This document shows, piece after piece, positions 1 to 64,000 of a stretch of DNA of 64,000 bases. The stretch lies in assembly GCF_003473485.1 (NCBI RefSeq), contig NC_053045.1, forward strand, positions 40,776,494-40,840,493, in the 5' to 3' direction. The stretch is from Medicago truncatula (lineage: Eukaryota; Streptophyta; Magnoliopsida; Fabales; Fabaceae). Position numbers and translations under genes: made by a program. Numbering within the stretch: position 1 is the first letter of the stretch; each line of letters begins with the position of its first letter. The notes under the pieces were generated by a model that was not told the origin of the DNA, did not search any database, and saw only the letters and a program-made list of their open reading frames with translations.

Positions 1-2374
1 TATTTATCTTTCTTTAAGAGGATTAATTAGTGGGGTTCAAATATAAAAATCTAATGTCTTCCTTTCAACCACTAGGAACACTCCTTAGAATTTTTGAAAA
101 AAATATTAATTTTGAAACAATCGGCATAAAAACCATTAAAATATCAATCAAAGAAGATACATCATGTTGGTATCGGCAACACCAAACAATTCAATAATCA
201 TTTAAGTCTTTAACCTTATAGTTCCATTGTAAAAATGAAAGGAGATGCATCTTGTTTGTAGGCTAATATTACGCTATCGACATATTTTTTTAGGAATGTT
301 AAGCTATTGATATTGGTGTGCTAACGATGAATTAAAAAAAGAATAATGAAAGTTTCATTTGATAAGATTATTCTTTCTCGTAGGACTATGAATGAATGGA
401 TTAGTGAAGTATGACCGCAAAATTGGAAAAGAGGAAACGATTATGAGCATTGATTTTATTTGACGCAATAATTCTATTTTATTGATGATTATTTGATGTT
501 AACCATCCACTTGTTGGGAGAAGAGGAGCTAAGAGTTGGGAATCAAAGTTCAATTGAGACGTAAATAAAGTCTGATCTAAAATTGTTACATCTAAAAATA
601 AAACCCAATTCCTTTATAAATGATACCTTTGAAGGGAGTTCATTAAACTTGAGCCTATCACAAACGAATATATATGGTATACAATTCCTTAGAGAATCCA
701 CAAGAGCTCCTCAAATCAAGTGCTTAAATGAATCATTTATATACACATTATTCATTTACAATTTTTTAAGTAATAAACAACTCATCCCTCTAACTCAATA
801 TCTCAAATTTCTTTCTTTTTTTATTGATAGTAGAAATGATAAATAACCATTGAAATTCACACATATAAGTGAGAGGGTTGGGAAACATCACACATCATTC
901 GCCTAACAATTTTGACGTTTTTACCATTTGAAATAGGACTTGTGGTCACATCTCAAATCTCTTTTACTAAATAGATCCCATAAATAACAGTATACCATAA
1001 CATTTTCATAAATTAATTATTTTAATACAATTTATAGAATAGAGTTTGTGAAAAATAAATACATAGGAGAGATAGAACATACTTCTTTTTTGAAGGAAGA
1101 AGAAGAGACTTCTATAACATCATATAAAATTCTTAATTACCTTAAAGTTTGATTGAGTATGGATACTCTAAAACTTATTCAAAATTTTATTCTATTTTAA
1201 ATAAGATTAATATGAAAATATTACCTAACATTAAATGGAAAGAAAAAAAAAATTGTAACCATCATTTCAACTAAGTATCCAATTTTTTCTCTCCACAATG
1301 TAGAGATTTAGTGGGACTCAAACCTACGAATCTAATGTCTGCCTTTTAAACGCTAGGCAACTTAGAATTTTTGAAAAAATGTAGAATACCGATCACTCGC
1401 ACATTATCTTCTCTACGACATTTGAAAGAAATATAATCGAAATTAAAGTTCAAACGATCGTAATTGATTGATTATATACAAATTATTTTTAATGCTAGTC
1501 CATTTGTATTAAATTATATGAATAAATTCAAGTGAAATGTCACCTTTTTTTATATGAAATGTTACCTACCGGTTTGACTTATTTCTTCTTCTTTTAAATA
1601 AACAGTAGCACTCAAATCAATCTTTGATATTTTTTTCTTTTGAAGATTGATAAATAATCTATTTTTAAACACGCACAAGTGTATGGCCAAAAAAAAAAAC
1701 TACAACCTTCCAACACAGTAGCTCTCTCGTGAATGAATTCTAGGTTGGGCATGCATCCCAACACAGTCAAAAATAATTAAAAAAATTAACTTTGTACAAC
1801 AAATATTTGAGTAAATTTAGATAAACAAAAATTGATGTATTTGATTCAAAATTTGAAGTATATACATCCATTTTTGTTGACCTAAATTTTTCTTATAAAT
1901 AGACTGGATGGAGCATATCAAAATATGGCGTAGACAACTTTTTTGTTGTCCATTTATCATTATAAACATTCAAACTTAAGATAAAACATAATTAACTAAG
2001 GTAAATTTCAGTTAAATAAAAGAGCACATCCCTATCTCAATCAGTTAAATGTTGAAATTGTTAGATCGGACACCGTGATCGAGTCTCAAATTCCGACCCT
2101 TCACTTGTGTGTAAGCTTCAATGGTTCTTGAAGGAAAAAAAAACATTCCTAATAGTTTGTCGCATTATACAAAATTTACTTACTTTCAATTAAGGGATCA
2201 CTAATCTAAGTTAACCTATCACTAACTTATTTGAAACAACACTTAACCAAGTTTGGGTTTTTAATTTATTCATAGAATTTTTTAAATCAACTTGTCAATT
2301 TTCTTAATTACACTAATAGATTAATCTTAACATTTTTATAGTTCATTAATCAATTTTCTTATCTGTATTAATCG
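1..2374. other. AT-rich gene-free stretch with SINE-like scraps
   Basis: No open frame here resembles a protein I recognise. Two short related segments, about 1-110 and 1290-1385, share a pattern of 'gtgggrytcaaa', 'aatctaatgtct' and 'gaatttttgaaaaaa', and look like pieces of one dispersed repeat. The stretch 2030-2110 (an 'atctcaatcagttaaatg' box, then 'gtctcaaattccgaccc') looks like a worn tRNA-like SINE head. The rest is AT-rich with no visible structure. Confidence 0.4.
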
Positions 2375-2674
2375 AATTTCCAACACTAAGGTGCGAGATT
2401 TTGGTGTATGTATTTTTCAAGTTTGAGTTTATTGGCAATTTTCTAACCCACCATGTGAATCGTTCTCCAAGGTATTCATAATTAGGATCATTTCTGAAAT
2501 TTTGAGTACCCTTTGCGCAAGTATGAATTTGCTACCTTATTTTATTTTTTTATAATTCACACACTCGCATGCTCGCATGAACAAACACATGTGCGAACAC
2601 ACACACATATTATTTATAGAAAAAACTAAACCTATTAACCAAACAATGTAGTCTACAGTGATGAACTGCTTATC
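2375..2674. repeat. Left half of dispersed repeat split by the hAT insertion
   Basis: This stretch matches 7000-7275 segment by segment: a 'ttttggtgt' start, 'aatttttcaag', 'ataattaggatc', a CA-rich microsatellite, then 'ctgcttatc'. The match resumes at 4321-4480, after the hAT element. A weaker partial copy lies at about 4590-4830, and a short one at about 8060-8190. I see no protein in it. It may be a non-coding or LTR-type repeat of unknown class. Confidence 0.7.
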
Positions 2675-4320
2675 CAGCAGCAAAGCTAGCAATATTTTCA
2701 TGAGGTGGTCATATATAAAGAATTTTTTTTAAACTAATCTAATCCAGTAGGCAAAAAAAATCACAATAACTATTACTTATATAAAATGTTCTTCATAAAA
2801 TATACACTTGATTTAACATGAACGAGATTATACCGAAAAAATACGGCAACAACAGATTGTACCAAAAAAGCCACAGTAGAATAGCGGATTGTACCAAAAA
2901 AGCTCCAACAAAAGAAATAAAAACTAATAGTAGCTATTTATGATAATTAAACTCGGCGGCCTTTTAAAGACTAAAATTCATCCATAATTGCATATGAGGT
3001 AATCTGACTTGCAATGTCTTTTTCAATGTAAATAACCAAGCTATTTGAAAGAAAATCATTGCTCATTTTGTTTCTTTATTTTGTCTTGAGATTTTTCATT
3101 GATGAGAAAGCTCTCTCTGTTGTCGTTGTGGAGACGGTGAGTGTTAGAACAAGGCGAATCAATCTATCAATTAAATGATAACGCCTTGACTTCCCTGATT
3201 CTACTAATTTTTTGCACAATTCAAAGAGTGTTGTTATATTTTAAAAAGACTGAGGTATATCAGCAATGTAATGACTTAATTGCAACTTCAAATGAATTCT
3301 TTCTTGCTCAGTGAAATCATTAGAATAGTAAATCTATGCTAATCTACAAATATAATTAATGTAACATATTAGTAAATACAAATGAACTTTTTTTTAGTCA
3401 ACAAAGTCAAGACAGTAAAGACTACATGCTAACCTGCAAATATTATCAATGTTGAATTCCTTGTAATTGTTGCTAGGATCCAAAGCTGTACTTAAACGTA
3501 GAAGTTCCACAGTTTGTTCATTGAATCTAAAATTTAATTCCTTCATTTGAGAATCTATCACAACCAAGAAAATATCAACCCTATAGTGATGCACCATAGT
3601 TACATTTGTTTGACGGGATCGACCTCTTCCTAAGACATATTGTGCTCTCATGTCAGGAATCTCTATCTCATGTTTTAGACAAAACAATTTCACATTTTCT
3701 AACAAATTAGGCCATCCATCATTTCTCAGTTGCTGAAGAAGTAATTTTGAAGTAGAAACAAGATGCATTGCATTTAAAATGTCTTGAGAGCGTGATTGCA
3801 ATGCTTGACAAAGAATATTAGTGATTCCCATGATCTTAAACATCAAGTGTAGTATGAAAATAAATTCAAATGATGAATATCATTTTACTAGCAGCAGAAG
3901 CATCACCTCTTTGAGAATAAGTAGCCCCTTCATCAATAATATTATCAATAACAGTGCAGGCTGCATCATACATTTTCATTAAGCTATAAATGGATTGAAA
4001 ATGAGAGCTCCATCGAGTATCTCCAGCTCTTCGGATTGTACCCACTTGATTTGCACCTTTACCTGTTTGAAGTTCATCATTAGCAATCATATTTGTGCGG
4101 CTTGCTATTGATCATGCCTTTTAGAAGAAGCACTGACAATAATTTGAAGTTCGACCGGAAGTTAAATAAAAATGAAAAAAATTATTTCACTTAAAATAAA
4201 ATTTGGGATAGCCAAATATTTATTACTAGGGGTAGTTAAATATAAAAATATACCTACTCGTTCAATTTTTTTTTTTTGGGTAGCCATGGCTACCTCCCCT
4301 TGTACTAGCAATCGCCCCTG
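2675..4320 (-). mobile_element. hAT-superfamily DNA transposon, decayed
   Basis: The element is flanked by a perfect 8-bp direct repeat, 'tgcttatc', at 2667-2674 and 4321-4328, which is the target duplication size of hAT elements. The ends are imperfect terminal inverted repeats: CAGCAGCAAAGCTAGCA on the left, and CAGGGGCGATTGCTAGTA read inward from the right. Inside, on the minus strand, are remains of a zinc-finger MYM1-like hAT transposase. At about 1.65 kb it is much shorter than an autonomous copy, so it is internally deleted. The related repeat at 7000-7400 has the same target site once (7268-7275), which confirms both boundaries. Confidence 0.88.
3040..4140 (-). pseudogene. hAT transposase remnant (ZMYM1-like, C-terminal half)
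   Basis: Translating the minus strand gives a broken run. From about 4090 comes a block with GDTRWSSHFQSIYSLM, typical of zinc-finger MYM-type/DUF4371 transposases. From 3846 comes MGITNILCQALQ, then DILNAMHLVSTSKLL, EIEIPDMRAQYVLGRGRSRQ and HHYRVDIFLVVIDSQ. Near 3330-3250 comes DFTEQERIHLKLQL, and near 3170-3080 the hAT dimerisation motif (LTVSTTTTERAFSSMKNLKTK region, TTERAFS core). These pieces sit in different frames separated by stops, so the gene is dead. The N-terminal zinc finger and the start of the catalytic domain are missing. Confidence 0.85.
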
Positions 4321-4830
4321 TGCTTATCGAAGTCTACGTTGACCACCTTGATGTCAGACATGATTTGAATGTGAAATACAGTTATGCAAATGCTTCTTCA
4401 AAAAAAAAAAAAGTTATGCAAATTATAATGATGTGAAATACAGCCATGCGAAGGAACAATATTTAGTGACACACGTGTACTATGTTATAAAAAAAAAAAA
4501 GTGTACCGACTACAAGGCTTCCTCCCTTCCTCCTTCATCCTTTCCTCATATATCATCATACCAATGACGTGAATGTAGGACTAACTTGGAGGCCAAAAAA
4601 TTGGCATTATGCTTTTTTTTTTTTTTTTGAAAGAACATTATGCTTCTTATTTTGTTTAAATTTTGCTTTCTAGATTTTTGAATAACAATGTGGGCAAATA
4701 ACATGTCATTGTTGGTTGCATGGTATGTTCAACAGGGTATCCATATTCGGGATCGTTTATAAAATTTAGAGTGTTATATGTCAAATATGAACTTGATATA
4801 CCTTATTCTTTTATAAATTACATACCTATG

Positions 4831-4832
<2 letters not shown>

Positions 4833-4894
<62 letters not shown>
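4833..4894. repeat. (AT)n microsatellite
   Basis: About 31 uninterrupted AT dinucleotides, in the tail of a partial copy of the dispersed repeat that is also found at 2375 and 7000. Its length is probably variable between individuals. Confidence 0.97.
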
Positions 4895-4896
<2 letters not shown>

Positions 4897-4971
4897 TATT
4901 TTATCTTATCATACTTACTAAAAAACGTAAATTAGTATGATGGTTTCTTTAGTAACCCTAACTCGTCAAAC

Positions 4972-5892
4972 GAGTAGATAGACAATTACCCCATTGAAAT
5001 TGTAAGTTTCTTCAATTACCCCCCCTGAAATTGTAAGTCTCTTCGATTAATCCTCTGAAATTAACAAAACTTCAATTACCCCACTTGAAATTTCACAACG
5101 TTAATCAATTTACCCCTTCCGTCAAATTTTTCTGTTAGTGAACATGACGTTTTGCAAATATCCCCCTAAAATTTTGCACTTATATGCAAAATGCTCCTCG
5201 AATTTAAAAATTTATATTATTTTTTCATAAGTGGAACACTAGAATAAAGAAAAATACACACCATAAGCACAAACAAAGTTGGCACAAACACTAGAACATG
5301 ACTGCTCTAAATTCCAGATGAATGGAAATCGGTTGAGAACAAATAAATTAATTTTCCTTAAAAAAAACAAATAAATTAATTTTCATATTTCTTTTGAATT
5401 AGAAAAGTAATTATTACATGTTGGCTATAGTACTTACAATCTTATTATATTGAAAAACAAAAAATATCAGCACAAGAACAAATGATTTTGCCATTTGCAC
5501 TCTTATATCATATATCATATAATTCCTATACATATCAATAGTGAGCAAGATATTTCAGAGAGAAAAAGCCAAAAGTTATGAAAAAATAATATAAATTTTT
5601 CCCACACCATAGAGCCAACTTTGTTCGTGCTTATGGTGTGTATTTTCCTTTATTCTAGTGTTTCACTTATGAAAAAATAATATAAATTTTTAAGTTTGGG
5701 GGGCATTTTGCACATAAGTGCAAAACTTTAGGGGGGTATTTGCAAAACGTCATGTTCACTAACAGAAAAATTTGATGGAGGGGGTAAATTGATTAACGTT
5801 GTAAAATTTCAGGAGGTAATTAAAGTTTTGTTAATTTCATAGGATAATTGATGAAACTTACAATTTTAGGAGGATAATTGCCTATTTATTCC
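4972..5892. mobile_element. Long-TIR foldback element, Mutator-like, copy 1
   Basis: The two arms, about 4972-5283 and 5600-5892, are inverted copies of each other at roughly 85-90 percent by eye. Each carries a series of short blocks of the form 'caattaccccnctgaaatt', then 'gaacatgacgttttgcaaat' and 'tttgcacttatrtgcaaaat'. The element is flanked by 'tcgtcaaac' (4963-4971) and 'ccgtcaaac' (5893-5901), a 9-bp duplication with one mismatch (8 of 8 if the first base is dropped). Long inverted arms with a 9-bp duplication fit non-autonomous Mutator-like elements. No transposase is visible. A second copy at 39641-40507 has the same outer arms but a different centre. Confidence 0.82.
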
Positions 5893-5901
5893 CCGTCAAA
5901 C

Positions 5902-6999
5902 ACTAAAGAATGCTTACTTATCTTATAGTTTATTTATACTTCAATTCTCCCGTTGCTCTATACTTTATTAAATTTCAAATCATTTCTTCACCCAAAAATA
6001 AAAATAAAAAAAATGTTCAAATCATTTGCATTTACAGGAGGTGCTTAATATTAGAGTGAGATATATAATTTAAAGAGTTAACATCAAATTAAATATCAAT
6101 TGTAAAAAAATGGTGTAGCGAATCTAATTTAACGTTATATTGTGTATTGTGTTTTCCAGGCCTTTATTTGCATTTTTTTTAAAAACGGATTGCAATCAAA
6201 TATCGACAGAATAACTATCGACTGGTGTTGGGTCCATTTGTTGGGTGTATGCGCACTTTCCTTCAACGCTTCATTATTTTGGCCAATGTTTTTCTTAACC
6301 GAGTCGTGCTCTTTTTTTTTCAAATTGTCGAGTTTCTCAAAATCCTCACAATGTTGTTGGGAAAGCTAACAACAACACCGAGATTTTTCAACCAAGTCCT
6401 CTTTAGAGAAAGAAGACCTTTAAATTTTTCAACCAAGTCCTCTTTAAAGGCGATATCCCTCAATTCCTGAAAAAGTTGCTCAAAGAGGTTGGGATCTAGT
6501 TTCGAGGCTTGTTGTCCTTGTACAGAATGCCGAGATTTTAAGGGAAAAGTAATCCCTTCTAATAAAACTCTGTCAATTGCAGCAACAACGTCCTCATCTA
6601 TCATAGCATCAATTTCTTCAAAGTCTTTGCTGACAAACTTTGAAGTGTTGCCTTTGCTGGTACCTTAATCATGATGATCTCAATCGATACAACCAACACC
6701 AAAACTTAGAGATTAACGAGATTTTTTTTTTTTAAAGATTAATAACATTATGTTGTTCATAAATATTAAGAAGACAAACTATCTATACCTGTGTTCTTGA
6801 CAAGGAGAAAGACTACTACCATAAACTTGATCCTCTTTAAACATGTGTATATCCTGTGTCCAAATTCAACATAAATGGAGACTGCTGTCATTATATTCAG
6901 AAGATGCATTATCAAATAAATAAACTTGACCCATGCAGATGGGGTGAGTCTGGGAACTAACTTTAAGGTAGGGAAATTAGCATTCAACTTCTTATTTTG
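5902..6999. other. Intergenic stretch with an unrecognised coding-like remnant
   Basis: On the minus strand, about 6660-6135, two frames give plausible protein-like sequence. The upstream one (6604-6320) reads MIDEDVVAAIDRVLLEG and then a Leu/Phe-rich part, with LFQELRDIAFKEDLVEKF near its middle. The downstream one (6323-6135) is charged (KKKEHDSVKKNIGQNNEALK). They are probably one frame-shifted fragment of a gene or retroelement. I do not recognise the family. Nothing else is seen. Confidence 0.3.
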
Positions 7000-7400
7000 T
7001 TGAGATTTTGGTGTCTGAATTTTTCAAGTATATATTTGTTAAGTATATTAGTTTATTGACAATTTTCCAACACACCCTCGGAATCATTCTTAAAGGTATT
7101 TATAATTAGGATCGTCTTTGAAATTTTAAGTGCTATGTACGAAGTATGAACTTGTTACTTTATTTTTTTATAACACACACACGCCTGCACGCACGCGCGT
7201 GCACACACACATTTATAGTAAAAACTACAAGTTTATTAGTCAAACGATGTAGCCTACAACGATGATCTGCTTATCGAAATTTGCATCGACCAACTTGATG
7301 CCGAGCATGATTCGAGTGTGTAATACATCGATGCAAATGTGAAATAAAGTGATGCGAATGCAAAATATTTGTAACAAGGAACATTTATAATCTGTTATTA
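7000..7400. repeat. Dispersed repeat, unoccupied copy
   Basis: A second copy of the repeat seen at 2375-2674 plus 4321-4480. It contains a CA-rich microsatellite with CpG steps (about 7175-7210) and the sequence 'ctgcttatcgaaa' at 7267-7279. That is the uninterrupted equivalent of the hAT target site, so it serves as a natural empty site. Confidence 0.7.
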
Positions 7401-7511
7401 TTAAAAAAAGGAAAATGCTTGTGTGCACGACAGAGTTTTCGTGGGATTCCCGCGAATGATGCTCCACATACTTTTTAATACTGTTTAACATTGAATTGCT
7501 AATATAGTCTC

Positions 7512-7962
7512 CAGTGATGCTAAATGGTGCGAAAAATTACCCCCACGAATGCACTAAACCATGATTTTCTTTTATATAATATTTAATTGATGAATATTTT
7601 CTTTTGTTTGTGAAATTTCCTATACCAAATTATCTTTTGATTTTCCAAATCATATAAAAGAAAATCATGGTTTAGCGCATTTGTGCAATTCGTGAGGGTA
7701 ATTTTTCGTACCATTTAGCACAGGGGCGGAGCCAAACCCCAGCTAGCCTGGGCACTAGCCCAGGCTCAGCTCCAATTTTCTTTGTAGTAATCCCAACCAT
7801 TACTAGAACTTTTAGCTTTTCCTGCATATTTTGCCTAGGATTTCCTGCAGATTCCGCAGGAAATGTAAAATTATTTGCAGGAAGGAAGTAATATTTTGTG
7901 ATAATTTTTTTGCCCAGGCCCTATAAAATTTCTGGCTCCGCCAGTGATTTAGTATTGCTGTT
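7512..7962. mobile_element. Foldback MITE interrupted near its right end
   Basis: The left arm (about 7512-7575, starting CAGTGATGCTAAATGGT) is the inverted copy of the right arm (about 7645-7720 plus 7947-7962). Both carry 'cgaaaaattaccc', 'cacgaat' and 'aaaccatgattttcttttat'. The right arm is split by the small hAT MITE at 7721-7946, whose target duplication lies within it. No clear target duplication was found for the outer element, so its class stays open. The CAGTG end is hAT-like. Confidence 0.65.
7721..7946. mobile_element. Non-autonomous hAT MITE (226 bp)
   Basis: The ends are CAGGGGCGGAGCCA and its near-inverse TGGCTCCGCCAGTG (12 of 14 match). They are flanked by 'atttagca' (7713-7720) and 'atttagta' (7947-7954), an 8-bp duplication with one mismatch, as expected for hAT. 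The interior is not coding and includes 'gcactagcccaggc'-type GC-rich sequence. It was inserted into the right arm of the foldback element at 7512-7962. Confidence 0.85.
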
Positions 7963-8274
7963 AAAAAAAAGTACTATCATACCATCTTTTTATAGAACCA
8001 CCGTACCGTACAATCTCATTAATTATTTTTAAGACTGATATCCAACATGAGTCTATGACTGTCACTATATTTAGAAGATGCATTATAGAATGAATAACCT
8101 TGACATCCACAGTTGGCGTGAATAAGAAGCATTCAGCTTCTTATTTTGTTTAGATATTACTTTCTGGATTTTTCAAATTTATATACTTGTTAAAGATGAA
8201 GAATATAGCTCAAAGTAAGTTTCCACATCCTGGGTCGTTCTCGTTTCTCTATAAGGTCAATGTTAAATTTTTGT

Positions 8275-8600
8275 CAACTGTCTTTCATTTGGTAGGTGGT
8301 TGAAGCTCTCCAATAAGTAACCATTATCTTCACCCTAAGAGCACTAGATTCCTAGAATCTAAGAGTTTCACAGTTCTGCTTTTAGACGACGACCCTTATA
8401 GTTCAAAGAATCAATTGATTCTTGAATCATCAACTATATGACAAGATTGCCATCCTCTGAAATATGAAAAGTTCCACTAGAATCTAATAGAGACATATCG
8501 CGTTTAACAAGCCAAACAATTGTTTGAGGTTTCAATTTATAATACCATATACCAAAATTATTTCTGAGAATAGAGGGGTTGCCACTTCTTTCAATTGGGA
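8275..8600 (-). pseudogene. G-type lectin (S-locus) receptor kinase, B-lectin fragment
   Basis: On the minus strand, 8600-8434 encodes FGIWYYKLKPQTIVWLVKRD, then LLDSSGTFHISEDGNLVI. This matches the mannose-binding B-lectin domain of plant G-type lectin receptor-like kinases, whose usual form is GIWY..TVVWVANRD..GNLV. Downstream the similarity continues across stops and frame changes: NYKG, then LLDSRNLVLLGEDNGYLLES in a shifted frame, to about 8275. Signal peptide, PAN domain, membrane span and kinase are all absent. It is an isolated gene scrap, not an expressed receptor. Confidence 0.75.
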
Positions 8601-10259
8601 AAGGATAAACCCATATGAAATTGATTTCCTTCCAAAATAAGGTTAGATGAAGTTTCTTGTGATATTTTTTAATTAATGTTAAACTCATGTCTGCACGCTC
8701 GCATGCACAAATATGTATATTCACGCCTTAATAATTAGAATCCAAAAATTTGGTGCCTAAAATATGGGACCCTATGCGATCACGCACCCTAAATCCTAAA
8801 TATGCTTAGGAGTGCCATAGGCAGTATTTTCATCTCCTAAAGTGTCCAAAGAAGCACTTAAATGATCAAGCTTTACCTAGTAGATTGGCGCCAGAATCTG
8901 TTCAATCACTTTCACATGATGAAACTTCTCTAATGTTCGTGCCTATTTCACCAAAACTGAAAAGCCTTGGAAAAATGCGTGCCACAAAGAATACATTCTC
9001 TTCTCGACATCTCGATTCTGCTCAAGTTCTTAATGTAGAAAAATTGAAAACCAACTGTTTACTTGCAAGAAAATTGATATTGGTGAGGCTGCATTTGCTA
9101 GATCACTTAACTAAGTATCAAAAACCTCTCTCTAATTGGTGAAGAGGGAGTGAACAAGAGAAAGATAAAGTGGAACAAGATGAGATGACATGGCCTTAAT
9201 TAGTGATCTGGTATACTTGTGAATGAACAACTCTGTACGTGTGAAAGTCCTTTATATGGCAAATTAGCTCCATTAACAGAGATGATTAACGGCTGGATTT
9301 GAAGTGTCTAACAAAAGATACTTCCAGGGAGTTTATTTTAATTTCGTTATTTTCAGAGACTAACAAGGACCAAAATGAGGGTTTACCAAGAAAAATGATC
9401 AAAGTTTGATGATTTAGAGCAAAACAGATTGAAAGGTGGGAAAATAAACATGTTGCCTTCATGTTTGATGACTAACGATATCGAATAGGACATAATCTAT
9501 TTCTAAAGGACCGTAAATCAGGTGGTTGTAGATTGGCAAGATCTCAGTTCAACCAATTAAACAGGTTAATCTGGTTCTGACAAAATTACTACATATCTCT
9601 AACCCCTCCTCTAATCACAACCTCAAGCAACCACCTTACCTCTACTTGAATTCACCATAATACAATACAAGCCCTTACCTATATTTTAGAAGCCACCACC
9701 AAAAAGATGGCAGAAAAATGGCAAATGCATTCCAACCATCACATTTGGCTTCTGGGTTTTACAGTCCCTGTTAGCCAGGGCTTAATTTCCAACAAAGCCA
9801 TTCATTTTAATGACTAAAATAAAATAAAAACGCATGACTATATCTAGACTACAGCACCGAATAAGTGTTTATCTTTAATTAAATGCCATGATAAAAGTTC
9901 ATCAGAATTTAATCCAAAAACATATCTTTCAATCCATTGCTCTCTGAGATTTGATCTCTCGGTAGCTATCTAACATATGCATATCTAGCCCACCAATCCT
10001 CAAAGTACTTACATATACAAAGCATCATGAAAGACCCACAACAAAGAGATGGATTGGAGCGAACTTGGGCAAAAATCACATCTTTTAATAAGAAAGAACT
10101 TAAGCAACAATAGTAACCGAACATCGACTCCTACAGTGCAATGTATCTAAAATTCTAAACCAAGCATTCATTTCATAACATTAAATAAAATCATGAAATT
10201 AAGTGAAGCATATCACTCTCCAAAAACAGGAATTGAACACCTAAACCACTGGGAGTTGC
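8601..10259. other. Intergenic stretch, no recognised gene
   Basis: An open frame at 8885-9142 (plus, 85 codons) has no recognisable domain and no clear promoter or splice context. The remainder up to the stop codon of the calcyclin-binding gene shows no repeats or coding pattern I can name. The last few hundred bases before 10260 probably include the 3' UTR of that gene (minus strand). Confidence 0.4.
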
Positions 10260-11921
10260 TCAACGATAGCTACTTAAAGGGTCAGCTGTTTTTCCAGTTC
10301 TAGCATCAGTCCATGCTTTTGCAATTGTTTTCTTCATTTCCTCGTCCCCATCCTCGTACATATTCTGCAATCCATTACATGCACGGTATAAGTCAAATTA
10401 AGATTTATATTCTTAAGAGTATATGATTAAATGAATAAAAAATTAAAAACAAAGCTCAGCCAACTAAAGAAAGAAATAAGAAACCAGAATCTGACCTTCA
10501 TCAAGTCCATGATTCCTGCCATTGGGTCTTTCTCTTTATCCATGGCTGGCTTCAGCTGCAACATCAGCAGAAAAAGTTACTACTTGATCACATTGTTAAA
10601 CAATGAAGATAAGCTGTAATCTAATTCAGCAGTTTACTACCTTATCTTCTTTGAAGTGCAAATCTAGCCAGTTTGCTTTGGAAGCCTTCACCAAAGTGAT
10701 GATTACCCTTTTAGGCTTGACCAAAATCTTACAATTCTCTGGTACTATGTCCTTGTGCAATTTCACTACTGCAAATCGATAGTTCTTCCCTTGAATATCA
10801 TGGAACTTGACATCAAACGAATTTGGCTTAAACTCAGATTCGATCTTGGTTTCATCAACTCCCTCTAGTGACACATATATCTACATATGTTTTTCAAAAA
10901 ATAATCATCATTATTTCCCCGAGTAACTACAACATAAATCCTTGTCTGCCATTTGGATTTATAGCAAGGAATAAGATAAAGAAAAACAGAATTGAAAGAC
11001 ACAAATTGGCCGGTTTGGATTGGCTCATTTGAGCTTATCTACTGACATAAGCACTTTTGATACCTTTTGGGAGAACAGATGAAAACAACTTATAACATAT
11101 TCATAAGATATTTTCAGCTTATTTCATAAGCTCTAAAAATTAGCTTTTACGTAAACAACTTACTTTTACGTTTTGTTACAAAAATAGCTTATGATATAAA
11201 GTGCTAATTGAGCTGTTTATCCAAACAGTACCATTCTCAGCATTAAAAACATGTTTATATTAATTAATTTGAGCTTATATACTAGCATAATCACTTGTGA
11301 TACTGTTCAGAACTTAGAAGAAACAGGTTATCACGTGTCCATAAATCGTTTCAGCTTATTTTCATAAGCTCTTCGGGATAATATATGAGAATAATTGGAG
11401 TTAATTTTATATTCCGAAATAGAAATAGCTTATAGATAAACACTTATACGATGTTGATAAGTGTCTATGCGTACCAATTTAAAAGGAGGGAGGGTATGAA
11501 ATGAAACAATTAAACAAAAACATAACAATACATGATGAAAAATGTTTCAAAGAATTAGTAAATGTGATTAACAAACCTTGACTTTGTCATTATCCTGATC
11601 CCAACTGAAAGAAGCAAGAGGAGAATAACTGCGTGCAGGTGAAGGTGAGACCGTAGTTCCGGTTGCAATTGGTGCTGGAATCGGAATCTGTGACGCACGT
11701 GCGGTAGATGTTGCCTCAGACGATAACTGCTCAATTAATCAATAATAAGCACTAATCAAGAGGGGAAATGATTAACTGAAAAAGGAATTGAATGTTAAAA
11801 TAGTGAGAACCTTTTCTAAGTTACGAATCTCGGAGGTGAGAAGAGAAAGGATTCGAGGTCGTTTCGCGATTTCATGTAGGTGACGAAGCTCCTCCAAATC
11901 TAAAGCAAATTCCTCTGCCAT
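10260..11921 (-). CDS. Calcyclin-binding protein / SIP-like (CS and SGS domains)
   Basis: Five exons on the minus strand: 11921-11811, 11726-11577, 10880-10641, 10555-10496 and 10364-10260. All introns are GT-AG and every exon length is a multiple of three. The product is 221 residues, close to the usual plant length. Residues 1-37 are a helical N-terminus (MAEEFALDLEELRHLHEIAK) and 38-80 a Ser/Ala/Pro linker. About 80-165 form a CS (p23/Hsp20-like) fold starting SFSWDQDNDKVKIYV, and the C-terminal part is SGS-type (DPMAGIMDLMKNMYEDGDEE, KTIAKAW, ending DPLSSYR). In animals this family links Siah-type E3 ligases to Skp1 and binds S100 proteins. A co-chaperone or ubiquitin-adaptor role in the plant cytosol or nucleus is inference. 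The start is the first ATG of the conserved N-terminus. Intron 2 carries a MITE, and a (CTA)n tract lies just upstream of the ATG. Confidence 0.93.
11008..11232. mobile_element. MITE in intron 2 of the calcyclin-binding gene
   Basis: The ends are inverted: GGCCGGTTTGGAT on the left, and ATCCAAACAGTACC on the right. Arms rich in 'gcttat'/'ataagc' follow. A 3-bp direct repeat 'att' flanks both ends, weak support for a PIF/Harbinger-type insertion. A diverged relative without clear ends occupies about 11270-11460 in the same intron, and related sequence recurs at about 56140-56310. Confidence 0.65.
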
Positions 11922-11987
11922 TTTTTCTTGATGATACGAGATATGACTCAAATTCTCTTTTTTGATTTTGGAAAGTGCTGGAACAAC

Positions 11988-12011
11988 CTACTACTACTAC
12001 TACTACTACTA
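11988..12011. repeat. (CTA)n microsatellite by a gene start
   Basis: Eight CTA (TAG on the gene strand) units, about 67-90 bp upstream of the ATG of the minus-strand calcyclin-binding gene. It probably lies in the 5' UTR or core promoter. Confidence 0.9.
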
Positions 12012-12624
12012 ACTATACATAATTGGGGGTAATTTGGTAATTTAGTAAGCCTTTTCCTCTAATTGCACATCACATCACAGAAGATTCTGGAGAGTCGTTC
12101 CATTTGGCGTGGAACCCTTAAATATTGAGTAAATGGTAAATAAAAAATCTCAAAATGTAAATTATTGCAAATTGCAAACACTCTTCTCAAAAAAAAAATT
12201 GGTACAACTACAGTATTTCTCTTAAATTTTGATATTTAATGTACACATTCCAATACATTATTAAGAGTTTATGCAATAATTGGTATAACTATTAGAATTT
12301 TTTTTACCCTAACATTTGCATAAACTTTCAACTTTATGAGCAAATACATGTTAATAGTTGAGAGTTTATGCAAATGTTTTATTGGTATTGTAAAACGACG
12401 TATAATTTGAGATAATTTTTTTTAAAAAGATGTGACATATAATTTAGAAGGGATGGAGTATAAAGCAAGACATCCAGCACAAGAGGCCATGCGTTCCTTT
12501 CTTTTTCTCTCACTCTTTTTTATAATCAATTACTATCAACGTTGATTCACATTATCACTTCAGCTAATTTTGTTTCCTCCCAATCATACAGAATTTTAAG
12601 CATTTCAAGCTTAATGAGAATAAC
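12012..12624. other. Intergenic stretch with a Stowaway-like remnant
   Basis: The segment 12205-12470 ends in 'tagaagggatggagta' and contains 'ttattggtattgtaaaacga', like the Stowaway MITEs at 39497 and 61871, but the left end is worn. It also has an internal inverted pair around 'agagtttatgcaa' and its complement. No gene is seen. Confidence 0.45.
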
Positions 12625-13277
12625 CGCCAAAACCAATCATTTGGATAACTGGCGTATTAATTATACTCTAACTACCAAAATTAACAGACTGCATGAAATG
12701 AAGTGTCAGTTAGTTATATCAAAACACTAAAACGGTTAGACTTCGGTTACAGTTATTTGTGAAGCAAGCTTACAAATCAAACATAAGGATAAAGGCCACT
12801 ATTCAATATCAGTCATCATCATACATCATAAAAGCCACTTTTTAATTATCTTTAAATAAAAGCCACTACTTAATAATGTTTAAAATTGTTATCCTGACAG
12901 ATATGCATAAATTTAAGAATAACCGTCACTAAAATTTCAAGCACAAGTTCATATCCCATAACATAATCCAATATATCAAATGGAAACTTACATCAAGCGA
13001 ACATTACAAACATAAAGTAAAGTATATATATTATGCTGAATTAATATTTTACCCCACTCATTTATAAGTTTATCAGCATAAAGTAAGATGCAATTAAGCA
13101 TTTAAGATAATTAGATTAACAAGCTTGATTAAGGGTGAGTTAGTATAGTGTCAACCAAAAGTAAGTAAGTAAGTAACTAACTAACTAACAAGAAAACAGT
13201 TAGAAGTCAGTTACAGTTAGAGTTACTTGTGAAGCAAGCTTCCAATTCAAACAAGCATACACTGAAACGTCACTCAC

Positions 13278-13287
13278 TATATAATAA
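13278..13287 (+). promoter_or_regulatory. Probable TATA box of tandem gene copy 1
   Basis: TATATAATAA lies about 80-90 bp before the ATG at 13369. It sits in a promoter block almost identical to that of copy 2 (19540-19866). Spacing fits a short 5' UTR. Confidence 0.6.
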
Positions 13288-13368
13288 TGATCAGTATCAC
13301 AAATCAATCATAATAACATTTCACATTTTCCATATTCTCTTTTCTCAGAAAGAAAGAAACCTCTCAAC

Positions 13369-15662
13369 ATGACTCAATCACCAAAGAACTCTCAAGATCC
13401 TCCATCCTCACCCAAAAACAAACCTCCATCTGATTCGCAACAACCACATTCATCTTCTGCACCGGAACAATCTGCCACCGGATCAAAGAAACCTGCCTCC
13501 ACTACGGGACAAGATGCCTCTGCAACCAAGCAAACTCCCTCCTCATCGGGAAAATGTGTCTCCGGCGGACTGACAAAACTACTCTCTGAAACGGGAAAAG
13601 ATGCCTCTACAGCAGAAGAAGGAGCCTCTACACCGGGAAAAGAATCTTCCACACAAGAAAAGTCACCATCAGCACCGGAACAAAAACCACCTTCTGCTAC
13701 TGGATCAGAGCCCATTGCCATACCTTCAAGGAAATGTAGTGATCTCCAAGACACACCAATTCATCATCCTAAATCGGATGCTCCTTTAGCCAGAACTCAT
13801 CGACTTCCAGGGTTTCTCTCATCAGGCAAGTCTGCTGAAACATCAGACAACTCTGATCAAGAAGAAAAAGCACCATCTGCTTCTCAGGAAGAAGAACCAT
13901 CTGCTGCTAAGAAAGAAGAAGAACCATTTGCTGCTAAGAAAGAAGAAGAACCATCTGCTGCTAAGAAAGAAAAAGCACCATCTGCTTCTCAGGAAGAACA
14001 AGAATCATCTGCTGCTAAGAAAGAAGAAGTATCATCTTCTGCTAAGAAAGAACAAGCAACATCTGCTTCACAGGAAGAACAAGGATCATCTGCTTCTAAG
14101 AAAGAAGAAGCACAATCCGCTACTCAGGAAGAAGAAGCACAGAAACCGAACCAGGATCCACCGCATCAAGATAGAGAGAAGACGTTCCTCTGGGGCATCA
14201 CTGTCGCCCTAGTCATTTCCCAAATCTTTACACTGGTATGCTTCTTTCTTTCTTTCTTTCTTTGATTTATTTATCTTTGTACTTGTGAATATAAATAAAT
14301 TTTCCTAAAGAAAGATAATGGTGTTGGTATCGAATGTATTTGTCTGTGTAGTTAGTATCTTATCATATGCATGGAATCTATGTATGTTCCTTAATTCATT
14401 TTTATACATGCCTTGGATTTTTACTATGACCGGGGTTTCAATTTTCAAGATTTATATGTATTGAGTTTTTGGAATATCACTAGAATTTATTTCAATTGAA
14501 TTATGTAGAAAGTTTTCCAATTCTTTTGTTGATGGATACTGGTAGTATATGTCCTTAATTCTGTGTGTTTCATGGCTTAAGAAAAAATTAATCTTCAATT
14601 TCATTATGTGACGTTCTGAGAATTAGTTTTGATACCAAAATATACTAGAAAATTTTATTTAAATTTGTTCACGTGTATATGTATCTAATTCGTTGTGTTT
14701 CTGTGAGTTCGAAAAAATTATGCTTCAATTTATCTTTATGACAAACTTCGTTTGATTTTGTATCGAGTTCTTGAACATGAGAAAATGAATTTCAATAATT
14801 AACTATAATAGATGTTCTTGCGTAAATCAAAAGGTTAGCATAGAGATTCAGAGACATTATTGTATATCGAATGCTTGAATATGACAGGTAGTAATGTGTT
14901 TGTGCATAAATTAGAAGGTTTACACAGAGATATTATTGAAGTTTCAAATTGGCTCAAGTATTTTCATTATTTTTTCCTTAATTTGTTACACATATTTTGA
15001 ATAATTTTAAAATATATTGCGTTGTTAATTTAACTTTTAGCTAATTATTTAATAAAGTAACTATTTGTCTAGCTGAATTGCTTTCTTTTTTGGCAAAATA
15101 TTAAGCTTAAGTGTGTAAAGAAGTATATGACAAGGGCTCTTTCTCCAAGGGACTCAAAACAGACAATTATTAACCAATTTGATTTGTTGTGTGATAAACT
15201 GATAATACTATTTGCATCCAAAGTTGTGTGTATATTTGCTACTTTTTTCTTAATATCTCTCAAGGTATGTGATGAAATTAGAATCAATGAATCAAGTGTG
15301 TAGCTCATTTTGTATTGTATGATGGAATGGTATATGGATTACCAACCATATCAAGTTAAACCAAAGATACCTTATTATTCTGTTTATTAATGTTGGTAAG
15401 TGACAGCAAATCTAAACCAGAATTTCTTTAAGTATCATCCTATTGAATAGATGAAGCGAATGCTTTTCTGAATTACAGATGTGTTTACTTTCTACATGGT
15501 TATTGTCTGTGCATGATCACTATAGAGAATGCTTTCTACGGAGGAAATTGCATTTGATTTCATTGTTGATGTATATCCCTGATTTGTATGTTTCTGTGCA
15601 ACATTATTAATTTTGTGTGCTGATTGTTGTTTCAGGTTTGGTATAATCGTCGTAGGACATGA
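13369..15662 (+). CDS. Tail-anchored Lys/Glu-repeat protein, copy 1 (unknown family)
   Basis: Two exons, 13369-14235 and 15636-15662, separated by a GT-AG intron of 1.4 kb. The product is 297 residues. Residues 1-115 are Ser/Pro/Gln/Thr-rich and low in complexity. About 116-165 is a more ordinary segment (KCSDLQDTPIHHPKSDAPLA, then RTHRLPGFLSSG). About 166-250 is built of degenerate 9-10-residue repeats of the type PSAAKKEEE alternating with SASQEEQ. The C-terminus has a single hydrophobic span (about 272-291, GITVALVISQIFTLVW). The second exon supplies only VWYNRRRT, so splicing completes the span and adds a basic tail, as in tail-anchored membrane proteins. There is no signal peptide. I do not know the family; membrane location with a disordered cytosolic part is inference. 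The intron was placed because both copies keep the same donor, acceptor and stop. Confidence 0.85.
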
Positions 15663-17700
15663 TCACTATTGGCATTGGTTTAGCAATTTAAAGCACATGT
15701 TACACACGAGAAGTTAAACCAAATTCACAAGTTGTGGCAAATTTTTTGACCTTATTTCATTGAGGCCATTACCAGACATAGACATTGTTTCTTTTGTTTT
15801 CTGTATGTTGATTACCCCCATTTTTTTTGTTAGCATTACCGCCACTTCGACATGGATATAGTTCCTTTGATTCGCATGTTGTTTACCCTAGCATAATAAA
15901 GCTGATAGTGACAGTCATATATTCTGGTTGAATGTTCCCTTATCAAATATTTTAGTTTGGTTTATTGTTTCTCGATGAATTCTTAGCTCATAAAATAAAG
16001 GTTTAACTACATGTGATCTTTATAATAGCCTTCAGTATAAATAAATATTTTTTGATATAATAACTGTCTAAACTTTTATAAATGCATGTATTAATTTGGT
16101 TGGAAGAACTCGTGTAGCAAATAGCACAATTTCCGGCCTTATGTGATATTTTCGCTTCTTTGATTGCAAAGATGCATTCTTTGGTGGAAGCTACTAAGCA
16201 AGCCTATTTGTCATGGCACAAAAAATTGTAGTCAGTCCAAAAATGTATTTAGGTAATAATCATAATGTGAAATCATAGGAAAGTTTTTTGTGGTTATTGT
16301 GGGGAAGTATAGCAATATGAAATGTCCTTTGCTTATTCCGATTATATGCAAGAAATGCTCAGTGTCTCAGTTATCTTCTTTGGAAGATATCTGTTGAAAA
16401 CCCAAAAATTAGGCACCAAGTATGCTCGCCGTAATATTACCGCATCATCACAAACAATATTATTTAGGCAAATGCTACATATGGCGAATCCATCGGAATA
16501 CAGTGGCATGCATCGAACAATAATCAATGAAATTTTAGAAAGCAAACGGCATGAACTTAGAAGATAAAAAACTGTCAAAAAAATGTGCGATCTTGATTAT
16601 TACTGCTCATGATTTTTTGCAAGTATCGCCAACGCTTCAAGCTAAAAGTAAGTTATCCTAACATGCAGACACGCTCAGTCGCTCATATGGAAGCAGTGGA
16701 TATGAAAGAAACTCAATGGCAAATACAGCACAGCGAAAGAGTGGGGAATTCCAGAGGAATGTTTTTAAAAGAATGTAAAAACATAAACCACAATGTCTTT
16801 AAAAGAATGTTTTTCTAAATAAGGCTACTACCATATGCTAAACCAGAATATTTGTTCGCAAGTAAAACTCAAAAGTATCTGCCAGTACATACTTTTTTGC
16901 CACTACCATATGGAGAATTCTTTCTCCTTTTGTATTGAAACCAAGACATTTAGAGAGTTTTGTTAATGTGTTTCAAAGAAAAATAAAAGAAAAACGATGA
17001 AATGACTGCTCAATATCTAGTACAATAATTGTCTTCCCTTTATCTCGTAGAACACAGAACTAAGAAGTATCCCTATTGCCCTTGTTCCTACCCCCACACC
17101 CTTATCTTATTTGTGCATATTCCTTTGATCCTATGGGGAATTTCCTAAGCATAGAGTTATGAAGATAGTTTACTCATGCAATCGATAAGTAGGTGATTCT
17201 TTCTTTAGAGATACAGTCTTCAGGCTCTTGATGCAATGTTTTTGGCATAGCAAGAAAACAGCAGAACAAATAAAAGAATAAATGTTAAAGGAAATTGGTC
17301 AAAAAAATAATGGCAATTCATAGTGATTTCTCAATATTGGTAAGTATGCATGGAAAAGGACATATAGTGATCTGGCATTATTAGTAAGGACGCGCGGAGA
17401 TTTATAACATGATATTTCAACCTCTCCAAAACTATGATCCAACGAATTGAAGTAAAAATAATAGCCATTAAAATTTTTCTTATCTCGACATAGATAAACA
17501 GAAATTTAAGCTAGAATAAATTTCAATCTAGAAGTAGTTCTGAGAGTTTGGCAAAAGCTCAAATCCCGTAACATCATCTAATGTATGAAAACTTTCAACA
17601 AGTGAACATTACAAAGGCATTTGCCAGTAGTCCTAATGTAGAACCTAGATACCAAAGTCAGTCTTCATAATCCTAATCACATATACAAAATTATAGCAAA

Positions 17701-19074
17701 GTTTATTTTAAAACAGTAGTAGTAAATTTATTGTTGTGGAGTGGCGTGGCTGCATATGCGCTAATGGTGGCATGAATTATGCTGCATACAAAGTACATGT
17801 GCTCTGATGCTGTAACTGGAAGGGGGTCATTGATGCATTGTTGTGTAAATGAGTGAGTGTAGGATGGAGAAGGTTATGCAAGATAGTGGAGCATATTGTT
17901 CTGTATTCCTCTGCTCACAATGAGTTGTTGATATAGTTTTTCAGATAATTTGAATTGGAGATGTCTTGTTGACTTTCATTTTTTATTTTTTTTTAAATAT
18001 CCACAAAAAAAAATCAAATTTTTTTCAATCAAATTCGTCCCTGTTCATGTGAAAGTTGATTTGGAACTCCGCTCTGGCGCTTAACGTGACACATCAACAC
18101 TTAAAGGCGAGACTTGACGAAGGGACTAAATTGATTGACATTTATTAAATTCAGAAACGCATTAGCTATTTCGAAAAAATTGAAAGATGAAATTGCATGC
18201 AAACTTGAGGACCAAAATGCCTATTCACTTGTAATTTTGCATAGACCGTTAAAGTGTAATAGAAAATTCTCCAAAGAAACATAACCACCACCCTGAAAAA
18301 CACATACCAATAAAAATCATTAACACAATTAATTAAGATGAACACAAGATAAAAGACAATATATATCTAAAATCTGTTGATGGATCCTTCCCACCTTTGC
18401 CAGCCCATTTCCTTCCACTACTCTGATATCAAGCCACAGAGTTCTTTTTCAGGAAATGCAACCTTCCATAAGCCTTAACATGAAAACAAAGACCTTTGAG
18501 ACTACGTTGAATATGGATGAAACTTCATTTCTAACATGAAAATGCAATAAATTACGGTTAAACACATTCTTTCAATTTTTAGCATTTATTTGACGGTATC
18601 ATGGATCAATTTGATAGTTAAGATAAATAATTCAGAGACCAATTTATAGGGAGTGACAAAATTCAAGGACCATCTTGATTCTTAGTGAATAATTCAGGGA
18701 TCGACTTGACAATGTAACAATTTGTAATGACTTTCATTTAAAATGTGTCAAAAAAAATAACTTTCATTTAAAAAAAAAGTCCATTTTTTTAAAATAATTT
18801 TCAATCAATTTCGTCCCTAAATATTTGGTAATCCTTGATAGCACTTAACGTCTTACGTCATCACTGTTAACGGTGAGACTTAACAGAGGGACGAAATTGA
18901 TCAACATTTGTAAAATTCATGTACGTTTTAGCTATTTTAAAAAATTTAAGGATGAAATTGACCGATATGTACAAGTTGAAAGGACAAAAAAGCCTATTCA
19001 CTCATAAAATAACTAATCCTTGTATATAAAATTCCTTGTATAACCCCCAAAACATGATACTAACCACCAAAACC
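17701..19074. repeat. Spacer with two direct copies of an unclassified repeat
   Basis: Copies at about 17960-18250 and 18765-19005 share, in order, a T-rich start, 'caatcaaattcgtcc', 'gcacttaacg', a 'ggtgagact' block, 'agggac(g)aaattgat', 'ttttagctattt' and 'gcctattcact'. The identity is imperfect, so the copies are old. Part of each is internally inverted around the 'aaattgat'/'atcaattt' blocks, which is MITE-like. They lie between the two large duplicated blocks and may have helped create them. Confidence 0.6.
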
Positions 19075-19775
19075 AATCCTTAGGATAAATGGCTTATTAA
19101 TTACTCTAACTACCAAAATTAACAAGCTTAATGAAATGAAGTGTCAGTTAGTTATCATATATCAAAACAGTTACCATAGTTTAACAAACTAACTAACTTG
19201 CTAGAAAACGGTTAGACTTCAGTTACAGTTACTTGTGAAGCTTACAAATCAAACATAAAAGCAACTATAGTTTTAACAAACTAAGTAGAAAACGGTTAGA
19301 CTTCACTTACGGTTATTTTTGAAGCGACTTTCCAAATCATACATAAAAGCCACTTTTTAATAATCTTTAAAATTTCTTTCCTGACATATACGCAGAAATT
19401 TAGTATAACTGTCACTAAAATCCCAACAATTTAGCACAAACATAATCCAATAAATGAAATGGAAACTTAAATCAAGTGAACATTACAAACATAATGTAAA
19501 GTATTATATGCTGAATTAATTAATATACAAAATATGGTATGCTGAATTAATATTTTTCCCCACTCATTTATAAGTTTACCAGCATAAAGTAAGATGCAAT
19601 TAAACATTGAAGAGAATTAGATTAACAAGCTTGATTAAGTGTGAGTTAGTATAGTGTCAACCAAAAGTAACTAACTAACTAACTAACTAGAAAACAGTTA
19701 GAAGTCAGTTACAGTTAGAGTTACTTGTGAAGCAAGCTTCTAATTCAAACAAGCATACACTGAAACGTCACTCAC

Positions 19776-19785
19776 TATATAATAA
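19776..19785 (+). promoter_or_regulatory. Probable TATA box of tandem gene copy 2
   Basis: Same TATATAATAA element and spacing to the ATG (19867) as in copy 1. Confidence 0.6.
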
Positions 19786-19866
19786 TGATCAGTATCACAA
19801 ATCAATCATAATAACATTTCACATTTTCCATATTCTCTTTTCTCAGAAAGAAAGAAACCTCTCAAC

Positions 19867-21872
19867 ATGACTCAATCACCAAAGAACTCTCAAGATCCTC
19901 CATCCTCACCCAAAAACAAACCTCCATCTGATTCGCAACAACCACATTCATCTTCTGCACCGGAACAATCTGCCTCCGGATCAAAGAAACCTGCCTCCAG
20001 TACGGGACAAGATGCCTCTGCAACCAAGCAAACTGCCTCCTCATCGGCAAAACGTGTCTCCGGCGGACTGACAAAACTACTCTCTGAAACGGGAAAAGAT
20101 GCCTCTACAGCAGAAGAAGGTGCCTCTACACCGGGAAAAGAATCTTCCACACAAGAAAAGTCACCATCGGCACCGGAACAAAAACCACCTTCTGCTACTG
20201 AATCAGAGCCCATTGCCATACCTTCAAGGAAATGTAGTGATCTCCAAGACACACCAATTCATCATCCTAAATCAGATGCTCCTTTAGCCAGAACTCATCG
20301 ACTTCCAGGGTTTCTCTCATCAGGCGAGTCTGCTGAAACATCAGACAACTCTGATCAAGAAGAAAAAGCACCATCTGCTGCTAAGAAAGAAGAAACACCA
20401 TCTGCTAAGAAAGAAGAAGAACCATCTGCTGCTAAGAAAGAAGAAGTACCATCTGCTGCTAAGAAAGAAGAAACACCATCTGCTAAGAAAGAAGAAGAAC
20501 CATCTGCTGCTAAGAAAGAAGAAGTACCATCTGCTGCTAAGAAAGAAGAAGCATCAGCTAAGAAAGAAGAAGCACGATCCACTGATCAGGAGGAAGAAGC
20601 GCAGAAACCGAACCAGGCTCCACCGCAGCAAGATAGAGAGAAGACGTTCCTCAGGGGCATCACAGTCGCCTTAGTCATTTCCCAAATCCTTACACTGGTA
20701 TGTGTCTTTCTTTCTTTCATTCTTTTGATTTATTTATCTTTGTACGTGTGAATATAAATAAAGACTCCTCAAGAAAGATAATTGTGTTGGTATTGAATGT
20801 ATTTGTCTGCGTAGTTAGTATCTTATTGTATGCATGCAATCTATATATGCTCCTCAATTCATTTTTATACATGCCTTGGATTTTTACTATGACCAGGGTT
20901 TCAACTTTCAAGATTTATATGTATTGAGTTTTTGGAATATCACAAGAATTTATTTCAATTGAATTATGTAGAAAGTTTTCCATTTCATTTGTTGATGGAT
21001 ACTGGTAGTATATGTCCTTAATTCCCTATGTTTCAATATGTGATGTTCTGATAATTAATTTCGATACCAAAATATACTAGAAAATTTTATTTAAATTTGT
21101 TCATGTGTATGTGTATCTAATTCGTCGTGTTTCTATGAGTTCGAAAATTTTTTGCTTCAATTTATCTTTATGACAATCTTGGTTTGATTCTGTATCGAGT
21201 TCTTGAACATGAGAAAATGAATTTCAATAATTAACTATAATAGTAATATGTTTGTGCATAAATCAGAAGGTTAGCATAGAGATTCAGATACATTATTGTA
21301 AAGCTAATTGGTGAACTCAAGCATGTTTGTAAAGCTTTCTAATTTTGCAAAATGTTAAGCTTAATTGGTGAACTCAAGCATGTTCTATGTATTTGACAAG
21401 GGCTCTCTTTCTGTAAGAGACTCAAAATAGACAATTATGAACCAATTTGATTTCTTGTGTGATAATACTATGTTTTTGTGGGTTTAGAACTATTTATTGA
21501 ATGTCCTTATCAAAGTAATTAATTACCTTACATCCAAAGTTGTGTGTGTGTATATTTGCTACTTTTTTCTCAATATATCTCAAGGTATGTGATGAAAGTA
21601 GAATCAATGAATCAAGTGTGTAGCTCATTAAGTATCATCCTATTGAATAGACGAAGAGAATGCTTTTATGAATTACCGGGCGTTAATGATGTGTTTACTT
21701 TCTACATGGTTATTGTCTGTGCATGATCACTATAGAGAATGCTTTCTACGGAGGAAATTGCATTTGATTTCATTGTTGATGTATATCCCTGATTTGTATG
21801 TTTCTGTGCAACATTATTAATTATGTGTGCTGATTGTTGTTTCAGGTTTGGTATAATCGTCGTAGGACATGA
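19867..21872 (+). CDS. Tail-anchored Lys/Glu-repeat protein, copy 2 (unknown family)
   Basis: Two exons, 19867-20697 and 21846-21872, with the same intron position and the same eight-residue second exon as copy 1. The product is 285 residues. The first 165 or so residues differ from copy 1 at only a few positions (for example ASGSKKPAS for ATGSKKPAS, and SSAKRVSG for SSGKCVSG). The repeat region was rebuilt: a 26-residue unit (PSAAKKEETPSAKKEEEPSA and six more) is present twice in perfect tandem, and the SQEEQ blocks of copy 1 are missing. The C-terminal span reads GITVALVISQILTLVW, then YNRRRT. The open frame and matching splice sites suggest both copies are functional. The role is unknown. 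Confidence 0.85.
20371..20526 (+). repeat. Perfect 78-bp coding tandem repeat (two units)
   Basis: Units 20371-20448 and 20449-20526 are identical, keep the reading frame and encode the 26-residue Lys/Glu unit. Their identity points to a recent duplication by slippage or unequal exchange within the gene. A partial third unit follows. Confidence 0.92.
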
Positions 21873-23295
21873 TCACTATTGGCATTGGTTTAGCAATTTA
21901 AAGCACATGTTACACACGAGAAGCTAAACCAAATTCACAAGTTGTGGCGAATTTTTTGACCTTATTTCATCGAGGTCATTGTTGCATATGGTTTGTTTGT
22001 TACCATTACCAGACATAGACATCATTTCTTTTGTTTTCTGTATGTTGATTACCCCCATTGAGGCCTTTGTTGCATATGGTCTGTTACCACCATCACCAGA
22101 CATAGATAAATGCAGTTTCTTTTGTTTTCTGTATGTTGATTACCCCCATTTTTTTTGTTAGCATTACCACCACTTCGACATGGATATAGTTCCTTTGATT
22201 TGTATGTTGTTTACCCTAGCATAATAATGCTGATAGTGACAGTCATATATTCTGGTTGATATGTTCCCTTCTCAAATATTTTAGTTTGGTTTATTGTTTC
22301 TCTTGATGAATTCTTAGCTCATAAAATAAAGGTCTAACTACATGTGGTCTTTATAATAGCCTACATTATAAATAATCATTTTTTGATAAAATAATTTTCT
22401 AATCTTTTATAAATGCAATTTGGTTGGAAGAACTCGTGTAGCAAATGGCACAATTTTCGGTCTTATGTGAAATTTTAGCTTCTTTGATTGCTAAGATGCA
22501 TTGTTTTATGGAAGCTACTAAGCACGTCTATTTGTCATCGCACAAAAAATTGTAGTCAGTCCAAAAATATATTTAGGCAATCATCATCATAATGTGAAAT
22601 CATAGGAAAGTTTGTTTGTGCTTATTCTGTTCATATGCAGGAAACAATTATCACAAAGTGTCTCAATTATCCTCTTTGGGAGAAATCTGTTGAAAACCCA
22701 AAAAATAGGCAGAATGCACGCGGTAATATTACAGCACCAACATAAACATTGTTATTTAGGCAACATAGAGTCGGCGAAGATAGTTTACTCATGCAATCAC
22801 TAAGGAGGTGATTCTTTCTTTAGAGATACAATCTTTAGGCTTTAGATGCAATGTTTCTGGTTTCTAGTTTCATCTAACATAGTCGAGATTGTCATAGCAA
22901 GAAAACAGCAGAACAAATAAAAGGATAATAGTGATTTCGCAATATTGGTAAGTATGCATGCAAAAGGACATATAGTGATCTTGCATTATTAGTAAGGATG
23001 CGCGAAGATATATAGCATGATATTTCAAACTGTCCAAAAATATGATCCAACAAATTGAGATAGAAATAAGTGCTACAATAATAGTCATTAAAAAATTTCT
23101 TATTTCGACATAGATACGTAGAAATTTAAGCTAGAATAAAAATTCAATCTAGAAGTTCCAAGAGTTTGGCGAAAGTTCAAATCCCGTAACATCATCTAAT
23201 GTATGAAAACTTTCATCAAGTGAACATTACTAGGGCTGTAATCATAATGTATAACCTAGAAATCAAAGTCAGTCTCCATAATCCTAACTTGGTTG

Positions 23296-23920
23296 AAAAT
23301 TCACTTTTCAACTTTGATTACCTAGGTTCGATACTCAGGCACACCGGAAACCATATTGTATATCTAATCCTAAACATTGTTATGTCATGCACAATTAACA
23401 ATTCTGTTACCTAATCCTAAACACGTTTATGCCACGCACAATTAACAATCTGTGCAAACCCTTTTACAATTACAAAAAAAAAATCTGCGCAAACCACGAT
23501 CAAAGTTTTTTTGCTTGACCTTTTCTCGCAGAGATAACTGACACAGTTTGTCTCTCACCTGATTAAGCACATCTCATCAGACTATTCCATTTTTTCACAC
23601 TATGAATGGCTGAGCCCCTGAAAGCTGAAAGTGTTTGTATCTTTGCATTTGTGGTATAGGGTAGAATGAAGTGGAATGAACTATGTTAGATTTTAAAAGA
23701 GGGGGGTTATCATAGTTTATCCCAATCAACTTCATTCTACTCTATATCGTCAATCCAAAGTACATATCCTAAAAAACTATCAATGAAGTGCAAGCTAAAC
23801 CAGTTGAAGGTGGCAGGTTTCTAAGGTCTAAAGAGATATGCGAAGAGGGACACGTCTTTAGCAAAGTTACTCCAGCTAGGTAGTGTTCAACCCCATTCCC
23901 TTATCTTGAGCTTGCTTGTG
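23296..23920. other. Intergenic stretch with a small MITE-like inverted repeat
   Basis: At about 23632-23769 the segment 'tagggtagaatgaagt' is mirrored by 'cttcattctactctat'. The outer ends 'gtttgtatctttgcatt' and 'aatccaaagtacatatcc' are also inverted. This makes a foldback of about 140 bp, class unknown. Otherwise this is intergenic DNA and the probable 3' UTR of the minus-strand coiled-coil gene. Confidence 0.5.
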
Positions 23921-25198
23921 TCACATAATACTCTGAAGTTGCTTTTGCAACTGTGCTTTTATTTGGTGGTTAGATTCGACATTTCTACATACATTTTCCT
24001 TCTCAGCCAAGAGTCTCAACCTCCTCGCTTCAGCATCAGCTATCTCAGAATTACACGAGTTCCTTTTGTTGCTTTTAAAATCCATGAAAGAGGACCTCAG
24101 CTGAAAACCAGAAACAGAACCACTTTCAAACAATTAACAATCCACCAGATTGATCATAATCTAACATTGTTACTATTAATTTCATACAAATTGATAGCTA
24201 GGAATGCTGAACCATGATCAAAAGAAGCACATATATAGCATACCATAAACATACATGTCAATATCTGTTTTACTTTCAAATTTTAATCATGACTTTGTAC
24301 AAAAACACCCGGCTGCTATAAATAGTATAAGAAACACCGGCACATAAATGGACAACAGATACACGACACTAACACCGAGACTTATATACCGATAACAGTT
24401 TAAGAAAATATTAATGATTATATGTAACCAAAAATGCCGACACTTATATACACGACAATATTAGACACTCGAACACGCCTTGGATATAGTGTCAGTGCGC
24501 TACATATGTGATTATATCTAAAACTAAAAATTAAGCTTAATTTCTAGGTGCCTGGAAGCTTGAAAAGCATGATTATTGGAAGTTTAACTTAATTTTGAAA
24601 GCATAAATAAATGGACACATGATTAAGAATTTAATAATATAAACAAAATGAAACAGAAAAATTGTATGAAGTTGATGATTTTACAGTTACCTCATTGACT
24701 GCATTCCTCAAACTCTGAACTTCAAATTCACATTTCATCACAAACTTCTCCGCCAATTCCTTGAATTCCTTCATTTCCATCTTCTTTGCCTCATAAAACC
24801 TATCTTTCATTTTGTGCAACTCATCAATCTCATCCACCTCATTCTGCAATGACCTAAATTCTTGCCAAAGTGAATCATATTTCGCTTCGAGGTTCTCAAT
24901 TTGAGACTTAAGAGACAAAATGTTGAAATTCTGCGATGCAATTTTTCGATCAAACAGCAAGCACCGTTGTTCCATGGCTCCGATATTTGCAAGCTTTGAA
25001 GCTAGAATACGAGATTTGTGCGCTTGCAATTCTTTCTCAGCCTGAAAATTGATATGTGGATTTTAAAAATTGGATGCTGAAATCAGAATTGAAAGGAAGT
25101 GGAAATGAATTGAAGTGAACCTGAAGTAAGGAGAGGCGTTGAATTCGAGTGCTATCCATTTGTTCGAGTCGTTCATGGAATGCCGAAGAAAACGCCAT
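23921..25198 (-). CDS. Small coiled-coil protein, function unknown
   Basis: Three exons on the minus strand: 25198-25121, 25041-24691 and 24100-23921. Introns are GT-AG and all are in phase 0. The product is 202 residues. It starts MAFSSAFHERLEQMDSTRIQ and is almost wholly helical and charged, with heptad-like Leu/Ile spacing through about 27-190 (NFNILSLKSQIENLEAKYDS, then EEVDEIDELHKMKD-like spacing). There is no signal peptide, membrane span or enzyme motif. Single-domain coiled-coil proteins of this size occur among kinetochore, meiotic and cytoskeletal subunits, but I cannot assign it to any. The start is the first ATG in frame with the conserved-looking exon; upstream in-frame ATGs extend into promoter-like sequence. 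A MITE lies about 150 bp upstream of the ATG. Confidence 0.8.
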
Positions 25199-25351
25199 TG
25201 CTGAAGTGAACCTGATCGTGATTCTTTTGGGGATGAATTGAATTTCGCTCTTTTTGTTGCTGTGAACCGCGAAAAATGAAGACTCCATAGTTTATTTGAA
25301 AAAGAATGAAGATTCGATTATTTAATTAATTTTTTTTCTTTTCAAAATACA

Positions 25352-25780
25352 AAAGCTCCCGCTTCATAATTTTATAAATTAACGATCATTTTTTATGTAA
25401 TAAATAGCTTTTTGTCAATAGTTATATTTTATAGAATATCATTTCATAAAAAAACATCATTTCATTGTTTATAACAATCATAGTAATTTTTTTTACATAT
25501 TATCGTAAAAAAAACATCATTTCATTGTTTATAACAATCATAGTAATTTTTTTTACATATTATCGTAAAAAATAATGAATGTTCTCAATTATGAGCGATA
25601 AAAATTCAAAAAATAATAATTTTATTTTGTTGACATTTTTTATGAATAAGATTCAGGTATTATAATTATAAATGATAAAAAATAATATTTTTCTTCAAAA
25701 AACAACTCATTTATTTATTAATTTAAAGAATGAGTGGACCAGTACACTCAAATATATTGGATGTACCATAGAATTTGCCT
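25352..25780. mobile_element. AT-rich MITE-like element upstream of a gene
   Basis: The right end reads 'gtaccatagaatttgcct'. A homologous copy in the opposite orientation lies at 62043-62385, where the matching end is 'aggcaaattctatggtac'. The two share 'tttataaattaaygatcatt', 'catttcattg' and 'cttcaaaaaacaa' blocks along their length. No target duplication could be proven and nothing codes. It lies close to the promoter of the coiled-coil gene. Confidence 0.6.
25448..25572. repeat. Perfect 60-bp tandem duplication
   Basis: Positions 25448-25507 are repeated exactly at 25508-25567, with five more matching bases. The paralogous element at 62043-62385 has the segment once, so the duplication happened in this copy. 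Its period equals the 60-base row width of the sequence listing, so a text or assembly duplication should be ruled out. Confidence 0.9.
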
Positions 25781-26508
25781 TTGTTTTAACGTTTTTAAAA
25801 AATCATTTTCGATGTTTTACTTTTTTTTAGGAGAAAAGAATTATCTTATTTTTTAGTTTTTATTTTGTTAACCTTTTCATTATGCGATGTTTCACTTGGA
25901 AGTCATTTCCAAAGTGTGAGACCCAATATGATTTAAGCCAATTAAAAAGTGAGAGTCTTGAAAAGAGAATGTTGCTACCACTGCTCTTTTCGAAAATAGT
26001 TCCAACCTTAAAACACCTAAGAAACTGGGTAAGTTTTGTCCTAAATATAATTTAGTAAATTTTTTTTTAAAAAAAAAAAAGCTTAAATAGGTCTTTCGTG
26101 CTTGCAAATATAGGCCATTTGAATTTTCGTTCCTGAAGTTATTAATCCTTCCATTTTGCCATTGCAAATATTAATCATTTGAAAAATGGTCTTAATTACA
26201 TCTTATTAGTAACTCCAGGGACGAAAATTCAAATGGTCGATATTTGCAAAACGAAAGACCTATTTAAACAACCATCTCGCCTAATTATAATTTGCCACAT
26301 GGGCACCAAGTCGCTAATGACAGTCCACCTCATTAGCCATTCTTTAAACCGGCTACCCCGGTTTCTTTAAACCAGCCGGTCAATACTGACTTTCTTGAAC
26401 AGAAAACGCATCGTTTTGTCTTGAACACAAATTGGTCATTTCAGAAGCGCTCTCTCTTCGCTTTGCATTCAAGTTCGTTCTCTCACCGTCTCACGTCGCT
26501 ACTGATCG
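25781..26508. mobile_element. Intergenic stretch with a foldback element (26081-26270)
   Basis: The segment 26081-26140 ('aaataggtctttcgt', 'gcaaata', 'ccatttgaattttcgt') is mirrored at 26210-26270. It forms an inverted repeat with arms of about 60 bp and a 70-bp loop. It is a MITE-like foldback with no coding content. The following bases, to 26508, include the probable first, untranslated exon of the SDH6 gene. Confidence 0.7.
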
Positions 26509-26730
26509 GTAATTCCTCTTATCTTCATTCTTTCCCTTTCTTTTCTTCCTTACTGATTTGTTCATGCACTCCAATTTGTATTTCCACTTTTCTTAATTGA
26601 ATCTCAATGCTTATATTCAAAACATGAAAATAGATGTATTTATCCCGAATAGGATTTCAGATTTCGTGTCACGTTGTTTTTTATTGATTGATTAATAGAC
26701 GATGGAATTGAATTTGATTGGTTACTGCAG
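26509..26730 (+). other. Predicted 5' UTR intron of SDH6
   Basis: Donor 'gatcg|gtaattcc' and acceptor 'ttactgcag|agtg' bound an intron before the coding start. It removes the upstream in-frame ATG at 26702, so translation most likely starts at 26750. RNA reads would settle it. Confidence 0.6.
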
Positions 26731-26749
26731 AGTGAAACAAGTGAAGGTG

Positions 26750-29004
26750 ATGGCAAGTAACACACAAGATTCGTCTTCCCAATCATTCTGGGAAGGCTAC
26801 AAAGAGTTTTGGGGCGAGAGATTTTCCTTTATGAGCAATTATTCCAACTTCACCAAGCGTGATAAGCCCCTCACTTCATGGTCTAACTCTGATGTTGAGG
26901 ACTTTATCGCTTCTGATCCTGTTCTTGGACCCGTGGTAACCATTCTTTCACTTTTTCATCTCCGTTTCTGCGTTTTCATTGTTTGTATAGCATTTATGTT
27001 GTTGTTAGCTAGCATACTTTTTTATAGGGTTTGATTGGAAGAAAGGTTATCTCATGTGTGTTTGGTTAGTCTAAGATTTAGATAAATTAGAGTATTCCCT
27101 TTTAGGAACTTTGCTGGACTCTCGTGTTTGATGTCTTGCTGCCGGGGTGGTAGTAAAACTGTTAAAGCGCTTTCTTTTTATTAGAAAAAATAGAATGGAA
27201 AGTGTGATTACAAATACAGCCTCGAACTTTGTCGAAAAATTAGTGAGACCAATGAAGGAACAGAAGCATGAAGTAGTTTAAGATGCATGTTTGCACTTTG
27301 CACTATTAGTTGGAAACTTCATCAATCCTGGTTCATTCCCCATGTTGTTTGATTTTTGATTAGTTTAGTTACCCTAAGACTGCACAACATCAAGAGATGA
27401 AAGCTACTATTTCTTCTTACATATGGTAGATGTGATGTCTAAAATGTCTGGTAAATCTATTTATATAGATTAATATTCCTTGTGGAAGCTCTTCTGCTCC
27501 CCTGGATTGATGAAATAGACATCACACCTATGTAAAATGAAATGCTATTGTGTTTTATTTTTGCTTTTCATTTATTTTTCAGGTCAACTATGGTGCATGT
27601 CTCTTAAGTTGGTTTTGTATCATTCATTCTTTTTCAGTGTTTTCTGCATGATTAAACATTAAGTCACAGTCACGGCTTAGACATGTCTTTGACGACTTGT
27701 TATGTGGAATAACTCACAATAGATGCAAGTGGCACTTTTAGATCCACTTGTTTGGTTGCCTTTTTTGAAGGGAAAAACCACTTTTTAATTAAAATGTATG
27801 CTCAAAAGAATTACAACGATCATGTAAGTGTGTGGGACAAAAATGAAAAGCCACGAAAGAGTTGTTTCACTGCTTTTCTTAGAAGTTGAGATCTTGAAAA
27901 ATCTTTAAAACAAAGTTGTATCATAAAATTACTTTTCTAAACTTAAATAAATGGACCACTGTACAAATGCAGAGTCAGTAAATTCTGACTTCCTTGGAGA
28001 TATTTGGATGCTGTAGTTGTAATTACTCAATTTTGAGTTGGGCATTAATTTTGATTTTCAGATGTTTTTTTTCTTTCACCATTAAGAGTTCCTTCCATCA
28101 TCAGAACATCCTTTAGATATCATCATGGATGTTTTCTCTCTCCTTCATTCGTATATTTCACCGACATGCATTGGTTTTAATGTCATCATTACAAGATAAC
28201 AAAAATGACACCAACAACCATAAAATGTTTATCATGTGTATGAATCAGACAACACTATAATTCATTATCATGGATTAAGCTTAAAGCTGGACTGTTAACC
28301 ACAAAATCTCTCGATGATTTGATGTACAACTTTTTATTGATCTCCATCTATTTTTAACTAATGGACTATTTTTCATTTGATCAACCCTCCACACTGGTGC
28401 TTGCACTTGTCTTCTTTTTAAATGTTTAAACCATCTAAGACAATAATTTACCATTGTTGATCTTGTACTTTTGCTTTAAATTTAAATTAACTGTTATCTG
28501 AAGTGCTGCTTGGGTAACATCCTTTTCCCATTTCAGCTTAAAACTGCCAGAGAAGCAGTGCAATATGGTCTCGCAGGAAGTGCTTTGGGAGCATTATTCA
28601 CCGCAAGTTTTGCATGGAAATATTCAAGGAGTTTACATGGTAATCTGTTACTTTTCACACTATTAAAACCCTTTTACTATGCCTAAACGTCATCATCGTA
28701 CGAAGGCATAAATGTTTTTGACTCCTTACAGTTTATAATACTTTCTACCTGAAGTTTAACGTAGGCTTTGTGATGCTAGCCGTACGAAAGTATTTCATTT
28801 ACTCTTGTTAATCTTTTACACTAAATGTTATTGTTTTACTATTCAACAGGTGCTGGTCTGTCCTTTTTAGCTGGAGGTGTATTTGGGTGGACATATGGAC
28901 ATGAAATCGCAAATCATGCACTTCAACTTTACAGGGTAGACACATTGGCTTCTGAGGCTAAGTTTCTGGAGTGGTGGAAAAGGAAGACCGAAGGAGGGAA
29001 CTGA
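26750..29004 (+). CDS. SDH6: Succinate dehydrogenase subunit 6 (plant complex II)
   Basis: Three exons: 26750-26935, 28537-28639 and 28860-corrected start 28850 to 29004. The exon 2/3 junction splits a Gly codon, and all introns are GT-AG. The product is 147 residues. It starts MASNTQDSSSQSFWEGYKEF and carries FTKRDKPLTSWSNSDVEDFI, ASDPVLGPVLKTAREA, a Gly/Ala-rich hydrophobic segment, FAWKYSRS, a second hydrophobic segment (GLSFLAGGVFGWTYG) and the tail LEWWKRKTEGGN. This matches, from memory, the small plant-specific subunit SDH6 of mitochondrial complex II, which has no counterpart in animals. Two hydrophobic stretches (about 68-88 and 97-113) suggest a place in the inner-membrane anchor. 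An in-frame ATG 48 bases upstream falls inside a predicted intron. The 1.6-kb first coding intron has no recognised gene. Confidence 0.88.
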
Positions 29005-29889
29005 AGCTGTTTGCGTCTGGATAATAATGCTACATTTGTTATCGTTTCGAAAATTAACAATATTTTCGTGTTACCAATGCAATTTATGTTCGCTGAATAA
29101 ATATTCTGTTGTGACATAGGTCAAAATTTAGAACTAATGCATAAGCGCAAATCAAACTGTGACTGCCATTTTTTCTCCCTCTGTTGTGTTGTTTTCCTTT
29201 TTGTTCTAAATAAAATTATGGAACCGTTGTAAAATTTTGTTTGTTATGGACCTTGTGTGACGAAGCACTTGGTTTGGAAAAAGTTTTAATGTTAATTTTT
29301 TTCCATATTGTTATGTTTCTATGAAAATAATGTAAACAAAGTTTGAAAGGTACTTAACGCAAGATTTCTAATGTTCATGGCAAATTTTCTTCTATTACTG
29401 CCCTCTAAATTCCGCAGGGGAATATTCTATAGGTACTACTGCAACTACATATCACATATTATGACACAACCAAACCGAAATAGTTAAGCTTCAAAATGAT
29501 GGGCTAACAACTTACCAGGTAAAATGAATGAGTATCTGCAATGATATAAAAGAATGAATCGAGGGCAACCATTTTTCAAGTCTCATGTATTTGAGCATTT
29601 ATTTTCTTAATAATACATGGTTGCCCTCGATTTATGGCATGAGTGTCCCCGTTTTTTCAACGTAAAAATTTCATAAATATCTATCAGAGTAAATAACATA
29701 TTATGGAATGTTACACTTTTAAAATATAATTAATGAGATAATTAACTAATTATCTTTCCCAAAAATCAGCAACATATTAATTTAAACCTTGCAGCGGATT
29801 AAATTCATTAACATAGATAAGTCTTTGGCACGCAGGCCTTATTAAATCAATACGTAAAGGAATAGAAAATAGCCACAAAGATCCCATCC
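29005..29889. other. SDH6 3' region with a perfect 15-bp inverted pair
   Basis: ATCGAGGGCAACCAT at 29558-29572 is the exact reverse complement of 29617-29631, with a 44-base AT-rich loop. The GC-rich arms stand out from their surroundings, and could be the ends of a tiny MITE or an RNA hairpin. No coding sequence follows before 29890. Confidence 0.5.
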
Positions 29890-32469
29890 TGTTACGTATG
29901 TATCAGAGCACCTAAAAGACACAGTGAGGGATAGCCACTCACAACGGCAAACACAGCGACCTACTCTCGTTCACCTGCAAGTTACTCATACGAAGAGCAA
30001 CATTTCCAAGCAGAAGGAGTGAGATTTCACAAACAATAATATTAAACATATAATTCAACAATTATATTTAACAACATTAAAAATTTAAATCAATTTCGAT
30101 TCAATTAGTACTGTATTAACAATTTAAATCAATTTCGATTCATCATTAATTCCCTATCATGTTTTGTACATCAACATTTAGCACATAATATTCAAATCAT
30201 AACCAACATAAATCATCACATCAATAAATATCAACTTTGTCATACAACATAATCGTCATTTCATAATTACATAACAACATAACTTAATCATCACCTATTG
30301 ATAATAAGCATATACAATATGACATAATAATCACTTATCAAATAATAATCATATATAATATAACATAATAATCATTTATCAAATATAATCAAATACAATA
30401 TAACATAATAATCACTTATCAATAATAATCATATATTCGTCATAAAACAATAACACATGTTCATCATACACAACAACACATATTCATGATTATCATCATG
30501 GTCACATTCACAAACAACATCATAATAATATCTTAAATCAACATCATGAATCATCAAATAATCTTTCATTAACAACTCAAAGTTAGAGAATGACTTAATC
30601 GACCACGACGCAACTTCAACTTAACAATGCAACTTAGACCTCTTATTCATCTTAGACCTTCTTGACAAAAATGCAACTACAACCTCTTAATCATGCATGT
30701 GGTACCAATCAAATCATATTGAGCGTAAATAGGCTCCCAGAGCATCAAGCCCTCTCCCATCTCAGATTGTGTATAAATATACATTACAGAGCATCAAGCC
30801 CTCCCCCATCTCATATTATGAATATGCAATGGACTCAACATCCTAACAACCTAACAACTTAGACATCTCTTATGACTCCAATAATTTGGATCAACATCTT
30901 ACAAATTAAAGATGACTCCAATAAATTGGGCCGACATCTTATAACTCAAACGACTTAAACCAACATTAGCATCTTAATGATATTAATATATCACATCAGC
31001 AAGGCAACAACATCATATAATTTGCAACAAGTCAACATCAACAATAATCATCAAATACATTCATTACAACTTCATATCATCATCATTCACAATATGTAAT
31101 ATTCTCTCATTAATCATCAAGTAACCATATTCATCACAATAACAGAACAACATCATTCAATAATAAGAATCATCATATATAACAATTACAAATGCACGTC
31201 ATCAACATCTCAATCATCAATCATAATTTCATGCAACATATATCCAACTATATAACATTATAAGTATCATCAAATCATCATACAACAACTTCACAGATCG
31301 TCACTAACATCAAACATATTCCTCATTACTATCCCCAGGTTCAACTCATAACAACTCACGCGACAAAGATCGCATTTAACCTAAACCAGGCATTCTGTCT
31401 TACAGGAGCTCGCGAAGCGAGGGATATTACTCGCTGTGGCGAGTTCAAAAAATGGCTATTCGCCTTGGCGAGTAAGCTGCCCGCCTTGGCGAACAAGGAA
31501 TGGGTGCTCTCGGGAACTTTGATATTTTTCGCTCAAAAATCCATTTTTAAACCTTCCCAGGTCCAATCTCAATCTAAAAACTTGTCTAATCATTATTATA
31601 CATATTCAGGCACTCAAAATCATCTAAGGTTCAACTTAAGGGACAAATCGACAAAAATCATGTTGACTCACTAGTCACACTCGCTATGGCGAGTGAACTC
31701 CTCGCTATGGCGAGCTGTAGGGTAAGGCTCGTGAGGCGAGAAGAAGTTGCTCGCGAGGCGAGCGATGAAGCTCATCACTCGCTATGGCGAGGATCATCAC
31801 TCGGAAGGCGAGCGATGAATGTCGGCTCGGGTAGAAGTGCAGTTTTTACGGAAATTTACCTATTCACATGGTTTAAAGCTAAAAACTAATTTCTGTAATC
31901 ATTCTATGGATTATCTAAGGTCTGTAAACAGTTTCTACATCAATCTAACAATTTTTCATCAATTAATCCCAAATTTCTCACTTTAACTCTAATTCTCAAA
32001 TTCTCTAAAACCAATCATACACTTGTTAATTACAACCGATTGAATTACAGAATTAATAGAATTGAATGCTAGTCTCACCCTTACCTTAGTTTGAAGAAAT
32101 CGCAGCTCTCTAGGCTTTCCTCCCTTCTATTGGCTTTTTCTCCCTTTTTCCAAAAACTGATCGTACGTACAATGTTTTTCTAAAACTAGGTCTTCTCCTA
32201 TTTATATCTCCTCCTATCTATTTTATCTTATTCCACTTATATCACTAAACTCTCTAAATTCACAAAACAGCCCCATCTCAATAATTATTCTAATTTCAAG
32301 TCTTATTTTATTAAACAATAAAATAAGTCACTACACCTCATTCTTATAAATCATCTCAAATCACCATAAATCACTTATATATTATATTAAATATAATATA
32401 ACTCACCTAAATAGCTCTTAGACTCAATTAAATAATTAAATAATTAAATAATTCAAAACGGACATTACA
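29890..32469 (-). mobile_element. Probable large solo LTR, minus orientation
   Basis: Read on the minus strand the block starts TGTAATGTCCG (at 32469) and ends CGTAACA (at 29890), a TG...CA layout with short imperfect inverted ends. Near 32205-32190 there is a TATA-like ATATAAATAGG, followed by a GA-rich leader and a possible donor AAGGTAAGG near 32090. This is as expected for a promoter-bearing LTR. The body is rich in 'catcat'/'ataatca' runs and contains direct repeats such as 'gagcatcaagccctc' (30738 and 30786). No gag-pol coding or primer site follows. No matched 5-bp target duplication was proven; 'catcc' at 29885 recurs five bases beyond the right end. The family is unknown; Ty3/gypsy is a guess. 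Confidence 0.55.
31409..31812. repeat. Cluster of ten GC-rich palindromes CTCGCnnnGGCGAG
   Basis: Ten short near-palindromes of the form CTCGC-(2-4)-GGCGAG or close variants lie at 31409, 31430, 31460, 31481, 31680, 31701, 31728, 31750, 31778 and 31800. Spacers vary (GAA, TAT, TGT, CTT, TGA). Four are in the left group and six in the right, with about 190 bp between the groups. Each holds two or more CpG sites in otherwise AT-rich DNA. They lie inside the LTR-like block, between its end and its TATA box. Confidence 0.9.
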
Positions 32470-32479
32470 ATGAGCATCC

Positions 32480-35113
32480 ATAAATTATCATGTTAAACGG
32501 GATTAGATCTCACTCCTAATAGCTAGTTTATTTGACGAGGGATGCTCATGCCGGGGTAGGCTTGAGATCAATTTTCACAACATGACTTGAATTTCACCAC
32601 GAAAAGCTAATTCATTGGAAGATGTGTCCAAATACACATATACATTGTAGATATATCCATCTTTTAAGTTCTTAACTTGCTATCTGATGGGTACTAAGAT
32701 ACCAACCACATCAGTTTTAAGAACTTTATGAAACTTTAGCCACTTTTCATTTCAGCCTTCCAATATTCTGCAATCCGACAATGGGTTTCACTTGTTATCC
32801 CAATACTATTTTTGTAGATAAATTATTTTTTAATGTTAAGAACAGGTTCTTCTACAACACCTCATTCTACTTGAATGTTGAAATCCATAAAAAAAAAATC
32901 ATAATTAGATCCAAAACTCAATAAGGCATTTCCATTGAAGAACTTTGTAAGGGTATCACTACTTGGCAAGGTAGAATGAGTACTTGTATTGATTTAAGGC
33001 ATTTCTATTAAAGATTCTTGTAAGGTTATCACTACTTAGATCCAAAACTCAATTAGGCATTTCTACTGAAGATTATTGTAAGGGTATCTATGCTTGTGCA
33101 ATGTACGTAAAATGAGTGCTTGCATTGATCTAATAAAGAAATAATGCAAAAGATACCTTTAGTATAGGATCAATTCATGGAAAACACAAAATAGTACTAG
33201 AAGGGAAAAGAAGAGTCCAAGCACAAACACTTTAGGTCGTTACTCTATGGTATAAATTCCATTAAACAAGAGACATACTAAACATTTTAATGTGTCTTTC
33301 TCAGCTCTCACAAATAGAGTTGTTTATTTCTTTAAAAAATGAAGAAGACCTTGATCCCTCTAATAAGAATAACAAACGATCTTAACTATTTGTTCTTAAG
33401 GCCATTATACACGGAACCCATTAAACTTTTTAAAGTGTCTTTCTTTCTTATAAATTGAGGTCTCCTCCATTTCTTTGAAAAATGAAGATGATTTTGATCC
33501 CTACTAAAAAATATCAAATAGAGAAATGAAATTTTAAAAAACTTATGCACGTCAATCATTGGTGATCACTGTCCAATTTATACATAATCCAAGAAATATT
33601 TTCTGTTTGGAAATTTCTCTCTTTTGCCACTCCTTGTTTCCCTTATTCTAGGATCACTAACTACTTATTCATTTGCTTAATCAAGTTTGTCATGCAAAGT
33701 GTATTGCCGCATATGTGCTATTTTGTATCATAACAATTTTAATATAAAATAATGCATGCATAAACACTTATATAGTAAGTGTCTAGTTACGTTGTTTATC
33801 CAAATACAAGCCTGCCTAACTCGTAGGGTTGGCCTCCCTACATGGGTTGTGTCATATTAGACTTGTGATAAATATGATTAAAGGTCAAATTACTGCCACT
33901 AGACTTGTCTAGAGCAAGAAATTTCAAATCAGAAGATTCAATTCCTTAAGAGCATGCTGATTGCTGACAAAAGAATTCTTGGTGGGATATGCTTGCAAAT
34001 TGCCTTTCTATATTTTATGACCCTAAGAAAAAAGTATTATTATTTCTTCATTTGGTCTCAGCTTTATAATTTGAGGGACTCATGTGCACATTGATCTCGA
34101 TTGAGCTAAGCCAATCCCCATCATGCTCTAATAAGGCTGATTTGATTGTCCCCTTCTTAAAACATAAGAGAAATAGAAAAAAAGAAGATAAAACTTTAAG
34201 TAAAAATAAAATTTGATAAAGGTACCTTTGCCCTTTGGAAAAGGGTGGGCTATGACCCTTTGCTGACGGTTATTTGGCCAGGAAATAAAGTGAAATCGTC
34301 CTATTGTCTGCTTAAGGATAATAAAAAGAAACAAACAAAGCCTTAACTTTGTCCACTTTAATTAATTACATTTTTATTTTTGATTACATTTTCATTATAT
34401 ACACATTTTCAATGAACTTTCTACTATACTAAAATATAGTCAAGTTGAGAAAGGGAAAAAAGAGAGAGAAGGAAGAGTAATATATACACACACAAATAAT
34501 AATGAATGGATTCCACGTCCCATAAAATAGGGGCTTTTCATAACATCCAATAAGATGATGCATGAGGTTGACAACTCTAGCCTCATACTTTATCCTTAAC
34601 CAACAACAACTTATATTTATTTTTACTATATGAAATTAATTCTACAAAATCAACAATATACAAAACAACATATTTCCTTTTTGACAATTAAGGAAACTAA
34701 ATTGAAACATTCTTCTACAACAATGAAAGAATGAGGTGGCATTTGGTCCTTATCTACCTAAAATAAGCACAATCTAACGTCACCGCCACATGCATGTTGC
34801 TGGAATGTGACTAATGGTAGGGTAATGTGACATGTTAAAGTAAATATATATATATAGCCACTGAAGGTGGTAATCTTCATTGAGTTTCTATGTCTCTTCG
34901 TCTTCCACTGATTTCGTTGCCCCATGGATTTGAAAGCGTGTTAGCCTCAATTTCTGCAAAACAGGGTTACCTTTAATATATAATATCATATGCTTGATAA
35001 TATACTTTAAGGTGTCACCATTTTGCAATTTGAATGATATAAAAATCCCAACACTTGGTTTTAAATAATAATATGTACAAATGAATCACTCCACAGTGTT
35101 ATAAATAGTCTTC
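32480..35113. other. Intergenic stretch with local direct repeats
   Basis: Between about 32905 and 33135 a unit containing 'gatccaaaactcaat', 'aggcatttc' and 'gtaaggktatc' recurs two to three times. Between 33240 and 33520 another unit ('cattaaac', 'aagtgtctttctt', 'aaaaatgaagatgaytttgat') is present twice. No protein is recognised. The bases just below 35113 form the 3' flank of the glucanase gene. Confidence 0.45.
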
Positions 35114-37074
35114 TTAAACAAAGGCACAAAGTGATGAAATCAGCAAATACACAAACATCCAGTGGAATAAGCTTTGGTTTTCCTTTTGTGAGGCCTGCTT
35201 CAAAGTAAAATTTGATTTGAAAAGAAGATAATCAGATTGATGTTGATCACATTAATATATATAATAAAGTGCTTAAAATAGCAAAATAGTCATAGTATAC
35301 TTGAAGAAAATATTTGACTAATATATGTCACTAGAAATAAGACAATCTTTTAAATTATATACAAATACCTTTTAAAATTGATATACTGTCTAAAACACGG
35401 TCTTTGAACCAAAATGCAAATCTTGTATCAAAAGACATCTTTTTTAAATTATGAATCAAATCATATAAATTGCCATAAGATGCACGATCAATACAAATTA
35501 ATATTTAAAAAAAACATGTGACATAGACAAAATCATAGCTGGTGTACCATACAATAACTTTAAAATAATTCAAGGTTCTTAGTTATAGATCAAAATGACA
35601 AATAAAAATGGTTCGCATAACAAAATTCAAATGTTCAACTCCAATAAACATAATCTATATATCAAAATGAATCTAGATTCATCTGCATGTCGAAAGTATA
35701 TATATACCCACAATTTGCATGTACTTCAAAGATACCAATAATCATGATCTAAATTACATTTTCATTTTCTATCACAAAAATTTTAATATAAGCTAAATAA
35801 GTTGTGTATTATTGGAAAAGAAAAATAAAATGTTTTTACTCTTTTTTTTTACCTTTGTCCTAGTGGCAGAGGAGGTAAGAGAAATTGAAGTAGAAGGATT
35901 TGATGACTTTGCAAAAGAAGACAACCCAACATTGTAAGTCATACTTTCATCAGGCTCAAATAAACCATAGTTCCTCTCTGAGGTTGGTCCATTCTTCATA
36001 TTTTCATTAAATAATGCAAACAAATATGATTCCAATCTCATTCTAGGATTCAAAGGTGTCCCTTCATTCTTCATTTGTCTCCTCAATAAATTCTTGTTAT
36101 AAATTTCAGCATTTTTCAATGATGCACCAATTTCATCAGAGTCACCTTTACTTGGCCAACCAGTCTCAGAAACCCTAACTTCTATCCCATTAAAACCTAA
36201 TTTAGCAATTGCAAATGTAACAGCATCTACCATAGCATAAAGCATGTTATCATAATGTAAATTTGTATTAGGATCAACCATTCCTTGGTTAGGATTAAAT
36301 AATACATAGTCTAAAGATATTTGATTAGGGTCATTCTTATAAGCAAAATAAGGATAAGCATTGACCCAAAAGGGTGATTTTGTTTTTGACAAAAAGTTCA
36401 AAAATTCCTTCATGATTTCAGAGATTTCACTTCTGAAACTACCAGCTGAAGGAGGGTAAGATTCTTCAAGAACTTCTAATGAACTAGGTGTTGACACATG
36501 AATGTTTGTGTTCAAACCTAATTGAACTAGAGCATTGTAAATGTTGATCACTGCTGGAACAAGATATTGAATTAGGGTTGTGTCGAGTTCTGTGAAAACT
36601 TCATTCCCTACTTGAATTCCAGTGATCTTTGTGTCTGGAAGATATGGTTTGATATTGGTATTTACCCATTGAAGTGCTTGTTGTGGATCATTTAATTGGT
36701 TTAGTATTTGATTTTCAATTGTTACGATGATTTCCACGTTTGAATTGGCGAAAGCTTTAAGAATCTGTGGATTCGTATCGTAGATTCTTGTTTTTGTGAT
36801 CTTTAAGGTGCTGAGAAGTTCTAGTACTTTTTCTGGTTGTGGCAAATTGTTAGCTACTTGTCCATAGTTTATTCCAAACGACGCAACACGTGCGAAAATT
36901 CCAGTATCTGAAATTGCATAATCAGTAAAAATCTATTAGCAATAATGTTACAAACTAGAATGCAGTAAAGATAAGATAACATGCATGAAAAAACAGAACA
37001 AACAGGGTACCTGTATAGAGAAAAAATGCTAGAAGAATATAACGTATTGCCATTTTTTGAGTAAATGTTGCCAT
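35114..37074 (-). CDS. GH17 glucan endo-1,3-beta-glucosidase, GPI-anchored type
   Basis: Three exons on the minus strand: 37074-37011, 36907-35853 and 35194-35114, with GT-AG introns. The product is 399 residues. Residues 1-21 plus a short stretch form a signal peptide (MAIRYILLAFFLYT, with a second in-frame Met at position 8). The GH17 barrel starts at SFGINYGQVANNLP. The general acid is Glu124 in ITGIQVGNEV and the nucleophile Glu269 in VRVSETGWPSKGD. WVNAYPYFAY and NYGLFEPD are family motifs. The last exon adds a Ser-rich spacer and a hydrophobic end (about 383-399, HWMFVYLLISSLCAFV), a typical GPI signal. It hydrolyses beta-1,3-glucan (callose) at the outer plasma membrane or wall; a role in plasmodesmata or defence is possible. 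Without the last splice the frame would end in a basic, Asn-rich tail. Confidence 0.92.
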
Positions 37075-37238
37075 TGCGACAAATATTGATATATAGGATT
37101 TAGAGGGAAATTGGTTAATTTTGTTGTTTGAAAATTTGGAGGCAAAGAAGGAGAAGAAAATGAAATAAGATGAGATTTTTTGTATGGTTGATTTGGTTTG
37201 CCTTAGAAGTAAGTAAGGTGGTACTAAATGGTTTGGTC

Positions 37239-37250
37239 TTATATATATAA
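37239..37250 (-). promoter_or_regulatory. Probable TATA box of the GH17 gene
   Basis: On the minus strand TTATATATATAAG lies about 165 bp upstream of the ATG at 37074, giving a 5' UTR of roughly 130 bases. It is in a suitable place and strand, but core promoter activity was not tested. Confidence 0.55.
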
Positions 37251-38680
37251 TATTCTCTAGGACAGGGTTTGTGTCTTTAGTCTTTACAACGCACTCATCA
37301 ACCTCAAATTTTTTTATTGACGTAAATATCCTTCACTAAGTCACTATCAAAAGCAAAAATGAATCTTAGTCGGTCAAATGTTGAAGGGGAGCCACGTCAT
37401 TACATTACTAATGAATTTTGGTTAGATTTTAGCAAGAGCAAACTCATTAAGATGTATATGAAGCCAAATAGGTTGTTCATGCTATGGGTATTAGATAGAT
37501 AATGAGAAGAGAAAGAATGCAAACTTTTCAAATATCTAAAGAAGATCGTTAAAATTGTGTGTTCATTAGTAAAATGGCATAATTTTATGTTTTTACATGT
37601 AAAATTCGTGTTAAATCGTACAATTTTACGAGTCAATTTTACCTTAGTTTGTAAAAACTCGAATCTCACAACTTTGTGGATTGTTGTGTAATATAATAAT
37701 TTATTCAATATAAGTGTAAGCTACTTACTACTCTTTTTAAAATGAATATGAAATTCTGATCTAATACAATTTTGATTGAAAATGAAGTCTTCTTCATATT
37801 GATGTGAATAAGTGTGAAGAATCATGCGATGATAGGACCATAGATAATACTCATAAGAAAGAAACAATAGGAATACTCATGACTTAAAAGCTCATAAAAT
37901 ATTTGCACAAAAAAAACTCTTGAAAAATCACATTGATTGATAAAAGATAGATGTAATGTGTATAAGGTGTGTTTGAAGCACCAAACAGAATAACACATGC
38001 CAAATTTTTATAGTATTGAATAATTTTTTGTTTTATACAATTTTTAATGATAAAGAATTATTTTGATATTTTAGATAATTTATATTTGAGACAAAAAGTT
38101 ATGTTATGGTTTAGTGAGGGACAAAATTTTAATTTGTGTTATGTCCCTAAAGCAGTTTTATAAATCAAACATTGTACAATTGAAATTGTCATATCATATT
38201 CTTTATTTTTTACCAATCAAACACAACCTTAAACATACCCTTAAAATAAAAAAATGACTGAACCGCATGTAAATTTTTTCTTACGTTACTATTTTTTATG
38301 ATAATATTTTGTGTGGAAAACCGTCATAAAAAACTAATTATTTGAAGGGATAAAAAACTATTTTATGGTGTGTGATTTTTCTTTGTTTAACAGTAGGTTG
38401 GCGGTGAAGAAACGTGTTGCTGTGAAGGTTTTGATCGTAGTAGTAACCTGCCGTCGAGACTGAATTCTTTTACTTGACTGACTTCCCATGGCAGCCTTCA
38501 ACAAAATTTTGAGCCACGTCGGAACTGAATTCTCTTTTTCCTTTTTGACCTGGCGATGCCTCACTTCTTTTATTTATGACTGAGCCACTTGTTACACAAT
38601 AAATATATATCTCACAATTACATACATTATTCCTGAAAGAAAAAAAAAAGGGTAGAATTACGTTGACGTTGTTGAAAATT
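37251..38680. other. Upstream region of the glucanase gene, no gene seen
   Basis: It holds the probable promoter of the minus-strand glucanase. A pyrimidine-rich part and short open frames of 68-102 codons (at 37400-37708 and 38358-38564, minus) have no recognisable domain. Confidence 0.4.
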
Positions 38681-38745
38681 ATTCATTTGTCTTTTATTAT
38701 TTATGTTATCGATATAACATAAATAAATAATAGACGATAAATGAT
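38681..38745. repeat. AT-rich palindrome, arms about 30 bp
   Basis: The sequence is nearly self-complementary around the ATCGAT at 38708-38713. The inner arms are 'attatttatgttat' and 'ataacataaataaataat', and the outer arms 'attcatttgtc' and 'gacgataaatgat'. A 4-bp insertion breaks the right arm. It could extrude as a cruciform. No mobile-element ends are evident. Confidence 0.75.
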
Positions 38746-39496
38746 ATATTTCGGTTTATGCAAACGGTAACTTAACAATTTTTAATTTTTTTCTTTCAAA
38801 AATATATTTATAATTATTTTAGTTATGTTTTAAAAAATGTTAATCAGATTGAATCAAACTAAACCCTTACCAAAAAAAAAAAAAATCAAACTAAACAAAG
38901 TACAGTTCCTAATCGGTTTGGTTTAGTTTTCAGCCTTTCAGATGAAAAAATTGCAAAAATTAAATCAAATCAACTCATTACACTCTTAACCACGCATTAG
39001 ATGTTAGCCTATGCAAATCATAACTCAATAGTCAATAATTTATTAATTTTAGTTATGTTTTATTTAAAAAAGTAATATTTTTAGTTAAGTTTTATTTGTA
39101 TTTTACTACATTTTCCTTTGTTGTGAATAAATAGATAAATGCAGGAGATATATGAAGTAAATGGTGCAATAATGTGGTAAACTCTTTAAATATTGAAGAC
39201 TTGTTTCCTAAACCAAGATCTAGGACAATGAAAATTCATTTAAATGTTCAAGAAATAGAAATTTACTTACCAAGGCTTCGTGGCCATAGGTTCTAAAAAT
39301 GTTTCCAGTCAAGCATGACAATCAAAATTTCAAGTTTTTATGATCAAGGATTACCGTAACTTGACATTATGATCGTAACCGTCTATGGAATTTATTTTGA
39401 TGAATTTCTTTGTAGAACTTGGATGGTCGTATGTAAATGATATCCTAAATGTCTTCTAACTGTGATGGTACACGAAATTCCATGGCTTAAGTTATA

Positions 39497-40653
39497 CTTC
39501 CTCCGTCCCAAATTGTATGACGTTTTGAGCATTTCACATATATTAAGAAATGTAATTAATATTATGTAGAAAATAGATATTATGAGTTGTTTTACAAAAT
39601 TATCCTTAATAAATGATATGAGAAAGATAAATGAAAAAATGAGTAAATAGTCAATTTCCCCCCTGAAATTGTAAGTTTCATCAATTACCCCCCTGAAATT
39701 AACAAAACTTCAATTACCCTCCTGAAATTTCACAACGTTAGTCAATTTACCCCCTCCATCAAATTTTTCTGTTAATGAACATGACGTTTTGCAAATACCC
39801 CCTGAAGTTTTGCACTTATGTGCAAAATGCCCCCCAAACTTAAAAATTTATATTATTTTTTTCTTAAAAACAAACAATTAATAGTTAAATATTAAAGCTA
39901 ACTATTAATTTTGGAATTTAGAAAAACTACATGCATATATACATCAAAATAGGAAAAATGTGTATTTTTAAAGTGACAATAATTGTTATTTCTAATAGAC
40001 AAATTATTATTTTTAGAGGTTTATAAACAAATTAATAATCAGATTTAAATTTATATTTTCTCCTTCACCATCTTAGTCTTTTAACTCATTCAACAATTTG
40101 CTCAAACCATTTAAACTACACAACCCCCAATATTAATCCGCAAATCATCCCATTATTGTCACTTTAAAAAATACATATTTTTCCCTATGTTGGAGCCTAT
40201 TTTGATGTATATATGCATGTAGTTTTCCCAAATTCCAAAATTAATAGTTAGTTTTAATATTTAACTATTAATGTTTGTTTTTAAGAAAAAAATAATATAA
40301 ATTTTTAAGTTTGGGGGGCATTTTGCACATAAGTGCAAAACTTCAGGGGGATATTTGCAAAACGTCATATTCACTAACATAAAAATTTGACGGAGGGGGT
40401 AAATTGACTAACGTTGTGAAATTTCAGGGGGGTAATTGAAGTTTTGTTAATTTCAGGGGGTAATTGATGAAACTTACAATTTCAGGAGGGAAATTGACTA
40501 TTTACTCTGAAAGAATTGAAAGAAGAAAGAGTAATAAATAGTTAAAAATATAATAGGAAAAGTAACATTAATGTTTCATTGGTATTGTAAAGTGACATAC
40601 AATTTGGGACAAATATTTTTTCTAAAGTGACATACAATTTGGGACGGAGGGAG
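39497..40653. mobile_element. Stowaway-type MITE, interrupted
   Basis: The ends are CTTCCTCCGTCCCAAATTGT and its inverse ('acaatttgggacggagggag'), flanked by TA on both sides (39495-39496 and 40654-40655), as expected for Stowaway/Tc1-mariner MITEs. It is split by the Mutator-like foldback at 39641-40507. Without the insertion it is about 280 bp. The same MITE family, in opposite orientation, is at 61871-62453. Confidence 0.88.
39641..40507. mobile_element. Long-TIR foldback element, Mutator-like, copy 2
   Basis: It starts GAGTAAATAGTCAATTTCCC and ends with the exact inverse. The arms are about 350 bp each and contain the 'caattaccccnctgaaatt' blocks also seen at 4972-5892. The centre differs from copy 1: here the inner arm has 'catgcatatatacatcaaaa'. 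It is flanked by 'tgaaaaaat' (39632-39640) and 'tgaaagaat' (40508-40516), a 9-bp duplication with one mismatch. It inserted into a Stowaway MITE, and the related MITE at 61871 has this site once (62009-62017). Confidence 0.88.
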
Positions 40654-40655
40654 TA

Positions 40656-41268
40656 AATAAGTCGAGCCCAACCTTAATTTCATACCACACTTCCCCTTAG
40701 AAAACTCTTGTATAATTATATTGCATTTCAATAAAATTCTTGTTTTTCTTTTATTTGTTTTAATTAGATTAGATATATTTTCACTATGATGGGTGAGTAG
40801 TTTTCTTAATCCTGAGATCATGAAAAGTAATCACATAATAAAGTCCAAAGAAGACAAACCAAATGTTCAACATGCGCAATTGGTTTATGAATGTTGAAGA
40901 ATTTGGTGATGTAATATGGGCAAAGAGAGCAGCAAAAGAAGTTTTTGGTGAATGGATAAGGAATAGTATTCAATGAGGATGATGAGATGTACGTGTTCTT
41001 ATCTTATATATCTTCTTTTATCAATAACTTTAAACCCTTTTAGCACACAATACCTTTAATTAATCCTTTATGCTAGCTAGCTGTATTTAAACAGGAAGAG
41101 TTGAACAAAAGGACCTTCTTATGTAGAAAAAAAAAAAAAAAAAAAAAAACTTATTTAGACTAATTAGACTTCATGTATTGCCAATAAAAAATTAATAGAC
41201 TTGTCAATTTTTTTATTTTTTTTTAAATATAAATACTAAACCGTTTCCTATATGAAATTCTAGCCCGC
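40656..41268. other. Intergenic stretch with a 23-base A run
   Basis: A homopolymer of 23 A lies at 41127-41149. It may be the tail of an old retrotransposed piece, but I could not identify a body before it. No gene is seen. Confidence 0.4.
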
Positions 41269-42309
41269 TGTATTAAGATGTTCTATGTAATGTTCCAACA
41301 CCGAGCACAAAGAATACAGATGTTGTATTTAATGTTTCAACATCATGCAAACAAACATATAATACGCAAGAAAATAAAAAGGCACAGACAATTTGTTGAT
41401 CCAGTTCGGTGACAAACACACCTACTCTAGGGGCTACCAAGTCAGGAAGAAAATCCACTAGTGTAGTCCTTATTCTAAAGTTCTCAACAAACTCCTCGTT
41501 TATAACTTAAGACCTAGGACCTACTCGTCTAGACTTCAACCTAGGAACTCCTAGATTTGAGATCCTATCTCACTGTCCTACAATCAATAATAGCCCTGTG
41601 ATTATCAGATTTAAACACAAAATGATGAAGTTACCTTCAAACATAAACTACAACCTTCCTTCAAAGCTTTGGTGTAGTACACGAGTTACAACTCAATAAA
41701 CAGTCCTTAACATGTATTAAGGTGATACAAGAAAGACTCACAAATAACAAACAGTCCTAGGCTTACATCAAAACGATACAAGAGAAGAACACACAAAGAA
41801 CACAACTCAAAACCCTAAAAACTATTCTTTTTGAAATGACGGCTTGAATGAACAATTAGGTCTTGAAGTCTTCCTTATATCCTGAAGCAATATGGGCTTA
41901 ATAACTTTGTTGGCTTCAGAACAATGTAGATCGTTCAGCTGATTTACGTAACAAGAATCAGTAACAAATATGGAAAGTCCTAAAAGGTGAGAACTTCTTT
42001 AGGAACTGCCAAACATATCCAAAGATTCCCTAAAATATTTTTACTCCATTAGGAATAAAATCACAACTGATTCTGAACAAATATGCGCGTTGCTTGGTCA
42101 GCAAAATATGAGGACGTGGATTCCTTAATATGATAAAGCGCGCGTACATCAATGCATAAAATAAGGCACACTGAACCGTATCAGGATGTTGGAACATCAT
42201 ATCCAACATCTCGTAAAAATGCATAAAACATGTTGGAACATAGTATCCAACATCAACACACATGGATATTTATTTTAGCAACAAAACATCCAAATACAAA
42301 TACCCAACA
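41269..42309 (-). mobile_element. Probable copia-type solo LTR, minus orientation
   Basis: Read on the minus strand it begins TGTTGGGTATTTGTATTTGG and ends near AACATCTTAATACA, about 1.04 kb, so it has TG...CA ends. It holds repeated 'gttggaaca'/'atgttggatat' blocks near its start and a TATA-like GATATAAGGAAG near 41880. The layout resembles legume Ty1/copia LTRs of the SIRE/Maximus kind, from memory. No primer-binding site or pol follows and the 5-bp flanks do not match, so it may be a truncated or recombined LTR. Confidence 0.55.
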
Positions 42310-44068
42310 CTATAATTTTTTTAATCAAGTCTAACCACCCTAAACGATGATCAAATTAGGATAATTTTTTATGGATCTTCTAAGTGCTATGATAAATAGA
42401 ACCGGTGATCAAATTATTTGATTATCATCAAACGGTAATATGTTGAATCATGTCAAAATTCACGTAACTGCCCTAACCGTTTTCTACGTTAATCTCATTA
42501 CACCTTTACTATAAAAGGATAATATATAGTCCTTGTTAAAAGGTGCAGGTGCGAATCGTTCGTTCTCCTACCGACTCTCCTAAAACCCTCATGGACTTGA
42601 GTATTAGAGTCCTTGCAGGTACGACCACCCTACGTGGAGTTGTACACTCATCATCCTCCGTTGTTAACTAACTCCGATTGTCTATAATCCGTTCCGGATC
42701 AACATTGATAGTCGATTCTTTTTTCTTTCTTTCAGCAGTCAGAGTCAAATTCTAAAACATAAAACTAATATATTTACATTTGACTATTTGTAAAGTCCTT
42801 CTCTAAACGTCCAAATCTTTCTTTAATTTGTACATGAATAAAATAAAATACAAGCAAAATCATTTTGGAAAGAAACACTTGAAGCACCCAATAATGAATA
42901 GATTCAACACTTCAACATCAATGTTTTGGATTGATATATGACTATTGTCTATATTATTCAAAGTATATAAAATGAAAATCAACAATGGACTGCTGGCTGC
43001 GGCTAGGAAATTATATTATAGCAAATTTGATACTCATTTGAAATGAGGTACATAATTAGCATTGAGAAATCCACAAATAATTAATAGTCAAGTCATGAGG
43101 AAAATAAATTAAACTCGCATGAACTAGACTTTTTGGGAAGAAACAAAAAGAGAGATTTTAGGTAGGAAATTTAAATGTCTAAAAAAAGTAGGAAATTTAA
43201 AAAAAAAAAGTCCCTCAATTTTTTGAAAAACTTTGAGGTGAAAAGCAAGGATGGAAAATGAGAAGTATTATATCCACCTGTGTCTGAGTTGGAATGTACA
43301 TATTTTCTTGTTGAAATGTCATATTATATATTAGATATATGAATCCATATAAAGTAGTGCGATACATGCGTGTCATTACTAAGAATTCTTGTGTTTGTTT
43401 TCATAACTTTTTCTGGGTTCATCCACAGTTCTCTGTATATAAATGCTTTAGGTCAAGGTTAGGGAAGCTTCCTAATTAGATAACAGTGATTTTCTTTAAA
43501 TGAGTGGCTTAATTCGGACTTACTAAAAGGAAATATCATTCAAATGCAACAAAACCAACAAGTATTGATTTTCTATCATATGAAAAATATTGTTTTAGTC
43601 GGCATATTATATTATACTAACAAAAAGCAGTTTGTCTCTACCTTTAATTTACTAGTATTTGTAATAAGATTGTGGATATGATTGATTTTTCAAAGTCCAA
43701 ACAGATGTCAATTTCATGCCAAAGTATAGCAAATATAAATATATATACTCACAGTAGTACTTTAAAGAATTTTTATTTTAAATATGCAACAGATGTAGAA
43801 TTATGGACAATCATGGATAGGAGGATTAAATATTTATATCCGAGAATAAATAAGTCATGTTAATAATTTAATCATTTGAGCAGTCGTCCATATAGAACAA
43901 TTTCAATTCACTATTTTCTCGTAACTAGAATGAAAGTTCTATTTGTCATTTCAGAAACAAAATAAAATTAATGGTATAAATGATCAGCACTGCATTAAAA
44001 TGTTCCTTAAAAAAACACTACATTTAAATGTACTTCAATAAGGTTTAATTTTTTTACTATATCATACT
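42310..44068. other. Intergenic stretch with an LTR R/U5-like piece
   Basis: The segment 42540-42720 ('gacttgagtattagagtcc', 'ttgcaggtacgaccaccc') resembles the R/U5 part of plant Ty3/gypsy LTRs, where a similar 'gacttgagcgtcggagt' line is common. A related piece is at 58640-59010. The remainder is AT-rich with no recognised gene. Confidence 0.4.
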
Positions 44069-44930
44069 TATTGGAGTGTAAGTGTGGTGTGGATGGTTAG
44101 TTCCTCGTTGATTAGGAATACAGAACATGTTTGATACGTACGAGAGGTGATCCATATACTAATTGTGCAAAAGTTAGGTGACCCATATACTAATTGCGCA
44201 AAAGTTTTACGTAAAAATATAGTGTCAAGATCTCTTAGTGGTTTGCTAAAAAAAAAAGATCTCTTAGTGGTCTTGAACTTTTAACTCATTGATACTCAAG
44301 GCGCTCGTAGACTCCCCAACAAAGGGTATTAGAGCCATGGTTTGGCTTGGTTGAGAAGCGGGAGTGAGATCCTAGTGTGGATCAGACTAGCGATGTGGAT
44401 GACTCACAATTGAGGGGAAAATTGTTGGAATGCAAGTGTGAGTGGTTAATCCCACGTCAACTAGAAATAGACAAATTGTTGGATATATAAGAAAGTTGGC
44501 TTATATGCTCGTTGCTTTAAAATTTTGGATAAACCAAACTTGGTTTTCATAAATATAATTCTTTAGATTATCTTATTTTAAATGAATTTTTTGTGTGTTT
44601 ATTTTTTAAATTTTCCATATATAATTATAAGTCTCGCATATGTAATGTTGGATGAAGTTGTCGCATGTCAATGAGATTATCAATGTGGGTAACTCATCTT
44701 TGAAGAAAGATTGTTGGAATTCAAGTGTGAGTGGTTAATCTCACATCTATTTAAAATAAATAAAAAATGTTGAATATATAAGAGAGGTGATTCATATAGT
44801 CATTAGTTTAAATTTTTGGGCATAACATACTAGGTTTTTATAAATATAACTCTTTAGATTCTGTTATTTTAAATGAATATTTTGTATGTTTAATTCTTGC
44901 TTTTCCATATACAATTAATGTTTGTGTTTG
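44069..44930 (+). mobile_element. TRIM-like miniature LTR element in tandem (three LTRs)
   Basis: Three related LTR starts are present: 44069 (TTGGAGTGTAAGTGTG), 44423 (TGTTGGAATGCAAGTGTGAG) and 44712 (TGTTGGAATTCAAGTGTGAG). The first LTR ends in CCCCAACA at 44321 and is followed at once by GGTATTAGAGCCATGG (44325-44340), which resembles the initiator-Met tRNA primer site (TGGTATCAGAGC). A purine tract, GAGGGGAAAA (44412-44421), directly precedes the second LTR. A similar short internal region ('gtgggtaactcatctttga') separates LTRs 2 and 3. The internal parts are only about 70-100 bp and not coding, as in TRIM elements. All copies are worn. Confidence 0.65.
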
Positions 44931-44944
44931 ACATGTCTGTTTGG

Positions 44945-45725
44945 TAGAGATGATTTTGAGAAGAGAGAAATAGAAGAGAGAGAAAGGGAGTAGAAACAGG
45001 TGATTTCTCATGTTTGGTTTAGCAAAGAAATTGAGAAGAGAGAAAGAATTTTGTGGGACCCATTGCTTTTTTCATCTCTCGGTACCAGCGAAGAAAGTGA
45101 GCAGAGGGTCCTTTTTTCGATCTCTCCAATCGTTATACTTTCAAGCATCAACCTATTCTCTACCATTGTTATTCTCCATAACACAAGTTCAACCTATTAT
45201 ATACCATTGTTTCCTTTTGCATAATGTAACTTTAACAAAAAAAATAAATATTTTTTTATGTAAATTCTTGTTAAATTTATTAAAAACATGAAATTTAATT
45301 GTGCGGTGAATTTTTTTTCTTCCAGATTTCTACTCATTCCATTGATTAGTTAGAAGTGTCTTCAAATAGTGCTAATTATAGCATCTACAAGATACTATCA
45401 CTTCTTCAACTACAACAGAATATTCATGTTCATTGCAACTGGTATAGACTTTAGAGAACTCAGGAATATATTTACATATTGCTGTTGAAAATAAAATTGT
45501 TAGAAGATTAAGTTTTATTCAAAATAAAATTGTATATTAGTTAAAGGATATTTTTGTCTTTTACATAAATAAACATACTTCTCTCTCTTCTATTTCTCAT
45601 ATCTATCTCTCAAACCAAATAATACAATAAATCTACTCTATTTCTTACTTATTTCTCTCTACTCTCTTTCTCTCTCACATATTTCTCTCTTTAGAATTTC
45701 TCGTCTAAACCAAACACAGTGAGTT
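44945..45725. mobile_element. Foldback/MITE with GA- and CT-rich arms
   Basis: The left end ('ctgtttggtagagatga', then runs of 'gagaagagagaaa') is mirrored on the right ('tttctctcttta', 'tctaaaccaaacacag'). The arms are about 110-170 bp of purine- and pyrimidine-rich sequence. The layout fits PIF/Harbinger-like MITEs of the 'tgtttgg' kind. No clear 3-bp target duplication was found. Confidence 0.55.
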
Positions 45726-46214
45726 GATTTCCAAAAGGCATAAGACTCAGTAAATTGGATTATTTGTTTTCATGTTTTAAAATATGATTTTTTTTTTTCT
45801 AGATAAAAATAAATCAGTTGGATGCAAGCATACATTGTCTAGTTCGATCAGTTTTAGTGAATGGCTCCATTTCATTTTGACATATTTTAAGTTAGGACAA
45901 GCGGATCATTGGCTCCATTTCATTTTGACATAAGACTAGAGGGGTTGAGAGGCCTTGCTCTTCATGCAGTTGACCATGGTATAAAGTACACAACAGTAAA
46001 AAACAATTTTTACCATATTCTATGATGAGAAATGATATTTATACAACTAGTATTTTTTAACAACTGTTGTGACAATTTTCTTTTTCATATTCACATTGTG
46101 TTTTTACTTTCTCTTGTTTTGATTTTTGTGTCAATACCTCTTTTTCTTTGCAAATTTACTGTTGATCCAAAAGTTGTCATTAAAATGATTGTTCAAATAA
46201 CACAACTCTTCTAC

Positions 46215-46345
46215 AATATACTCCTTTCGTTCCTATATGTAAGTCCCCTTTGCATTTCTCACATTTCTTAAGAAAAGTTGTCGGTGTAATTAATGTGGGG
46301 GAAGCAAATAACAAACAATGAAGTAAGAATGTGATCCTACTATTT
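46215..46345. mobile_element. Stowaway-like MITE fragment
   Basis: It begins 'tactcctttcgttcctatat' and continues in the style of the Stowaway copies elsewhere ('catttctcacatttctta'). Its right end is lost near the Tourist element at 46358. Confidence 0.4.
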
Positions 46346-46357
46346 ATAATTTATTTA

Positions 46358-46691
46358 GGCTTTGTTTGGGAGTTAGGAAGAGAGAGGAAGGGAGAGATTG
46401 GAGGTGCAAAACATGAGGACAAATTAATGTTTATGGTTACTATATTTTTAATTTTAAAAAATATTATCATAACATAGATTAAATTTGAATAATTCATATA
46501 AACTCTTTAAAACCCGTCAAAACTCTCCTCCGCTACAATTTTTTAGTTCCCAAATGAGGAGAACTTTGTATTATGAAGAAAAATTAACTCTCAAAGCTTT
46601 CTTCTTCCATTTTCCTCAACTTCTTCCACTTGCTCAATCCTTTTTTCCAAACCCCTCCCCTTTATTCCCCTCCAAACTCGCAAACAAAACC
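46358..46691. mobile_element. Tourist-type (PIF/Harbinger) MITE
   Basis: The ends are GGCTTTGTTTGGGAG and the near-inverse CTCGCAAACAAAACC, flanked on both sides by TTA (46355-46357 and 46692-46694), the target duplication of PIF/Harbinger elements. It is 334 bp long. Purine-rich and pyrimidine-rich stretches lie inside each end. No transposase. Confidence 0.85.
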
Positions 46692-46727
46692 TTATGGTTA
46701 GTTGAGTAAATGATCTCTAGTCCTCGT

Positions 46728-46870
46728 TAATTTAACTCAATTGATAGAGACGTTGCATAATATATGTAGAGACCGAGGTTTGAATCCTAGACACCCCTCT
46801 TATTTATCTTTAAGATGTGAATTTCTAACTACTAGACTACTTGACAGAAAAAGTAAATGATCACTAAAAT
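46728..46870 (+). mobile_element. tRNA-derived SINE-like element
   Basis: A pol III A-box-like 'ttaactcaattgatagaga' is followed 35 bases later by a B-box-like 'gaggtttgaatcctagac'. Next come 'cccctcttatttatcttt' and 'aatttctaactactagacta'. This order matches plant tRNA-derived SINEs. No flanking duplication was identified. Confidence 0.55.
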
Positions 46871-47660
46871 ATTTAGAATTTCGTTTTTACTCCTACAAAA
46901 AAATGTACCTTTTATTCTTGGTAAAAATTTTTGTCAACAATTTACTCCTTGTAAAATTTTCCATCAACAATTTTAGTCCATGTAACAAAAATTTTCAGCA
47001 TTTTTTAGTTCCAAAATATGTCAATGAAAAATGTTAGAGGAACTAAAATGTGCGATTTTTTTTAATACTAAAATCGAAATGATGAATATTTATAAGGGTC
47101 ATTTACTTAATTAACTTATTCATTTATCATACGTGAATTAATATTGGATATTAACTAAGATTTATTTTATCTGACTAATGATATTGTTATTATTACTTTT
47201 TCAGTCCCAAATTATACGGTATTCTAACAAAATATGTTTGTCTCAAATTATATGTCATATTTTAATATCAATGAACATGATTATTTTTCTTTTTATTACT
47301 TTATCTTTTTTCCAATTCTTTTAATTTAAAGATATTTTTGTAAAATAGCTTATAAATTTTCTTTAATATACAACATTAACTACATTTCTTTATTTATGTG
47401 AAATTGTTAAAGTGACATACAATTGTTTTTTTTTTTTATAGGAAAAAGTGACATAATTGTTAAAGTGTGCATTTGGGTTGGTGTAGTGGTTGACTTAAGA
47501 CCTTTGAAGAGTGTTCTTCTCAACATTTTATGTTTGATTTATCTGATGTTAATTTCGATGGACTAATCTATAAAGAGTTTAACTTTTAACTTTAAATGGA
47601 AACTTGCAATGGCAGAACCACTCATTGGTTGAGATGGATCATGACCCACCCATACTTAAA

Positions 47661-47663
<3 letters not shown>
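46871..47663. other. AT-rich stretch with repeat scraps
   Basis: Segments 46915-47040 carry repeated 'actccttgtaaaattttc' and 'gtccatgtaacaaaaatttt' motifs. The part 47205-47435 ('cagtcccaaattatacggta', 'gtgaaattgttaaagtgaca') looks like a worn Stowaway copy. No gene is seen. Confidence 0.4.

Positions 47664-47732
<69 letters not shown>
47664..47732. repeat. (AT)n(GT)n microsatellite
   Basis: About 30 AT units followed by five GT units. A shorter AT run lies at about 47915-47934. The 180 bp between them has an inverted flavour ('gctagaaaaagcc' / 'ggcttctagcaa'), suggesting a small foldback whose ends seed the AT tracts. Confidence 0.95.
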
Positions 47733-47733
<1 letters not shown>

Positions 47734-48004
47734 AGATTTGCTAGAAAAAGCCTTTTGTAAATGTGTCTTTTAACAAGTTATTCTATGAGCATTTGCTAAA
47801 AGACACCAACTAATTTTTATGAAGGTGTGTTTTAGCAAAGTTATAACTAAAAAGTGAAAATCACACCTTGAGGTGTGGATTACTAAAAGATACCTTCATG
47901 GATGGCTTCTAGCAATATATATATATATATATATAAAGACACACACTTATTATATTGTTAAGTTATATATAATATGCTGCGGAAAAATTCATAATTGTAG
48001 ATCT

Positions 48005-48100
48005 TGCTTCAGCGGCTAAGCCTAACTCAATTGATATAAACGATGCATAAAACATTTAAGGTTCAAAGTTCGAATCCCAACCACCACAAAAAGAAAAGAA
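48005..48100 (+). mobile_element. tRNA-derived SINE-like element, head
   Basis: A-box-like 'ggctaagcctaactcaattg' and B-box-like 'gttcaaagttcgaatcccaa' are 35-40 bases apart, followed by an A/G-rich stretch. It is a relative of the element at 46728. Confidence 0.5.
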
Positions 48101-50839
48101 AAAACATCAACATAGCTCGAACTGGAGAACCGACGCATGTTGGTAGAATAAAAGATTTCCCTGCCACCAAGGCAACATCCTTCTAGTCTAGCTTTGACAT
48201 ATTATATAACTAACTCTATACTTCTCACCAACAAATTTTTCAATTAAAAAACATATGTGTAACATAATAAAAATTATATGATATTTCTGTTAATATTCTT
48301 AAAACACCGGTTTAAATCATATTCCAGGAACAAAAGAAACTAATAGTCACACAAATTAATATTAAAAAAAATATAAATTTATTATGTTAAAAAAATTGGT
48401 CCACCCAGAAAATTATTTTTTGCTCCGTCACTGAACCCTTGCAAGTGAATTGTGAGATTTGACTTCTTGAACTAATCAATCATACACAATCACACAAGTA
48501 CAACATGAGACGGTAAAAGACTACGTAGAAGTTTGAACATGTGCAATTTCTACTTCTCAGCGTTAATGTGTGTGAGTTTCATTTTTTTTTTTTAGGGAGT
48601 CATTTTAAAATCTTTAAAACAAAACAAGAATCTACATATATGTTGGAAATTCAAACGTCATTTTGCTAGCATTATGTTTTTTCCGGTTGTTAAGAACACA
48701 ATATGACTCTTGTCATATAAAAGAAAAGCGAGTTTCAACCAACTTTCAAATGTATTTTTGAAAACTTCTATAAAAAATAATGTATTTTAAAAACGTCTCG
48801 AAAATGCAGTTCAAATTATAGAAATTTGCATGGGTAATTGTTATCAAGAGCGTGGATTAAAATATGCAATGTCTCAATTCTTCACACTATAGAAGAGGTT
48901 TTGCCGCTAGGTTCTTTGATTAAAAAAAAAAAGTATTTTTGAAAATGATTTTGAAAGAAATATAAAGTTAGATTAAAATCAATACATTACTTTTAATAAG
49001 TTGCAAAATCTAATCGAATCAAGCTGTTTAGTCATGTCAATGCATTGGACAACATTTAGTATATGTTTTGATAAATCAACGGTACGTAGTATCAAAAAGA
49101 AGAAGATAATACGTTATCTTGCTATCTATCTTTGAATCAAAAGATGTGGTACTGGTATGCAATTGTCTAACTTTTATTATCTGATCGTACTTCAATTTGT
49201 AGTTCGCTTTGAATCTTTCATTCGGAATATTATAATAGATTCTTATGCTTCTTATACGTACATAGAGGATTTTTACTTCACCTCTAATTAACCAAATGAA
49301 CAAAAAAGCAAAATAGAAAAGTGAAAAGTTTATGTAGGGTCTTGATTTGACTCGAATATAATTTAGTAATAATTGAATAGGTCGGTAAGTATTCATTAGT
49401 TTGATACTTTACTCACGAGTTGTAAATTTAGATTCTAATTCTTTTTTTTTGTTACGGTTAAAATTTAGAGTGAAGGAATGATGTTTTGGTCTAAGTTAGA
49501 GAATATTTTAAAGTTTAAAGAACACTTGCAAATGTATTTATATATTTATATTTAATTACCTCTTTTAAGAATATTTACAGAGCGATCTATTTGAGTTGGT
49601 CTGATGATGTTGGCTTGAGACTTTGTAGTCTACTCCTTCTCAAGATCTCAGGTTTGATTCTATTCGATGTCAGTTTTGTCTCAAACCTAAGACCTCTCAA
49701 CAGAGTCGACCAATCCCAGAAGCATAAAAAAACAAAATATAGTTTATTATTACTTTTATATTTGTGTGTTGACCATTTGAATTTTCACTTTTATTTTTTA
49801 CTTTAATTAATAATCAATTAAATAAAGAATCATTTAAAAAATATATATATTATCTAGAAGTTTTTTGTTATGTGAGCTAATGGGCTACATGCAACCCATA
49901 CGAGCTCGTCTAAATGGATACCAGACTTTTTAAGAACGAGCTAAAAAACCTATTAAAATTCGGGTTCAATATCTAAGGTTTAAACCCTACAATTAATCAG
50001 ATTTGATGGGCTGATCCATACGAGTTAACCGGTTTTAAAGCTTTAGTTATTAGCAAAGTAAATGGTCGGGCAACAAAAAAAAACACGCACAAATAAAAGG
50101 ATAACTTTAAAAAAAATGTTAGAAGGGAGACTCTTTGATTAGCTAGAAAGTTGATATTTATTAGGTTGAAGTTGTATTTTGACGTTATTGATTGAAATAT
50201 GATTTTTTTGTTAATCATAAATATGCCTATTTTTTTATGTTATTGACGTCATTTACGGTTTAAATAGAGGATGCCATAAAAAATACTTACGTTTTTTAAT
50301 TAGGGATCAATTTTTAATATTAGAACAAACCTCCATTTTGATTGAGACGATCAATTTTTAATATTACCACTGTATCAAACTTGTAGTTTTTTTTTCTTGG
50401 CAAATATCAAACTTGTAATTATATCATTGAAATTGTATTTAAATTTTATGAAAACGAAAATACACATATTGTTAATAAAATCATTATTCTTTTTATTTTC
50501 TTTTTTTGATAATCAGAGTGAAATAGTTGTAGTATATATTTTTAGTAAAAAAAGTGATATCTTAAATGTGAATCTTTTGCTAGGATAGTCAATGCCATAT
50601 CTTTTTCCTCCCCGACATCCAATGGATCTGAGTAGAAAGGTCACTAAAAATAGATTTTGTAAAAAAATAAATAAAGATCAAGGCTTTTTTATTTTGATAG
50701 AAAAATATCAATGCTTTTGTTAAAGGAAGCAACATGGTAGAGTATAAATGGGATCAAATCAATACGTGCGGTTGTCGACATGCAGTAAAAGGGATTTTTT
50801 TTTCTTCCACAGAACAGTAAAAAGGCTAAAAAGAGTCTT
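48101..50839. other. AT-rich intergenic stretch, no gene seen
   Basis: There are short open frames on both strands, including 106 codons at 49076-49396 (minus), but none shows a domain or codon pattern I trust. The part 49590-49720 ('atttgagttggtctgatga', 'caggtttgattctattcg') looks like a worn SINE head. Confidence 0.35.
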
Positions 50840-50950
50840 GGACATACATAGCTCACTTGCTAATGACACTGTAATATGCAGGTATCGGCGTTCAAACCTC
50901 ATATATTTAATTTATTCATCTTATAAGTGAATTTTAGCTATTAAACCACA
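50840..50950 (+). mobile_element. SINE-like fragment
   Basis: A piece with the B-box-like 'ggcgttcaaacctcatatat' and the 3' part 'atttaatttattcatctta', 'gtgaattttagctatta', matching the tail pattern of the SINE-like element at 46728. A short duplicate of 'gacactgtaatatgca' occurs at 50861 and 50985. Confidence 0.45.
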
Positions 50951-51109
50951 TGAGGAAAAAATGAAAAGGCTAAAAACAACTCATGACACTGTAATATGCA
51001 AGTAGTTATGTTAATAGATCAATTCAAATAAGTTGAAGTGTAATGGACAATTAAAGTTTTTTTTCTTTTTACAATGTAATGGATAGTTAAAGTTGTTCAT
51101 TTAAATAGA

Positions 51110-51365
51110 AATTTTTTCCATTTTAAAATAAATGTCAAAGTCAATCACTTTACATATGACAATGTACAACTTTGATCGTTAATATATTTAATTATCTAAA
51201 GTAAAAAATTATAAAATTTAATTTTTTGAAAATATCTATCGAAACAAATCAAACAACATCCTACATACTTACATTTGTATTTACATATTAGTTAAAAAAT
51301 ATGATCAAAACAAGTCAAGTGAATAGAGCATATTACAAAATATGTATTTTAAAATGGAGGGTGTA
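51110..51365. mobile_element. Stowaway-like MITE, diverged
   Basis: The left end 'ccattttaaaataaatgtc' and the right end 'tattttaaaatggagggtgt' are inverted, with an AT-rich centre. It belongs to the 'ttttaaaata' subgroup also seen at 59632-59861. The TA flank on the right is doubtful. Confidence 0.5.
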
Positions 51366-51689
51366 ATTGTTTGGTCTCGCACGACCATATTTAATTGAAT
51401 ATTAGCAACCATAATCACTATTGATGTCCTCGTGGGTTTAGTTCAGTTGGTATGAACAATACATAAAGAGGAGTGATATTTGTACATCCAATTCTTGACA
51501 ACTCTTTTGACAATCACTTTTCCTCTCTTTTTATTGGATAAAAACAATAGAGAGAGAAAGAAGAAGAGAGAGAATAAAACTACATGTGAATATGAGAGAG
51601 ATGATTGTTTCAAAAGTTGTCAAGAAATAGTGGTACAAATATCATTTCTTTACCAAAAATGGAATATTAGCGCCATAGCCAATGCTCTC

Positions 51690-51890
51690 GACGCAAACAA
51701 CTACGCACTATGCAGTCTTTGCTTTGGAAATATTTCGTCAAACATAACTTTGTTTGTGATCAAGCTTTGAAAACTCGTGATACAAGGTTTTGTAGTTGTG
51801 TCAGAATTTTCCACTCTTGTTTGTTTAACATCGCTACAATAAAAGCAGCGAGGTCAATGAACCCCCTTCCGCCGTGATTTTTATGGACAT
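51690..51890 (-). pseudogene. LINE ORF2 C-terminal fragment
   Basis: The minus strand reads KNHGGRGFIDLAAFIVAMLN, then KQEWKILTQLQNLVSRVFKA. After a stop comes KYFQSKD in a shifted frame. This is the region after the reverse transcriptase in plant L1-type elements, whose usual form is GGLGFRDL..FN.ALLAKQ.WR...LV.R..KAKYFP. It is a short, isolated and broken piece. Confidence 0.7.
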
Positions 51891-52708
51891 AAAACTTATC
51901 CCTATACAACTGGTGAATGCCTCTATTAGAAGAACCACCACGTGTCCACTACAATGAGTTCATCATTTTTTTTAATTGTATCTATAAAAATTGATGAGAG
52001 AAAAAATATGCTCATAACATATAACGGGATTGGCTCTAACGTAGTATTGATTTTATCACCACATCTGTTTCTATCTTCAGAGGTGGAGCTAGGAAAAAAA
52101 AAAGGTTGGATGGACACTAAAATAAGCCATATTATATAATCACAAAATTTAAGTTGGTTTTTCACATTGATTTCTTTTTGTTGTTGTATAGTACATTTTT
52201 ATTATTATTTTTATCGTAAATTTCTTTTTTGCTTTTCCTTTATTTATCGTTTTCTTTTTATTTTTTTCATTTTTTTTTTGTATTGACTTTGAATTTATAT
52301 TATATCGATTTAGTCTATCAATTTGATGAAAGAATATCGTTCATTTTTGTAAAAAAAATAAAATTAAACTCTCAATTTTTTTCTCTCCATCATCTCTAAT
52401 TTTATCCTTCCAACAATCTCTAATTTTCATAACAAAATAAATAAATAAAAAATTGGGATATTTGCGATCCTGCAAGGACATTGGAAGCTTGTCGGATGAG
52501 AGAATAGCGGTGATCCACGTGCCTGCCAAAAATCATGTTTGACTATGTCAATCTAAATCTAAAAATCCCTCGAGTGGTTAATTTAATTTAATATTCAACA
52601 ATATTACAATAAAATAATAATAAAATTAATAATATTGTGTGGGTAACAATTAACATAACAAGAGAAGAAGTTAAGATTTGTGATTTTGTGCAAGTTAGGT
52701 TGGTTTCA
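51891..52708. other. Promoter-side region of the C2-domain gene
   Basis: T-rich and A-rich low-complexity DNA, with no recognised gene. The last 150 bases probably hold the promoter and leader of the C2 gene. An in-frame ATG at 52637 would add 24 residues that have no counterpart in the family, so it is more likely untranslated leader. Confidence 0.4.
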
Positions 52709-53733
52709 ATGGCAAACATTCTAGGTCTTATCAGACTTCGTATCAAAAAAGGCACTAATCTCATACCTCATGATTCTCGTACAAGTGACCCTTATGTTCT
52801 TGTCACCATGGAAGAACAGGTTAGTTAGCTAGATGCTATTTGTATTTTTATTTTATTTTATTTTATTTCATATTTGAAATATTAACCAAATCATTATTTC
52901 ATGTTGATGTTTAAAAACTAATTGAAATACAGATTGCATGTTAACATAATTAATCACATAAAGTTGAACTAAGTTCTTTATTTTTTAATTGGTATAGTAA
53001 ATATAAATCTCTGATTAATTTAACTTTTTTGTCACTGTTATGATATGTTACTATAAATAATAAATGGTGCAGACACTGAAGACTGCTGTTGTGAATGATA
53101 ACTGCCATCCTGAATGGAATGAAGAACTGACACTTTATATTAAAGATGTTAACACACCAATACATCTGGTCAGTACTCAAACTCCAACTTTTTTTAAGTT
53201 GCAGAAGAATTTTTTTCAAAGAGAAAATAAATAAATAAATAATGTAGCTTAACTAATGGTTTAAATCATGGTACTGTTGTGCTCACATTGCGATCTTTGA
53301 TATCAATGAGAATCACAAACAAATACGGCTGATGCATTGTAGTCGCGGAGACATAAAAAGTCTTGATGTTGTAGCCTAATATTAAATTGTTGGCGGTATT
53401 GAATTTTGTTTTTCTCTTCAGATAGTTTGCGACAAAGACACTTTCACTGTGGACGACAAAATGGGCGAAGCTGATATAGACATAAAACCATATCTTCAAT
53501 GTGTGAAGATGGGGTTGAGCGATCTCCCAGATGGACATGTAGTCAAGACTGTTCAACCAGATACGACTAATTGCCTAGCCGAAGAGAGTAGCTGCGTATG
53601 GAGAGATGGAAAAGTCGTCCAAGAGATGAGTTTAAGATTGAGAAATGTTGAGTCTGGTGAAGTACTCGTCGAAATTGAGTGGATTGATGTTACAGATTCC
53701 GAAGGCAAAGGCTTATCTGAGCTTGAGTTTTAG
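52709..53733 (+). CDS. C2-domain protein of the CAR (ABA-related) family
   Basis: Three exons, 52709-52819, 53073-53168 and 53422-53733, all in phase 0 with GT-AG introns. The product is 172 residues, within the CAR range (about 165-185). The C2 domain fills the first 95 residues: LGLIRLRIKKGTNL, DSRTSDPYVLV (Ca-loop Asp residues), HPEWNEELTL, then VCDKDTFTVDDKMGEADIDI. After it come the CAR-specific parts: KPYLQCVKMGLSDLPDGHVV, NCLAEESSCVWRDGKVVQEM, LRLRNVESGEVLVEIEWIDV. CAR proteins bind acidic membrane lipids with Ca2+ and recruit PYR/PYL abscisic acid receptors to the plasma membrane. Which CAR orthologue this is cannot be told here. The start MANILG aligns with the start of family members. 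Confidence 0.93.
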
Positions 53734-54731
53734 GTGTACTTGCCTTCTCTAACTTTATGCATTAGTACTTTTATTGTGTGACTGTTTTGTATCATCATAA
53801 GCTGAAGTTACTATGTAAGATTGTCTCCTTAATCTTAATTTGATACTGATGTCAAATTCACTGAAGAGAAGGTTCATGAAATACATACACTGAACTACAC
53901 TATCAGATTCAATTTCAAATGTGGATTATAAAACGAATTTCACTCAAAATATACAAGAATCTTCCCCTTACATTTAGCTCACCATTTTTCACAATATGAC
54001 GATAATTTTGAAATAAGATTCATATTTTCAGACTCATTTTAGTCAAGTTTGAATACTCACCACTACCAGATAAAATTTTCTACAATTATTTTCTTTCCTC
54101 GCCATTTCCAAACAAGAAACATTATCCAAGAAAGTTCGGATTCTTTACTACTCAGACCAACAAGCGTCTACGTAACTTGTCTTGATAGATGAATAGGTTC
54201 AATCATATACAATAATAAAGTAAAATATTTTTTTTGAAAATTTTAAATTTATTTTTGTGTAGGTTGCCTCCATTTTACAAATTTCTTGACACCACTATCT
54301 GGTAGATATTACGTCGTTCTCCCAGAAACGCTCAAAATTTCTTGTGATTTCAGACACTGCTAGCTCAACTTTCTGCTAGAAGTTGTTTTGGTTCTTCAAC
54401 TGACACTAGCCACAAACATGGTCAATTATGTTTAATCAATCATATGAGTATAATGACAAAATTGCTATAAGTTTTTTGTCACGTTTTAGATACAGAAGAA
54501 ATCTGCAAGAATATACCAGGCACACATTTTACTCACAAAAATATCACATGGAACTAATGACAAAAATAATTAGCATATAGACAAAAAGAACAACAAAAAT
54601 CTTAGAGATATTTATTTTTTGTTCCTGTTATATTGGATTTGTAAGGTTATGGTTTATGCTACTGCATTCACCTTATCTCTTAAAGCTTGGTTATAATTCA
54701 AATAAAGCAAGAGCGGCAAAGAAATTAAACA
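53734..54731. other. Intergenic stretch between the C2 and phosphohexomutase genes
   Basis: It contains the 3' region of the C2 gene and the promoter of the next gene on the same strand. No further gene, repeat or clear TATA box is recognised. Confidence 0.4.
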
Positions 54732-57700
54732 ATGGCTGCTTCTACTTCACCAAACTTCTCAACATCTTTGCACAGAAATATAAAGAAAACATACTATCAT
54801 TCTTTGCTAGGAAATAGTATATCTTTGCAAACCAAACTTGGTTTCGCATCTTCTGTGCCGTTCAATAAATCTGTAATAAGTGTGAAATGTTATGGAACTG
54901 CAAAGTATGATGAGGTAGTGGTGGATGAAGAATTGGACAAGATTAGGAGACTTCAGAATGGTTCGGATGTTAGAGGAGTTGCATTGGAAGGCGAGAAAGG
55001 AAGAACGGTCGACCTTACTCCACCTGCTGTTGAGGCAATATCAGAGAGTTTTGGGGAGTGGGTTATCAATGGTTTAGAGAAGGAAAAAGGATATCCTGTT
55101 GAGAATGTGAGTGTGTCTCTTGGACGTGACCCTCGAGTTACAGGGTCGAAATTGAGCGTTGCAGTGTTTGCCGGTCTTGCTCGTGCTGGTTGTATGGTGT
55201 TCGATATGGGACTAGCTACCACGCCCGCTTGTTTCATGAGCACATTGTTGCCTCCATTTGTCTATGATGCTTCAATAATGGTAGGTTACATAAAACTTGC
55301 TAGTTCAAAATTACTATACATAAGTGCTTATTCAATACGCGTTTAACTAAGTTATTTTTCAACAGATGACGGCATCTCATTTGCCTTACACACGTAATGG
55401 TTTGAAATTTTTCACAAAGAGAGGGGGGCTTACTTCACTGGAGGTAGAAGAAGTATGTGACAAGGCTGCTCGTAAATATGCAAATAGATTGGCCAGAGTG
55501 TCTACTCTGCTTAAAGTTCTTCCAACAAAAGTTGATTTCATGAGTGCTTATTCAAAGCACCTAAGAGAAATCATCAAGGAGCGAATAAGTCATCCTTTGC
55601 ATTATGAAACTCCGCTTAAGGGATTTCAGGTTTGACTAATATATCTACGCATTTCTTGTTTGTTTGTTACATATGCTTCTATTTGGTATCTTCTAAATCA
55701 CCCTTGCCTTATCCCCTATTCAATATATTAAGATCTGAGGAATTACGACATTTATGATAGGTATTTTAAAAATTGAATCGAACAGTTTAACTAGTTGAGC
55801 CATGAATTAGCAATGCCTGCACCATGGTTATTTGAATGGTTTGGTCAGTCGTACTTTCGTTCCGGTTCTAGCCATTTAAAGCTGTTTAACCATGACTCAG
55901 ACGGTTCAATGGACTGAACCATGAATTGACCCTATTTACGGTTCAGTTATTTGAGCGATTTGATCACAGTTTTGTTCTGGCTCTAGCATTTTAAACATGA
56001 CCTAGGGGTCTCGCTGGTTGGATGTTCGGTTTGTTTTTTAAAACATTATTTAGGACACATACATCTATCTCCACTCACTCACAGAAAAGGAAATTTGAAA
56101 TAATCTTGCAATAATTATGAGTCTTTTATAAACAGGTTTTCGCATAAACTAAAACTAGCTTATGTATCTCAATCTTTTGAGAAGCTCTCTCATTTAACTT
56201 ATGCATAAATACATATGATCTTATATGGATTTTTGCAGGTAAAAGACTATAACTTATTTTTAACTGATAAGCTGGCATAAGGCATAAGTTAGAAGCTAAT
56301 CTAAACTAGGCCTAACTGAAATTTTGAAGAGAGGTTAGATGCATGCTTAATGTTTGCATTCTTATTTGATAATAATGTATGCAAAAGACAATATTTGAAT
56401 ACCAATTTTTGAGTTCTGCAGAATATAGAGAGAATCCAAAAAAAATGACCTATGATGTGCTGTATTCAAAATGAATTCTTCACCCTCTATTCTCATTGAA
56501 AATTATGCTTGAAAATTTTACACTTCAATTACAAGTAATGAAATAGAATCTTCTACAGATAATAGTGAATGCTGGAAACGGTTCAGGAGGATTCTTCACA
56601 TATGATGTCTTAGACAAGCTTGGTGCAGATACCTTTGGCTCTCTGCATCTCAAACCTGATGGCATGTTTCCTAATCACATTCCCAATCCTGAGGACAAAA
56701 TTGCCATGGCAATGACCAGAGAAGCAGTGTTAGAAAACTCAGCTGATCTCGGAATAGTCTTTGATACCGATGTGGACAGAAGTGGCGTGGTTGATAACAA
56801 AGGGAATCCAATAAATGGTGACAAACTCATTGCCCTCATGTCTGCCATTGTACTGAAAGAAAATCCAGAATCAACCATAGTGACCGATGCTCGTACGAGT
56901 ATGTCGCTGACTAAGTTTATAACTGATAGAGGCGGTCACCATTGCCTCTATCGCGTTGGTTACCGAAATGTCATTGATAAAGGAGTTCAGCTTAACAAGG
57001 ATGGAATTGAAACACATCTTATGATGGAAACTTCTGGTCATGGTGCTTTGAAAGAAAACCATTTCCTTGATGATGGTTAGTTAGTTAGTTAAAATTCATG
57101 TTCATGCATGTTTTGTATGTTGAATGTTTTATGGATCATTCCATTGATTATGTTTCCGTATTTATATAATGAAGGGGCCTACATGGTGGTGAAAATTATA
57201 ATTGAAATGGTAAGAATGAAGCTTGGTGGATCAGATGAAGGGATTGGTAGTCTTATTAAAGATCTTGAAGAGCCTTATGAATCAGTAGAACTAAGGATAA
57301 ATATCATTTCTGAACCTCGAAATGCTAAAGCAAAAGGATCGGAGGCACTCGAAACATTTCGAAACTACATCGAGGTATGTCTTAAAACCAACTAAACTTC
57401 AACTAGCTTTGATTTCTTTTAAGTGCTAGAGAGTAAATTAAGGGTTGATAGTTAACAGTATCCACAATTTTTTATGTACGTGTATATAATATCAATCATC
57501 GATTTCATCGATATTTGACGTTACTTACTTTAATTCTAGTCACATTCCTACATATTTTGAACACATTGTGGTCATTAAAAATGTGGAGTTATTTTTGTTG
57601 CTATACAGGAAGGGAGGCTTAAAGGGTGGGAGTTAGACTCATGCGGTGATTGTTGGGTGAGTGAAGGGTGCCTTGTTGATACGAATGACACCCCGACTCA

Positions 57701-58265
57701 CATTGATGCTCAAATGTACAGGTGAGAAGCAAGCTATTACATAATACTCCCTCCGCGTCTACTTATAAGCACATTTTGGGGAGGAAATTTCTCCTTAAAT
57801 ATAAGGACTTTTTCATAGTTCTAGACGCATTTATTTTTTACAAAAAGGGACAGAGGGAGTATTCTAGGAGCTCAACAAATTTGATTTTATATTTCTATGT
57901 TTTGTTCATGAAAACTGACTTTATTGTGGCAAATTTAGGGCAAAAGTATCAAACAATGAACATGGACAACATGGTTGGGTACATATGAGGCAGAGTATAC
58001 ACAATCCAAACATTGCTGTGAACCTGCAATCATCTGCTCAAGGAGGTTGCTTGTCTATGGCAAGAGCTTTCAGAGATGAGTATGTCACATTGTTGCCACT
58101 CTGATTTAATATTCTAAATGCATTTATTAGAGGCATGATGATTTTGGTAGCTTATATATCCTTTTATTCAATTATTATTGCAGTTTTCTCAAAGCAAGTG
58201 GAGTTGATGCATTCCTAGACATTACTCAAATTGATAAGTTTGTAGAAAATGGCCCATTAGCCTGA
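54732..58265 (+). CDS. Plastid-type phosphoglucomutase/phosphomannomutase family enzyme
   Basis: Seven exons: 54732-55280, 55366-55629, 56559-57075, 57175-57374, 57609-57721, 57939-58079 and 58184-58265. All introns are GT-AG and the phases close. The product is 621 residues. Residues 1-55 are Ser-rich and poor in acidic residues, like a chloroplast transit peptide. Then come the alpha-D-phosphohexomutase domains. The active serine loop is TASHLP (Ser187; exon 2 starts here). The metal loop is DTDVDR (about 339-344; the family form is DGDxDR). The sugar loop is METSGHGALKEN (about 426-437, family GE.SGH/E). The phosphate end is near NLQSSAQGG. The enzyme would move phosphate between C1 and C6 of a hexose. 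The substrate is uncertain: the group related to Arabidopsis At1g70820 is annotated only by similarity. The Gly-to-Thr change in the metal loop is worth noting. Confidence 0.92.
56140..56310. mobile_element. MITE-like remnant in intron 2 of the phosphohexomutase gene
   Basis: It carries 'aaaactagcttatgtatctc', 'cttatgcataaatac', 'ctgataagctggcataagg' and related 'gcttat'/'ataagc' motifs, like the MITE in the calcyclin-binding gene intron (11008-11232). The ends are worn. Just before it, 55790-56000 has repeated 'ggttca'/'tgaaccatgaattg' motifs of unknown origin. Confidence 0.4.
57747..57859. mobile_element. Small Stowaway MITE (113 bp) in intron 5
   Basis: The ends CTCCCTCCGCGTCTACTTAT and its imperfect inverse ('gggacagagggag') are flanked by TA on each side (57745-57746 and 57860-57861). 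It lies inside intron 5 of the phosphohexomutase gene. It belongs to the 'cttataagcacatttt' subgroup, different from the copies at 39497 and 61871. Confidence 0.8.
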
Positions 58266-59631
58266 TTTACAATATGCAAGGTTACAAGATTAGATTCAGA
58301 GAATGATTGATTCTCATTATTAGCTTCTGTAAGAAAGAAATAGGAGAAGAATGATTTTGTGTTATTATTTCTTTCTCTACATGAACATGTATATATACAC
58401 CATTCTCATACAAATAGATTAATGTCTGCCTAAACTAGTAATAATCCCAACATATAATGAGTTTGAATACTCCATCCTGTCTCATATGTCAACAAAAGTA
58501 ACTACTTTCAAATCTCATTTAGTCTAATTTAATTTTCTAAGAGTAATAAAAAAATGTAATTTTATTTTCTGAATTACCCCTCACGGAAACTTGTTCCCTA
58601 AGAATAAAGAGTTACATATATATAAGATTAGATTACTTCAGATTAAACTCTTGTTTCGGACCGGCCAAATCCCAATCCTAATGGATCCTTCACCCCAAAG
58701 AGGCCAAATCATCTCCCTGTGATTAAAATGAAACTGTGATCCATGAATCATGTAGGGATTCAAGCAACCGAAAAACCATCTCAAAATTTCACGCTCCTTA
58801 CACTTCACCTATATAAAGTTTTGGCCTCAGGAAAAGGTACATTCTCTATTCTGGTTAAACCATTGGCTTTCCTATAATCCTCACTTACGTGAGTGTTGTA
58901 GTCTTTGTCGGTACATCACCCCTTGTGGAGTAGCAATGCCATACTCCGCCTTAACCAACTAGTTTCGGCCGACGTCATCAGTCCACTCTAGATCAACAGA
59001 CCCCTTCTAATGAAATGGGTGACTTTGTTACTCAAACACTATTTGGTCTTAGGAAGGTACATATGCAATGCAGATATTATTGTTCAGTAGTGGATCCCTT
59101 ATAATGGTCATAAACTTCAATGTGATTGGACCTTGCATGAAATAATGGACTGGAAGCAAGCAAGAGCCTTAATTGGCACTGAAATTGGTGTGTTCTAGGA
59201 ATAGGTAATTTTATTTTGCATTCATTCATAATCAGTTCCTTACAGATCCTTTAAGGCAAAACCAATGTTCAATTATAAGTAGAAAAACAAGTTTTTTCTT
59301 TCCTTTAAGCATATATACACGAATCCTCCATTTGATTTTATACAAGCTCAATGTGTTTGATAAGTTAACACCTAATCAACAAAGAGTTTTACACGAAAAT
59401 TATTACTACATTCACATTGTTGTGTTTATTAGCTATATCTAGCTCCTAGAGTCTAGTTATTTCAGACAGCTTCTGTATCTGTCATTGTTGCAATTGGCTG
59501 GTTATTTTCATAGGTAGTTTTAACTAATTGTCTTGTCATGTCAGTTATTTAGTTATGATGGTCCTCCATAAATAAGATTGTTCTATTTTTTTCTTATTTT
59601 TATACAACCATAAATAAGATTGTTATGAGTA
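58266..59631. other. Intergenic stretch with an LTR-like remnant (58640-59010)
   Basis: The part 58640-59010 has GC-richer sequence such as 'ttcacctatataaagttttg' (TATA-like) and, about 100-200 bases later, 'tttgtcggtacatcacccc' and 'gtttcggccgacgtcatcag'. The order TATA, then a 'gtacnncacccc' block, resembles the R/U5 part of plant gypsy LTRs and the piece at 42540. No coding domain adjoins it. Confidence 0.4.
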
Positions 59632-59861
59632 TTTCCTTCGTTTTAAAATAAGTGTCGTTTAAAGTTTTTTCACATATATTAAAAAAGTAATAAAATAGTC
59701 TTGTTATCTATTGATGCATTTCCCATCATTAGTATGTACCTAATAATAATTAAAAGGTATTATTGAAAAACGTTTATTAATACTGCATTGAAAAGTGAGA
59801 ATGACGTTCATTTAAAACATTTTTTTCCCCTTAAAGCCACATCCGTTTTGAAAGGATGGAG
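59632..59861. mobile_element. Stowaway-type MITE
   Basis: It starts TTTCCTTCGTTTTAAAATAA and ends with the inverse-like 'ccgttttgaaaggatggag', flanked by TA (59630-59631 and 59862-59863). It is 230 bp long and non-coding, and belongs to the 'ttttaaaataagtgtc' subgroup. Confidence 0.75.
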
Positions 59862-60023
59862 TATATACTAGCTAATACTACTGGTATATGATAAATTAGA
59901 CTCAACTTTAAATAATATCTCAATTTCTGTTTTAAACTTTTACATTGGATGTCTTTGCAAAATAAGTTTACTACATTATTAGTGTATATTTATAAAAATA
60001 AAAAAATAAAACTGTTTTAATTT

Positions 60024-61700
60024 AGTGGTTAATTAATGGGTTTAGGCACGCCTAGAGCTGATGAGGTTAAGTTAGATAGAGGTCTTGCTAATAGTGATTG
60101 GTTTCGGATGTTTCCTAATGTTACGGTAGAAAATTTAATGGCTCCGGCATCAGATCGTTATCCTCTTCTTTTAAAACAGAAGGAAACTCGCTGTGTTTGG
60201 GTTCCTAGAAAAAAATTTCAATTTGAAAATGCATGGTGTGTGGAACCAGGAATTCATGATATTGTCTCTGATAGCTGGTTATCTAGTACATGTATGCAGG
60301 TGGTGGAAAAGCTTGAAGTCTGTGCGAATGATCTCAATTCTTGGAGCAAAGCGCATAACAATGGTCTAAAGCAAGAAATTGAAAATTGTCGCTGTGACTT
60401 AAACCGTTGTAGGAGTCGAGGGGCTGCGGCTTATCCTAGTTTGTTGACAAACTTGCGCATTTGATGATTCAAGAGGATAAGTATGGGTGACAGCGAGCAA
60501 AGACACACTGGTATCATGATGGTGACTTGAATACCAAATATTTTCATGCTTCAACCACGTCAAGAAAGAAGGTAAACCGCATTAATGTTTTGGATAATAA
60601 TGAAGGGGTACGAATTGCTGATGAACAAGGCATGCGTCAGGTTGCAAAAGAATATTTTGAGACTTTATTTTTAGAGAGCAATAGTACTCGTGCACCGGTT
60701 GTTAATATAATAGAAAAAGTTGTGTCTGATGATGATAATATTATGCTAACTGCTCCCTTTGAGGTTGAAGAATTTAAGGACGCTACGTTTTCTATGCATC
60801 CAGATAAGTGTCCTGGTCCAGATGGTTTTAATCTGGGATTTTTTTCAACAATTTCGGTCTGTCTGTAATTCTGACATTTTTCAGGAATGTTGTGTGTGGC
60901 TCAATCATAATCATTTTCCACCGTCACTAAGCACAACAAACATTGCATTAATCCCTAAAGGTAATGAGCAAAGAACCATGAAGGATTGGAGGCCGATTGC
61001 TTTATGTAATGTTTTGTACAAATTAGTGGCAAAAGTACTTGCTAATCGACTCAAAAAAATCTTGCATAAATGTATCTCCGAGAGTCAGTCAGCTTTTGTA
61101 CCAGAGCGCTCTATTCTTGATAACGCCATGATTGCTATTAAGGTGGTCCATCATATGAAAGTTGGTAAGAGAGTTAGAGATAAAAATGTCACACTTAAAT
61201 TAGATATTAGTAAGGTGTATGATAGAATTGATTGGCTTTATCTCAAGGAAGTGATGCTTAAAATGGGTTTTGACAGTAAATGGGTACAATGGATTATGAT
61301 GTGTGTTGAAACTGTTGATTACTCTGTCATCGTTAACAATGAGTTGGTAGGTCCGATTATACCGGGTAATAGTCGCCTTATTTATTTATTTTGTGCTGAA
61401 AGCTTATCCGCTCTTATTCGGAAAGCAGAACGAAGTGGAGACCTCCATGGCGTGTCTATTTGTACTAATGCACCTACTATTTCTCACCTATTGTTTGCAG
61501 ATGATTGCTTTTTGTTTTTCAGGATTGACGATAAGGAGGCACAAGTGATGAAGAATACTCTACATACTTATGAACTTGCTTCGGGGCAGACCATTAGTCT
61601 TCCAAAGTCCGAGGTTTTCTTCAGTGGTGTTGTTCCATTGCCTTCAGTAGTGTTGGCATATTTTATCTAATGAAATGCAATGATTTTCTTCCCTAAAAAA
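60024..61700 (+). pseudogene. Truncated L1-type LINE: endonuclease end and reverse transcriptase
   Basis: The sequence enters at the C-terminal end of the APE endonuclease (RADEVKLDRGLANSDWFRMF). It passes through the linker (WYHDGDLNTKYFHASTTSRK, in two frames with an internal stop near 60464), then the RT domain (CPGPDGFN, NIALIPKGNEQRTMKDWRPI, ALCNVLYKLVAKVLANRLKK, SAFVPERSILDNAMIA). RT motif A is KLDISKVYDRIDW. The catalytic FADD box is present (LLFADDCFLFF). There are frame shifts at about 60470 and 60840. The conserved R-Q-G-D-P-L-S-P block, which should sit just before YLF, has been deleted at about 61368-61385. After 61620 the body jumps to a 3' tail ('ttttatctaatgaaatgcaa') and a short A-rich end at 61697. 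The copy is dead. Confidence 0.88.
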
Positions 61701-61870
61701 AATAAAAATTGCACGGACAATTATGCTTACGATTGCAAAGTGTCAACGATGCTTTATTGTTATTAAAATACTATGATCCAATTTACAAGATTACTCTTAA
61801 ATTGTATCCCATATAATTACTTTTGTAGCTTAACTGCATGAGTGACCTGCCCATTTATCAATAAACTATA

Positions 61871-62453
61871 CTCCCTCTGTCCCAAATTGTATGTTGTTTT
61901 AGGGAAAAATATTTGTTCCAAATTATATATCGCTTTATAATACCAATGCAACATTAATGTTATTTTTCCTATTATAACCTTAACTATTTATTACTCTATC
62001 TTCTTTCAATTCTTTTATTTATCTTTCTCATATTGTTTATTAGGCAAATTCTATGGTACACCAAATATTAAATTAATAATTAAATTGATTGTTTTTTGAA
62101 GAAAAAATAATTATTTTCTATCATTGACAATTATAATAATTAAATCTTATTTACCAAATTCGTCGATGAAATAAAATTTACTTTTTTTAATTTTTATTGC
62201 TCATAATGAAGAATATTGATTATTTTTTATGAGAAAATGTTAAAAATTTAATATAATTCAATGAAATGACGTTTTTTTTCTCAAGAGATGGTGTTTTCTA
62301 AAATATAAATAATGACAAATAACAACTTATTTCATAAAATGATCATTAATTTATAAATTTATGAAGCAGAGTATCGGTACACCTTAATATTAATTACATT
62401 TTTTTAATATGTGTGAAATGCTCAAAACGTCATATAATTTGAGACGGAGGGAG
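61871..62453. mobile_element. Stowaway-type MITE, interrupted by another element
   Basis: The ends CTCCCTCTGTCCCAAATTGT and its inverse ('ataatttgagacggagggag') are flanked by TA (61869-61870 and 62454-62455). It is the same family as the copy at 39497-40653, in reverse orientation. From about 62043 to 62385 it is interrupted by an element homologous to 25352-25780, beginning 'taggcaaattctatggtaca'. Some of the MITE sequence seems to be lost at that junction. Confidence 0.8.
62043..62385. mobile_element. AT-rich MITE-like element nested in a Stowaway
   Basis: Homologous to 25352-25780 in inverse orientation. Both have the 'ggcaaattctatggtac' end, and share interior blocks such as 'gattgttttttgaagaaaaa' and 'atgatcattaatttataaat'. 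The right boundary is uncertain ('ggtacaccttaatatta') and no target duplication is proven. Confidence 0.6.
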
Positions 62454-62455
62454 TA

Positions 62456-64000
62456 ACTCGTGAATTGTTTCTCATAATAAAATTTGATGTTCAGGCTGTG
62501 AATTTTGTTTTCCACAATTTTGTTAGGCCGTATGGTATGGCATACACTTCACAAAATAATTAAAGACATTACACGGAAATAAGTCAGAGACATCTGCTAC
62601 ATAATTTATCTGACTCTGTCCTCAAAAGATTAAAAACAAAAAACACCTATGAGCTGTTTTTAAATCACATTGCTTATTTAGCTATAGAGTGTCCTAGTCA
62701 ATTACCAAGAATTGAAATAGTTGCATTCTGAATTGGACCCTGGCATGGCTTCCATATATAAAAACCATTTTTGGTGGGGATCCCGTTTTGTCATGTAATG
62801 CCAAAATTATGCCATGTAACAATTCTGGCTCCTTTTCCAATACTCCCCAGAGCCCATGCCCCAGAGGCATAAGCAACCCTGTTGAAGGATTATGTGTCTT
62901 GCAACATGCTAATTTGAATTCGCAAGAAGTTTATCAGAATTACTATGTGTCATCATGATTTTATTAAGTTTGATTCTAAACATGCAATTAGTATATTTTT
63001 TAAGTGCATTTTTAATATCACGATGAATATGTCAGAATTAAAGCGGTATATTCATCATGATATAAGACATAGACTAAGTGGTATAACTATGGTAATTTAA
63101 CTTCCAATTGGCACCTCAAGAAAACTCACTCTGAAAATGCTTGGCACCAAATAACCTTTGGATGGTTGTTACCAATAGGACAATGTGAGGTAATAAATTC
63201 ATAACGGTATTGTCATGCTCCCTAACACCTATTAACAAATATTGCTCATTAGTACTTTTTTTCTTTCATAGGAGTACCAATTGGGGTCTATATGAATTCA
63301 ATTTTTATATATTTATATCCAACGTACGATTGACTAGCTTCACCATACGATCTATGCAATTCAACAAAGACAGTTGGTAGATGGACATAATGAACTGTAA
63401 ACAATTTTTTATATATATAGTAAAGGTCCAGAGGAGTTAAGTCCAATTTCTGGTTAAATTCATTCGAACTTTATAAAAATAAAACTTTAATTTCACGGAC
63501 TATACACTTTATATAGTTTCCATCATGATTTTAAATCTAACTTATTTTGTTTCTTAGTGCATATGGTTTTCCTATGTTTCCTCATCTTGCCGCTTGACTA
63601 TAGTTGACTATGATACATATATAATTACATTTATAAAACCCATACTGTCTAATCATTAATATAATTGATGATTTGAGTTACTAATTAACTGCAATTAGAA
63701 CATTCCGTGGAAGTATGATATTCAGATCTGTTAAGTGAAAAAATACATTTACAAGGCATGCATTTATTTGAAACTACTTACACTAATCATCAAAAGAAGC
63801 TATCATTGCAAAGTTGTATGAATGTGACCCTCATTGAATCACATTTATAGAGCCTTTATTTTGGACAGCTGGTATTATTTATGAAATTATCTTTCCAACT
63901 AACATCATATTTATCATCATATTTATTGTGGGCCTTTATTTTAGTCATGGTGCTTCCACATTAAGGATCAAAATGTTCCCCTAATAATGTGATAAACAAA
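62456..64000. other. Intergenic stretch with a 16-bp hairpin
   Basis: At 63015-63030 and 63048-63063 there is an inverted pair (15 of 16 match, 'atatcacgatgaatat') with a 17-base loop. At 62694-62876 the minus strand has coding-like sequence in two frames (for example AYASGAWALGSIGKGA), which I cannot assign. No complete gene is seen up to the window end. Confidence 0.4.

Follow-up and report, generated by a model that had tools for sequence, protein, structure and literature searches.

Two intact copies of a putative tail-anchored protein gene in Medicago truncatula, with a Lys/Glu minisatellite arm and ends probably kept alike by gene conversion

The window analysed here, a stretch of 64,000 nucleotides from Medicago truncatula, holds two neighbouring genes, copy A and copy B, each with an uninterrupted open reading frame. 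On balance, and with somewhat better than even confidence, we consider them two surviving genes for tail-anchored proteins that present an arm on an organelle outer membrane and whose ends have been homogenised by gene conversion. A survey of the plant's own genome, in which 11 relic loci were examined, gave 13 loci in total, and only A and B were intact while the other 11 were broken or partial. No other intact member was found, and the pair would belong to a small, young plant family dispersed over the genome. In each protein an arm of ~255-270 residues, probably disordered, would end in a Lys/Glu minisatellite, and a single short C-terminal helix of moderate hydrophobicity would hold it, with the basic NRRRT coming from exon 2. 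This tail may direct the protein post-translationally to the outer membrane of mitochondria and/or the outer envelope of plastids, with the arm in the cytosol. There the arm could act as a hydrophilic spacer or offer a weak platform for interactions, and repeat slippage would let its length and charge drift. Tandem duplication would have been followed by ~9% divergence, after which gene conversion would have evened out the two ends of the transcribed region while the repeat and the greater part of the intron stayed different.

The first-pass annotation had described a tandem pair with a common promoter and common splice sites, and this description holds: the ATG, the GT/AG borders and an exon 2 of eight residues are common to both copies (Table 1). 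From these features we infer that both are spliced and expressed. Self-BLAST extends the duplication beyond the extent first described. No convincing terminal inverted repeats flank the duplicated segment and no carrier was found, so that transposon carriage was rejected. A search of Rfam across positions 12000-24000 gave no match at gathering score.

Table 1 Features of the two copies and their duplicated surroundings (window positions)
Feature	Position	Strand	Description
Copy A gene	13369-15662	+	297 aa, uninterrupted ORF
Copy A core promoter and 5' UTR	13175..13368	+	TATA-like CACTATATAATAA; opens identity island 1; promoter judged by eye
Copy A exon 1	13369..14235	+	codons 1-289; arm rich in Ser/Pro/Lys, with the 27-bp repeat, and the bulk of the membrane span
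Copy A minisatellite	13862..14140	+	in frame; 27-bp unit, 10.4 copies; higher-order period 81 bp
Copy A span, exon-1 part	14182..14235	+	TFLWGITVALVISQIFTL; best 19-residue Kyte-Doolittle mean 1.96
Copy A intron	14236..15635	+	1400 nt, GT..AG
Copy A exon 2	15636..15662	+	VWYNRRRT then stop
Copy B gene	19867-21872	+	285 aa, uninterrupted ORF
Copy B core promoter and 5' UTR	19673..19866	+	near-identical to copy A 13175-13368
Copy B exon 1	19867..20697	+	codons 1-277
Copy B minisatellite	20360..20579	+	in frame; 27-bp units with 24-/21-bp variants; 78-bp higher-order repeat, 2.9 copies, 93% matches
Copy B intron	20698..21845	+	1148 nt, GT..AG
Copy B exon 2	21846..21872	+	VWYNRRRT then stop
Identity island 1	13175-13860	+	core promoter to codon ~164; 12/686 mismatches A vs B
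Identity island 2	15432..15980	+	intron 3' end, exon 2, 3' UTR; 14/549 mismatches A vs B
Duplicated segment, copy A side	12614..17676	+	self-BLAST; discontinuous, parts without copy B match
Duplicated segment, copy B side	19054..23287	+	self-BLAST

The case for a membrane anchor rests on the C-terminus. Each copy has a single hydrophobic stretch, the only window above 1.0 on the Kyte-Doolittle scale being C-terminal, and the span, whose ends are inexact, covers ~19 residues with a best 19-residue mean of 1.96 in A and 1.82 in B. The proposed tail-anchor layout, a single short hydrophobic stretch at the C-terminus followed by basic NRRRT, is borne out. The further claim that the span is completed only by exon 2 needs correction, as exon 1 codes for nearly all of it; exon 2 does contribute VWY and NRRRT. 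Over the last 44 codons, A and B differ by 4 silent changes in 29.7 sites and 4 replacements in 102.3 sites, a comparison that leans towards purifying selection on the C-terminus (p = 0.08). Exon 2 could also be followed into the relics, where, translated by eye, it reads AWSISRRT then stop at C5:19.87 Mb, AWYNRRSR... with the stop gone at C5:19.30 Mb, and WYNPRRN with the acceptor gone at C5:29.75 Mb. Basic residues were present in all three relics examined for this exon (L039, L040 and L020, the last without an acceptor).

Tail-anchored proteins of the plant mitochondrial outer membrane carry an expanded dibasic motif in tails of 3-8 residues (PMC4154396). Both copies have the single C-terminal span of <21 residues and moderate hydrophobicity by which that paper defines the class, and NRRRT falls within the 3-8-residue tail length and contains the two basic residues required, with no Glu behind them. 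Some plastid-envelope tail-anchored proteins bear an RK/ST tail motif, which RRRT fits by name, the motif being known here through a review (PMC8644595). NRRRT is most likely a signal of the mitochondrial-outer-membrane or plastid-envelope type. Targeting to an outer membrane by a basic tail, while unproven, is better founded than the "tether or scaffold" role suggested at first pass, which is a guess.

In 2019 Teresinski et al. reportedly described plastid outer-envelope proteins of the OEP7.2 type that are tail-anchored and bear the RK/ST motif, an account known here through the review PMC8644595. The likeness to the pair lies in a short C-terminal tail in which Thr comes after basic residues. 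The cytosolic part of OEP7.2 is far shorter than that of the pair. Dibasic-tail proteins of the plant mitochondrial outer membrane, for which PMC4154396 gives Cb5-6, TraB, PMD2 and MIRO1, resemble the pair in their single short, moderately hydrophobic C-terminal span, and NRRRT can be set beside -SRKT of Cb5-6 and -SRRK of TraB, all being short tails whose basic residues stand side by side and are not followed by Glu. Unlike these proteins, the pair has no recognisable folded cytosolic domain, its arm is a hypervariable minisatellite and its localisation is predicted. If that localisation is right, the arm would also recall the A-domain of Toc159, which is likewise variable, charged and disordered and extends into the cytosol from the outer membrane of an organelle (PMC2805684). 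However, the pair's arm is near charge balance and not strongly acidic, and a Toc159 receptor was rejected because Pfam revealed no GTPase domain in copy A.

The arm is long, hydrophilic and charged, and by its charge-hydropathy probably disordered, in agreement with the initial description. No family had been recognised for it, and database searches gave the same picture: the 297-aa protein of copy A had no match in Pfam at E up to 1, exon 1 of either copy had none in NCBIfam (built for prokaryotes), and exon 1 of copy A had none among PDB sequences. The last 40 residues of copy A, a query proposed at first pass, produced chance-level Pfam matches only (best E 0.1); PsbL (photosystem II protein L), at E 0.48 with this query, was gone with a 30-residue query and was discarded as chance. 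Plant KASH proteins have a C-terminus ending in a PT-type KASH motif. Both copies end in RRRT, and a plant KASH protein was rejected on this ground. In the literature, two peptide strings of the protein matched no paper, and among papers on tail-anchored proteins and nodules of Medicago truncatula, judged by their titles and sought without a gene identifier, none was recognisably about this gene. Orphan (lineage-restricted) families typically match no known family, are of low complexity and comprise few intact copies beside many relics. The pair is similar in being unmatched and of low complexity, with two intact copies and many relics, and the dispersal of these relics in the plant's own genome fits a lineage-specificity that is possible.

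The genome was searched with an exon-1 query that started at 13200, so that its upstream coverage was the core promoter only. Two candidate paralogues, at C1:8.66 Mb (E 6.1) and C5:44.48 Mb (E 2.2), were dismissed as chance matches; the long open reading frame at the latter looks like an AAA ATPase. L064 (C5:19.850-19.859 Mb), checked for another copy, had no match. At C2:7.55 Mb, a membrane-span exon of the family is joined to pieces that we take to resemble a shuffled elongation factor G.

The repeat had been described as rebuilt in each copy, always in frame. Exon 1 is 36 bp longer in A than in B, a difference that is in frame and falls inside the repeat, and the in-frame rebuilding is real. 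As evidence it weighs little, since a repeat unit of 27 bp and a second open exon-1 frame (140 codons in A, 128 in B) make frame preservation nearly automatic. Within both arrays the least variable codon position is the third, the opposite of what purifying selection on residues gives. The first 167 codons differ by 7 amino-acid and 3 silent changes (dN 0.019, dS 0.024), and with a dN/dS of 0.78, estimated from these 10 changes, no residue-level constraint on the arm was seen. With 11 of the 13 loci broken or partial, the family may just be dying out, and the two reading frames could be leftovers of a decaying, non-functional family kept alike by duplication and conversion. The absence of residue-level constraint agrees with such decay, as does a repeat unit that preserves the frame cheaply in a sequence where a second frame is open too. 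However, the estimated chance of both frames remaining open under neutral divergence is ~0.02, which makes some selection on the open frame likely, and both copies retain an intact core promoter, splice borders and tail, with a C-terminus that leans towards purifying selection. We regard decay as unlikely, although as an alternative to be taken seriously.

The preferred reading of two surviving genes includes conversion of their ends. A and B differ by ~2% inside the two identity islands and by 9% elsewhere (162/1751 mismatches over four stretches outside). For islands whose borders were picked after seeing the data, none of 2000 permutations at each of three window sizes was as clean as observed. 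That the N-terminal 165 residues are nearly unchanged, as first reported, is correct as to the few differences but does not amount to protein-level conservation, because silent sites and the 5' UTR are similarly unchanged. Silent (3/126) and replacement (7/375) sites of the N-terminus are similarly depleted (p = 0.72), and the silent rate lies below the rate outside (p = 0.005).

Functional conservation of promoter, 5' leader, N-terminus and 3' end could in principle produce the same islands, which start near the core promoter and stop near poly(A)-like signals (AATAAA at 15895, AATAAT in B, and again at 15994). One relic, L020, is indeed closer to the pair in the islands (83-86% identity) than in the intron (77-79%). 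L021, in contrast, shows 79-80% in island 1 and 84-85% in the intron, and L008 89-91% and 90-91%, respectively. Overall, relic identity to A/B is 79-91% in island 1 (L008, L009, L020, L021) and 77-91% in intron stretches (L008, L020, L021, L022), and relics are not consistently slower inside the islands. This, together with the similar depletion of silent and replacement sites, indicates gene conversion and makes constraint an improbable source of the islands. The near-identical ends most likely stem from the copies overwriting each other, and the promoter and N-terminus would be alike because of island 1 and not because of any visible protein constraint.

An origin as an autophagy-linked tail-anchored adaptor appears quite improbable. 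It would take FN[DE]WVL[IV]S, found N-terminally in two of the five loci retaining the leader (L020, L021) and absent from A, B and L009, as a relic ATG8-interacting motif deleted in frame from the pair, its ancestral status being an assumption. The motif fits [WYF]xx[LIV], a core motif that is common and frequently false (PMC9907853), and the plant protein TRB1, located in the mitochondrial outer membrane, binds ATG8 via such motifs (PMC9513094). However, both carriers are broken genes, the sole core match in A is FTLV at 287, inside the membrane span, and B has none.

The intron donor sits at the end of the membrane span. Were the intron retained, the predicted C-termini would be ...LTLVCFFLSFFL (A) and ...LTLVCVFLSFILLIYLSLYV (B), longer, more hydrophobic and without basic residues, and the best hydropathy window would rise from 1.96 to 2.39 in A and from 1.82 to 2.79 in B. 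It is conceivable, but very improbable, that the intron acts as a targeting switch, sending the spliced form to an organelle outer membrane and giving the retained form an ER-type tail, with the same arm on two membranes. If true, intron retention would be an unusual way for one gene to choose its membrane.

Unless that switch exists, the pair represents an ordinary young, mostly decayed gene family. This family is small, has no match in the libraries searched and bears an organelle-targeting-like signal in exon 2. The pair also shows, in a clear local instance, how gene conversion between paralogues can mimic conservation: without the relics and the silent sites, the N-terminus would pass as constrained.

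The window carries two intact two-exon genes, copy A and copy B, lying in a tandem segmental duplication, which bears out the tandem pair of uncharacterised tail-anchored proteins proposed in the first-pass annotation; the pair is a true case of a small, uncharacterised tail-anchored family. The protein has a tail-anchor layout. Residues 1-160 are rich in Ser/Pro/Thr/Lys and are followed by a 27-bp (9-residue) repeat, roughly KKEEEPSAA, and this whole arm falls on the disordered side by charge-hydropathy. A single hydrophobic stretch, (K)TFLxGITVALVISQIxTLVWY (best 19-residue window 1.96 in A and 1.82 in B), then leads into NRRRT and the stop. The span had been described as completed only by exon 2. 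While exon 2 does add its end and the basic tail, exon 1 alone encodes nearly all of it. The head of the span has Trp in A and Arg in B. Because the relics L021 and L022, broken or partial family members elsewhere in the genome, have Arg and Lys there, respectively, the Trp is probably a derived state of A, and the Arg in B no sign of damage.

The statement that no family could be recognised also held. The 297-aa protein of A gave no match in Pfam at E up to 1, exon 1 of A gave none among PDB sequences, and exon 1 of both copies gave none in NCBIfam, a prokaryote library. The last 40 residues of A, searched as had been suggested, produced chance-level matches only in Pfam and a chance match to PsbL among PDB sequences.

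The genome (430 Mb, 42 contigs; the window is C4 40776494-40840493) was queried with exon 1 (protein and DNA), the tail, the intron, exon 2 with the 3' end, and the 3' flank. The 13 loci examined were A, B and 11 relics, eight of the latter on C4 and C5; as the match counts of the searches are lower bounds, further, more diverged members may exist. An additional short 3'-flank match at C5:8.74 Mb lies outside the 13 loci. We read the insertion within the intron at C5:19.87 Mb as a copia-like element. In L022, the membrane-span exon is fused in one open frame to pieces that we take to resemble a shuffled elongation factor G; the ORF downstream is presumably RNase-T2-like.

Coordinates of the gene pair, the relics and other features of the window
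Feature	Location	Description
Copy A	13369-14235 + 15636-15662	intact two-exon gene, 297 codons
Copy B	19867-20697 + 21846-21872	intact two-exon gene, 285 codons
Tandem segmental duplication	12614-17676 and 19054-23287	~4-5 kb per side, with insertions and deletions
Island 1	13175-13860	promoter to N-terminus
Island 2	15432-15980	intron end to poly(A) region
Relic copies with N-terminal FN[DE]WVL[IV]S motif	L020 4943-5179, L021 4700-4953	minus strand
Relic	C4:37.58 Mb	only the 5' end present; early stop
Relic	C4:39.64 Mb	pieces of repeat, motif and intron, rearranged
Relic	C4:39.62 Mb	intron only
Relic	C5:19.87 Mb	exon 1 with one-base deletion in span; exon 2 AWSISRRT + stop
Relic L020	C5:29.75 Mb	frame terminates before span; acceptor lost
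Relic	C5:19.30 Mb	intron + exon 2, stop lost; exon 1 absent from 9 kb examined
Relic L022	C2:7.55 Mb (7552320-7552845)	span + start of intron only
Relic	C2:19.54 Mb	intron only
Relic	C8:43.99 Mb	promoter only
Relic	C5:19.84 Mb	3' flank only
Relic	C5:19.887 Mb	promoter + 3' flank only
Dispersed repeat	5012-5888 and 39641-40655	inverted + direct copies, 88-96% identity inside window
Lectin-like fragment	8434-8727 (-)	mannose-binding lectin domain-like, Pfam E 2.6e-4, under cut-off
Coiled-coil-like ORF	24631-25062 (-)	143 residues; Pfam HCMV_UL139 (PF12507) match, 7.4e-22
Glycosyl hydrolase family 17 gene	35793-36932 (-)	Pfam E 1e-85
Probable phosphoglucomutase/phosphomannomutase exons	54729-57395 (+)	Pfam scan of first ORF, E 1.9e-11
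Reverse transcriptase ORF	60750-61670 (+)	Pfam RVT_1 E 1.9e-22; LINE-like in appearance

A sliding comparison of A and B revealed two islands of high identity, in which 12 of 686 (island 1) and 14 of 549 (island 2) aligned columns are mismatched, against 162 of 1751 over four outside stretches (12859-13174; 14111-14841, with 125 coding bases; 15981-16288; 17159-17657; badly aligned stretches excluded). Since the island borders were chosen with the plot already in view, mismatch positions were shuffled among 3150 columns, what remained of the 3982 in the alignment once badly aligned ones had been removed. In 2000 permutations, no window of 300, 500 or 650 columns had as few mismatches as the observed one.

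The N-terminus within island 1 had been noted as nearly unchanged; reading this as conservation fared poorly. Over the first 167 codons, the suggested dN/dS comparison gave a ratio of 0.78 (dS 0.024 from 3 silent differences, dN 0.019 from 7 replacements); silent sites had changed less often than the outside stretches (p=0.005) and were depleted to much the same extent as replacement sites (p=0.72). If the block were merely slow-evolving, the relics should match it better too. Measured against A or B, their identity across island 1 was 79-80% (L021), 85-86% (L020), 88% (L009) and 89-91% (L008), compared with 84-85% (L021), 77-79% (L020) and 90-91% (L008) in intron stretches; L020 reached 83-84% in island 2, and L022 83-84% in an intron stretch that includes the end of exon 1. 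L020 is thus closer in the islands, L021 shows the opposite and L008 is equal, and because they disagree in direction, a consistent slowing of the islands is absent from these relic comparisons. The apparent N-terminal conservation is best explained by gene conversion between the copies, which would be the origin of both islands.

At the N-terminus, where both relics carry FN[DE]WVL[IV]S, L020 reads MAQSPKNDQDFNEWVLISH... and L021 MTDSAKNTQDFNDWVLVSD...; N-terminal pieces of the two matched nothing in Pfam. This stretch is missing from A, B and L009, whose leader can otherwise be aligned, which we read as in-frame loss. The motif matches the core ATG8-binding pattern, described in PMC9907853 as prone to false matches.

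Evidence for selection on the open frame is modest, and comes from a neutral estimate that takes its rates from 9% divergence and from the indels of four selected noncoding stretches, which number 11 in 1376 bp, 7 of them of a length not divisible by three. For the two copies, 2.1 nonsense changes and 1.8 frameshifts would be expected, with a joint chance of none of ~0.02; this treats the repeat as no more and no less mutable than the rest of the DNA, a doubtful premise when the unit is 27 bp long. A leaning towards purifying selection is seen in the last 44 codons, of which 8 fall in island 2 (4 silent differences in 29.7 sites vs 4 replacement in 102.3; p=0.08). The repeat had been reported as always in frame, which its unit length explains best. 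Mean differences at codon positions 1, 2 and 3 were 3.25, 1.19 and 0.67 among nine 9-residue units in A and 1.33, 1.47 and 0.67 among six in B (shorter units left out), so that the arrays themselves give no sign of selection holding their residues. The relic arrays at C5:29.75 Mb (45-bp unit) and C5:19.87 Mb (39-bp unit, higher orders 105 and 144 bp) likewise have unit lengths divisible by three; the arms of different members are therefore built from different repeats.

The tail fits the expanded dibasic motif described in PMC4154396, and an RK/ST motif is reported for plastid tail-anchored proteins in the review PMC8644595; both describe tail-anchored proteins reaching more than one organelle. 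The protein would be inserted post-translationally into the mitochondrial outer membrane or the plastid envelope, the sequence favouring neither over the other, and its arm would face the cytosol. The Toc159 A-domain, disordered according to PMC2805684, resembles the arm in kind, not in kinship. Our guess is that the arm may act as a spacer or a weak binding surface.
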